From the NCBI GenBank assembly GCA_016764785.1, contig JAESRG010000017.1:1-46829 (forward strand): DNA of 46,829 bases. The letters are read 5' to 3'. This document shows, in pieces, positions 1-46,829 of the stretch (position 1 is its first letter; each line of letters begins with the position of its first letter). A model generated the notes under the pieces. The model searched no databases, was not told where the DNA came from, and saw nothing but the letters and a program-made list of their open reading frames with translations. The DNA comes from Paracoccaceae bacterium. Lineage in GTDB: Bacteria > Pseudomonadota > Alphaproteobacteria > Rhodobacterales > Rhodobacteraceae. A program made the position numbers and the translations under genes.

Positions 1-231
1 CACATAAACCCGCCGAGTTTTTGCCCGCGCCCGAAAGCTGCTTTCTTTCCAGATAATCGCCATCATCACATGCACCGGCGTGCCCCATTCGGCCTCGGTT
101 CTTTGCAATGTCCGCAACCAGCCATGTCGTTGGTCCAGAATCGCGCAGGCGTCATCTTGCCGCGTCGGAGGGCTAGACTCACGTGCGCATGACCCAAGGA
201 TCACTAAAATTATAAGGGCTAGATATTTCAT
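1..231 (-). CDS. Lytic transglycosylase-like (SLT domain) lipoprotein, N-terminal fragment, truncated by window edge
   Basis: Manual reverse-strand translation from ATG at 231: MKYLALIILVILGSCARESS...HGWLRTLQRTEAEWGTPVHVMMAIIWKESSFRARAKT. Lipobox LGSC and SLT-like 'AIIWKESSF' motif. Open to position 1. Confidence 0.75.
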   Translation of the reverse strand, partial: MKYLALIILVILGSCARESSPPTRQDDACAILDQRHGWLRTLQRTEAEWGTPVHVMMAIIWKESSFRARAKTRRVYV

Positions 232-308
232 CTGCCTGCCTCTGATTACTGCTTGTTTTATTATTATGCGCTTAGAAAACCCCAAAAATACGCAGAAATC
301 AAGGCCTG

Positions 309-1199
309 CTAGATCAAGAAAACGAGAATAAGCGGAATCGCGAGTATTGAAAACAGGGTTGAAACCACAACCAGTCCGGCGACTTCGCCGGAATCCGCGC
401 CATATTTTTCAGCCAGCATATAGGATGTGACCGCCACCGGCGTCGCAACTTGCAAGATGAGCGCCGCAAACGCCAGCGGTGGCAGGTCAATAATTATGCC
501 AACCCCAACCGGAATTGCAACACAGATCACCAGCTTCATCAGTGACAACCAAACAGCCCGGTTTAACGACGCGGGGTGCAGTCTGGTTATGGCCACGCCC
601 AACGTGATTAACATCAGCGGAATGCCCATTTGCCCAACCAAATCAAGGGCGTTCATGCTCCAATCCGGTAAATCCCAGTCAAAAATAACAAACAATGCGC
701 CAAAAACTGTGGACCAAACCATTGGTTCTTTGATCGCCACAGCCACCGATTTTCCGCCTGAAACAAACCAGATACCGATGGTAAAAGACAGGAATGCCAT
801 AATCGCAAAGATCACCACGGCAAAGTCAAAACCGACCGCGCCAAATGAGAAAAACGCCAATGGCAGACCAAGATTGCCGGTATTGCCAAACACCATCGGG
901 GGCAAAAAAGTACGTTGGTCATATTTCAGCCCCCGCAAAATAACCGACGAAACCACCGTAACCAATACATATGCGACCAGGGCCGCCAGCGCGGTGTTAC
1001 GCAAGGCGGTTACCTCAATTTCCGACCGCACAAGCGACGTGAAAATCAAGCACGGCACCGCCAATGTCATCGTCACGCGGGTCACGAACTTAACATTGTA
1101 TTCCCAGCCAGCTTTAACCCACAAAAAACCGATCGCCGCCAGAATAAAAACCGGCGCAATGATTTGTAAAACCTGACTTATTGTTGAAAGTATCGGCAC
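309..1199 (-). CDS. AEC family (auxin efflux carrier-like) transporter
   Basis: 296 aa, multiple TM helices, 'FGNTGNLGLPLAFF' motif typical of AEC permeases. Confidence 0.85.
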   Translation of the reverse strand: MPILSTISQVLQIIAPVFILAAIGFLWVKAGWEYNVKFVTRVTMTLAVPCLIFTSLVRSEIEVTALRNTALAALVAYVLVTVVSSVILRGLKYDQRTFLPPMVFGNTGNLGLPLAFFSFGAVGFDFAVVIFAIMAFLSFTIGIWFVSGGKSVAVAIKEPMVWSTVFGALFVIFDWDLPDWSMNALDLVGQMGIPLMLITLGVAITRLHPASLNRAVWLSLMKLVICVAIPVGVGIIIDLPPLAFAALILQVATPVAVTSYMLAEKYGADSGEVAGLVVVSTLFSILAIPLILVFLI

Positions 1200-1315
1200 A
1201 AGATTTCCCCAAGTTATTCCTTGATTTCAAAACAGCTATCTGGTGGAAATGTCAACCATGCGCGCAATCGATATGGACAAGGCGCAAAAACGTCTGGTAT
1301 TGAGGGGCAGAGGCA

Positions 1316-1654
1316 GTGAGCAGGTTCATGGAAAAATTACACGCAAAATTCGCACTTGGCCAAGTTGTCAAACACCGTATCCACCCGTTCCGCGGCGTGG
1401 TTTTTGACGTGGACCCGACATTCAACAATTCTGACGAATGGATGGAATCCATCCCCGAAGACATGCGCCCGCGCCGTGACCAGCCGTTTTACCACCTGTT
1501 TGCCGAAAACGACACGTCGTATTATGTGGCTTATGTGTCAGAGCAAAACCTGCTTTTTGACGACAGCGGCGACCCGATCGAGCACCCCGAAGTGACCGAG
1601 ATGTTTGGTAATCTGGAAAACGGCAAATACGACGTTGCCGGGCAAATGCACTAA
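1316..1654 (+). CDS. hspQ: Heat shock protein HspQ / hemimethylated DNA-binding (YccV-like) family
   Basis: KFALGQVVKHRIHPFRGVVFDVDPTF...RPRRDQPFYHLFAEN...YVAYVSEQNLL; start may be ATG at 1328. Confidence 0.85.
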   Translation: MSRFMEKLHAKFALGQVVKHRIHPFRGVVFDVDPTFNNSDEWMESIPEDMRPRRDQPFYHLFAENDTSYYVAYVSEQNLLFDDSGDPIEHPEVTEMFGNLENGKYDVAGQMH

Positions 1655-3228
1655 TACCCCAGTGCACAGCCATCTTTGCGCGGGTCTGAGGCCCCCAACA
1701 ACACACCATCCCGAATCATGATTGCCTGCGCGCCGCCAATTGGTGTTTCGGGGATGTCGATGCGGTGACCCATTTCGGCCAATTCCCGCCGCACCTGTTG
1801 TGAATACCCGCGCTCCACATTCATTATACCATCATGGGCAAAGCTGCGCGGCGCATCTATCGCCACCTGAGGCGTCATGTCAAAATCAGCAAGGTTCGAC
1901 AAAAACCGCACATGCCCGTTCACTTGATACTGGCCACCCATGACCCCGAAAGGCATCAAAAATTCCCCCGATTTTCGAATCATGCCGGGAATAATGGTAT
2001 GAAGCGGGCGTTTTCCACCGCCTGCCTCGTTCGGGTGATCTTTTTGCAATGAGAACCCTGCGCCGCGATTTTGCATCAATATACCAAACTTGTTGGTAGC
2101 CATGCCGGTGCCAAAGTCGGAAAAAATCGAATATATCAGCGATAGAGCCATGCGGTTCCTATCGACTACGGTAAGATAAACAGTTTCCTTATGTTGCGGT
2201 TCCAATGACATATTTGACCGGTGCGTTGCGCGCTTCGGATCGATCATCGCAGCAAGACTACTTGCGGTTTTCCCCGATAACAGGTGTTCCAATCTTGCGC
2301 CCATCGCGGCTGGGTCAGCAATAAACCGGTCACGTAACTCATACGCCAGCTTTGCGGCTTCGGCCTCAAGGTGGGCGCGCTTTGCACCCATTGGGTCCAG
2401 CGTCGCAATGTCAAAATGGCCAAGAATATTGGCCATCAATATTGCAATTGTTCCATGACCATTTGGGGGCAGCTCAATCAGCTCATGGCCTTTATACATA
2501 CCGCGCACGGGGTCAACATAGTCACAGGTGGTGGCGGCAAAATCGTCAAGCGTGTGGGTGCCCCCCAGTGCATTTAGAGTTGAAACGAAGTCCTCGGCGA
2601 CTTCGCCCTCATAAAACCCTGCGCGACCTTCAGCAGCGATGCGCCGTAAAACTTCGGCCTGATTTGGGGCGCGAAAAATTTGACCCGCTTGCGGTGCCAA
2701 ACCATTTAGTGAATAAAAATCCCTCGCATGACCCTGCAAGCGATCAAGATGGTTCCCCCAATCGAACGCCACTCTTTCAGCAACGGGCACGCCCTCATTG
2801 GCATACCGAATGGCCGGCGCGAGCACATCAGCCAGTGCCAGGCTCCCATAATCGTTTGACAGCTTGATAAACCCGTCAACCGCACCGGGCATGGTTACCG
2901 CGTCAACACTGTTATCTGGAATTATCGTTAATCCACTTTCGCGTAATTTGATCGCTGACAACCCCGCCGGCGCACGACCCGAAGCATTCAGCCCAATAGC
3001 GTCTGCGCCGGCAGCCGGTTGCAGCAGCGCAAAACAATCCCCGCCCAGCCCGGTCATCTGTGGCTCACAGACATTCAAAACCATCGCGGCAGCAATCCCC
3101 GCGTCAACGGCATTGCCGCCAGATTCCAGAATGTTGATCGCGGTCTTAGCCGCTAGCGGATGCGAAGTCGCGCACATGCCGTTTTGTGAAATAACGGTTG
3201 AGCGTCCGGGAAGGTGAAAGTCACGCAT
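1651..3228 (-). CDS. Gamma-glutamyltransferase family protein
   Basis: GGT hallmarks: GGNAVDAGIAAAMVLNVCEPQMTGLGGDCFAL, HKETVYLTVVDRNRMALSLIYSIF. ATG at 3228 (MRDFHLPGR) preferred over ORF-track start at 3399. Confidence 0.85.
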   Translation of the reverse strand: MRDFHLPGRSTVISQNGMCATSHPLAAKTAINILESGGNAVDAGIAAAMVLNVCEPQMTGLGGDCFALLQPAAGADAIGLNASGRAPAGLSAIKLRESGLTIIPDNSVDAVTMPGAVDGFIKLSNDYGSLALADVLAPAIRYANEGVPVAERVAFDWGNHLDRLQGHARDFYSLNGLAPQAGQIFRAPNQAEVLRRIAAEGRAGFYEGEVAEDFVSTLNALGGTHTLDDFAATTCDYVDPVRGMYKGHELIELPPNGHGTIAILMANILGHFDIATLDPMGAKRAHLEAEAAKLAYELRDRFIADPAAMGARLEHLLSGKTASSLAAMIDPKRATHRSNMSLEPQHKETVYLTVVDRNRMALSLIYSIFSDFGTGMATNKFGILMQNRGAGFSLQKDHPNEAGGGKRPLHTIIPGMIRKSGEFLMPFGVMGGQYQVNGHVRFLSNLADFDMTPQVAIDAPRSFAHDGIMNVERGYSQQVRRELAEMGHRIDIPETPIGGAQAIMIRDGVLLGASDPRKDGCALGY

Positions 3229-3340
3229 AAGATAGCCTCTCGTATTGATTGCCCCTACCGTGTCATTTGAAACTGGATTTGGCAATCGACAGCATGGAAT
3301 TTCCTTGCAAATTCGTTTAACCCGCCGCAAACTTATCTTC

Positions 3341-3691
3341 ATGGCAACTTCACCATCCAAAAACGTCACAACATTCCCGTCCCAAACGCCCGAAGTCACG
3401 AGCTTTCATCACACCGAGCTTTTCCCGATTCTATCTCTTTATGGCCGGATGGTCGCCGCCGGAGAGTGGCGAGATTATGGAATTTCCAGCCTGAAGGATG
3501 TAGCGATCTTTTCAGTTTTTCGCCACACCGCGCAGCATCCGATCTATCGAATTGAGAAACACCCGAAACTTGCGCGCCGTCAGGGACAGTATTCAGTGGT
3601 GGCAATGGATGGCAAAGTTTTGCGGCGCGGGCATGACTTGAAAATGGTACTGCGCGTTCTGGAACGTAAATTGATCCGCTCGGTCACGTAA
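3341..3691 (+). CDS. DUF2794 domain-containing protein
   Basis: [73 protein letters not shown]; recognised alphaproteobacterial DUF2794 pattern; start chosen at 3341 within ORF 3245..3691. Confidence 0.75.
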
Positions 3692-4520
3692 CCGATTTTG
3701 TCAGATCATCCAGTTTACGCCAGGCATCCAGCAAATCTGGCAACGCCTCAAGTCGCAACATATTTGGTCCGTCAGACGGCGCATTATCCGGGTCATCATG
3801 GGCCTCGATGAACAATCCGGCCACGCCAACCGCCAGCGCCGCCCGTGCCAGAACCGGCACAAATTCCCGCTGTCCGCCCGATGATCCCCCTTGCCCACCC
3901 GGTTGTTGCACCGAATGTGTTGCGTCAAAAATGACCGGAAACCCGGTTTCCGCCATGATCGGCAGGCTGCGAAAATCCGAGATCAATGTGTTATAGCCAA
4001 ACGAGGTTCCCCGCTCGGTCAAGGTAATTTGGTCGTTGCCCGCATCCGCAATTTTTGCGACCACATTGGCCATATCCCATGGTGCTAGAAACTGGCCTTT
4101 TTTCACATTCACAGGCTTGCCCGTAGCCGCCGCAGCCAACAGCAGATCTGTTTGCCGACACAAAAATGCAGGGATTTGCAGCATATCGACGACCTCAGCC
4201 ACCGGCGCGCACTGGGGCACATCGTGTATGTCGGTCAGCACAGAAACCCCGATTTCGGCGCGAATGTCTGCAAGAATCCGTAAGCCCTCATCGATGCCAA
4301 CGCCACGTTCGCCGCGCCCCGAGGTTCGATTGGCTTTGTCATATGAGGCCTTGAAAATCAACGGAATGCGGGCGGTTCGGGCAAATCCAGAGATCACATC
4401 GGCCATCCGCATGGCATGATCACGGCTTTCAATCTGACAAGGGCCGCAGATCAGCACAAAGGGCGCGGTATTGCAGAATTGAACTGGGCCTTTCGGGCCA
4501 TTTACCTGAACAACTTTCAT
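3684..4520 (-). CDS. kdsA: 3-deoxy-8-phosphooctulonate (KDO-8-P) synthase
   Basis: 278 aa; [56 protein letters not shown]. Confidence 0.95.
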
Positions 4521-5312
4521 CTATTCGATCCCCATTTTTGCCAGTGCTGTCTCAACCCGTGCGATGTCCACAGGGTTGTTGACCTCCCAGAACACTCTCC
4601 CCTTGGCGCTGACTTCAACACACTGAATCGTCGCGCCGTTTTCTAGAAACCGCAACTGCTCCAACCCCTCAACCCGCTCCAACTCACCTTCCGGCCAAGC
4701 GGAATACTGGCGGAGCGCGGCGGGTCGGAAAGCATAAAGTCCAACATGGTGGAACACCGGTAAGGGGGGGCTGGTCAATTGATCTGAATAAGGAATGATT
4801 TCTTTCGAGAAATAGAGAGCCCGATGGCTCTTGTCAAAAACGGCAGTGGTGCCACCGACACGTCCTGCGCGGCGATCTTCTCGAAACCGTGCTAAAGTTT
4901 GCGTATCACACCGAAGAACCGGCGTGGCCATACTCGCGCCGTTCAAACCCATCGCCGCCACAATATCGGTCACAAACCCCGGAGGCGTCAGCGGGGCGTC
5001 GCCTTGAAAATTGACCACCACGTCAATATCATCGGGCAGATGCTCAAGGGCCTCCGCACAACGTTCAGTGCCATTTCGAGCAGTCGATGACGTCATTATC
5101 ACCACTGCGCCAAATTTCTCTGCGTGTTCGGCAATCCGGTGATCGTCGGTCGCGACGATCACCTGCGCGATTCCGGGAACCTGCATCGCGGCCTCCCATG
5201 TGCGTTGGATCAATGACTTTTTGATACCGGTCGCGCCGGTTATCTCTGCCAGTGGTTTGCCCTCAAACCGACTGCTGGCATATCGGGCCGGAATAACAAT
5301 TACGGTTTTCAT
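4521..5312 (-). CDS. kdsB: 3-deoxy-manno-octulosonate cytidylyltransferase
   Basis: 263 aa; VIVIPARYASSRFEGKPLAEI, VVNFQGDAPL, HVGLYAFR. Confidence 0.95.
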   Translation of the reverse strand: MKTVIVIPARYASSRFEGKPLAEITGATGIKKSLIQRTWEAAMQVPGIAQVIVATDDHRIAEHAEKFGAVVIMTSSTARNGTERCAEALEHLPDDIDVVVNFQGDAPLTPPGFVTDIVAAMGLNGASMATPVLRCDTQTLARFREDRRAGRVGGTTAVFDKSHRALYFSKEIIPYSDQLTSPPLPVFHHVGLYAFRPAALRQYSAWPEGELERVEGLEQLRFLENGATIQCVEVSAKGRVFWEVNNPVDIARVETALAKMGIE

Positions 5313-6335
5313 CTAGCCAACACCGGCCTGCAGCAACGTTAGCAATGTAATCACCCCGACGGGTTTCCGCCCTTCAAGCACAAACAACGCCGAGATCGAG
5401 TTTTTCTGCAAAATTGCCAGTGCCTCCACGGCCATTTTATTCGGGGAGATTGTGATTGCTTCGGTGCTCATAATCTTGGTCACCGGAGTATCCCACAGCA
5501 CTTCTTGCATGGTCGAATAGGCGCTTTTACCCAGATAGCGTCGGATGTCACCATCCGTAATGACCCCGATCAGATCACCTGCATCATCTGCGACACCAAT
5601 GATCCCTACCGATTTTTCTGTAAGCAATTCTAGACCCAGCATGATGGACCTATTCGCCGCAATCAGGGGTAATCGCTCATCGGTCAGCATCAGTTCCCGC
5701 AACGGAATCAAGCCAGCACCAAGGCTGCCACCGGGGTGGAATTCCCGAAAATTAACCTCGGAAAACCCGCGCCGTTCTACCAAGCTAACGGCCAGCGCAT
5801 CGCCGAGCGCCAGTTGCATCAATGTGCTGGTTGTCGGGGCAAGGTTATGCGGGCACGCCTCACGTGCTTCAGGCAATAGCAGCACCGCGTCTGCTGCCAT
5901 GGCAACCAGACTGTCAGCATTACCTGTCAACGCGATCAACGGCAGGGAAAAGCGTTTGCAATAGGCCAGAATGTCTTGCAACTCACGGGTTTCTCCAGAC
6001 ATTGAAATCATCAGCACAGTGTCGTCCCGACTAATCATGCCAAGGTCGCCGTGGCTGGCCTCGGTCGGATGCACAAAGAATGACGGCGTGCCGGTTGACG
6101 CAAAAGTCGAGGCCAGTTTTGCCCCGATATGGCCGCTTTTACCAACACCAACGATGATCAACCTGCCTGTGCAAGCTTCGATAAGGGCAAGCGCGCGAGC
6201 AAAATTTGGCCCCAGACTGTCAGAATGGAGCGCATCCAAAACATTTTTAAGCCCCGCCATGCCCAAAGCAACGGATTGACTGGCAGCGGCCGGAACTTCG
6301 TTTGTTTGTGGCACTTGTTTTTGGCGTTGTGTCAT
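5313..6335 (-). CDS. kdsD: Arabinose-5-phosphate isomerase (KpsF/GutQ family; SIS + CBS domains)
   Basis: 340 aa; GVGKSGHIGAKLASTFASTGTPSFFVHPTEASHGDLGMI; CBS pair at C-terminus. Confidence 0.92.
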   Translation of the reverse strand: MTQRQKQVPQTNEVPAAASQSVALGMAGLKNVLDALHSDSLGPNFARALALIEACTGRLIIVGVGKSGHIGAKLASTFASTGTPSFFVHPTEASHGDLGMISRDDTVLMISMSGETRELQDILAYCKRFSLPLIALTGNADSLVAMAADAVLLLPEAREACPHNLAPTTSTLMQLALGDALAVSLVERRGFSEVNFREFHPGGSLGAGLIPLRELMLTDERLPLIAANRSIMLGLELLTEKSVGIIGVADDAGDLIGVITDGDIRRYLGKSAYSTMQEVLWDTPVTKIMSTEAITISPNKMAVEALAILQKNSISALFVLEGRKPVGVITLLTLLQAGVG

Positions 6336-6381
6336 GCCCTCTCCTATCGGAATTCTAGTTAAAAAATTACTAAATACTGAT

Positions 6382-7104
6382 CTAAAAATGATCCGGGATT
6401 TCGATCACAATCGCGGTTATATTATCTCGTCCGCCACCTTCAAGCGCCAGATTTATCAATTCGCCGCAGATGGTATCCATCGGAGCGGTTGCCATAAACT
6501 GGCCAATGACTTCGTCAGTTACAAAGCCACTTAGGCCATCACTGCACAATAAAAACCGGTCACCCGGTTCATACGTGCCGCGCAGTTTGTCAATTTCCAA
6601 GGTTTCACCAACACCAACCGCGCGGGTTATAACATTACCATGCGGGTGATTTTCAACCTCGGCTTCGGTGATTTGGCCTGATTCCAACAGGTCATTTACC
6701 AATGAGTGATCCCGCGATAGCTGCACCATTTTGCCATTGCGACAGTGATACAATCGGGAATCTCCCACCCAAAGACAAACAAAATGCGGCTCTGCCAACA
6801 CCAGCCCTACGGCGGTGGTGCCGATGGCGCCACTGCCCCGCCGGTCGGCCTCCTCCAGAATGGCATAATGCGCTTCCAAAATCGCGGCCCGCATGGCTTT
6901 CATGACCTCGCTTGACGGCAGATTACGATCAATCTGGTTAATGCGCGCCACCAAAGTCTGCGAGGCAAAATCCCCGCCGGAATGTCCCCCCATCCCGTCA
7001 GCCACGAGAAACGCGCCTAGTTCGGGCACGCTTACCATAGAATCTTCGTTAATTTTACGAACTTTACCGACGTCCGTCTGGGCGCAGTGGTGAAAATAGC
7101 TCAT
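6382..7104 (-). CDS. pppA: PP2C-family Ser/Thr phosphatase (T6SS PppA-like)
   Basis: MSYFHHCAQTDVGKVRKINEDS...LVADGMGGHSGG...WVGDSRLYHCRNG...LLCSDGLSGFV...GGGRDNITAIVIEI; start at 7104 overlapping tagF stop preferred over 7137. Confidence 0.9.
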   Translation of the reverse strand: MSYFHHCAQTDVGKVRKINEDSMVSVPELGAFLVADGMGGHSGGDFASQTLVARINQIDRNLPSSEVMKAMRAAILEAHYAILEEADRRGSGAIGTTAVGLVLAEPHFVCLWVGDSRLYHCRNGKMVQLSRDHSLVNDLLESGQITEAEVENHPHGNVITRAVGVGETLEIDKLRGTYEPGDRFLLCSDGLSGFVTDEVIGQFMATAPMDTICGELINLALEGGGRDNITAIVIEIPDHF

Positions 7105-7106
7105 GC

Positions 7107-7700
7107 CTATTGTCCCTTTGTAACACTGCCGGACCATGTCGAAACATCCTGCGTTAACAGGGTTTGAAACGAGGTTTCAGATGGAAGTCCAGCATGCGAC
7201 AGGCCTAGTGGCTGACCGTACCCCTCATCGGGGGCACTTAACCATTCACTAAGGTTGTCGGGGGTTTCGGTGGTAATATCGGGGGTCTCTAAATTCAAAA
7301 TTGCATTTTCTAAATCGATTTTGCCGCGTAGAGAATCCAGCATATTAAGGGCGGCGTCCTCAATCGGCAGATAATAGTCGCGAGTATCCAAGCCGCCTCG
7401 CGGGGGCGCTGAAGCGACCACAAGCGTCAATGGAAATACCCGCCCCACAGCGTCTTGGCTGGGCATCATCACACCGGTGTAAGGACCGCCATCGATCACC
7501 CCAGCCCCAAGGCTGAACCGCCAAATCGGAGCGGTTTGATAGGTTTCCGCCCAGTCATCTCCCAATGCGGCACGGCTGGCCAAAAATCCGGCTTGCAAAA
7601 AAGGATCCCACGCAGTCACGAAAGCCCGCGAAATGGTGCCGCCGCGCATAAAATCGCCCAGCGCCGGAATCTTCCCGTAAAAGCCGAATGCCCCTGCCAT
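7107..7700 (-). CDS. tagF: T6SS-associated protein TagF
   Basis: GAFGFYGKIPALGDFMRGGTISRAFVTAWDPFLQAGF...W.FSLGAGVIDGGPYTGVMMPSQDAVGRVFPLT. Confidence 0.9.
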   Translation of the reverse strand: MAGAFGFYGKIPALGDFMRGGTISRAFVTAWDPFLQAGFLASRAALGDDWAETYQTAPIWRFSLGAGVIDGGPYTGVMMPSQDAVGRVFPLTLVVASAPPRGGLDTRDYYLPIEDAALNMLDSLRGKIDLENAILNLETPDITTETPDNLSEWLSAPDEGYGQPLGLSHAGLPSETSFQTLLTQDVSTWSGSVTKGQ

Positions 7701-7701
7701 A

Positions 7702-10700
7702 TTATAATGAGCTCGGGCATCGGAAGGCCCGCAACGCGCTCAGCTGGAATGGATTATATGCCGCCCCTGCCCGCAGTTGGAACACGGCAAAACGGCCGCC
7801 AATATTGAACACGACGCGCGACTGGGCAGAATCATTACCCCCCCGCACCTCGGACGCATCCAACAGCCGGAAAAACGCCCACGCCCCTTCAGCCGACCGG
7901 CTGTTTTCGGCGTTACGACGGTTGGGTTGCAGCACGATCTGGGTTGGCCCGCCAGGTCCAGGCCATTGCATCGGCGTGTCTTGCAAAGCTTGCCCATTGC
8001 GATAATCCAGAATTTGACCATCAACAGCCAGCTGTACCCGACGTACGCCATCGCCGAGCGCAATTGGTTTTAGACTAAAGCTCACCACCGGCAATCCGGG
8101 TGTCAGGAAAAACGCATCGCGAATTTGCGAGGCCCGCTCAAACTGCGCCAGAACCGCATCGGAAATCCCCAATTCCTGATTCTGAATACGACGCCAGCGC
8201 CACGGGCTGCTGGATGTATCCACGAATTCTTGCAGGTTGTCCTGAAAAAAGCTGTCGATCAAACCTTGCGGGGCAAACAAGCGCGAAAACTCCTGAATCG
8301 AAATATCGGCGGGCTGGCTTTTAAAGAACGGATACATATTGTTGACACCGCGATTACACGTCGGCAACACAACCCGTTGCCATGTCGCGTTCAGATTTGA
8401 CCGCGCCCCCCCCGCAGCAACACCGGCACTGCTGCTGGTTACTTGTGTGATCCAGCGTTTCATCGGGTCAGGCGTACGTCCTAACAAAACTTGCAAATTG
8501 GTCGATGCATTCTGGGTTAGTGACGCGGTATTACCAAGCACCGACAAACGGTTCAGTTCCTGATACAGCCCTGTCAGGCCCTCCATCACGCCATCCAGTG
8601 CAGATGGTGCGCCCTCGTCGATGGGCAGCACAAATTCCCGCAGCCATTTGAACCTTGTTTCCACAACCGTTCCCGGAGGGGGAGGTGGCGCCTGACCGGT
8701 AGCAATCGCCGAAGATTGCAATATCCCGATCAAGGCCTGTGTGCGCAAACCTTGGGCGTCAAACAGTTCTCGTGCCGCAAAGTTCTTGGCTTCGTTCGCT
8801 GCGCCTTCCAGCTCCAACGGTTGATCTCGCACCGTCAGTCTGGTTTCGTTTTCAATCGACAACAGGATTTTCTTGATCGGTGAGCTTGGCCCGGACAAGT
8901 CATTCAGCACCGAGATCACCGCAACCATATCCCCCATTGGTACCACATCAATGTCGCCCAGAACATTTTCATAGGCGGCAATATAATCGGTGAAATACAG
9001 GTCCAGCACATCCTCGCCGATACGTGACAACGCGTTAGGGTCGCTCAGGTCCTCGGCCCTGTCGCCCAATACCCAGTTCTCGTTTTTCAGCTGCTCAGCG
9101 ACGTTCAGCGCTGACGGCAGGAACACGGCATAGAAACCGTTTTTGGTGTAAATCCCCTCAACCCCTTCGGACATTGGCGCACCCGATGGACGGATCAATA
9201 CGCGTGAGGTTAGCGGACCACCCGCATCCAATATACGCCAATCGGGCAGATCGCGGGCATTGGGGCCAGCGATAATCGAGTTATAAATCCGCTGCGAAAC
9301 CGGGGTTTCATTCAGCAAAGTTTGCACCTGCTCAACCAGCGGTCCATGCAAAGCAATCTCGCGCATCGGTTGGTTAATCATCGAAACCAAATGGCCCTGC
9401 AGATCTTCGCGCAACTGTGCATTTGCCTCGCCGGCATAGGTGATATCCCAGTCGGCACGCATCCATTCCACCACCAGACTTTCATCAAGCGGGCCCTGAA
9501 GGCCAAGCATCATATAGACCTTTAGGGCCTCGAAAAGCAGGTTCGGGTTGTTCAGGTTAGCCTGCATCTGCCGCTCAAGTTTCAGCAATAAGCGTGGCAA
9601 CATCATCTGATTCAACGCCTGACGATAGGTCTGAATGGCCTCGCTACCAATCTCGTCACCTTGATAAAGACCATAGGTCAGCGCTCGTGGCGGCTCAATA
9701 TCGCCCTGTTCAGGGTTCCCCGGAAGGGTTCGCAGAATGGTCAATGGTGCAGCTATTTGCGCCAGATTAATATCGCTGATTGGCGAAATCGGCACCGGTT
9801 CGGCCAGTTCTTCAAACAGGTCAATCCGGGTTGCCGCACTGGCAATCAGTTTTTCATTGCCCAAATAACTGATTGCCCACAATCCGCCAATACCGGCGGC
9901 CCCAAGAATGGCCAGCGTCACCGAGGTCCGTACAAACCATTTATACCGCCGCGCGACTTTGTCATGGGCCGATACCAAACCGGATTCCTTGAAAATCACG
10001 CCTTCCATCAGACGTTTAAGGAAATAACTGCGCCCCTGCCCTTGCCCCGTGCCAATCGCCTGACGACCAATGCCAAAGGTCCGCGCCATGCCCATCATCA
10101 AGCGATCAATCGGCGTACCTTCTTGTGTGCCCGAGGTGAAATAAATGCCGCGTAACAACTGTTGTTGCTCAAACTTGTTTTCCTGAAATACCTCGGTCAA
10201 AAATTCCCGCGCGGTGACTTGTAGTGACGCCACTTGTTGCGCAAAGCCCGAGATCAGCCCACGCCGTTGCGGGTCGGTTTCCTGTTGCAGACGTTCCAGC
10301 GACAGATTGTTGGTCTGATTCAGCAGGGCCAAAAATTGCTCATCAAATGCCTTGAGCGGATCAGGCCGTTTCTTGGCTTTTGGATTTTTTAGCTTAAAGG
10401 TAAAACCCCAAACTTGCTCGCGGTCTTCGCGGCCCAGATTTTCATAGAACTCAGCAAAACCTGCAATCAGGTCTGCCTTGGTGAACAACACATAAACGGG
10501 AAAACGCACACCAAGTTTGTCGCGTAGTTCACCCAAGCGTTGCTTGATCGAGGCGGCATGGGCCTTGCGCTGCGCCGCATTTTGGGTCGACAGATCTGAC
10601 AGGGAAATTGCCACAATCGCGCCGTTGATCGGCTGGCGTTTGCGGTTTTTGCGTAACATTTTCAGGAACCCAAACCATGCAGCACTGTCGGCTTCTTCGT

Positions 10701-11274
10701 CACTGTCTTGCGTTGTATAGCGACCAGCCGTGTCAATCAGCACCGCTTCATCAGTGAACCACCAGTCGCAATTTCGCGTACCACCAACGCCGCCCAACGC
10801 CTGCATACCCATCTTTTTTGCCAGCGGAAAATTCAGGCCCGAATTGATAATCGCCGTGGTTTTCCCCGCCCCCGGCGGGCCAATCATCACGTACCAAGGC
10901 AATTGATAAACCGATTTGCCGCCCAGCTTGGATTTACGCAAAATCTTTAGCGCTTCTTTCATGCGGCCGCGCATTTCTTTCAGCTCTTCTTTGACAACAT
11001 CGTCGCTGTCATCGTCATCTTCTGCGACCATTTCTTCGCCCATCTTGGCTTCGCGCACGCGGCGCCGCCATGACAGAAAAATCAGCAGGAAAATAGTGAA
11101 CAGAAAAAGGCCCACAATCCACAACACCCGTTGCATAATTGAATCAAATGGCCGCCAGCTTCCCAGTTGCAGAAGGGGTCCGGCAAAGAAAATCGCCACA
11201 CAGATGATCGTGGTAAACACCAGAAACATCAGCGTCCGGTTGCGGAAAATTTTATAAACAATAAATCGCATCAT
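7702..11274 (-). CDS. tssM: T6SS membrane complex subunit TssM (IcmF family)
   Basis: 1190 aa; N-terminal TM helices, MIGPPGAGKTTAIINSGLNFPL Walker A, ENEWWFTDEAVLIDTAGRY-like motif, YVLFTKADLIAGFAEFYENLG. Confidence 0.95.
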   Translation of the reverse strand: MMRFIVYKIFRNRTLMFLVFTTIICVAIFFAGPLLQLGSWRPFDSIMQRVLWIVGLFLFTIFLLIFLSWRRRVREAKMGEEMVAEDDDDSDDVVKEELKEMRGRMKEALKILRKSKLGGKSVYQLPWYVMIGPPGAGKTTAIINSGLNFPLAKKMGMQALGGVGGTRNCDWWFTDEAVLIDTAGRYTTQDSDEEADSAAWFGFLKMLRKNRKRQPINGAIVAISLSDLSTQNAAQRKAHAASIKQRLGELRDKLGVRFPVYVLFTKADLIAGFAEFYENLGREDREQVWGFTFKLKNPKAKKRPDPLKAFDEQFLALLNQTNNLSLERLQQETDPQRRGLISGFAQQVASLQVTAREFLTEVFQENKFEQQQLLRGIYFTSGTQEGTPIDRLMMGMARTFGIGRQAIGTGQGQGRSYFLKRLMEGVIFKESGLVSAHDKVARRYKWFVRTSVTLAILGAAGIGGLWAISYLGNEKLIASAATRIDLFEELAEPVPISPISDINLAQIAAPLTILRTLPGNPEQGDIEPPRALTYGLYQGDEIGSEAIQTYRQALNQMMLPRLLLKLERQMQANLNNPNLLFEALKVYMMLGLQGPLDESLVVEWMRADWDITYAGEANAQLREDLQGHLVSMINQPMREIALHGPLVEQVQTLLNETPVSQRIYNSIIAGPNARDLPDWRILDAGGPLTSRVLIRPSGAPMSEGVEGIYTKNGFYAVFLPSALNVAEQLKNENWVLGDRAEDLSDPNALSRIGEDVLDLYFTDYIAAYENVLGDIDVVPMGDMVAVISVLNDLSGPSSPIKKILLSIENETRLTVRDQPLELEGAANEAKNFAARELFDAQGLRTQALIGILQSSAIATGQAPPPPPGTVVETRFKWLREFVLPIDEGAPSALDGVMEGLTGLYQELNRLSVLGNTASLTQNASTNLQVLLGRTPDPMKRWITQVTSSSAGVAAGGARSNLNATWQRVVLPTCNRGVNNMYPFFKSQPADISIQEFSRLFAPQGLIDSFFQDNLQEFVDTSSSPWRWRRIQNQELGISDAVLAQFERASQIRDAFFLTPGLPVVSFSLKPIALGDGVRRVQLAVDGQILDYRNGQALQDTPMQWPGPGGPTQIVLQPNRRNAENSRSAEGAWAFFRLLDASEVRGGNDSAQSRVVFNIGGRFAVFQLRAGAAYNPFQLSALRAFRCPSSL

Positions 11275-11283
11275 AGCTGATTT

Positions 11284-12780
11284 TTACCTTACCAATATAA
11301 CTTCGACGCGCCGGTTTTTAGCTTTATTTGCGCGGCTGGAATTTTCAACCAACGGTTCCCGGTCGGCACGTCCTTCGGGCGTTAGCCGGCTTGGATCATC
11401 CATTGATCCTGCGATTGCGGCCAACACCGCCTCGGCGCGACGCAGCGACAGAATTTGGTTGCTGGGGAAGCGTGCTGTTGAAATCGGATCATTGTCAGAA
11501 TGCCCCGCAACGATAATTGCGCCGATTTCGTCGTTCAATGCGTTTGCAACCTTGTTAAGCCGTTCAGGATATCCCGCCTGCAAACTATCGCTGCCTGCGC
11601 CAAACATCTCTGCACCGGCGATGCGGATAATCAGCGTATTACCCTGCTCGATAACCTCAACAACACCTTCGGCAATTTCATCTTCCAAAAAGCCTGTCAC
11701 GCGATCGATGCGCTCCTCAGTCTCGGGCGCGGGTGGCGGTGGGGGTGGGGGTGGCGCCAGTCGTGTCAGTTCAATCGGCGACGGTGTGCCAATTTGTGCA
11801 ATCGTTCCCTGCAAGCGTTCGGTATTTCCGTTCAGCGCAAAGGTCAGGCCAAAATAGGCTCCGCCCAGGACCACCGCCAAAAACGCCGTGATGATCCATA
11901 GCGGCAGCCAGATATTCAGCGCCCGATGCGCGACTTTCAGGCCTTTCCAGAACGGCGACAGCGCGTGTTCCTGATCGCCACGATGTGACCGGATCAACCG
12001 CGCCAAGTTTTCGCGGATGCGCATGTGTTTGTCAGTGCCGCCATGCTCAACCCTCAAACGTCCCTCAAACCCGAGACTAAGGCAAACATAGATAAATTCC
12101 AGCATATCTAGATTAACGCTGGGTTCTTGCTCCATTCGTGCCAACAGGTCAAAAAACCGGTCACCGCCGTGGGTTTCCTTATGAAAGGTGCCAACCATCG
12201 ACTGGGTTGTCCAGATTGAACGCCCCCCCCATGGGGTGTTCAGCACCACATCGTCAATGGTGGCGCATAACGCATAGCGCGCAATATTCACAGATTGCGC
12301 CGGAATGCCCTGATGCAGGCAGCGTTGCTCAAATTGCTGAATTTCACTGACCACAGCGGTGCGCAGCGCAGCCGGATCATTGTGTTGCGCACGGTTGCGA
12401 ATACGCCCGATCAGCGCAAAAATTTGCGAGGCCGCTGCATTCAGCGGGTTCATTCCCGTCAGGGCAAAACCGCCATCCTCAGGCTTACGTTGTTGCGGCG
12501 CTTGCGGTTGCTGCGCCACAGGTTGCTGCCCAAAAGCCGGTTGTTGCGGCGGATACCCCGGTTGCTGGCCAAACCCACCCTGCTGTGGGGGCGGCTGATA
12601 TTGTTGCTGCGGCGGAGGCTGATATTGTTGAGGCGGCGGCGCATACTGCTGTTGCGGAGGCGGCGCATATTGTGGGGGTTGCGCAGGTTGTTGGGGCGCA
12701 GGGGCACGGCCACCCGGGCGCAGGTTCACAATGGTTTTTTCCGTGTCGTCCGGCTCCGCGAATGGATCGTCGTCGCTCAT
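11284..12780 (-). CDS. tssL: T6SS membrane complex subunit TssL with C-terminal OmpA-like domain and Pro/Gln-rich N-terminus
   Basis: 498 aa; DotU core 'YALCATIDDVVLNTPWGGRSIW...ETHGGDRFFDLL...EFIYVCLSLGFEGRLRV', TM helix, OmpA domain 'IIVAGHSDNDP...LSLRRAEAVLAAI...NRRVEVILV'. Confidence 0.95.
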   Translation of the reverse strand: MSDDDPFAEPDDTEKTIVNLRPGGRAPAPQQPAQPPQYAPPPQQQYAPPPQQYQPPPQQQYQPPPQQGGFGQQPGYPPQQPAFGQQPVAQQPQAPQQRKPEDGGFALTGMNPLNAAASQIFALIGRIRNRAQHNDPAALRTAVVSEIQQFEQRCLHQGIPAQSVNIARYALCATIDDVVLNTPWGGRSIWTTQSMVGTFHKETHGGDRFFDLLARMEQEPSVNLDMLEFIYVCLSLGFEGRLRVEHGGTDKHMRIRENLARLIRSHRGDQEHALSPFWKGLKVAHRALNIWLPLWIITAFLAVVLGGAYFGLTFALNGNTERLQGTIAQIGTPSPIELTRLAPPPPPPPPAPETEERIDRVTGFLEDEIAEGVVEVIEQGNTLIIRIAGAEMFGAGSDSLQAGYPERLNKVANALNDEIGAIIVAGHSDNDPISTARFPSNQILSLRRAEAVLAAIAGSMDDPSRLTPEGRADREPLVENSSRANKAKNRRVEVILVR

Positions 12781-12800
12781 ATCCTATGTCTCCAACACTG

Positions 12801-14141
12801 TTATCCGTTACGAATGGCCCAAAGCTCCATCTCTAAGCCTGGCAAATCCCCTGATACATGCACTGCTAAACCACCCGAGGTAGTCAGTTGTTTCCACAGC
12901 TCACCGCTGCGGTCCAACTCAAAATACGTCACCCCAGAATGGAACGGAATTTGCCTGGGCGCAACCGGCATTGGCCGCATACCGATCCCCGGAAGGGCCG
13001 AATTCACCAACTGCCGAATGCCCTCAACCGGTCCAAGTTTGACCTGAGTGGGAAAATGCTTGCGAATGGTTTCCGGCGGCACATTGGCGCTGGCGGCCAA
13101 CACAAAACTTGCGCCCTGCAACAGGCGTTTGTCGGCCACCATGCCCACATGAATGCCGTATTTGCGGGCCTCCAGCGGAATTTGCACAGCATTTTGCTCC
13201 AGCACCGCAGACAGATATTGCCGCAATGCACGCATAACTTCGCGGTAGGTCGTGGTCAGATCATCATGCTGATACAGCGAAAACTGTGGTGGTTTTTTGG
13301 TTGGGTCCATAAAGGTCGACAGCTCGCCAGCCAGCCCCATCAGCAACTGGTAAACCATTGCCGGATGCGCGTTTTGCAACGCCGATATGTGCCGCACCAT
13401 CGGCAAATACCGGTTAACGCAGATCAGCAGCAGAAAATCGGAAATCTCGGCCACAGCTTTGGCTGGGCCGGATTCAACCAGCCGCCCGGCGAGGGCTTCG
13501 GAGCGATGGCCCAACAGCCCCTCAACTTCGCGGACAAAATCGGCCAACGTCAGCGAGGCGCGAATATCCAGACAGCTCGGCACAAAGCTGCGGTCAAGAA
13601 TAACCTCTTTATCGGACTTCACTTCGATGATCTTGGCAATTGGAATGACCAGCTTGTCTGACAGGTCATCCACATCCAGCGCAAATTCCAGCCGCAATTT
13701 CCCCACCGCCAGCGTGGTCGGACTGCGTTCATTGCCAACCGAATTGGTGATTTCAATTTCGGCAGGCGCAAACCGTGCCGCTGAGCGTTCAGCCCCCGAC
13801 AGGTCAACCTCGGTCGCACCGTGGCGACGGGTCGGAACGGTCAGGTAAACCACAGTGTTCTTAATCGTCTCAGGCACATTCATTGACGGTGGGTGGTTTT
13901 CGGCCTGCGGCACTCGAAACAGCGCCCCGTCAGGGGTTAGGCCAGTGGCTGTTTTCACCGCAAATTTACCCAAGCGCAGCAATTCATTGTCGATTTCCAG
14001 TTCGCTCACGCCCCAAGCATGCGGCGCAATACTTCCCGCCACACCGCTGATCAGCGATTCGACATAACGATCGTTCTGCTGAAAATGTTGAGGCTGAAGG
14101 AATAATCCCTCGCTCCAGACAACTTTATTATCCCATGACAC
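12801..14141 (-). CDS. tssK: T6SS baseplate subunit TssK
   Basis: 446 aa; MSWDNKVVWSEGLFLQPQHFQQNDRYVESLI. Confidence 0.95.
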   Translation of the reverse strand: MSWDNKVVWSEGLFLQPQHFQQNDRYVESLISGVAGSIAPHAWGVSELEIDNELLRLGKFAVKTATGLTPDGALFRVPQAENHPPSMNVPETIKNTVVYLTVPTRRHGATEVDLSGAERSAARFAPAEIEITNSVGNERSPTTLAVGKLRLEFALDVDDLSDKLVIPIAKIIEVKSDKEVILDRSFVPSCLDIRASLTLADFVREVEGLLGHRSEALAGRLVESGPAKAVAEISDFLLLICVNRYLPMVRHISALQNAHPAMVYQLLMGLAGELSTFMDPTKKPPQFSLYQHDDLTTTYREVMRALRQYLSAVLEQNAVQIPLEARKYGIHVGMVADKRLLQGASFVLAASANVPPETIRKHFPTQVKLGPVEGIRQLVNSALPGIGMRPMPVAPRQIPFHSGVTYFELDRSGELWKQLTTSGGLAVHVSGDLPGLEMELWAIRNG

Positions 14142-14184
14142 GTCGTATTCTCCCTTGGGTGTGGCCTGAGGCCACCGTCACACT

Positions 14185-15672
14185 TTAGCGTAACTTTCGC
14201 AACTGGTCTTCATAAGCTTTAGAAAATGCTTTTCCGAACAATGCCTGAAAGTCGTCTTCGGCCTCAAGCGCAATTTCGCTATACATTTTCTCGAAAACAT
14301 CCCATTTTTTGGCTTTTTTGCCCCCAAACAGGCCTTTCTTTGATTCAATCCGTTCCGACAAAGCCGCCGGATCAAACTTTTTTAACAGATTTTTAATCGC
14401 GGCCTGCATGCCGGTCATCATCGCGACCTCATGGGCTTTGACATCATCCACCGCTTCTTTGGCCGCACGCGCCGCATCAAGATAGCCGGGCATGTTGGGT
14501 TTTAGCATCGCTTCAACCGCCTGATCGCCACTGATCGAAAATTTGATCGGGTTGTTTCCGTCAGGCGAAATCATCGTCTGGCCCAGCCGAAACTCCGATT
14601 TGATTGACGCGCGCGTCATCAACACTTCACGCAACCCCTCAACCAATATTCGATAAGCGGCTCCCGAGCGCTCCATGGCAGAAACGAGATCATCGTCAGG
14701 AATATCCACGTCACTTGCGTCAGCAGCCGCAAGAAAAGCCCGTGCAGCATCACCGGAAACCGGACCTGACGGTGCAATTTTCTGCGGTTCCGCTGCCAGC
14801 GGTTCGGTGATTTTACTTACGGGGGACGGTTCCACAGGAACTTTGGCCGCAACGGCTTCGGAAGCAGGCTCGGGCGGGATGGAGCGTTCAACGTCGGCAA
14901 CAGGCGGCGGAGCAACAGGGGCTGACAGATCCTCATCCATATCCCAGTCATCGGGAATCATATTGTCGCCACCGCCACCACCAGAGGTGAACGTCGGTCC
15001 TGACGGGATTAATTCCGGCGCTGAAAAGAAATCGTTTGAGGAGGACGCATGGTTTTGCCCACTAACGGGTTCACCGTCAAAAATATCCTCTTTAGGGCCA
15101 CCGAACATGTCTTCGTCATCCGGAATCAGCGGCGCCGGATCAGGAGCAGGCGCCCCAAGCGCGCTTGCATCTGGCCCTTGCGCCGGACCAGACCCCAGCA
15201 AATCGTTCAGATAATCCCCACCGCCACCGCCCTGAGAAGGGTCATCCAAGCCGCCAACAAAACCATCCGCTGGCGCAGGGGCCATTGGCATCAATGGCTC
15301 ACTAGCCATCGGCGCGGCCAGATTCGCATAAGGATCAACCGGCGGTGCACCCAACCCAGCTGTGATTTCGATCCGCAATTCAAACGGCCCGACCATCAAG
15401 GTATCACCGTGGTTAAGTGGCGTTGGCGTCGGCCCAAGCGGCTGGCCATTGTAATTTAGAAACGTGCCGTTGGTTGAGATATCCAACACCACAAAATCAT
15501 TGCCGCGCTCTTCGATCACGCAATGACGCGATGAAATACCGCGATCTGGGTCAGGTAGGATTAAATCATTGCCGTCGGCACGACCAATGGTCAGCGCACC
15601 GTCATTCAAAACAGTACTACCAGCCCCGCCGGGCACAGCGCCCGACCCCTGAATGTGCAAGGTTAAACCCAT
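14185..15672 (-). CDS. tagH: T6SS-associated FHA domain protein (TagH/Fha)
   Basis: N-terminal FHA 'LTIGRADGNDLILPDPDRGISSRHCVI...TNGTFLNYNG', low-complexity linker, C-terminal 'KFDPAALSERIESKKGLFGGKKAKKWDVFEKMYSEI'. Confidence 0.93.
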   Translation of the reverse strand: MGLTLHIQGSGAVPGGAGSTVLNDGALTIGRADGNDLILPDPDRGISSRHCVIEERGNDFVVLDISTNGTFLNYNGQPLGPTPTPLNHGDTLMVGPFELRIEITAGLGAPPVDPYANLAAPMASEPLMPMAPAPADGFVGGLDDPSQGGGGGDYLNDLLGSGPAQGPDASALGAPAPDPAPLIPDDEDMFGGPKEDIFDGEPVSGQNHASSSNDFFSAPELIPSGPTFTSGGGGGDNMIPDDWDMDEDLSAPVAPPPVADVERSIPPEPASEAVAAKVPVEPSPVSKITEPLAAEPQKIAPSGPVSGDAARAFLAAADASDVDIPDDDLVSAMERSGAAYRILVEGLREVLMTRASIKSEFRLGQTMISPDGNNPIKFSISGDQAVEAMLKPNMPGYLDAARAAKEAVDDVKAHEVAMMTGMQAAIKNLLKKFDPAALSERIESKKGLFGGKKAKKWDVFEKMYSEIALEAEDDFQALFGKAFSKAYEDQLRKLR

Positions 15673-15681
15673 AGAAACTCG

Positions 15682-15981
15682 TTAACCCCCGATCATGACC
15701 TGCGGGAATCCTACGGTAATGGTGCCGCCATGTGCGCAACTGTCACCCATGCGCGCCGCAGGCATATTACTAATCATCACCGAGCTGGATCCTTTAACAA
15801 CCGAGTCAGGCGGCCCGACACAAACGGCCGCATTCCCCATGGTTGCCGCAGGCAGGCACCCGATCAGAACTGTCGGTTTTCCGGGGGGAAGCAACGGCCC
15901 GCCAACATGTGGAATCGGTGGCGTCCCCGGTGTTACCATCGGGCAAACATGCATATCACCTATTCGCGCTGCTGGGGGCAT
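15682..15981 (-). CDS. PAAR domain spike-tip protein
   Basis: 99 aa; MPPAARIGDMHVCPMVTPGTPPIPHVGGPLLPPGKPTVLIGCLPAATMGNAAVCVG...AARMGDSCAHGGTIT. Confidence 0.92.
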   Translation of the reverse strand: MPPAARIGDMHVCPMVTPGTPPIPHVGGPLLPPGKPTVLIGCLPAATMGNAAVCVGPPDSVVKGSSSVMISNMPAARMGDSCAHGGTITVGFPQVMIGG

Positions 15982-16043
15982 ATTATTTCCTATCCAAATA
16001 CCGAAGAATCAACGACTTAACTATGTTTAGCAGATTAGCAGGA

Positions 16044-16655
16044 TTATCCAATGGGCGCATCCTCTTTTGCATCTGCATCTTCGCCGATCTGCCCGTTGCC
16101 GCCTTTGGCAATATCCAGACCACGCGCCAACAGTAACTGGCCCTGCTGGCTAATCTCATCTGGCTGGTCAAAGGCAAAGAAAGACTTAAGCTGCGCCGAA
16201 AATATCAACAACCCAACCAACATTGGCGGAGCGGTTGGTGGTTCTTCGTCATCGGGCAAGGGCACACTGAATGCAGCCTCGGCCACCATTGCATCAGCCT
16301 CTCCGGGGTCCAGCGCATGTGGCTCCAACGCTTTCTTGGCTTCCTGACTGGGTTTGAACACCCACGCTTCAGCCGCGTCTAGCGCTTTGGTTTTCTTGCC
16401 GTCAATCATTGTGGTGTCCCGTGCGGCCAAACAGCCCCACCAAACCCCTTCGCGCGGCGGCAAGGCCAGCGCCAGAATTTTGAGCGCGTCAATCATCAAG
16501 TTCTGCGCGACCAACTCCTCAATTAACTTTTCAACCGGATCATCCGGTTTGGTTTCCGGCCGGAACGGGAACTTTGCTTTCCCCAACCGTACGACCTCTC
16601 CAGCAGAGCGGTTTTCCAGTTTCACTAGTCCAGCGAAGGCTGATTTATCGTTCAT
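16044..16655 (-). CDS. DUF6931-like T6SS-associated protein of unknown function
   Basis: 203 aa; 'MIDALKILALALPPREGVWWGCLAAR' resembles DUF6931; between PAAR and vgrG. Confidence 0.6.
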   Translation of the reverse strand: MNDKSAFAGLVKLENRSAGEVVRLGKAKFPFRPETKPDDPVEKLIEELVAQNLMIDALKILALALPPREGVWWGCLAARDTTMIDGKKTKALDAAEAWVFKPSQEAKKALEPHALDPGEADAMVAEAAFSVPLPDDEEPPTAPPMLVGLLIFSAQLKSFFAFDQPDEISQQGQLLLARGLDIAKGGNGQIGEDADAKEDAPIG

Positions 16656-16665
16656 GTCACCCCCC

Positions 16666-18771
16666 CTAGTTTATCTTGACCAGAGAACCCTTAACCGTAA
16701 GGATTCCGCCAGATTTAAGTGTCGCCATACCGCCAGCCTCGAATGTCGCCATACCGGAACTTTTAACTGTCATTGCACCGCTAGATTCTAACTTGGCTGA
16801 GCCGCCCGCCTTGGCTGCGAATGTGCCCGACGCCTCGATTTTGACACTACCGGTTTTGATTTTGATCTCGCTAGAAGTGATTTCGATCGAGGAACTACCA
16901 ACCGTTAAGGTGATTTTGGTGCCGGCAGTAATATCCAGCGTATCTCCAACATCAATCGTATAGTTCGTGGTAATAGTATCGGTTTTATTAGCGCCGATCT
17001 TAACAGTTTCGTCTTCCCCAACCGAGCGATCTCGCGTTTTCGCAATCGACAGGGTTTCCTTACCTTCTTTGACCGTAAAAGTATGGTCGCCTTTTTCCAG
17101 CTCTTCGGTTTTATGGTTATATACTTTTTGCGTCAGATCGCCTGGGTCCTTTTTCTCAAACCCGATCGAAATATCTGCGTTGTTTTTAATGATTTCCTTA
17201 TAGTCTTTTTCCGATTGCAGCCGGATGAATTCTTCGTCCTTTTTGTCTTCAAATACCAGTTCATGAAAACCACCTCCACCTTTGGTAGAGTTACTTTTCA
17301 ACCCATGTTGCGTCATATTAGCGGGAAAGGCGAACGGAGGCTTCTTAGCATCGTTATACAACATTCCCGTGACAATCGGCCGATCGGGGTTGCCTTCTTC
17401 AAACTGAACAACAACCTCCTGCCCGATACGCGGAATGTGAAATTGCCCCCATCCCTGCCCGGTCATCGTGTGGCTAACTCGAATAAAGCATGTGGTTTTT
17501 TCGTCTTTCTTACCGTCGCGGTCCCAATGGAACTGAACTTTGATACGTCCATATTCGTCCGTATAAATTTCATCGCCGCTTGGGCCGGTAACAATGGCCG
17601 TTTGCAGGCCCGGAATGATCGGCTTTGGCGTCCCTAGCGATGCGCGAAATGGCTCTGACTTCAGCTGAACCGAAAATTCGGCTTCGTAACTTTCTTTTTT
17701 ATCTGAATCAATATTATTGCGATTGTCGTCGCTGTTCGGATTTTCGGTTACGTTGTCTTTGTCTTCATCGGTTTCGATTTGCAGATTATGTTTAACGGTC
17801 AGAACCAAATATTCATTATTCAGATCTGAACGCGGGTGTTCTTTCAACTTAAATGTCCCGCCTGCCGCCATATTGCGCACATTACACTTGCCCCAGGTCC
17901 GCTTGTGGGCAGCGGCTAATGCTTCGGCAATGACACGGGTACGGGTTTTACCGTCATCTGCCAGCACATGAATACCGGGATAATCGTAAATCTCGATATC
18001 TTTGTGACTATGTTTACCTTTTGGAATGGCCGTCACAGCTTTCAGATCAGTGGTTGATTTGGTAAAGTCATAATCAGTCAGGGTAACCTTGCCAGAATTG
18101 ACCCGCTCGCTGGATTTCCACTCATAGATGTGATCCATCTCGCGTTTGTATTCTTTTTCACGAAAGTGGAATTCGATATTCGCGGCGTTTTTCAACCCAG
18201 AATGCGACCCTGATCCATCAGCGATCACCAATGTTTCCTTGGATGTATCGTGGGTAAAGTAAAAATACATCCCTTCTTCTTCCATCAACCGACAGACAAA
18301 TTCATAATCGGTCTCACGGTATTGAACCAGATAATCCCGTTTTTTATAGCTCTCGGATGTCTTGTCCTGAAAATCAGAAAATCCGCGTTCCGAGAAAATA
18401 TCCTTGATCACCTCTAGCGCAGATTTTTCCTGAAAAATCTTGCAATCGGCGTGCAGGGTTAAGAACCAAAACCACGGTCGCACTTCGGCGCGGTACAATG
18501 CCTGAGAGCCAAATTTGCCCTCATAAGCACAGGAAATACAATGCCCGTGCCAGCTGCGCATTTTTTCTTTTTCGTCTTCGACCTCCAACGTCATTTTCTG
18601 GCCGACAATGTCTTCCAGTTTCAAATCGTGGTCCGGGGAAACAAATTGAATATCGGTTTCGGTCAGCATTGAAAGGCCTTCAAAGACCTCCGCGCGGACC
18701 AGTATCATTTTCTTGGGGTCAAGCGGACCTTTTAACTTTAACTTTCTGTTCTCTTGAACGGCGTCTGCCAT
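16666..18771 (-). CDS. vgrG: T6SS spike protein VgrG (TssI)
   Basis: 701 aa; YRETDYEFVCRLMEEEGMYFYFTHD, PGLQTAIVTGPSGDEIYTDEYGRIKVQFHWDRDGK, C-terminal beta-helix repeats. Confidence 0.96.
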   Translation of the reverse strand: MADAVQENRKLKLKGPLDPKKMILVRAEVFEGLSMLTETDIQFVSPDHDLKLEDIVGQKMTLEVEDEKEKMRSWHGHCISCAYEGKFGSQALYRAEVRPWFWFLTLHADCKIFQEKSALEVIKDIFSERGFSDFQDKTSESYKKRDYLVQYRETDYEFVCRLMEEEGMYFYFTHDTSKETLVIADGSGSHSGLKNAANIEFHFREKEYKREMDHIYEWKSSERVNSGKVTLTDYDFTKSTTDLKAVTAIPKGKHSHKDIEIYDYPGIHVLADDGKTRTRVIAEALAAAHKRTWGKCNVRNMAAGGTFKLKEHPRSDLNNEYLVLTVKHNLQIETDEDKDNVTENPNSDDNRNNIDSDKKESYEAEFSVQLKSEPFRASLGTPKPIIPGLQTAIVTGPSGDEIYTDEYGRIKVQFHWDRDGKKDEKTTCFIRVSHTMTGQGWGQFHIPRIGQEVVVQFEEGNPDRPIVTGMLYNDAKKPPFAFPANMTQHGLKSNSTKGGGGFHELVFEDKKDEEFIRLQSEKDYKEIIKNNADISIGFEKKDPGDLTQKVYNHKTEELEKGDHTFTVKEGKETLSIAKTRDRSVGEDETVKIGANKTDTITTNYTIDVGDTLDITAGTKITLTVGSSSIEITSSEIKIKTGSVKIEASGTFAAKAGGSAKLESSGAMTVKSSGMATFEAGGMATLKSGGILTVKGSLVKIN

Positions 18772-18808
18772 AATAACCTCCTTTCTAAAATGGTTCGATT
18801 TCTAAAAA

Positions 18809-19072
18809 TCATTTCTGTTCTTCTATAATGTCGTTGTGCCGGCGAAGCCGACTGATAATGCCGGGGTGAATTCCCCAAAGACTTCCAGTAAAAATATCGT
18901 CTGGCAGGTCCAATTGTAGTTCATATCCCGAAGGGTATGTGATCACTTTTACCGGCTTTGGATAATATCCCTCGTCCGATAGTATAGCACTTAGATAGTC
19001 TTCTCCTTTCAAAAGCCAATAGCTTTCCTCATGGCCAATTAAAATAATTGCGAATTCTACGGTTTCAGTCAT
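18809..19072 (-). CDS. Hypothetical protein (87 aa), unknown function
   Basis: ORF between vgrG and the TssB-TssC fusion in the same direction; MTETVEFAIILIGHEESYWLLKGEDYLSAILSDEGYYPKPVKVITYPSGYELQLDLPDDIF... Confidence 0.7.
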   Translation of the reverse strand: MTETVEFAIILIGHEESYWLLKGEDYLSAILSDEGYYPKPVKVITYPSGYELQLDLPDDIFTGSLWGIHPGIISRLRRHNDIIEEQK

Positions 19073-22000
19073 TACAGATCACCCAAAAGTGCGGCAAGAT
19101 CATCATCCATGTCGTCGTCACCGCCAAGATCAAGATCATCATCATCGCCAAAACCCGACAATAAATCGTCAAGATCATCATCGCCGCCCAAATCAAGATC
19201 CAAATCACCACCGAGATCCAGATCAAAATCGTCATCACCACCGAGATCCATATCCAGATCATCCCCGAGCCCTAAATCATCGCCATCATCACCACCAGCC
19301 GCAGGTGCCGCCGTCGCCGGAGCCGCCTTTTTGGCGCCCGAGGCAAAACCAACCGACGTTTGCATCCGCACCGTGCCCGATGACAATTGTTTGGCCCCGT
19401 CGCCCGACCAGATGCCCAGCAGTTCGCCACCGCCAACCGCCTGAAAAGACCCCAGCTTGACCATATTCTGCCCTTGAACCGAGATCACCGGCATATAGCC
19501 GCGCGCAATTACGTCAGCGCTGGTACGCACATTCAGCAGACGTTCGGTGCATGGCAGCGCCACCTGGTCGCCGTATTGGTCGGTCATATAGTGGAACGGC
19601 ATGTCGTCCAGCGACATGATCGACCCAAGGCTCATATCCTTGCCCTGTTGCGCCAGCGTTTCGCCCAACAGCACCGCCACCAGCACCGCAGGGTTGGCAA
19701 ACAACATGGATCGCATACCCTCTTTGACATTAAATTCCTCATAGCCAAACCGGTCAACAGGCTCGGTTTTCTTGCCATATGGCATCCGCAGCAAGAAACG
19801 CGGCGTGGCAAGGCCAAGGTATTTAGCCTCAGGCATTTCTTGCAACGCAGCCCATGTATCTTGCACAAGTTTGTGACGATCCTCGGGTTTTACCCCCATG
19901 AACGTTGTCGACATAGCTGACACAAACGGGGCGTCCATATTGGCGCAAATCCGCGCCATCCGCGCCAAAATTTCGGCGTGCGGCGGGGTTTCTTCCCACG
20001 TATATAAGCCAAATACCGCGGCAAATGGCCCCGCGCTATCGTCAAGACGCGGTTTTTCCACCAGCATTTCATACAGGCCAGTTTCGGCCATATCCTCAAC
20101 GCCCGCCAAATCAGCGGCAAATTCTTCCACCGACATGTCATAGACCACAACTTCCAGCGTCGCGCTGGCCTCAATGCGGCGGCCCAGCAATTCAATGGCC
20201 CGCCAGCCAGCCTCAACCGTCTGAAAATCGGGGTGATGCAATACGCTGCTCATCGCCGTCGATAGCGCCGCGTCGACGGCAGCGATCATTTCCTCAGAAC
20301 CGCTGTCTTTGGCAGCCACAATATGAGGGCCAACAATGCGGCTAATCAGATCGCTGGCGGTGCTGGCCTCAAGCGTTGGGGTGCTGTCACCAATCAGATT
20401 CTGAAAATCCGTAAGCCGCAGATCAGCAGGCGCTGCGCTGCCTTTGGCACGCTTGGTGCTTGTGGCGCGAAAATCGCCGAATTCAGCGCCCCAACCCTGC
20501 ATTTTAGCAATTGCGGCATCCAGATTTCGACCTGACACCAGATCGCGCCGCAACATGTTCAGCTCGTTGAACATTTCGACATTCTCGAACAGCTCGTCGG
20601 GGTGCAGGTCATCTAGCTCGTTCAGCTCCACCTCAACCGCTGAGCCGTCATTGCCCAACGGCAGGGTCAGCGTGGTGCGGAACCGCATAATGACATCTTC
20701 CATGGTGTCAAAATCGAGCTTGAACCCTTTACGTTTGCCCAACGCCGCGCCAGTTTCAAGATTGCCTTTGTTGCCCCGTCCCGAAAAATCGCCCAGCACA
20801 GCAATGCGGAATTTACGCCGTGACCCGGCCTCATCCTGTTGTTTTGGTGCTGACATACTGCCAAAATCTGGCTGGAATGCAGGTTTTTTTGGTTTTTCCA
20901 CGGGGGTTTCCTCCGGTTCGCTGGTGTCATCGTCGCCAAGCAAGTCATCAAGATCAAGATCGTCATCATCCGAACCGGATAGCAACGCATCAAGATCGTC
21001 ATCATCATCGTCATCGCCAAGCAACGCGCTTAGATCATCATCGTCGTCGTCATCGCCACCCAGCAAGTCGGCGAGGTCATCGTCGTCATCACTGTCAGAA
21101 AGCAGGTCACCAAAATCATCGTCACTGTCCGCAAGCATTGCATCGAGGTCAATGTCTTCGATTTCGTCAGCCGAATCGTCGTCGGCAAGTGACGCATCAA
21201 GCTCATCTGTATCGTCGTCGGCTGCGTCGGCCAAATCCACACCGACATCATCCAACAAAGCCGCCAGATCATCGGCAGAGACATCAACCGTTTCGGCCGT
21301 TTCAGAAACCGCATCCAGATCAAGCCCCAGATCCCCAAGGAGGTCCTCCATGCTTTCTTCTTTGGTGTCTGGAACGTCGGCGGCCAAGCCTGCCAACACA
21401 TCGTTGATCTCTTCATCTTCCGGCTCATCTTCGGGAATATCGGTCGCCATATCAGCCAAAATATCGGCACTGGTTTCCTCAACGGTATCTTCCGGAATAT
21501 CGGCGGCAAGGTCTGCTAAAATGCTATCGCTTTCGTCGTCTTCATTATCTTCGTCAACGTCAAAAGTCAGATCTGCAAGCATGTCATCGTTGGTCTCATC
21601 CTCGTCTTCCACCCCAACCGCGCGCATGGCATCTAATGCCAGATCATCGCTATCGTCTTCAGGGGCGTTATCAGAGACATCCGCTGCCATATCGGCAAGA
21701 ATGTCGACACTTGGATCTTCTTCGTCCATGTCTTCTGGTGCGGATGCCGCCATGTCGGCCAGCAGATCATCATTGCTATCCTCAACGACGTCGTCGACGT
21801 CAATCGAGCGCATCGCGTCTAACGCAAGATCAGCGCTGTCGTCCTTGGCTTCTTCGTCAGGGATCTCGGTTGCGATACCCGAAAGGATATCGGCACTGGC
21901 GTCGATCTCTTCAATCTCGTCGGGTGCCTCCGCTGCAAGGCCCGCTAACAGCGCGTCATTGTTATCGTCAACATCTTCCTCAACGTCAACGGCGCGCATC

Positions 22001-23688
22001 GCGTCCAGCGCAAGTTCTGCGCTGTTATCTTCGGGTGCGTCGTCAGGCACATCTGTTGCCAGATCCGCCAGAATACCGGCGCGCGTATCTGTGTCATCGG
22101 TTTCGTCCGGTGCCGAGGCTGCCATTTCGGCCAATAGATCATCATTATTGTCTTCCGCGATATCCTCAACCTCGACAGCGCGCATGGCGTCCAACGCTGC
22201 GCCAGTGTCATCCGCTTCGGGTTCGTCTTCGATCTCAACCGACATATCCGCCAAAATATCATCACTTGTGTCTTTTTCGTCAACATCGTCCGGCGCGCTT
22301 GCCGCCATTTCGACCAACAAGTCGTCATTGGTTTCTTCAGCCTCGTCTTCAACTTCAACCGAGCGCATGGCATCCAAGGCCAAATCAGCGCTGTTATCTT
22401 CGGGTGCGTCGTCGGGCACATCTGTTGCCATATCAGCCAGAATGTCGGCGCTGGTATCAGCTGCTTCTGTTTCTTCCGGTGCAGATGCAGCCATTTCCGC
22501 CAGCAGATCGTCGTTGCTTTCTTCGATCTCATCCGCGACATCAACCGCCCGCATGGCATCCAGCGCCGCGCCGGTTTCGTCGACCTCGGGTTCATCTTCA
22601 ACCTCGACCGACATGTCAGCTAAGATATCGGCGCTTGTGTCACTTTCCTCAACATCGTCAGGGGCCGAGGCGGCCATTTCGGCCAGCAGATCATCGTTGC
22701 TATCCTCAACCACATCCTCAACCTCGACCGCACGCATGGCGTCCAAGGCTGCGCCAGTGTCATCCGCTTCGGGTTCGTCTTCAACCTCCACCGACATGCC
22801 GGCCAAAATATCAGCGCTCTCGTCAATCTCTTCGATTTCCTCGGGCGCATCCGCAGCCAGTCCAGCAAGGATATCACTGCTGTCGTCTTGTTCCTCAACC
22901 TCGTCAGGCGCACTGGCCGCCATTTCCGCCAACAGGTCGTCGTTGGTTTCTTCAACCTCGTTTTTAACCTCAACCGAGCGCATTGCAGCCAGCGCAAGAG
23001 CTGCACTGTCTTCTTCCGGTTCGTCGTCTGGCGCGTCTGCAGCCATGCCCGCTAAAATCCCGGCGTTTTCATCCACCGGCGCGATGTCGTCCGGCTGGTT
23101 CTTGGCCATGCTGGCCAGAATGTCACCAGTATCGTCTTTTTTCTCAACCACTTCCGGCGCTGCTGCCTTCATCGCATCAAACGCCGCTGCGGTGCTGTCG
23201 CCGCCATCCCCAGCCAAGACCATCGCCTTGAATTTTTCCGGCTCGGCCATCAGTTTTTCGATCAACTCCTCAGCACCAGATTTCCCGTCCATATAGGTTA
23301 ACAGATTGGAAAGCTGAGTGCGGGCCTCCAGCAATTTACGCAAGGGCTCAACCTTGCTGGCAATCGCCGCCGGGGTGAAATCCGACATTTTTTCAAAGGT
23401 CAGATCAACCGACAAATTACCCTCGCCGGTCAGCGTATTGGGCACCGAAAATGCCGCGCGCGGTTTCATCGACTTCATACGACTGTCAAAATTATCGATG
23501 TCGATCTCAAGGAATTTCCGGTCTTTTATGCTGGGCTGTGCCACCTCGGATTTTCCCGAAAGATCCGACATGACCCCCATTACAAATGGCAGCTGGATCT
23601 TTTTCTCGGCGCCATACAGCTCCACGTCATATTCGATCTGAACCCGTGGTGCCCGATTTCGAGCAATGAATTTTTGACTGTTTGACAT
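19072..23688 (-). CDS. Giant TssB-[acidic tandem-repeat linker]-TssC-like fusion with acidic C-terminal tail (contractile sheath domain protein)
   Basis: 1538 aa single ORF. N-terminal ~150 aa nearly identical to the TssB at 35564..36076; ~800-aa D/E-rich repeat linker; ~500-aa TssC-like domain (LLHHPDFQTVEAGWRAI-type, KYLGLATPRFLLRMPYGKKTEPVDRFGYEEF); acidic DDLDL-G tail. Confidence 0.92.
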   Translation of the reverse strand: MSNSQKFIARNRAPRVQIEYDVELYGAEKKIQLPFVMGVMSDLSGKSEVAQPSIKDRKFLEIDIDNFDSRMKSMKPRAAFSVPNTLTGEGNLSVDLTFEKMSDFTPAAIASKVEPLRKLLEARTQLSNLLTYMDGKSGAEELIEKLMAEPEKFKAMVLAGDGGDSTAAAFDAMKAAAPEVVEKKDDTGDILASMAKNQPDDIAPVDENAGILAGMAADAPDDEPEEDSAALALAAMRSVEVKNEVEETNDDLLAEMAASAPDEVEEQDDSSDILAGLAADAPEEIEEIDESADILAGMSVEVEDEPEADDTGAALDAMRAVEVEDVVEDSNDDLLAEMAASAPDDVEESDTSADILADMSVEVEDEPEVDETGAALDAMRAVDVADEIEESNDDLLAEMAASAPEETEAADTSADILADMATDVPDDAPEDNSADLALDAMRSVEVEDEAEETNDDLLVEMAASAPDDVDEKDTSDDILADMSVEIEDEPEADDTGAALDAMRAVEVEDIAEDNNDDLLAEMAASAPDETDDTDTRAGILADLATDVPDDAPEDNSAELALDAMRAVDVEEDVDDNNDALLAGLAAEAPDEIEEIDASADILSGIATEIPDEEAKDDSADLALDAMRSIDVDDVVEDSNDDLLADMAASAPEDMDEEDPSVDILADMAADVSDNAPEDDSDDLALDAMRAVGVEDEDETNDDMLADLTFDVDEDNEDDESDSILADLAADIPEDTVEETSADILADMATDIPEDEPEDEEINDVLAGLAADVPDTKEESMEDLLGDLGLDLDAVSETAETVDVSADDLAALLDDVGVDLADAADDDTDELDASLADDDSADEIEDIDLDAMLADSDDDFGDLLSDSDDDDDLADLLGGDDDDDDDLSALLGDDDDDDDLDALLSGSDDDDLDLDDLLGDDDTSEPEETPVEKPKKPAFQPDFGSMSAPKQQDEAGSRRKFRIAVLGDFSGRGNKGNLETGAALGKRKGFKLDFDTMEDVIMRFRTTLTLPLGNDGSAVEVELNELDDLHPDELFENVEMFNELNMLRRDLVSGRNLDAAIAKMQGWGAEFGDFRATSTKRAKGSAAPADLRLTDFQNLIGDSTPTLEASTASDLISRIVGPHIVAAKDSGSEEMIAAVDAALSTAMSSVLHHPDFQTVEAGWRAIELLGRRIEASATLEVVVYDMSVEEFAADLAGVEDMAETGLYEMLVEKPRLDDSAGPFAAVFGLYTWEETPPHAEILARMARICANMDAPFVSAMSTTFMGVKPEDRHKLVQDTWAALQEMPEAKYLGLATPRFLLRMPYGKKTEPVDRFGYEEFNVKEGMRSMLFANPAVLVAVLLGETLAQQGKDMSLGSIMSLDDMPFHYMTDQYGDQVALPCTERLLNVRTSADVIARGYMPVISVQGQNMVKLGSFQAVGGGELLGIWSGDGAKQLSSGTVRMQTSVGFASGAKKAAPATAAPAAGGDDGDDLGLGDDLDMDLGGDDDFDLDLGGDLDLDLGGDDDLDDLLSGFGDDDDLDLGGDDDMDDDLAALLGDL
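19075..19300 (-). repeat. Short acidic repeats encoding the C-terminal tail (GGDD-DLDL type)
   Basis: DDLGLGDDLDMDLGGDDDFDLDLGGDLDLDLGGDDDLDDLLSGFGDDDDLDLGGDDDMDDDLAALLGDL; direct repeats visible at nucleotide level (accgagatccagatcaaaatcgtcatcacc...). Confidence 0.85.
20826..23196 (-). repeat. Tandem acidic repeats encoding the linker of the TssB-TssC fusion (8 recognisable ~61-62-aa super-repeats followed by a poly-Asp DDLxxLLG-D(n) segment)
   Basis: Super-repeat pattern 'LALDAMRxVEVEDxxExxNDDLLAEMAASAPDxxxxxDxSADILADMxxDVPDxxPEDxxA' seen 8 times by its (A/D)AMR(S/A)(V/I) core. Confidence 0.9.
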
Positions 23689-24519
23689 CTATTTATCCAA
23701 GGCTTTTTCGAGCAAGCCGCGCAGCACCGCCAACTCTTCTTTTGTTTCTTTGTTGGCGGCAATCACGATGTTCAAGATCCGCTCCATCTCTTTGTCCTGT
23801 TCTTCCTCCACAGCCGCCTGCATGGTGTTGACCAAGATACCAATGAACAGGTTCAACACTGCAAAAGATGTCGCAATGATAAAGGGCACAAACATCAGCC
23901 ACGCATAAGGATGCACCTCCATCACCGGGCGCACAATGCCCATTGACCAGCTTTCCAGTGTCATGATCTGGAACAGTGAATACAGGCTTTCGCCGATCGT
24001 ACCAAACCACTGTGGAAAAGTATCACTGTACAGCATCGTGGTCATAACGGCGAAAATGTAATACACAATGCCCAGCAAAATCACCACGGCACCCATGCCT
24101 GGCAAGGCCTCCAGCAAGGCCCGCACGACGGATCGCAACTGCGGCACAATCGACAATATCCGCATCGCGCGGATAACCCGCAGCGCCCGCAGCACCGACA
24201 GATTGGCGCTGGTTGGCAACAGGCCAACGCTCACGACAATCAGGTCAAACAGATTCCATGCCGATTTGAAAAACCGCGGCCCATAGGCGTAAATCTTGAT
24301 GCCCATCTCGGCCACAAACACCGACAAAACCGCGGTATCAAAAACTGCCAGAAATCCACCGATGTGGGCGCTGATCGCTTCTGACGTGCTTAAGCCCAAC
24401 GTGATCGCATTAAAGACGATCAGCGCCAGGATTGAATACCGAATCCGCGGGCTGTCAATAAATTGAGCCAGTTTCCAGCGAACAGTTCCCTCGGCGGCGT
24501 CAGTGTTTTCAGACATCAC
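23689..24519 (-). CDS. Bacterial voltage-gated sodium channel (NaChBac/NavAb-like, BacNav family)
   Basis: 276 aa six-TM channel; S4 'SVLRALRVIRAMRILSIVPQLRSVV'; selectivity filter 'TLESWSMG'; S6 plus C-terminal 'EEEQDKEMERILN...ETKEELAVLRGLLEKAL' coiled coil. Confidence 0.93.
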   Translation of the reverse strand: MMSENTDAAEGTVRWKLAQFIDSPRIRYSILALIVFNAITLGLSTSEAISAHIGGFLAVFDTAVLSVFVAEMGIKIYAYGPRFFKSAWNLFDLIVVSVGLLPTSANLSVLRALRVIRAMRILSIVPQLRSVVRALLEALPGMGAVVILLGIVYYIFAVMTTMLYSDTFPQWFGTIGESLYSLFQIMTLESWSMGIVRPVMEVHPYAWLMFVPFIIATSFAVLNLFIGILVNTMQAAVEEEQDKEMERILNIVIAANKETKEELAVLRGLLEKALDK

Positions 24520-24524
24520 GTCCC

Positions 24525-25499
24525 CTAACGTTTCTTGGCCAATTGTTCGACCTTTTTGAGCTCCTTTGAGGCCTTTGCCATGGCACCACTCAAAACAGAC
24601 GCAACGGAATCCACATTAGCGGTCGTTTTCGCAACAAGCTCATAAGTGGTTGAACCAACATCCGTTTTCTTGACCTTTGCAAGTGCCGCATCCAGTGCCT
24701 TTTCCATCCGCGAAACCGCAGTCTCCAGATTTTTGAATGGCTTCACAAAGGATTCGGCAGATTTCTTGTAGACCTCTTTGGCAGCATCGGACATGTCCTT
24801 GGACTGGCTTTTTTTCATCGTGACCATCAAGCCTGTAATGGACTTATTCATATTGGCATTTGTTTTCGTCAATGACTCCAGCTTTTTTGAATACTCGGCA
24901 AAAGCTGAGTCGCAAGCTTTTTTCAATTCCTCGGTCGCTTTCGACTTATCAGCGCCGCTTGATTTGACTTCCGACACCTTTAACTTCTTCAAGTTAACGA
25001 AGGTTTTCTCAAAGTCTTTAGAAAATTCCTTGGCAACCGCTGCAATTTTACTGGTTGCATCGCTGCCAAGTCCTTTTTGCGCCTTCTTAATTTCACCAAC
25101 ATCATCGGAGGCACCTGAAGCCATATCTTCTTTGAATTCGGCAAAACTCTGCTGCAATTTTTTTTCGGTACGCTTCAATAAATCCGGGACGATCTTGATA
25201 AAGGCATTGGTCTTTTTTAACTTGTCCTGTCCGTTTTTTGCCTTTTCAATGGGCACATAGTTTTCCCACATCTGGGCCCCTAAAATCGAAAGATCGTAAC
25301 GGAACATGGTTTTTGCGGCGTCTTCAATTTTCTTTTTGTTCCATTTGACAGAGGTCACCGAAAATTTGTCTTTGAACTCATAATTCTTCGGCTTTTTTAG
25401 CCCGATTTCCTTTGTCATCATCGGCGTAAGCTTTTTCTTGCGCATTTCCTGAAATGGGTAAATTACAATTTTAATGTCAAATGTCTGATCGCCAGCCAT
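24525..25499 (-). CDS. Hypothetical Lys-rich, helical/coiled-coil protein (324 aa), T6SS-associated by location
   Basis: MAGDQTFDIKIVIYPFQEMRKKKLTPMMTKEIGLKKPK...; long heptad-like K/A/E-rich stretches; no recognised domain; AGGAG RBS upstream. Confidence 0.8.
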   Translation of the reverse strand: MAGDQTFDIKIVIYPFQEMRKKKLTPMMTKEIGLKKPKNYEFKDKFSVTSVKWNKKKIEDAAKTMFRYDLSILGAQMWENYVPIEKAKNGQDKLKKTNAFIKIVPDLLKRTEKKLQQSFAEFKEDMASGASDDVGEIKKAQKGLGSDATSKIAAVAKEFSKDFEKTFVNLKKLKVSEVKSSGADKSKATEELKKACDSAFAEYSKKLESLTKTNANMNKSITGLMVTMKKSQSKDMSDAAKEVYKKSAESFVKPFKNLETAVSRMEKALDAALAKVKKTDVGSTTYELVAKTTANVDSVASVLSGAMAKASKELKKVEQLAKKR

Positions 25500-25549
25500 G
25501 ATAATCTCCTGTTAAAGCCCACGCCTAAAATTGACGCGGGCTGATGGGG

Positions 25550-26362
25550 TTAGCGCGGTGCTTTTTCGCGCAAATCGTTCAAAAACCTCTCGCAAATCTG
25601 GATAAGCCGTTCTGCTTTTGCGGTCTGGCCCAGAATTTGTCTGTCGTCCCAGTCTTCCCCGCAAACTGCCTCTTTGGTGCCACCAGCTTGCCAAGGTGTC
25701 ATCTTGTCAGCAATAAATCTGGGGTCGATCATCAAATCAGGTGGAATCAATCCTTTTTTCTGGGCGATGGCAGCCTGCACCATTTGCACTTGCACTTTGC
25801 GCATGATGTTGTCCGATCCACCAAATATTTCCATAAACTGTTCTGGATTTGGATTGGATTTGATCTTTTTGATACCCGCATAGGCATTCGCTACTGTGGT
25901 CGACAATGATTTATACATCATTTTAGTGACCTTCGCCATGCCGGACAACGTATTGTCCATGGCAATCTTGCGACTGTCTAGAAACTGGTCATACAGCTGA
26001 TCCAAATGGTCCAGCCGGTCCGCCAGGAAATCAAGCGATTTGGTGTAGGTTGTACGCTGGTTGCGATCTGCCTCCTCGTCTTTCATTTTTCCTTTGGCAA
26101 ATTTGATATACGCTTTGACGGTTGAATCCAGTTCACGGCCAAATTTTTCACCTGCGGCAATTAGCTTTGCGCGCTTGCGCAGGTCGTTCTCGGTTTCGAT
26201 CGCAGCGCAATATTTATCAGCCTTTTTGAAACATGCGTCGATGCCTGAATGCCCCAAAGTGCTCGAAACAAAGCCCTTGGGTTTTGGTTTCTTTTCACCG
26301 GTGATCTTATGGAAATCAACTTTTGCTTTTTTCCAGCGTGCGGAAAGTTCTGGTCCTGGCAT
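25550..26362 (-). CDS. Hypothetical Lys-rich helical protein (270 aa), T6SS-associated by location
   Basis: MPGPELSARWKKAKVDFHKITGEKKPKPKGF...; no recognised domain; between clpV and the 324-aa ORF. Confidence 0.8.
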   Translation of the reverse strand: MPGPELSARWKKAKVDFHKITGEKKPKPKGFVSSTLGHSGIDACFKKADKYCAAIETENDLRKRAKLIAAGEKFGRELDSTVKAYIKFAKGKMKDEEADRNQRTTYTKSLDFLADRLDHLDQLYDQFLDSRKIAMDNTLSGMAKVTKMMYKSLSTTVANAYAGIKKIKSNPNPEQFMEIFGGSDNIMRKVQVQMVQAAIAQKKGLIPPDLMIDPRFIADKMTPWQAGGTKEAVCGEDWDDRQILGQTAKAERLIQICERFLNDLREKAPR

Positions 26363-26380
26363 TTCTTTGCTCCTTACAAT

Positions 26381-29080
26381 CTATTCGAAACTATAAGTAA
26401 ATTCACCGTCTTCAACGCTTACATTCACCGCGTTGACCTCTTTACCCTCCATCATCCGGCGCAAAAATTCGCCCGAGACAGCCGGCAACATGGAATTGGT
26501 CAGAATCGCATCAATCATACGCCCGCCGCTTTCCAGTTCCTGACAACGATCAACAATGGTTTGCACCACCGCATCATCGTAATTGAACGGCACACCGTGG
26601 GTTTCCTGAATGCGTTTCACGATACGGTTCAGTTGCAGCACAGTGATTTTGCCAATCATATCTGGGCTAAGCGGGAAATACGGAATCGTAACGATCCGCC
26701 CCAGCAGCGCCGCCGGGAAAACCTTTAGCAACGGGTCGCGCATGGCTTTGGCAATACCGTCTGGTTCTGGCATCAGGTCAGGATCTGCACACATATCCAT
26801 GATCAGTTCCGACCCAACATTCGAGGTTAGCAAGATTAGCGTGTTTTTGAAATCAATCACGCGGCCTTCGCCGTCTTCCATGACGCCTTTGTCAAACACC
26901 TGAAAGAAAATCTCGTGTACGTCAGGGTGGGCCTTTTCGACCTCGTCCAGCAGCACAACCGAGTACGGTTTACGCCGTACCGCTTCGGTTAACACGCCGC
27001 CTTCGCCATACCCGATATATCCCGGAGGCGCGCCTTTCAGGCTGCTGACTGTGTGCGCTTCTTGATACTCAGACATGTTGATGGTGATGATATTTTGCTC
27101 ACCGCCATACAACGCCTCAGCCAGTGCCAGTGCCGTTTCGGTTTTACCTACTCCGGATGGTCCTGCCAGCATAAATACGCCGATGGGTTTGTTGGGGTTA
27201 TCCAAGCCAGCCCGCGCGGTTTGCACCCGTTTGGCAATCATTTCCATCGCATGATCTTGGCCGATCACCCGTTTGCTTAACTGTTCAGCCAGGTTCAAAA
27301 CCGTCGAAATTTCGTCTTTCATCATTTTGCCAACCGGAATACCGGTCCAGTCGCCAACCACCGAGGCAATCGCCTGTTCGTCCACAATTGGCAAAATCAA
27401 CGCAGATTCGCCTTGCAGCGCCTCAAGTTCAGCCTGTTTACCCTTTAATGTTTCCAGCAGTTCATGACGTTGTTCTTCGGTCAATTCAGCGCCTTTTGGC
27501 GCTTCTTCAGCCTCGTCAGTATCAACTTCGCCCCCCTCGGCACGTAGTTTTGAGCGCAGATCAAGGATTTCATCAACAACCGTTTTTTCGGCTTTCCAAC
27601 GTGCGGTCAGGCCATCGAGTTGCACTTTAGCCTCGGCCATTTCGCCCTCAACCCGAGTGCGGCGTTCAGCACCATCATAACCCGCGGTTTCATCGCGCCC
27701 AATGATACCCAGTTCAGTTTTCAATGCCGCAATCCGACGTTGGCAGTCGTCCACCTCAGCCGGAACAGCGTGTTGGCTAATCGCCACCCGCGCACAGGCG
27801 GTATCAATCAGGCTGACCGATTTATCCGGTAATTGTCGCGCCGGAATGTACCGAGCTGACAGGCGCACCGCCGCCTCGATGCCCTCGTCCAGCACTTGCA
27901 CTTTGTGGTGTTTTTCCAACATGCCGGTAATACCGCGCATCATCAAAATAGCTTTTTTCTCGTCGGGTTCGTCCACCACGATACGTTGAAAACGTCGCGA
28001 CAGGGCTGCGTCTTTCTCAATATATTTCTTATATTCGGCCCAAGTGGTCGCGCCGATTGTACGCAATGTGCCCCGCGCAAGTGCCGGTTTCATCAGGTTA
28101 GCCGCATCACCAGTGCCCGCTGCGCCGCCTGCCCCCACCAAGGTGTGGGTCTCGTCAATAAACAGAATGATCGGCACTTCAGACGATTGAACTTCTTCAA
28201 TCACCTGTTTTAGCCGGTTTTCAAACTCGCCCTTCATTGATGCGCCCGCTTGCAAAAGTCCCATATCCAGCTCAAGCAATTTTGCACCCTGAAGTGCTGG
28301 CGGAACGTCGCCGCGTGCCAGACGCAAGGCGAATCCCTCAACCACGGCGGTTTTACCGACGCCAGCCTCTCCGGTCAGGATCGGGTTATTTTGCCGACGG
28401 CGCATCAGCACGTCAACGATTTGGCGAATTTCATCATCGCGCCCAACGATCGCGTCGATCTCGCCATTGCGGGCCTTTTCGGTCATGTCGGTGCAATAGG
28501 CCTCCAATGCTTCGCCAGCGCCCATTTGGGCCGGGGCCATAGCATCAGATGCTTCGCCCGGAACCGCGCCGCCGCCAACACCGTCTTGCGGGGCAAGCCC
28601 GTCTTCGGGCGAACCACTGCAAATATCATAAAGATCATCGGCCAACTCATCGGCTTTGATCTTGCGGAATTCAGTTGAAATGCCGGTCAAAACATGAACC
28701 AGGCTCTTGGTTTTCACCATGCCCAATATCAGATGTCCGGTACGAATTTGCGGAGACTTGTGCATCAGCGACGCATAAACCCACGCCCGTTCAACGGTGT
28801 CTTCAAGATGCTGCGATAGGTCGGAAATCGAACTTGCGCCGCGTGGCAACGCGTCCAGCGCGTCAGTGAAATCTTTGGCCACCCGCCCCGCGTCCAGATC
28901 AAAATGTTGAATAATACGGTGGAGGTCACTGTCTTGACCCTGCAAAATCTGGTGCAACCAATGCACGATTTCCACATACGGGTTGCCGCGCATTTTGCAA
29001 AAAACGGTGGCCCCTTCGATGCCCTTGTATCCAAGTTTATTGAGCTTGCCAAATAGGGCTACGCGACTGATCTCACTCAT
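26381..29080 (-). CDS. tssH: T6SS ATPase TssH (ClpV)
   Basis: 899 aa; two Walker A motifs [13 protein letters not shown] and [13 protein letters not shown], ClpV-type architecture. Confidence 0.96.
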
Positions 29081-29111
29081 CTTTCATTCCTCCAAAAATT
29101 CTTTTTCTTAT

Positions 29112-30137
29112 TCAAACACAAATATGTAGGTCGTCCAAATCTTTTTCTTTTGGCGGCTCGCCCAACCATGTGGTCCACCCAAGTCCTTGAGCCTTTGACA
29201 ATGTGGTTTTTTCCGCTTCTCCGGCTTTCAAGACCAAATTAACGTCCCACATCATCGCGTCACCCATATAGTTCCGCACCAGCGCTTTCAGCCGCTCAAG
29301 GCTTTTGCCCCCCGGCAATAATCGCTTATATTCTTTCAAGCTGACCGGCCCGACCCGAAATGTGAATTTCGCCTGCCGCGTCCAGACTTTGGAGCCGATT
29401 GAGCAAGATCGGCCCAGCATTGCCTTTTTGTTCGGATCGCCCAGCTCCCATGTGTCTTTGGGGTCTAGCTCCAGCCATGTGCCCACAAAACTCTCCAGCG
29501 ATACTTCTGCCCCGAAAAATCCTGAAATCAGCGCCAACAGACCTTCCTCGTTCCGGGTTCCGTGGGCCAACCGCCCCGCATAGCGTAGTTTAGCAAGGTC
29601 AGGCATTTCATCGCGATTCGCCATCGCATCACCGTGCAAACCCGCAAGGGCAGCGACTTTCTGACCAAACAGGTCAACCTCGCCACGTCGATCAAACGAC
29701 GATGTCGGCTCGCCCGAGGCATATGCCCGATACATCAGGCTCAACATCCGGTGATGAAACATGTCAGCAAAGGCCGCATAAGTGCCGTCACGATGCGATT
29801 TCAGCCGATTATAGGCATATTCGGTAATATGCAGCGGTAGCGGACCATTTGGCCCAAACAACCCGAAAAACAGTTGCGAAAATTCGCCGGGCTTTCCGGT
29901 GTTTTCATCAGCCGCGGAAAATTTTGTGACCGTGGAGGTCGCAAAAGCCAAATCAACCTGCTGTTTCAGACGAATTGGGTCTTGGCTGGGACGACGCGAT
30001 TTCCCCAACCGCGGATTATCCGGATACGCGGCTTCGATCAAGCGCAAGGCCTGAAATACATGAAATTTTTCGGGATGGTCTAAAAGCGCATCAAAGCGAC
30101 TTAAATGACCCGCCTTGTTCCGCTTGTTGCTGGCCAC
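29112..30137 (-). CDS. tssG: T6SS baseplate subunit TssG
   Basis: 341 aa; FHVFQALRLIEAAYPDNPRLGKSRRPSQDPIRLKQ, FFGLFGPNGPLPLHITEYAYNR. Confidence 0.95.
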   Translation of the reverse strand: MASNKRNKAGHLSRFDALLDHPEKFHVFQALRLIEAAYPDNPRLGKSRRPSQDPIRLKQQVDLAFATSTVTKFSAADENTGKPGEFSQLFFGLFGPNGPLPLHITEYAYNRLKSHRDGTYAAFADMFHHRMLSLMYRAYASGEPTSSFDRRGEVDLFGQKVAALAGLHGDAMANRDEMPDLAKLRYAGRLAHGTRNEEGLLALISGFFGAEVSLESFVGTWLELDPKDTWELGDPNKKAMLGRSCSIGSKVWTRQAKFTFRVGPVSLKEYKRLLPGGKSLERLKALVRNYMGDAMMWDVNLVLKAGEAEKTTLSKAQGLGWTTWLGEPPKEKDLDDLHICV

Positions 30138-31987
30138 CTTGCAATTTCTCCCCTGTCAGGACTGTGAATAACCGTTTCTGTGAAACTATTTACCGAAACA
30201 TACTTTGCAAAAAATCTTTGTAGCACCGCGCCCAAAACATAAACGCCCGTGCCCTCGTAAAAACTTTCGTCGAACTCGACGTTAACTTCCAGCCCACGCA
30301 CCGCCGTAGATAATATCTCGTCAGCCATGCGCCGCACAATTGGCCTGGTCCAGACCTTGGTGATGCCCTCAAGCTGCTTGGCGAGGGTTTTGTCGCCCAG
30401 CGGGCCGTAAATTCCTAACAGTTCCCGCAACGCCGCCGCCGGTTCGCCGCGGTCCGTGTCAGAAATCGACAGGTAATTCAGGCTAAGATGTGAAATCAAC
30501 CGCCACGCGCTGTCACCCTCAATCGCCAGACTGGCCCGCGGCCGCGTGATCGGCGTGAGCGCATTCACAGATTTAACCGGCCCGCCATCGGGAAGGTCAA
30601 AATCAGTATCACCGGTGCCAATCGGCAGCAACATCGGCAGGTCACGGTTAGTGCAAGTTGCCTGCACTGACAGTTGCTCAACATCGCCGCGATAGGGTGC
30701 TTGCACCTGATCCACCAAGTTTACAAACACATCTGCGCCTAAATAGGACGTCCGCGTGCCTTTGATTCGTTGACGTTCCGAGCGTTGATGCATACGTCGA
30801 CGAAGGGAATAATAGGCCGTGTAGGCCTCTCCGGCGGCAGTGAAATCATTCGATGAATAGAACGCCTCAAAATCCACATCATCTTGACCTTCACCACTGA
30901 TACCGCGCACTTTTTTGATCTCGTAAATCTCATAGTCCAGCGGCGCGGTACGGTCAGGCACGATGTGATAATCAACGTCTCGACCCGAGACATGGACGCG
31001 ATCACAGCGTTTTTCAAACAAGTTGATGGCGGGCGAGGCAAACAATTCAAACGCTTCGGGATTAATCACCGGTTTCAGTTCTGGCACTGATTGCGAGAGC
31101 AGAATAAAGATGTCGACTGTCTTTTCGTCGCCTGCCCGCTGAAAAATGGGCTTCAATCCACCAAGTTTGCTAAAGAAAAATCGATTCGGCAGCGCGTAAT
31201 ATTCCTGCAACAGCCGATACCCGTCAAAGCTTTGACCAGGAAACGGCAACAGCGCTTGTTCAGGGTCATAGCCAACTGCCTCAACCGTGTTATAACGGTT
31301 CTCGTAAACCCATGCGGCCCGTCGGTTGGTCGACTTACCGGCAACCGACATGCTGTCATTTACAATATGTTCGTACAGGCGCCACGGCTCCCAGCCGACG
31401 CCAGTCATATACAGGGTCAGGTCTTCAATGGGCAATTTGCTTAGCGGAACCTCGCCCGTCGCCTTGATCCGCAGCCTTATCGCCGCGCGAACCTTACGGT
31501 TTTCACCAACCCCTGCGGCCACGACCTCGCCGCGTCCATCCAGATATTCAGCCTCGACAATCTCAATCGGCCATAACGTTACATCGTGGGCAGTGCGAAA
31601 TCGGCACGACGTCGTATCCCCGTCCCGAAGCGGGCTGCGCAACGGTGTGCCGCGTTTTAACAAAAATCCTTCATCCATACCGCCCTGCGCCGCATCAGGC
31701 ATAAATTGCGCGATAAACATGCTGGGGGTCGGGGCCAAATAGTGCGGATAGATAATTTCCAGCAAATGCTGGGTCAACACCGGATATTGCAGGTCCAGTT
31801 CCAACTGCACCCGCGCCGCCATAAAGGCAAAGCCTTCCATCATCCGTTCAACATATGGGTCTTTGATTTCCACCCCGTCCATGCCGAGCCGAGAGGCAAT
31901 CTTAGGATAGGCTTCTGCAAATTCCTCGCCCATCTCGCGCATAAACGCCAGTTCTTCTTCGTATTTCTTGAGTATGCGCGTGTCCAT
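30101..31987 (-). CDS. tssF: T6SS baseplate subunit TssF
   Basis: 628 aa; YEEELAFMREMGEEFAEAYPKIASRLGMDGVEIKDPYVERMMEGFAFMAARVQLELD. Confidence 0.96.
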   Translation of the reverse strand: MDTRILKKYEEELAFMREMGEEFAEAYPKIASRLGMDGVEIKDPYVERMMEGFAFMAARVQLELDLQYPVLTQHLLEIIYPHYLAPTPSMFIAQFMPDAAQGGMDEGFLLKRGTPLRSPLRDGDTTSCRFRTAHDVTLWPIEIVEAEYLDGRGEVVAAGVGENRKVRAAIRLRIKATGEVPLSKLPIEDLTLYMTGVGWEPWRLYEHIVNDSMSVAGKSTNRRAAWVYENRYNTVEAVGYDPEQALLPFPGQSFDGYRLLQEYYALPNRFFFSKLGGLKPIFQRAGDEKTVDIFILLSQSVPELKPVINPEAFELFASPAINLFEKRCDRVHVSGRDVDYHIVPDRTAPLDYEIYEIKKVRGISGEGQDDVDFEAFYSSNDFTAAGEAYTAYYSLRRRMHQRSERQRIKGTRTSYLGADVFVNLVDQVQAPYRGDVEQLSVQATCTNRDLPMLLPIGTGDTDFDLPDGGPVKSVNALTPITRPRASLAIEGDSAWRLISHLSLNYLSISDTDRGEPAAALRELLGIYGPLGDKTLAKQLEGITKVWTRPIVRRMADEILSTAVRGLEVNVEFDESFYEGTGVYVLGAVLQRFFAKYVSVNSFTETVIHSPDRGEIARWPATSGTRRVI

Positions 31988-31997
31988 TCAGCCGCCC

Positions 31998-32492
31998 CTA
32001 TGCTTTCACGACGGTCATTTCGCCCGATGCTACGCTTAGCTCCGACCGCATGTATATTTCCATAGGCACAGGTTGCGCCCACAGGTCCGCCTGAATATTA
32101 AACACAATTTTTGATCGAGACGTGCCTTCAAGATTGGTCAACTTTACTGACAGGCTACCTGCAACAATTCGGGGTTCAAACGCCGTTATCGCTTTTTCCA
32201 AAAGCCGCTCTAGTTCGTGCGGGCGAGCCTCAGTTGATCGTTTTCCTGAAATATCAACGATTCCGAAATTAATTGTTGATTCCGAGGCATACGGAAATTC
32301 TTCGGGGTCCATGTCAACCGACTGATTGACGGTGTTCAACAGCCAGCCAAGATCACGCAACACAATCTCGCGCAACCGACGCATGTCGATCACCTTTTCA
32401 CGGGCGGTTTCTTTCAATTCAGTTGGTTTATCATCGGTTAACCGATCCAACAGCGATGGTTGCAATCGCTCGGTTATTCCTGGATCAGCCAT
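31998..32492 (-). CDS. tssE: T6SS baseplate subunit TssE (gp25-like)
   Basis: LQPSLLDRLTDD...LREIVLRDLGWLLNT...YASESTINFGIVDISG; internal ATG at 32492 (MADPGITERL) preferred over 32528. Confidence 0.93.
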   Translation of the reverse strand: MADPGITERLQPSLLDRLTDDKPTELKETAREKVIDMRRLREIVLRDLGWLLNTVNQSVDMDPEEFPYASESTINFGIVDISGKRSTEARPHELERLLEKAITAFEPRIVAGSLSVKLTNLEGTSRSKIVFNIQADLWAQPVPMEIYMRSELSVASGEMTVVKA

Positions 32493-33342
32493 TGGTGCTT
32501 TCTGCACTATCTTCATCTTCGTCAACAATAGGGTCGTCGATTTGCATTTCAGTGTCGAAAATAATCTCGCGAATATCCATCAATGGCAAATCGCCCGCAT
32601 CAGTTGCAAATAGCCGCTGCCCGCTGCCAATGAATGTCTCGTCGCCCAGATCATTCCATTCGGTGATTTTTGCCAGCTTGACCTGATCGTTATCCGATGC
32701 CGGTGCGCCGGGATAGCGGGTCGGAATAAACCCGACAACCTCACCACCATTTATCCAAGTGATCTGCACTGGTGTCCACACGTTGTCACGCAGATCCACT
32801 GGTTCTTCCATTTTCAGTTTCTTAATGCTGGAAAACGGTACCCAGTAATAATTACCGTTCACAACCACTTCAAGGATCGGCCCAAGGCGCATGTCCGCGT
32901 CGGCGATCCACTCAAATTTTTCACCATCCGCCGTGCCCGAGGATGTTGGTGCTTTGTCAAAAGCCGCTTCCCGCAACTTGGCGGCGGTGGCGGTATCGCC
33001 ACGGCTCAAGGGCTCCAACGCCTGAATAAGTCCGGCGACCCATGCTTCGGGTTCGCCAAAAATCATTGGGGTTTTTTCGGCAATAAATACTTTTTCCCGT
33101 ACCAACTCACAAATAATCGCCTCACGATAACTTTGCACCATTGGTAGGGTGATCGGGTCCATTTCCCCGATAACTTTCAACTGGGTCACTGCACGCTTCC
33201 ATTCGCCAAGCACACAAAACAATTGAAAGAGGAAAATGCGGTGTTTCGTATTGGACGGGTCTTTGCGCACATTGGCCGTCAACGCGTCCAGCGTTTCTGC
33301 CAAATTGCCTGTTTTAATAATTTCTTCAGCAGACATGCTCAC
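32485..33342 (-). CDS. tagJ: T6SS accessory protein TagJ (ImpE/SciE family)
   Basis: 285 aa; VRKDPSNTKHRIFLFQLFCVLGEWKRAVTQLKVIGEMDP...FEWIADADMRLGPILEVVVNGNYYWVPF. Confidence 0.93.
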   Translation of the reverse strand: MSMSAEEIIKTGNLAETLDALTANVRKDPSNTKHRIFLFQLFCVLGEWKRAVTQLKVIGEMDPITLPMVQSYREAIICELVREKVFIAEKTPMIFGEPEAWVAGLIQALEPLSRGDTATAAKLREAAFDKAPTSSGTADGEKFEWIADADMRLGPILEVVVNGNYYWVPFSSIKKLKMEEPVDLRDNVWTPVQITWINGGEVVGFIPTRYPGAPASDNDQVKLAKITEWNDLGDETFIGSGQRLFATDAGDLPLMDIREIIFDTEMQIDDPIVDEDEDSAESTNG

Positions 33343-33446
33343 CCTTCCCGATTACAAAGAACACGCCCGATACAACGCACCGGGCGGGTTCAATTCTGGA
33401 TCGCGATGCGGCAGGCCAAACGACCAGCCACATCTTAAAAGTCGGA

Positions 33447-33986
33447 TCAAGTAACGGCGTATTGTGCCGTATTTTTGATGCGGCTCCATTCGGCGCTTTT
33501 CTTGTTGGCGCTGTCCATGGACCCGTCTGCTTTTTGTGGAATATATTCGATTTTGGTCGCACCGTACTGGAAGGTAACGCTTTCTTCGCAGATATCGTCA
33601 CCGTCAGAACCGCTCCATTCGATGTCTTGAACCATCAAATGCTTGAAGTAGAACTTCATGAACGTAGAGCCCGACGATTCTGTCGACCCGCCAGAACGGC
33701 GAAGCTCAACGATTGCTTCCTCAAAGTGGCGGCCAACAGTCAGCATCTGAAACAGACCAGGCGAGCCCGCGTCGGTTTTCTTGGTAATGCTGAATTCCTT
33801 GAAGGTCGCTTTACCGGCGCCACCGCCACCGCTTGAAGACCCGATGTTGATGTTGTTTTCTGCGCCAATGGTGAAACTAATCAGTTCAAAGGCTTTTTTG
33901 TCCTTGAATACCTGATCCTGAGTTTCGCCAGGAACTTTTGATTGGTCAGCTGCAGCTGTAAAATAGAAAAATGCATCAAATGCCAT
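33447..33986 (-). CDS. hcp: T6SS tube protein Hcp (TssD)
   Basis: 179 aa; FELISFTIGAENNI...KATFKEFSITKKTDAGSPGLFQMLTVGRHFEEAIVELRR...VTFQYGATKIEY. Confidence 0.95.
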   Translation of the reverse strand: MAFDAFFYFTAAADQSKVPGETQDQVFKDKKAFELISFTIGAENNINIGSSSGGGGAGKATFKEFSITKKTDAGSPGLFQMLTVGRHFEEAIVELRRSGGSTESSGSTFMKFYFKHLMVQDIEWSGSDGDDICEESVTFQYGATKIEYIPQKADGSMDSANKKSAEWSRIKNTAQYAVT

Positions 33987-34070
33987 TATTTCATCTCCTA
34001 ATGATGTTTATGTTGTGGCTCGTATCTGAGTCGTGCCCCGGGGGGTGACCCCCGTTGCGTTATTATACTA

Positions 34071-35564
34071 TCATTTCTTCTCAGAAGGCAGTTTTGATAC
34101 TAATCGTAACGAAACAGATAGCCCTTCAAGCTGATAGTGCGGGCGAAGGAAAAACTTCGAAGAGTAATAACCGGGGTTACCCTCGACCTCTTCGACGACC
34201 ACCTCAGCGGCAGCCAGCGGTTTTTGAGCCTTTACCTCTTCCGACGAAATGTCGGCGTTAAAGTCTACATAGTTGTTTATCCACTCCTGTAGCCAGTTCT
34301 GCATATCGTCACGTTCTTTGAAAGAACCGAGTTTATCTCTAACGATACACTTCAGATAGTGAGCGAAGCGGCAAGTTGCAAATAAATAAGGTAACCTTGC
34401 GCCAAGATTCGCGTTTGCGGTAGCGTCAGGGTCGTCATATTCAGCCGGTTTATGCAGCGACTGGGCGCCAATAAATGCAGCTAAATCAGAGTTTTTACGG
34501 TGTACAAGCGGCATCAGGCCGTTATTTGCAAGCTCTGATTCACGCCGGTCAGAAATCGCGATTTCTGTTGGGCATTTCATGTCCACACCACCGTCATCGG
34601 ACGGGAATGTGTGGGTTGGAAGCCCCTCAACGGCACCGCCGGACTCAACGCCGCGGATACGGGTACACCAGCCATATTGCTTAAATGACTTGGTGATATT
34701 CACCGCCATACCATAGGAAGCATTCACCCACGAATAGTGACCGCTATCTGCACCTTCGGTATCCTCCTCAAACGCGAATTCCTCTACAGGGTCGGTTTTT
34801 GCGCCATATGGATGACGCCCAAGGAAGCGCGGCATAGCCAACGCCAGATACTGACTGTCAGCGCTTTCACGCAGCGACCGCCAAGCAGCATATTCCGGGG
34901 TTGAGAAGATTTTGGTCAAATCCCGCGGATTGGCCAATTCGCTCCAGCTATCCATCTGCATCAGCGATGGCTCAGCGCCCGTCAGGAACGGCGCGTGGGC
35001 TGCTGCCGCAACCTTGGACATCTCACCCAGCAATTCCACGTCAGGCGGCGAGTGATCAAAGTGATAGTCACCCATGATGCAGCCAAACGGTTCACCACCG
35101 AACTGCCCATATTCTTCTTCATACAGTTTTTTGAAGATCGGCGACTGATCCCAAGCCGTACCCTTGAATTTCCGCAAAGTTTTCCCGAGGTCTTTTTTCG
35201 AGATATTCATCACCCGAATCTTCAGCTGCTCATCGGTTTCGGTGTTGTTCACCAGATAAGACAAGCCACGCCAAGCGCTTTCCAGCTTTTGGTATTCATC
35301 GTTGTGAATGATCAGGTTCACTTGCTCGGTCAGGGTCTTGTCGATCTCGGCAATGATGCCTTCGATGGTTTTCAACGCATCGTCAGATACCAGACTGGTA
35401 TTGGCAAGCGCCTGCTGGGCCAGCGTTTTTACCGCTTCTTCAACGGCAGTTTTTGCCGCATCCGACTTGGGCTTGAATTCTTTTTGCAACAGGTTTGCAA
35501 AATCATCATTTGCAAAAATAGATTCGGTGGCGCCAGCTTGGGCTTCGGTTTCTGCTTCAGCCAT
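34071..35564 (-). CDS. tssC: T6SS contractile sheath large subunit TssC (VipB)
   Basis: 497 aa; EYQKLESAWRGLSYLVNNTE...QYLALAMPRFLGRHPYGAKTDPVEEFAFEE...KFFLRPHYQLEGLSVSLRLVSKLP; TAATG overlap with tssB. Confidence 0.97.
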   Translation of the reverse strand: MAEAETEAQAGATESIFANDDFANLLQKEFKPKSDAAKTAVEEAVKTLAQQALANTSLVSDDALKTIEGIIAEIDKTLTEQVNLIIHNDEYQKLESAWRGLSYLVNNTETDEQLKIRVMNISKKDLGKTLRKFKGTAWDQSPIFKKLYEEEYGQFGGEPFGCIMGDYHFDHSPPDVELLGEMSKVAAAAHAPFLTGAEPSLMQMDSWSELANPRDLTKIFSTPEYAAWRSLRESADSQYLALAMPRFLGRHPYGAKTDPVEEFAFEEDTEGADSGHYSWVNASYGMAVNITKSFKQYGWCTRIRGVESGGAVEGLPTHTFPSDDGGVDMKCPTEIAISDRRESELANNGLMPLVHRKNSDLAAFIGAQSLHKPAEYDDPDATANANLGARLPYLFATCRFAHYLKCIVRDKLGSFKERDDMQNWLQEWINNYVDFNADISSEEVKAQKPLAAAEVVVEEVEGNPGYYSSKFFLRPHYQLEGLSVSLRLVSKLPSEKK

Positions 35565-36076
35565 TATTCAGCCTCCCCGTCATTGCTTTTCGGCTTAGGG
35601 GTAGACCCCAGCGCTTTCATCAATGTCGGATCCTGAGTAATTTTTGCCATCAGATCTTCGGCGCCAGTTTTACCGTCCATATAGGTCAGCAAGTTCGACA
35701 GCTGGGTGCGGGCCTCAAGCAGTTTACGCAGCGGTTCGACCTTGCGGGCAATGGCAGCAGGACTGAAATCGTCCATGCTTTCAAAGGTAATATCCACCGC
35801 CATGTTGCCCTCGCCGGTCATGGTGTTAGGCACCGAGAACGCCGCCCGGGGCTTCATGGATTTCATCCGGCTATCAAAGTTATCAATATCAATCTCAAGG
35901 AATTTACGATCAGCAACCGCCGGCAGCGGCTCTTCCGATTTACCCGAAAGGTCAGACATAACGCCCATCACAAACGGTAGTTGAATTTTTTTCTCGGCTC
36001 CGTACAGCTCCACATCATATTCGATCTGAACACGCGGTGCGCGGTTCCGCGCGATGAATTTTTGACTACTAGACAT
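35564..36076 (-). CDS. tssB: T6SS contractile sheath small subunit TssB (VipA)
   Basis: 170 aa; QKFIARNRAPRVQIEYDVELYGAEKKIQLPFVMGVMSDLSG. Confidence 0.97.
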   Translation of the reverse strand: MSSSQKFIARNRAPRVQIEYDVELYGAEKKIQLPFVMGVMSDLSGKSEEPLPAVADRKFLEIDIDNFDSRMKSMKPRAAFSVPNTMTGEGNMAVDITFESMDDFSPAAIARKVEPLRKLLEARTQLSNLLTYMDGKTGAEDLMAKITQDPTLMKALGSTPKPKSNDGEAE

Positions 36077-36133
36077 TATTGTCGATTCCTTCCTTAAAAT
36101 CCCTAAACTTCATTACTTTTGCATAAAACGAGG

Positions 36134-37174
36134 CTAATATTCGTCGTTGCGAACCCCACTCAGCGTTCTAACCTGATCCATCCCGCTAGACGCGATGTCT
36201 TCCATAATGGTCATAAAATCTGCCGAAACAAGCTTTCGCGCCCGTTTGAGCAACATTGGAACAGGGCTTGATGGCTCCGAGCGCGCGTAATATTCGCAAA
36301 TCTTGTCGATCATCATCGTCACGTCCGCGGTCGAATTAATCGCCCCGCTAATTGAACCACCTGATGGCTGCATTACCGGCTGAGCACCCCCTGCAGAAGC
36401 CTCATTCTTGTCACTCGGGGCGTCATCAACAACGCCACCCACCGCATTTGCGATTGCCGTCTGCGCCTTGAACAACGCTTTATCCAGCTCTCCTAAATCG
36501 GGACTGTCCATGCCGACTTTTTCGTCCAGCAGAGCAATAATTTTTTTCAAATGGTCACGCGAATTTGACACTGCGCCTCGAATTGCGGCCATTGTTTCTT
36601 TGTCAGTATCCTGAAACGCCGCCGAAATCGTCGCTGTATCCGGCATGGTCTCCATATCCGACGGCATCGGGCTTTCCCCGCCAGCCACCGCCATATCCCG
36701 CAATGTCCAGCGCCCCATCGCGCGACTATCGGTCAATGGCGCACGCCGCACTGCTTTCAACACGGCCGCTGAGTCAGACAGGCCGCGCAACGCATTCATC
36801 CGCATCGTCGGGTCGTCGTCATCCTCGTCGTCCAGTTGAGGGTAAACGCCCACCCAATACTGATCGAGCACACCATGAATATATGCCAGCACGCGCTCAA
36901 ACGGAACAAAGCCCTCGGTGTGCAACACGCTTTCAGCCAGATATACAGCGGCACGCAGGTCTTTGGAACGCTCCAGAACCCCCAGCGCCATCGCGGCAAC
37001 CTTGTTGAAATCCACGCCTTCGGCAGCGATTACCGAATCACCAACCTGCTGCTCCTCTTTGGCGACAGCGACTGTTTCCAGTTCAATAAAATCGGGGTCA
37101 TATTCCAAGTCTTCCCCACACGGAGAATCGCCTTCAAACGCGGCCAGCAAGACATCGATGTCTATTTCCATCAT
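36134..37174 (-). CDS. tssA: T6SS protein TssA (ImpA N-terminal domain)
   Basis: MEIDIDVLLAAFEGDSPCGEDLEYDPDFIELE...RSKDLRAAVYLAESVLHTEGF; start likely 37171/37174 rather than 37207. Confidence 0.92.
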   Translation of the reverse strand: MMEIDIDVLLAAFEGDSPCGEDLEYDPDFIELETVAVAKEEQQVGDSVIAAEGVDFNKVAAMALGVLERSKDLRAAVYLAESVLHTEGFVPFERVLAYIHGVLDQYWVGVYPQLDDEDDDDPTMRMNALRGLSDSAAVLKAVRRAPLTDSRAMGRWTLRDMAVAGGESPMPSDMETMPDTATISAAFQDTDKETMAAIRGAVSNSRDHLKKIIALLDEKVGMDSPDLGELDKALFKAQTAIANAVGGVVDDAPSDKNEASAGGAQPVMQPSGGSISGAINSTADVTMMIDKICEYYARSEPSSPVPMLLKRARKLVSADFMTIMEDIASSGMDQVRTLSGVRNDEY

Positions 37175-37207
37175 TCCCCCGAAGATATGGCTTATAAAAA
37201 AAGCCAC

Positions 37208-37425
37208 GCATATTTATTAGGTATTTCTGACCAGTCTAGGACTTAAAATCTGTTTCGGCAATATTTTTAATTGAATAATTGTCATTGTTTCTGGCACATT
37301 AACCTTCGTATGGCAAATATTTTTAATCCGGTATCGGACCATTATTTTGTCACGATCCAGTGTTACACATCGACACTTACGGCTTAACTGCCTAACCTGC
37401 CCAGAAATAGCGAACGAGGACTTCC
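37208..37425. promoter_or_regulatory. Divergent intergenic region, probable bidirectional promoter for the T6SS operon and the M15 peptidase gene
   Basis: AT-rich ~220 bp gap between divergent starts; direct repeat GGCAA(A)TATTTTTAAT at 37257 and 37312. Confidence 0.5.
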
Positions 37426-38241
37426 ATGAAATTTGCGAGTATTTTTTTGGCATTTGCAATTTTGGCTGCACCAGCAGGCTGGTTTTTGGCCCAGACCCTG
37501 TTCTGGAACACGACGGCTTTCCCCAGTCGCGCCGAATTTGAGGCGATGGAGGAGAAAGTGACGGCTCTGACCATCAACTTCAACACCCTCCAGCAAAAGG
37601 TCGGCATTCTTGAAGGCCGTGGGGTCGCGGCCACCACCACAACCTATTCCGATGCCGAAGAAACGTTCGATTCGCTGGCCGATTCGTTTGCGCAAGTTGC
37701 CCTGATTGCAGATCGCCGCAACGTGAATGAAGGGCTGACAAATTCGTCGTCCAGCTATCTGACGGGTCTGTTTGGACCACCGCGCCAAGACATGACCAGC
37801 GATTGCCAGCCCATGACAAACCCGATTCTAAAAGACTTGGTGCAAACCGTTGACGTTGGCCCCATTCGCGTCACCATGCTGGAACCGGCTATTATTTCTC
37901 TGCGGCAGGTCTTTCGCAATGTGCAAATTTTTGAACCTGAACTTTATGCCCGCATCTCAACTGCTGGGTCTCTGTGTGTGCGTCTGATCCGTGGCTCTGA
38001 AACCTCGATCTCGACCCACGCATTCGGCTTGTCGGTTGACCTGAACATCGACGGACAGCTGGACACGCTGGGCGACGACCGCACCCAGTTGGGCCTTATT
38101 TTATTGGCAGATTTCTTCCACAAAGAAGGCTGGTATTGGGGCGCAGGCTTTAGCCGCGAGGACTCGATGCATTTTCAGGTTTCCCGTGAAAAGATCGAGG
38201 CCTGGCGGGCTTTGGGACAAATCCCGAGCGGTGCAGACTAG
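37426..38241 (+). CDS. M15-family (D-Ala-D-Ala carboxypeptidase-like) peptidase with N-terminal membrane anchor/coiled coil
   Basis: SISTHAFGLSVDLNIDG...WYWGAGFSREDSMHFQVSREKI matches the zinc-binding SxHxxGxAxD / DxMHFE-type motifs. Confidence 0.82.
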   Translation: MKFASIFLAFAILAAPAGWFLAQTLFWNTTAFPSRAEFEAMEEKVTALTINFNTLQQKVGILEGRGVAATTTTYSDAEETFDSLADSFAQVALIADRRNVNEGLTNSSSSYLTGLFGPPRQDMTSDCQPMTNPILKDLVQTVDVGPIRVTMLEPAIISLRQVFRNVQIFEPELYARISTAGSLCVRLIRGSETSISTHAFGLSVDLNIDGQLDTLGDDRTQLGLILLADFFHKEGWYWGAGFSREDSMHFQVSREKIEAWRALGQIPSGAD

Positions 38242-38244
38242 CGG

Positions 38245-38703
38245 TTAAGACAACGCCGCAAGGTCAGCGGACAGCGCCCGCGCATCCGCAATCGCTGTCT
38301 GCAAAGCGGCAAGTCGCGCGGCATCGTTGCTCCCCGACGGAGACGTATTCACCACAGCATTCACCCGCGCCATAATGAACGGCGACATAACCGCACCCGA
38401 CGACCGCAGCTCTGCGACCTGATTGGAGATGGTCACCCGCCATTGGGTATGCTTTGCCCGCAACTGTTCAATTTCGGTCGCCATTGCAGCCGAGCGCGCA
38501 TAGGCCCGTTGTTGCTGGGCTTGCAACACAGCAGCCTGCGCCTGATCTTCCTCAAGCGCAGCCTGACCTTCGTCGACGCGATCTTGATATCCACCGCCTC
38601 CGACACCGACCAGACCGGACAAGAAACCACCGTCCGCGGGGTCTTGGGATACCGAACAAGCCGATAAGCTAAATACAGCCAAAACAATCAAAGATTTTTT
38701 CAT
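38245..38703 (-). CDS. Small coiled-coil lipoprotein, unknown function
   Basis: 152 aa; LIVLAVFSLSACSVSQ lipobox; Gln/Ala-rich helix. Confidence 0.75.
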   Translation of the reverse strand: MKKSLIVLAVFSLSACSVSQDPADGGFLSGLVGVGGGGYQDRVDEGQAALEEDQAQAAVLQAQQQRAYARSAAMATEIEQLRAKHTQWRVTISNQVAELRSSGAVMSPFIMARVNAVVNTSPSGSNDAARLAALQTAIADARALSADLAALS

Positions 38704-38712
38704 TTTATTTCC

Positions 38713-39435
38713 TTAAATTTCTTCTGCAAGATCTGCAGCAACTTCACGCATTGCGGCGATCCGTTCACTTAGTTCCTGCAACTCTCCATCAATATTTCCT
38801 GAACCTGAATTTACGGCGACAAGTCCACGGACCCTGCTGAAATCCTGATACCGGCGGCTGGCACCATTGGCCGCGCGTTCCATTTCACGCAAGTTGGCGC
38901 GTGCTTCGGTTAATTCCTGTGTTAATTGCGCTGAATCGGCGGTTCCGGCCGCCACGGCAGCTTTCAACCGGTTCAATTCACGCACTTGCGTCGCCAGCAC
39001 CGAACGCATGACCTGCAATGTTGCACGGGTTTCCGCGTTGTTGGCCCGAATATCGGCCCGCGCCCGCTCTAACCGTTCTTCTTTGCTGGCAAAATCTTTT
39101 TGCAAGAACGCCACATATGTTCCAGCCAACGCCCCGACCAATGCCCCCGAAAGCAAATATCCGCCAACGCCCAAATCGCCAAACCGCCGCCCGCCCCTGT
39201 TATCCAGGGCGCCAACAGCAAGTCCGGCCAAAGCGCCCACGGCAATGGCTTCGACGATTGTCTTTTGCATTGCATTGGCGCGGTTATGCAGATCTGTCTC
39301 TGCTTGGCTGGCATTTGCATGCAGCGCACCACCGCCTGGCGAGGGGATGGCGCAGCCGCCCAACATCAGCGATGTCGATAAGGTTAAACATGTCAGTTTA
39401 TATAAAATGGATTTTTTTCTAGTGCTTTGTTGCAT
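38713..39435 (-). CDS. Lipoprotein with glycine-zipper-like segment and coiled coil (paralogue of next gene)
   Basis: 240 aa; LMLGGCAIPSPGG lipobox; GALVGALAGTYVAFLQKDFAS; homologous to 39435..40160. Confidence 0.82.
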   Translation of the reverse strand: MQQSTRKKSILYKLTCLTLSTSLMLGGCAIPSPGGGALHANASQAETDLHNRANAMQKTIVEAIAVGALAGLAVGALDNRGGRRFGDLGVGGYLLSGALVGALAGTYVAFLQKDFASKEERLERARADIRANNAETRATLQVMRSVLATQVRELNRLKAAVAAGTADSAQLTQELTEARANLREMERAANGASRRYQDFSRVRGLVAVNSGSGNIDGELQELSERIAAMREVAADLAEEI

Positions 39436-40160
39436 TAAAGCTGTCCCGCAAGGTTCTCCGCTACACCGCGCATTTCGGCGATCTGGCGACTGAGTTGTTG
39501 AAGTCCCTGATCTATCGGCCTTGTATCCAGACCAACAGCGACGACGTTTCTGGCATCTGTGAACTCGTTAAACCGACCGGCGGCACCATCCGCGGCGCCG
39601 TCCATCTCTGCAAGATTAGCCTGTGCTTCAGCAATTTCGCGTGCCAGCGAGGCTGAGTCAGCACTACCAGCGTTTACAGCAGCTTGCAACCGGTTCAATT
39701 CGCGCACCTGATTGGCCAGGACAACCTGCATAACCTGCAACGTAGCCTGTGTTTCTGAAATACTCGCGGCAAGATTGGCCCGCAGCGCTGCGGTCTGTTC
39801 CTCGGAACTCGCGAAATTATCCTGCAAGTGTGCGATATAAGCCCCGGCAACCGCACCAGCCCCTGCGCCAATTACGAAAAAACCAACGGCGCCAATATTT
39901 CCGACCAGAGCATCATTGCTTCTGCCACTATTGCCAGCTAACAGCCGCAAACCAAGCCCAGCAGCACCGCCAAGTGCAATCGCCTCGGTAACCGTTGTCC
40001 GCATCGCAGCGGAATGGCTGCGTAAACTGGCTTCTTCAGGTGATTGCCCCACACTTCCGGCGGAAACCGACTGGCCACTTGGTGCGTCACATGCTGAAAG
40101 CGAGATCGCTACAATGCTACAGATTACAACTAGTTTACTGGTAAAAAATCGATAAGCCAC
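39435..40160 (-). CDS. Lipoprotein with glycine-zipper-like segment and coiled coil (paralogue of preceding gene)
   Basis: 241 aa; VAISLSACDAPSG lipobox; AGAGAVAGAYIAHLQDNFASSEE; QATLQVMQVVLANQVRELNRLQAAVNAGSADSA. Confidence 0.82.
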   Translation of the reverse strand: MAYRFFTSKLVVICSIVAISLSACDAPSGQSVSAGSVGQSPEEASLRSHSAAMRTTVTEAIALGGAAGLGLRLLAGNSGRSNDALVGNIGAVGFFVIGAGAGAVAGAYIAHLQDNFASSEEQTAALRANLAASISETQATLQVMQVVLANQVRELNRLQAAVNAGSADSASLAREIAEAQANLAEMDGAADGAAGRFNEFTDARNVVAVGLDTRPIDQGLQQLSRQIAEMRGVAENLAGQL

Positions 40161-41698
40161 GCATAAGTTCCTTGGGTTTCTTCCGTTGAATTCGTTACAT
40201 GTTTAATAAAAAGAGCCGCGTCATCGGCAAGACGTTGCTCCAGCCGGTTAAGGGCAGTTTGCGACCCTGTCGCCTCAATTAACGAGGCGTCAATCCGGTC
40301 GGGAAAATGCAACTGGGCGCGATCAATCAACTGTTGATAATACAAACGGCTTTCATCTAATCGGCCCATCACCAGTGCCAAGTTAGCTTCAATTGCCGTA
40401 ATATCTGTGCGTGCGGTTTCCAGTAAAGGCAGGGCCGCGTTATTGGTTTTTGCAATTTCCTCAATCTGGAAAAAGGCGTCATTCGCAATTTTCAGCGTGC
40501 GGTCAATTGCAGACAACGCGATAATATCAGTCCGTAATTGTTGCGCTGTCGTCGCCCCCAGAAAAATCGTCATCCGGGCTGCGTCCTGATACAGTCGGTC
40601 GGCGCTCGCCTCGTCGGGGTTGGGTAATTGCACACGATAAAGGTCAAACGCGTTCGCCAGTGCATCAAGGGTTGCGTCGGATAAATCCCGTGTCGAGGGC
40701 AGAAAGCCCAGCACGATCAACGCGGCCTCTACCCGTGCCAATTCTTCAGGGCGCAGAATATCGAGGCTCGATTGTCCTGATGGTGCGCCCGCCGCGCGCG
40801 CTTGCCGGATCATTGATATCCGGTCGCGCGCAAACTGGCTGAATACACCGTTTGGAAAATCATCCAGATACGCCCGAAACGGAGGAATGTCTGTCTGTGC
40901 GGAAATCTGCCGCCATGCCTGCAATTCTCGTGAATAATCACTGCTGGCAATGACTAGATTACCTTGACCGGCGAAATAATGCTCGCCCAGAACGGCCTCT
41001 TCTACCCATGGAATTTGCTGGCCACGGGATTCCAGAATGACCTGCTGGCGCACCCGGCCAAACATGATCCGCGCTTCGACCCCTTCGGTCGCGATATGGC
41101 GAATGATGGCTTTGGTGAAAATACTGTTATCGCCGGAGCCGTCATAAGCCACGTTCCCCGGATCGGTCGCATAGGCAATCAACAGTCCGGCACCGCCGCG
41201 CGACCGCGCCAAGCCTTGCACGACTTGTCCCGTTTCGACAAACGGATTGTTCCGGCATGCGTCAAGAATAACAATGCCGATATCTGGCTTCGCCGCCTCA
41301 AAAACCTGCGTAATCCGCGTCATCGTAATAGAGGCATTCTGCAATGAATTTTCGTCCATCGCATCAAAATCCCGCGTAATCAGATGGTTCTCGCCATTGA
41401 TCTGCACCCCGTGACCCGCAAAGAAAAATACTGCCATGTCAGCGCCTTGTGCGGCAATTTCAAAAGCATCAAGACTGGCCTCAACACCGCTGCGATCCAG
41501 GTCAACTGCCGAGAATATTTCAAACCCGAGCGCACTTAGTGCATCACCCAACGCCGCCACGTCATTGGCCGGATTGCGCAGGGTTAGGTCTGGGTTGTCG
41601 TAATTGGCATTACCAACAAGCAAGGCAACCCGGTTTTGGGCAAATGTTGCAAATGGCGCCAATAGAAACACGGCGATAACAAAAATAATTTTAGTCAC
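40130..41698 (-). CDS. Secreted caspase-family (peptidase C14) protein
   Basis: 522 aa; signal peptide MTKIIFVIAVFLLAPFATFA; RVALLVGNANYDN, catalytic His motif FFFAGHGVQ, catalytic Cys motif ILDACRNNPF. Confidence 0.92.
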   Translation of the reverse strand: MTKIIFVIAVFLLAPFATFAQNRVALLVGNANYDNPDLTLRNPANDVAALGDALSALGFEIFSAVDLDRSGVEASLDAFEIAAQGADMAVFFFAGHGVQINGENHLITRDFDAMDENSLQNASITMTRITQVFEAAKPDIGIVILDACRNNPFVETGQVVQGLARSRGGAGLLIAYATDPGNVAYDGSGDNSIFTKAIIRHIATEGVEARIMFGRVRQQVILESRGQQIPWVEEAVLGEHYFAGQGNLVIASSDYSRELQAWRQISAQTDIPPFRAYLDDFPNGVFSQFARDRISMIRQARAAGAPSGQSSLDILRPEELARVEAALIVLGFLPSTRDLSDATLDALANAFDLYRVQLPNPDEASADRLYQDAARMTIFLGATTAQQLRTDIIALSAIDRTLKIANDAFFQIEEIAKTNNAALPLLETARTDITAIEANLALVMGRLDESRLYYQQLIDRAQLHFPDRIDASLIEATGSQTALNRLEQRLADDAALFIKHVTNSTEETQGTYAWLIDFLPVN

Positions 41699-41789
41699 TG
41701 AAAATCCTCGCGACTCAGTCTAAAATAAACTTCAAAACTTGTTAGCACACTTCTATACCGCTTCTGCAACAAAGCAGAAGCGGTACTAA

Positions 41790-42902
41790 TTATTCGATAA
41801 ATTCACCAAGTTGGCTTACCGTCAGAACCCCGGTTTGCTCTGCGCTGACGGATTGCTGATAAGCTTCGATTGACCGCGCGGTCTGCCGCCCAAAAATACC
41901 GTCAATCAGGCCAGAATAAAACCCGAGGTCTCGCAGTCCACGCTGGATTCTCCGTTTTTCAGCACGCGACAATCCGCTTTCCAAAGCACGCAACAAATCA
42001 AGAGACAGCACCGTTACCTCAACCTGTTCGACGTCTTCTACAACAGGTTCTTCCACAACGACATCCTCTGGCGCCGTGTCGGCAACAAGCGGAAGGTTCA
42101 ATCCGTTTGTTTCAGGCGCACCAGCTGTTGCGCCGATCGCCTCAACAACCGGATCCACGACATTGGCACTTTCAGTGGCTGGTGCAATCTCAGCTGTTTC
42201 TGCGCTTCCGGACGAGTCATCGCCGCGCCCCTCAACAACAGGTGTCTTGATGATGATCGCTCGGTTGGGAACATAAGATACGGTAATTTCCACCTGAGCG
42301 GTCAGATCGTTCAGCAATAACGCCAGTTCCATAACCGGGCTTTGACTATGCTGCGCAAATATGTCTGACAAAGTCATCGCTGATCCAGCCTTTACCATAA
42401 TGATCGGGCTGGTTCCAGCGCGCTGCACAGGCGCAATCTGTGCAAGCGTCACGCCTTCCGGTAGTTCTGAGCCAAGATCGCTGGAATGCACAAATACCGC
42501 ACCACCAGTTCCTGCAAGTGCCGCGGCCCGCGCCATGGCCGAGATCGGAATTGCCTGAGTCAGCAAATCAGAGCCGCGACGCAGTTCAATTCCCGACGGC
42601 GCAATAAACTCCCGGTCACCGAGCATAAGAATCGGTGCGTCCACAAAAACCAAAGCGATATCGTTATCGAGCGCGGCAGCTGCGAATCGTTTCAACACGG
42701 AACGTAATTCAGACGCATTGGGTGATTCGACTCGCAACGTTTGTGCGTTCAATACCTCAAGCGTCTGAATAATATTATCAGAGCTTGGGTTATAATCCGC
42801 AGTGGTTAATACCAACGCAACTATTTTCACTTGATTTTCTTGCGCAAACAACGTCACTGGCATCACCAACAACGAAATAATTACTAATAACTTTTTAAAC
42901 AT
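41790..42902 (-). CDS. Exported protein with degenerate caspase-like N-terminal domain and C-terminal peptidoglycan-binding (PG_binding_1) domain
   Basis: 370 aa; signal peptide; C-terminal 'RRIQRGLRDLGFYSGLIDGIFGRQTARSIEAYQQSV'; N-terminal half collinear with the neighbouring caspase but lacking His/Cys. Confidence 0.78.
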   Translation of the reverse strand: MFKKLLVIISLLVMPVTLFAQENQVKIVALVLTTADYNPSSDNIIQTLEVLNAQTLRVESPNASELRSVLKRFAAAALDNDIALVFVDAPILMLGDREFIAPSGIELRRGSDLLTQAIPISAMARAAALAGTGGAVFVHSSDLGSELPEGVTLAQIAPVQRAGTSPIIMVKAGSAMTLSDIFAQHSQSPVMELALLLNDLTAQVEITVSYVPNRAIIIKTPVVEGRGDDSSGSAETAEIAPATESANVVDPVVEAIGATAGAPETNGLNLPLVADTAPEDVVVEEPVVEDVEQVEVTVLSLDLLRALESGLSRAEKRRIQRGLRDLGFYSGLIDGIFGRQTARSIEAYQQSVSAEQTGVLTVSQLGEFIE

Positions 42903-43028
42903 AGGGCTGTCCTAATTGGGTTACACGTGAAAAACTACGTTATCTCCACTAAAAGTAATCTAGCGAAAATCGATAAATAGTATTACACCTATACTTCATG
43001 GTGCAAAGACTAAAAGAGGAAACTACTA

Positions 43029-43901
43029 ATGCGGCTAAGAACAAAATTCAATCTCGTCCTAATAGTCGCATGCTTTTTAGGCCTTTCTGCGGCATCATTT
43101 CTAACGTATCGAGCCGCTCAACAAAATGCACTGCAGGAAATCGAGAACGAGATCGCCCTGATCCGTGCAAATGCATTGGCGGTGCGGAACTATACCTCAA
43201 CGGGTATTAAACCTTTGCTATCAGATGGCAATGATATTCTGTTTTTGCCTCATTCTGTACCATCCTTTTCGGCACAAACAGTTTTTGCCAAGTTTCAAGA
43301 AACTTTTCCGGATTACTATTATAAAGAAGCGGCATTGAACCCGACCAACCCCGATGATCTTGCGGAAGATTGGGAGGCCGTGTTAATTAACCAGCTGCGT
43401 GCCAATCCCGACCTGGATCGTATTTCAGTTATTCGCGATACCAGCGCCGGGCGGGTATTTGCCGTTGCATTTCCATTCACAATAACCAATCCAGGCTGCC
43501 TCGATTGCCACTCAGACCCGGCCATTGCGCCAGCAGCAATGATAGACTTATATGGCACGGAAAACGGCTTTGGCTGGGAAATGAACGAAACAATCGGCGC
43601 GCAAATCATCTGGGCTCCGATGTCACTAGCCGATCAGCGTGCAATGGATTTAATCGTGGTCATCATGCTGGCCATCGTCGCCGCCTTTGCTGTCGTCATT
43701 GTGCTTGTTAACGTAATGTTGTCACGAATCGTTCTAAAACCTGTTTCGGTTATGTCCGAAATTTCCGAGCAGGTCAGCATGGGCGACTTCTCGGCACCTG
43801 AATATGTGAAAAAAGGGAAAGACGAAATCAGTTCGCTGTCCACGTCATTTAACCGTATGCGCCGCTCCCTTGATAGTGCCATGAAACTATTGGATGATTA
43901 A
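43029..43901 (+). CDS. DUF3365 (Tll0287-like) c-heme-binding sensor with HAMP domain
   Basis: 290 aa; N-terminal TM, NPGCLDCHSDPA (CxxCH) motif, second TM, HAMP IVLKPVSVMSEISEQVSMGDFS. Confidence 0.87.
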   Translation: MRLRTKFNLVLIVACFLGLSAASFLTYRAAQQNALQEIENEIALIRANALAVRNYTSTGIKPLLSDGNDILFLPHSVPSFSAQTVFAKFQETFPDYYYKEAALNPTNPDDLAEDWEAVLINQLRANPDLDRISVIRDTSAGRVFAVAFPFTITNPGCLDCHSDPAIAPAAMIDLYGTENGFGWEMNETIGAQIIWAPMSLADQRAMDLIVVIMLAIVAAFAVVIVLVNVMLSRIVLKPVSVMSEISEQVSMGDFSAPEYVKKGKDEISSLSTSFNRMRRSLDSAMKLLDD

Positions 43902-43939
43902 GGTCCCAGTAACTCGGACCTCAACGGAATAGGTTAATA

Positions 43940-45274
43940 ATGTCTACTGACATCCCGCAAAGTGTTGGGAAATACCGTATTGACGGCATCCTCGGTGAGG
44001 GGGCTATGGGCGTGGTCTATCGCGGCCATGACCCTCATATCGATCGCGTGGTTGCTATTAAAACGCTGCATACCCATCTGATGGACAATTCCGAACGTGC
44101 TTCGTGGCTAGAACGATTCGCGCGCGAAGCAAAAGCGGCAGGTCGGGTGCTACATGGCAATCTGGTCACGATCTTTGATTATCTGGAGCAGGACGAGCAA
44201 CCCTATCTGGTGATGGAACTAATCAATAGCGAGACGTTGCAGGACCGCATCGCGCGCCGCCCACTGCCAAACCTACAGGAATTCGGGTCAATCATGACCC
44301 AGATGCTGGCCGGGCTGGATGCCATCCACGCCGCAGGTATTGTGCATCGTGACGTCAAACCGGCCAATGCGCTGTTACTGCCTGATGGTCGTTTGAAAAT
44401 CGCCGATTTTGGCGTGGCCCGGGTGGAATCGCTTGGCGCTACCAATGGTGGCATGATCGGCACACCTGACTATATGTCGCCGGAACAATTCATGGGGTAT
44501 CAGGCTGATCACCGCGCAGATATTTTTGCAGCTGGCGTGATCATGTTTGAACTGCTGACGGGCCGCAAACCGTTTGAATCCAACTCCCTTGGTGAGCTGA
44601 CCCAAAAAGTCATCTCCGGTAACTTTCTGCAACTCGCACATATCGCCCCTGAACTGCCGCCGGCGCTGCACCAACTCTCGGCCGCGACACTGGTCGCCGA
44701 TCCGAACAACCGCATTCCGAATGCGCGCGCGTTTGCGAATGCAATCCATGCCGCGCTACGCAATATTGATCAACAGGTGATGCGAGATACAGAACGCACG
44801 ATTGTCGCCATGCCTGCCGGGGCCATTGCTCCACAAGTCTTGTCGCAAACGCTGGCACAGCAAATGCCGAAATCGGTGTTGTCGCGGGTTGAAACCTTGC
44901 TGACCGAACAAATCGGACCCATTGCCAAAGTCTTGGTGCGTCGGGTTTCCAACGCAACAACGGATACAAATCAGTTGATTGACCAACTCGCAGCAGAAAT
45001 CGGGCCTGAACATCGCGACCAATTTCGCGCCGCCGTTCGGGCCCATCTGGGTCAAACCGGTAGCGTTGTTTCCACGACAATCGCCGGCGTGCTTAGCCCT
45101 GAATTGTTAGAGGCCCTCACCAAGCAACTGATTCCCCATATCGGTCCAATTGCCAAGGTTCTGATCAAAAAAACCGCCAAAACCTGCGCCACGCGTGAGG
45201 AATTGTGCCAAACTCTGTCGGGTCACATCGACGATGACAAAAGCCGCAAAGAGTTTCTAAGCACGATGGCCTGA
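43940..45274 (+). CDS. Ser/Thr protein kinase (T6SS PpkA-like)
   Basis: 444 aa; YRIDGILGEGAMGVVYRGHD...VAIKTL...GIVHRDVKPANALLLPDGRLKIADFGVAR...GTPDYMSPEQ; tandem C-terminal IGPIAKVL domains. Confidence 0.92.
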   Translation: MSTDIPQSVGKYRIDGILGEGAMGVVYRGHDPHIDRVVAIKTLHTHLMDNSERASWLERFAREAKAAGRVLHGNLVTIFDYLEQDEQPYLVMELINSETLQDRIARRPLPNLQEFGSIMTQMLAGLDAIHAAGIVHRDVKPANALLLPDGRLKIADFGVARVESLGATNGGMIGTPDYMSPEQFMGYQADHRADIFAAGVIMFELLTGRKPFESNSLGELTQKVISGNFLQLAHIAPELPPALHQLSAATLVADPNNRIPNARAFANAIHAALRNIDQQVMRDTERTIVAMPAGAIAPQVLSQTLAQQMPKSVLSRVETLLTEQIGPIAKVLVRRVSNATTDTNQLIDQLAAEIGPEHRDQFRAAVRAHLGQTGSVVSTTIAGVLSPELLEALTKQLIPHIGPIAKVLIKKTAKTCATREELCQTLSGHIDDDKSRKEFLSTMA

Positions 45275-45280
45275 TGACAC

Positions 45281-45304
45281 AGGAATCGGCCAAAACCGAT
45301 TCCT
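45281..45304. terminator. Perfect 9-bp inverted repeat AGGAATCGG-ccaaaa-CCGATTCCT between convergent genes
   Basis: Directly visible arms immediately after the kinase stop codon; no T-tract directly adjacent. Confidence 0.4.
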
Positions 45305-45311
45305 CAAAGGC

Positions 45312-45362
45312 GCGGCGCGTATGTAATGCTGTAAAACATAACAACGCATCCGCGCCGCTTTT
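45312..45362 (+). terminator. Candidate intrinsic terminator: GCGGCGCGtATG ... CATcCGCGCCGC followed by TTTT
   Basis: 8-bp GC stem plus ATG/CAT extension across one mismatch, followed by TTTTC, between convergent kinase and ompA genes. Confidence 0.5.
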
Positions 45363-45366
45363 CACC

Positions 45367-46071
45367 CTAAAGCGTAACCTGAATTTCAACACGCCGATTG
45401 GCGTCAGCGCTCGGGTTGCTGCTGTCCTTAAGACGCCCTTCCCCCATACCGACTGCTTCCAGCAGATTGGCATCAATGCCACATTCACGCACCATATACC
45501 GCACAACTTCGTCGGCACGCGCTTGGCTCAAGGTCAAATTATACTGCACCGAACCCGACGCATCCGTATGGCCAATAATCTGGTACGCACCGCTGCTCGA
45601 CTGGGCAATCTGGTTTAACGCAGCCGCGTTCACATCCGCCGCGTCAGGTGCCATTTCGGCCATGGCAGCCATCTCAAGCGAGGTTTCTTCGCTGGACTGA
45701 ATTGCCACGCATAGCGCATTCACCTGTTCACGTGATTCTGATTTCAGCAACGCTGAATCGTATTCGAAAAAGATCGTCAGATCGATTACCAGTTCTTCCG
45801 GAACAATGACCCCGTCGGTGCTGGCGGTAATCAAGTCGCCGTCAACTTCGGTGCCAATGGCGACCCCTGATCCATCCACAGCAGGGTTTGAATTAATCAC
45901 AAACCCGAGCGCCCTCGTGCCGCCTTCGCCTGTGTCACTATTGGCCAGCAATTCACGCTGGGCCTTTAGCAACGCCAATATTTCGTCAGCAGTCATAGCC
46001 TGCGCATTGGCCACAATCGGCGTTAAAAAACATGCGGCGGCGCACAAAGTGGCAATTTTCTGAAATACCAT
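45367..46071 (-). CDS. OmpA-family peptidoglycan-binding protein
   Basis: 234 aa; signal peptide; FFEYDSALLKSESREQVNAL...YQIIGHTDASGSVQYNLTLSQARADEVVRYMV...GEGRLKDSSNPSADANRRVEIQV. Confidence 0.9.
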   Translation of the reverse strand: MVFQKIATLCAAACFLTPIVANAQAMTADEILALLKAQRELLANSDTGEGGTRALGFVINSNPAVDGSGVAIGTEVDGDLITASTDGVIVPEELVIDLTIFFEYDSALLKSESREQVNALCVAIQSSEETSLEMAAMAEMAPDAADVNAAALNQIAQSSSGAYQIIGHTDASGSVQYNLTLSQARADEVVRYMVRECGIDANLLEAVGMGEGRLKDSSNPSADANRRVEIQVTL

Positions 46072-46176
46072 AATGCATTCTTTCCTTAAAATAAAATGGT
46101 CTCGACCAATATAGCCGACTTTGAAATTTGCGGCAATCTCCGCAGTTTTTAAATCTATACCCTTTATGTGGTTATT

Positions 46177-46829
46177 TCAGGGCTTGGTTACAAGATAGCG
46201 AGACGCAACCAATGTATGCCCGTCCAGAACAATCGCATGAGATCCGCTCAGTGCGTCACGAAACGCCTCGACTGATTCTGCACGCGGGCGCAACCCGTCA
46301 AATAGTGGCGTTTCGGTAATAATCGCAACAATAATGCCGGTGCCGAAAGGCGGAATTACATTAAACCCGACACGTTCGGTTGTCGCCTCATCCGCAGGAA
46401 AGGCCAACCGAACGGTGCGCACCCCGTTTTCCTCTGTTCCGATTGTCGGAAGCACATTTCCCGAGCGGTCTTTATGAGGCAACAAGTGGTAAACCGTCCC
46501 CTCGGCGTCCACATAAAATCCATAGAAAAATCCGACCCGAGATGCTGGCATCAGCACATCGATCACCGGGTTTTCCCCCTCAAAATAGACCCCATCCGGC
46601 GAGAACCCTTCCCGGCGACCATAGCTATAGACGATCTCCACACCGATAGAGGGCAAGGCTGGCAACATTGATTCAATTCCGCACACCGCCGGATTCAGAA
46701 CCGCCAGATTGAAGTCGATTTCGGGCCCTGTGACCAGATCTTGCAACACAAGATCAATCACCTCGGCATCGTCTTCGCGCGCGATAATCCCCGATACCGT
46801 CAGCCGGTCATCAGCGCTGGCCGTCACGC
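46177..46829 (-). CDS. DUF4384-like protein, C-terminal fragment (extends beyond window edge)
   Basis: VGFFYGFYVDAEGTVYHLLPHKDRSGNVLP...RVGFNVIPPFGTGIIVAIITETPLFD resembles DUF4384; frame open to the window edge, so the listed GTG start is not reliable. Confidence 0.65.
   Translation of the reverse strand, partial: VTASADDRLTVSGIIAREDDAEVIDLVLQDLVTGPEIDFNLAVLNPAVCGIESMLPALPSIGVEIVYSYGRREGFSPDGVYFEGENPVIDVLMPASRVGFFYGFYVDAEGTVYHLLPHKDRSGNVLPTIGTEENGVRTVRLAFPADEATTERVGFNVIPPFGTGIIVAIITETPLFDGLRPRAESVEAFRDALSGSHAIVLDGHTLVASRYLVTKP

Follow-up and report, generated by a model that had tools for sequence, protein, structure and literature searches.

The window analysed here (46,829 nucleotides of contig JAESRG010000017.1, from a Paracoccaceae bacterium) carries a T6SS operon that runs unbroken on the minus strand from tssA (37207) down to pppA (6382). 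The operon begins with tssA, tssB, tssC, hcp, impE/tagJ, tssE, tssF, and tssG (together 29112..37207), then the clpV (tssH) ATPase gene (26381..29080), which is the upstream border of a variable slot, and then unkB, unkA, and the gene for a T6SS-linked voltage-gated sodium channel (BacNav). After the channel come tssCL (19072..23688), a small ORF of 87 aa (18809..19072), vgrG (tssI; 16666..18771), a DUF6931 gene, a PAAR gene (15682..15981), and fha/tagH, tssK, tssL, tssM, tagF, and pppA (6382..15672), all on the minus strand. The T6SS core genes tssA-C, E-G, H, I, K-M, and hcp are all in this one operon. The proteins scanned, which covered most but not all of the small ORFs, gave no match to the TssJ family, and tssJ has been reported absent from roseobacter T6SS1 (PMC9515649). 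The 87 aa ORF has no Pfam family; in many relatives, ORFs of similar size are seen at this place between tssCL and vgrG. Promoter and terminator scans gave sites no commoner than in shuffled DNA. Beside the operon, the region 38245-46071 encodes a weakly TagQ-like lipoprotein (3e-5) and caspase-domain, peptidoglycan-binding, Tll0287-HAMP, Ser/Thr kinase, and OmpA proteins, which may supply this T6SS with its sensing and kinase arm.

The channel gene (23689..24519) is a GTG ORF of 276 aa on the minus strand; the preliminary description had its coordinates correct and left the strand unstated. Its second codon is ATG with AGGGGA in front, so the start is probably this ATG, at 24516, which would give a protein of 275 aa. 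The product matches the Pfam family Ion_trans (E=1.7e-41), and in a PDB search its best solved relatives, aligned over S1-S6, were NavMs (5hvx, 261 bits) and NavAb (about 237 bits). The S4 voltage-sensor helix (LRALRVIRAMRILSIV; 24145..24192, residues 110-125) has the gating arginines R111, R114, R117, and R120, in keeping with the arginine at every third residue that had been described, and the selectivity filter TLESWSM, likewise described, is present at residues 187-193 (23941..23961). The neck and C-terminal helical tail (23692..23832, residues 230-276) include the clade-specific motif NTMQxAVE; a heptad-like pattern in the tail is discernible by eye, and relatives have the tail too. A chance origin of the ORF is excluded because of the E-values and the purifying selection reported below. 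The Ion_trans match, the S4 arginines, the filter, and the NavMs and NavAb relatives all uphold the original identification: judged by its sequence, the gene is a canonical BacNav, and homology makes it very probable that the channel conducts Na+ on depolarisation.

The channel gene starts a few bases past the unkA stop codon, and the tssCL start codon directly follows the channel's stop codon (TAGATG), which confirms the reported placement inside the T6SS operon and next to a sheath-fusion gene. The TssCL of the window is a protein of 1538 aa, with a TssB domain, a polyacidic repeat linker, a second TssB-like domain, a TssC N-terminal domain, and an acidic tail; the TssB family matches in two stretches and VipB at 1133-1417, giving the pair of TssB/VipA domains and the single TssC/VipB N-terminal domain by which the sheath fusion is recognized. 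Its linker is 819 aa long with a net charge of about -269, and the long linkers of relatives consist of repeats over about 270-1050 aa and are in most cases highly acidic, with a net charge down to about -345. TssCL was named in a 2022 squid-symbiont study (PMC9515649), so the sheath fusion itself has already been published; that study counts neighbours without T6SS association as 'other' and never mentions the channel.

Linkage was surveyed in 397 Rhodobacteraceae genomes, drawn evenly with nearly one per genus, using the channel and the TssCL C-module (residues 985-1440; threshold for TssCL, E below 1e-100) as queries and then reading the surrounding DNA. The TssCL module is present in 40 of the 397 genomes, and in 35 of these 40 the channel lies between clpV and tssCL, with the contig in some cases ending inside tssCL. 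Among the 357 genomes without TssCL, a T6SS-linked channel is present in one (G162, locus L132), where it lies between clpV and vgrG. The total is 36 genomes representing 35 genus codes. For the association of TssCL with the channel over the 397 genomes, the Fisher p of 1e-43 is overstated, because the genomes surveyed are related and not independent. The spacing is also tight, the next ORF starting -23 to +1 nt from the channel stop in 36 of 38 loci. The same gene order is seen in the regions from Leisingera methylohalidivorans and Ruegeria conchae, and all 22 Rhodobacteraceae plasmid records with TssCL in PLSDB also hold a BacNav, annotated 'ion transporter'. On one of these 22 plasmids, pW43D of Parasedimentitalea marina (L197, 1578-8057), the channel, tssCL, and vgrG are apparently all shortened or broken, a case of joint decay. 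The preliminary description had named a lack of recurrent linkage as one of two findings that would count against its proposal; the linkage is found in 36 genomes from 35 genera, mostly marine bacteria, and is therefore established as recurrent in the Rhodobacteraceae. Because of this recurrence, a chance insertion of the channel in this one genome is rejected.

Five TssCL operons have no channel (G188, G266, G079, G175, and G321; L127-L131). In four of these, clpV is followed directly by tssCL, and in G175 the slot holds a lysine-rich gene. The channel is therefore accessory rather than core or obligatory, and these five loci, together with L132, indicate that neither the channel nor TssCL strictly needs the other. 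A class-wide search found no T6SS-linked BacNav outside the Rhodobacteraceae; the 29 top loci outside the clade described below have no T6SS genes within about 1.5 kb.

In a maximum-likelihood tree of 110 BacNavs, the 39 T6SS-linked channels form one clade (support 100/100), and none of the 71 others is linked to a T6SS within the flanks available, some of which are short. A general tendency of BacNavs to adjoin T6SS genes is rejected on this basis. Six of the 36 channel genomes were left out of the tree, and their clade membership is assigned by synteny and identity. A second BacNav of the same genome (L002:1435-2238; G000, contig C172), about 54% identical and not T6SS-linked, is located beside a short-chain dehydrogenase-like gene. 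Both this channel and a Leisingera BacNav from elsewhere in its genome (L042) group with the non-T6SS BacNavs; as they fall outside the clade, the T6SS channel is a specialised paralogue and not the housekeeping channel. Distances between the channels track those of the T6SS core proteins (TssF r=0.94, TssC 0.90, ClpV 0.87; Mantel p=0.0005 each), which points to a long common inheritance. The dN/dS between neighbouring clade channels is 0.035-0.093, with some dS near saturation, and the clade is under strong purifying selection. R111, R114, R117, and R120 and the counter-charges E71 (S2 Glu) and D92 (S3 Asp) are invariant in 39 of 39 T6SS-linked channels, as is TLESWSM in all those complete at that site. 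Residues fixed specifically in the clade are located in the S3-S4 region, S4, S5, and the S6 neck (NTMQxAVE); beyond the neck and tail, comparison of conserved positions showed no strongly prominent clade-specific surface.

Between clpV and the channel, the window contains unkB (25550..26362, minus strand; 270 aa), a lysine-rich protein of no known family with a homologue seen only in L008, and unkA (24525..25499, minus strand; 324 aa), a lysine-rich helical protein (19% K, pI 9.7), also of no known family. Directly upstream of the channel, 22 of the 36 channel operons have such lysine-rich genes in this slot, one or two to an operon; the proteins are 270-530 aa long, contain 11-19% lysine, and have a pI of 9.3-9.8. 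Among the operons read, such proteins are encoded in the clpV-tssCL slot at, for example, L004:7791-9989, L143:8232-11345, and L130:10467-11387. They fall in five sequence clusters, none with a Pfam family match, and members of two clusters have a hydrophobic hairpin, which is not found in unkA or unkB. AlphaFold models show two N-terminal strands and then long helices (mean pLDDT 84 for unkA and 73 for the hairpin type); when compared with the PDB, neither of the two models had a match below E 0.001, the best being about 0.02-0.05, to designed bundles. With no Pfam match and no significant PDB match, identity with known alpha-pore-forming toxins (ClyA/Hbl/Xax type) is rejected. A weak PADLOC similarity to LeoB/LeoBC (about 1e-6) may reflect only helices with a hydrophobic hairpin. 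The lysine-rich proteins might act as polymorphic effectors, or they might partner TssCL through their charge.

The polyacidic linker was considered as an obligatory partner of the channel. When 33 linkers are ranked by acidity, those of the three long TssCLs from channel-less operons all fall within the bottom four (Mann-Whitney p=0.0004); however, linker acidity falls with G+C (rho=-0.57), and the core proteins of those channel-less genomes are less acidic as well. In addition, seven channel-positive operons have a short TssCL without a long polyacidic linker, therefore the linker cannot be the general target of the channel. Given these seven operons and the confounding by G+C and general protein acidity, the linker as obligatory partner is rejected.

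The recurrence of the linkage in about 35 genera points to the channel as a functional component of the T6SS machine. From the linkage, the single clade, and the co-divergence, it is very likely a dedicated T6SS accessory gene, and the overall explanation that we marginally favour is an accessory subunit dedicated to one Rhodobacteraceae T6SS lineage. It would be a homotetramer of the inner membrane that passes Na+ when activated by voltage and is produced jointly with the sheath-like fusion TssCL. At normal negative potential it would be shut; local depolarisation, for example by an attacker's pore-forming effector or by an envelope event of the cell's own T6SS, would open it and let Na+ enter, and the cation pulse and voltage change would then act on the T6SS. 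This could happen in the cytoplasm, through a conformational change of the polyacidic TssCL, or by way of a phosphorylation switch of the Fha/PpkA/PppA type. We infer the gating in vivo, the ion carried, and the target alike, and co-transcription and co-inheritance do not prove that channel and T6SS are functionally coupled. Regulation of assembly or firing by the channel, as the preliminary description proposed, in place of a task such as the restoration of ion balance, is a tentative reading that falls a little short of an even chance; it is favoured because a voltage sensor adjoins a sheath-like protein in a system used in combat between neighbouring cells and because depolarising effectors are an obvious trigger. 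T6SS effectors that depolarise their targets include Tse4 (PMC12169545), Tse5 (PMC9637101), and Ssp6 (PMC6889166). Direct action on TssCL is unlikely, as is a counterpart of excitation-contraction coupling, in which depolarisation would lead to sheath assembly or contraction with the polyacidic TssCL as the cation-sensitive coupler.

The main rival to regulation of assembly or firing is a duty in ion balance, in which the channel would repair, or help the cell to tolerate, ionic disturbances that come with an active T6SS or with a hit from another cell, for instance by setting Na+ entry during membrane stress, with no control over the T6SS; co-expression would reflect a need that is present while the T6SS is on. 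The known roles of BacNavs in alkaliphilic Bacillus, Na+ re-entry for pH homeostasis and motility, are of this kind (PMC4225499), the channel is dispensable in five operons, and three of the five channel-less TssCL genomes are absent from the genomes with a BacNav match; as a weak further point, G+C is higher and proteins are less acidic in the channel-less operons, a combination that would suit habitats low in salt. However, the separate housekeeping BacNav could fill a general Na+ role, whereas the T6SS clade is always in the operon and fixed beside tssCL, and ion balance is considered somewhat unlikely. About equally unlikely is a channel that senses attack upstream of the post-translational switch, opening when an incoming effector depolarises the membrane, with the signal relayed by the kinase and phosphatase (PpkA-like/PppA) and Fha, independently of TssCL. 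PppA, TagF, and Fha are encoded in the operon, a Ser/Thr kinase, the Tll0287-HAMP protein, and the TagQ-like lipoprotein close by, and depolarising effectors such as Tse4, Tse5, and Ssp6 exist (PMC12169545, PMC9637101, PMC6889166), but the conserved place of the channel adjoins tssCL and not the kinase genes, and the TagQ similarity is weak (3e-5).

It is improbable that the linkage is a frozen accident, a BacNav inserted once in an ancestral operon and merely inherited without a T6SS role. A single origin and vertical co-inheritance would be expected from an accident too, yet the operon has been reshuffled, with lysine-rich genes coming and going and TssCL losing or gaining its TssB/linker part, and the channel, on which purifying selection is strong, has nevertheless held its position in 35 of the 40 operons. 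Less probable still is an immunity or companion function, in which the lysine-rich proteins would be pore-forming T6SS effectors and the channel would limit self-damage. The lysine-rich gene directly upstream in 22 of the 36 channel operons, the hydrophobic hairpin of several of these proteins, and the long-helix bundles of the AlphaFold models fit with this; 14 of the 36 operons, however, have no such gene, G175 has one without a channel, unkA and unkB have no hairpin, and no solved alpha-pore-forming toxin is matched significantly (best E about 0.02-0.05, to designed bundles). Finally, the channel is very improbable as cargo, that is, as an effector injected into a target membrane. T6SS effectors are usually polymorphic, whereas this is a strongly conserved, slowly evolving, ordinary BacNav, fixed upstream of tssCL and not beside an immunity gene, and no Eag-type (Eag/DUF1795) chaperone family is present among the operon proteins scanned with Pfam. 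In favour of this reading, the gene belongs to the half of the operon that includes vgrG, and effectors that form ion channels do exist (PMC12169545, PMC6889166).

The window channel shares with NavMs (Magnetococcus) and NavAb (Arcobacter) the six-helix subunit, S4 R1-R4, the filter TLESWSM, the S6 neck, and the C-terminal helix, but differs from them in its clade, which is separate, strongly supported, and confined to T6SS operons, and in its clade-specific residues in the S3-S4 region, S4, S5, and the neck. We know of no BacNav in the P. aeruginosa H1-T6SS, which has the same accessories, PppA, TagF, Fha, and ImpE/TagJ. Roseobacter sheath proteins are nearest to those of this system, which is without TssCL (PMC9515649). 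The operon is of the same type as roseobacter T6SS1 of Leisingera and Ruegeria, in which TssCL has two VipA domains and one VipB domain and PAAR, Fha, and impE are found (PMC9515649); the recurrent channel neighbour is what the present analysis adds to that account. NavBp, NaChBac, and NsvBa of alkaliphilic Bacillus are likewise voltage-gated prokaryotic Na+ channels with a known physiological setting, but the role there is in pH homeostasis and motility, with no secretion system (PMC4225499).

No prior report of a T6SS-linked sodium channel was found in the open-access literature. Bacterial sodium channels serve as structural models for human nerve and heart channels. Outside alkaliphilic Bacillus, the physiological role of most of them is, to our knowledge, not known, and we are aware of no clear genomic partner of a BacNav before this one. 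Now that one BacNav clade is linked to a particular machine across 35 genera, the role of bacterial sodium channels becomes testable. If the proposed role is true, the T6SS would be under a form of electrical or ionic control that the open-access literature searched does not describe.

Two further observations concern neighbouring and distant genes. On a plasmid of the betaproteobacterium Eleftheria terrae (L199, 5854-7632), a gene near tssK and vgrG encodes a TssC-like protein that shares 38% identity with the TssCL C-module, with no channel annotated at the locus; this is outside the Alphaproteobacteria, to which TssCL was thought to be confined. Directly downstream of the T6SS operon in the window, the genes at 3684-6335 have KdsA-, KdsB-, and KdsD-type matches (DAHP synthetase I, CTP transferase 3, and SIS-CBS) and are a Kdo sugar set.
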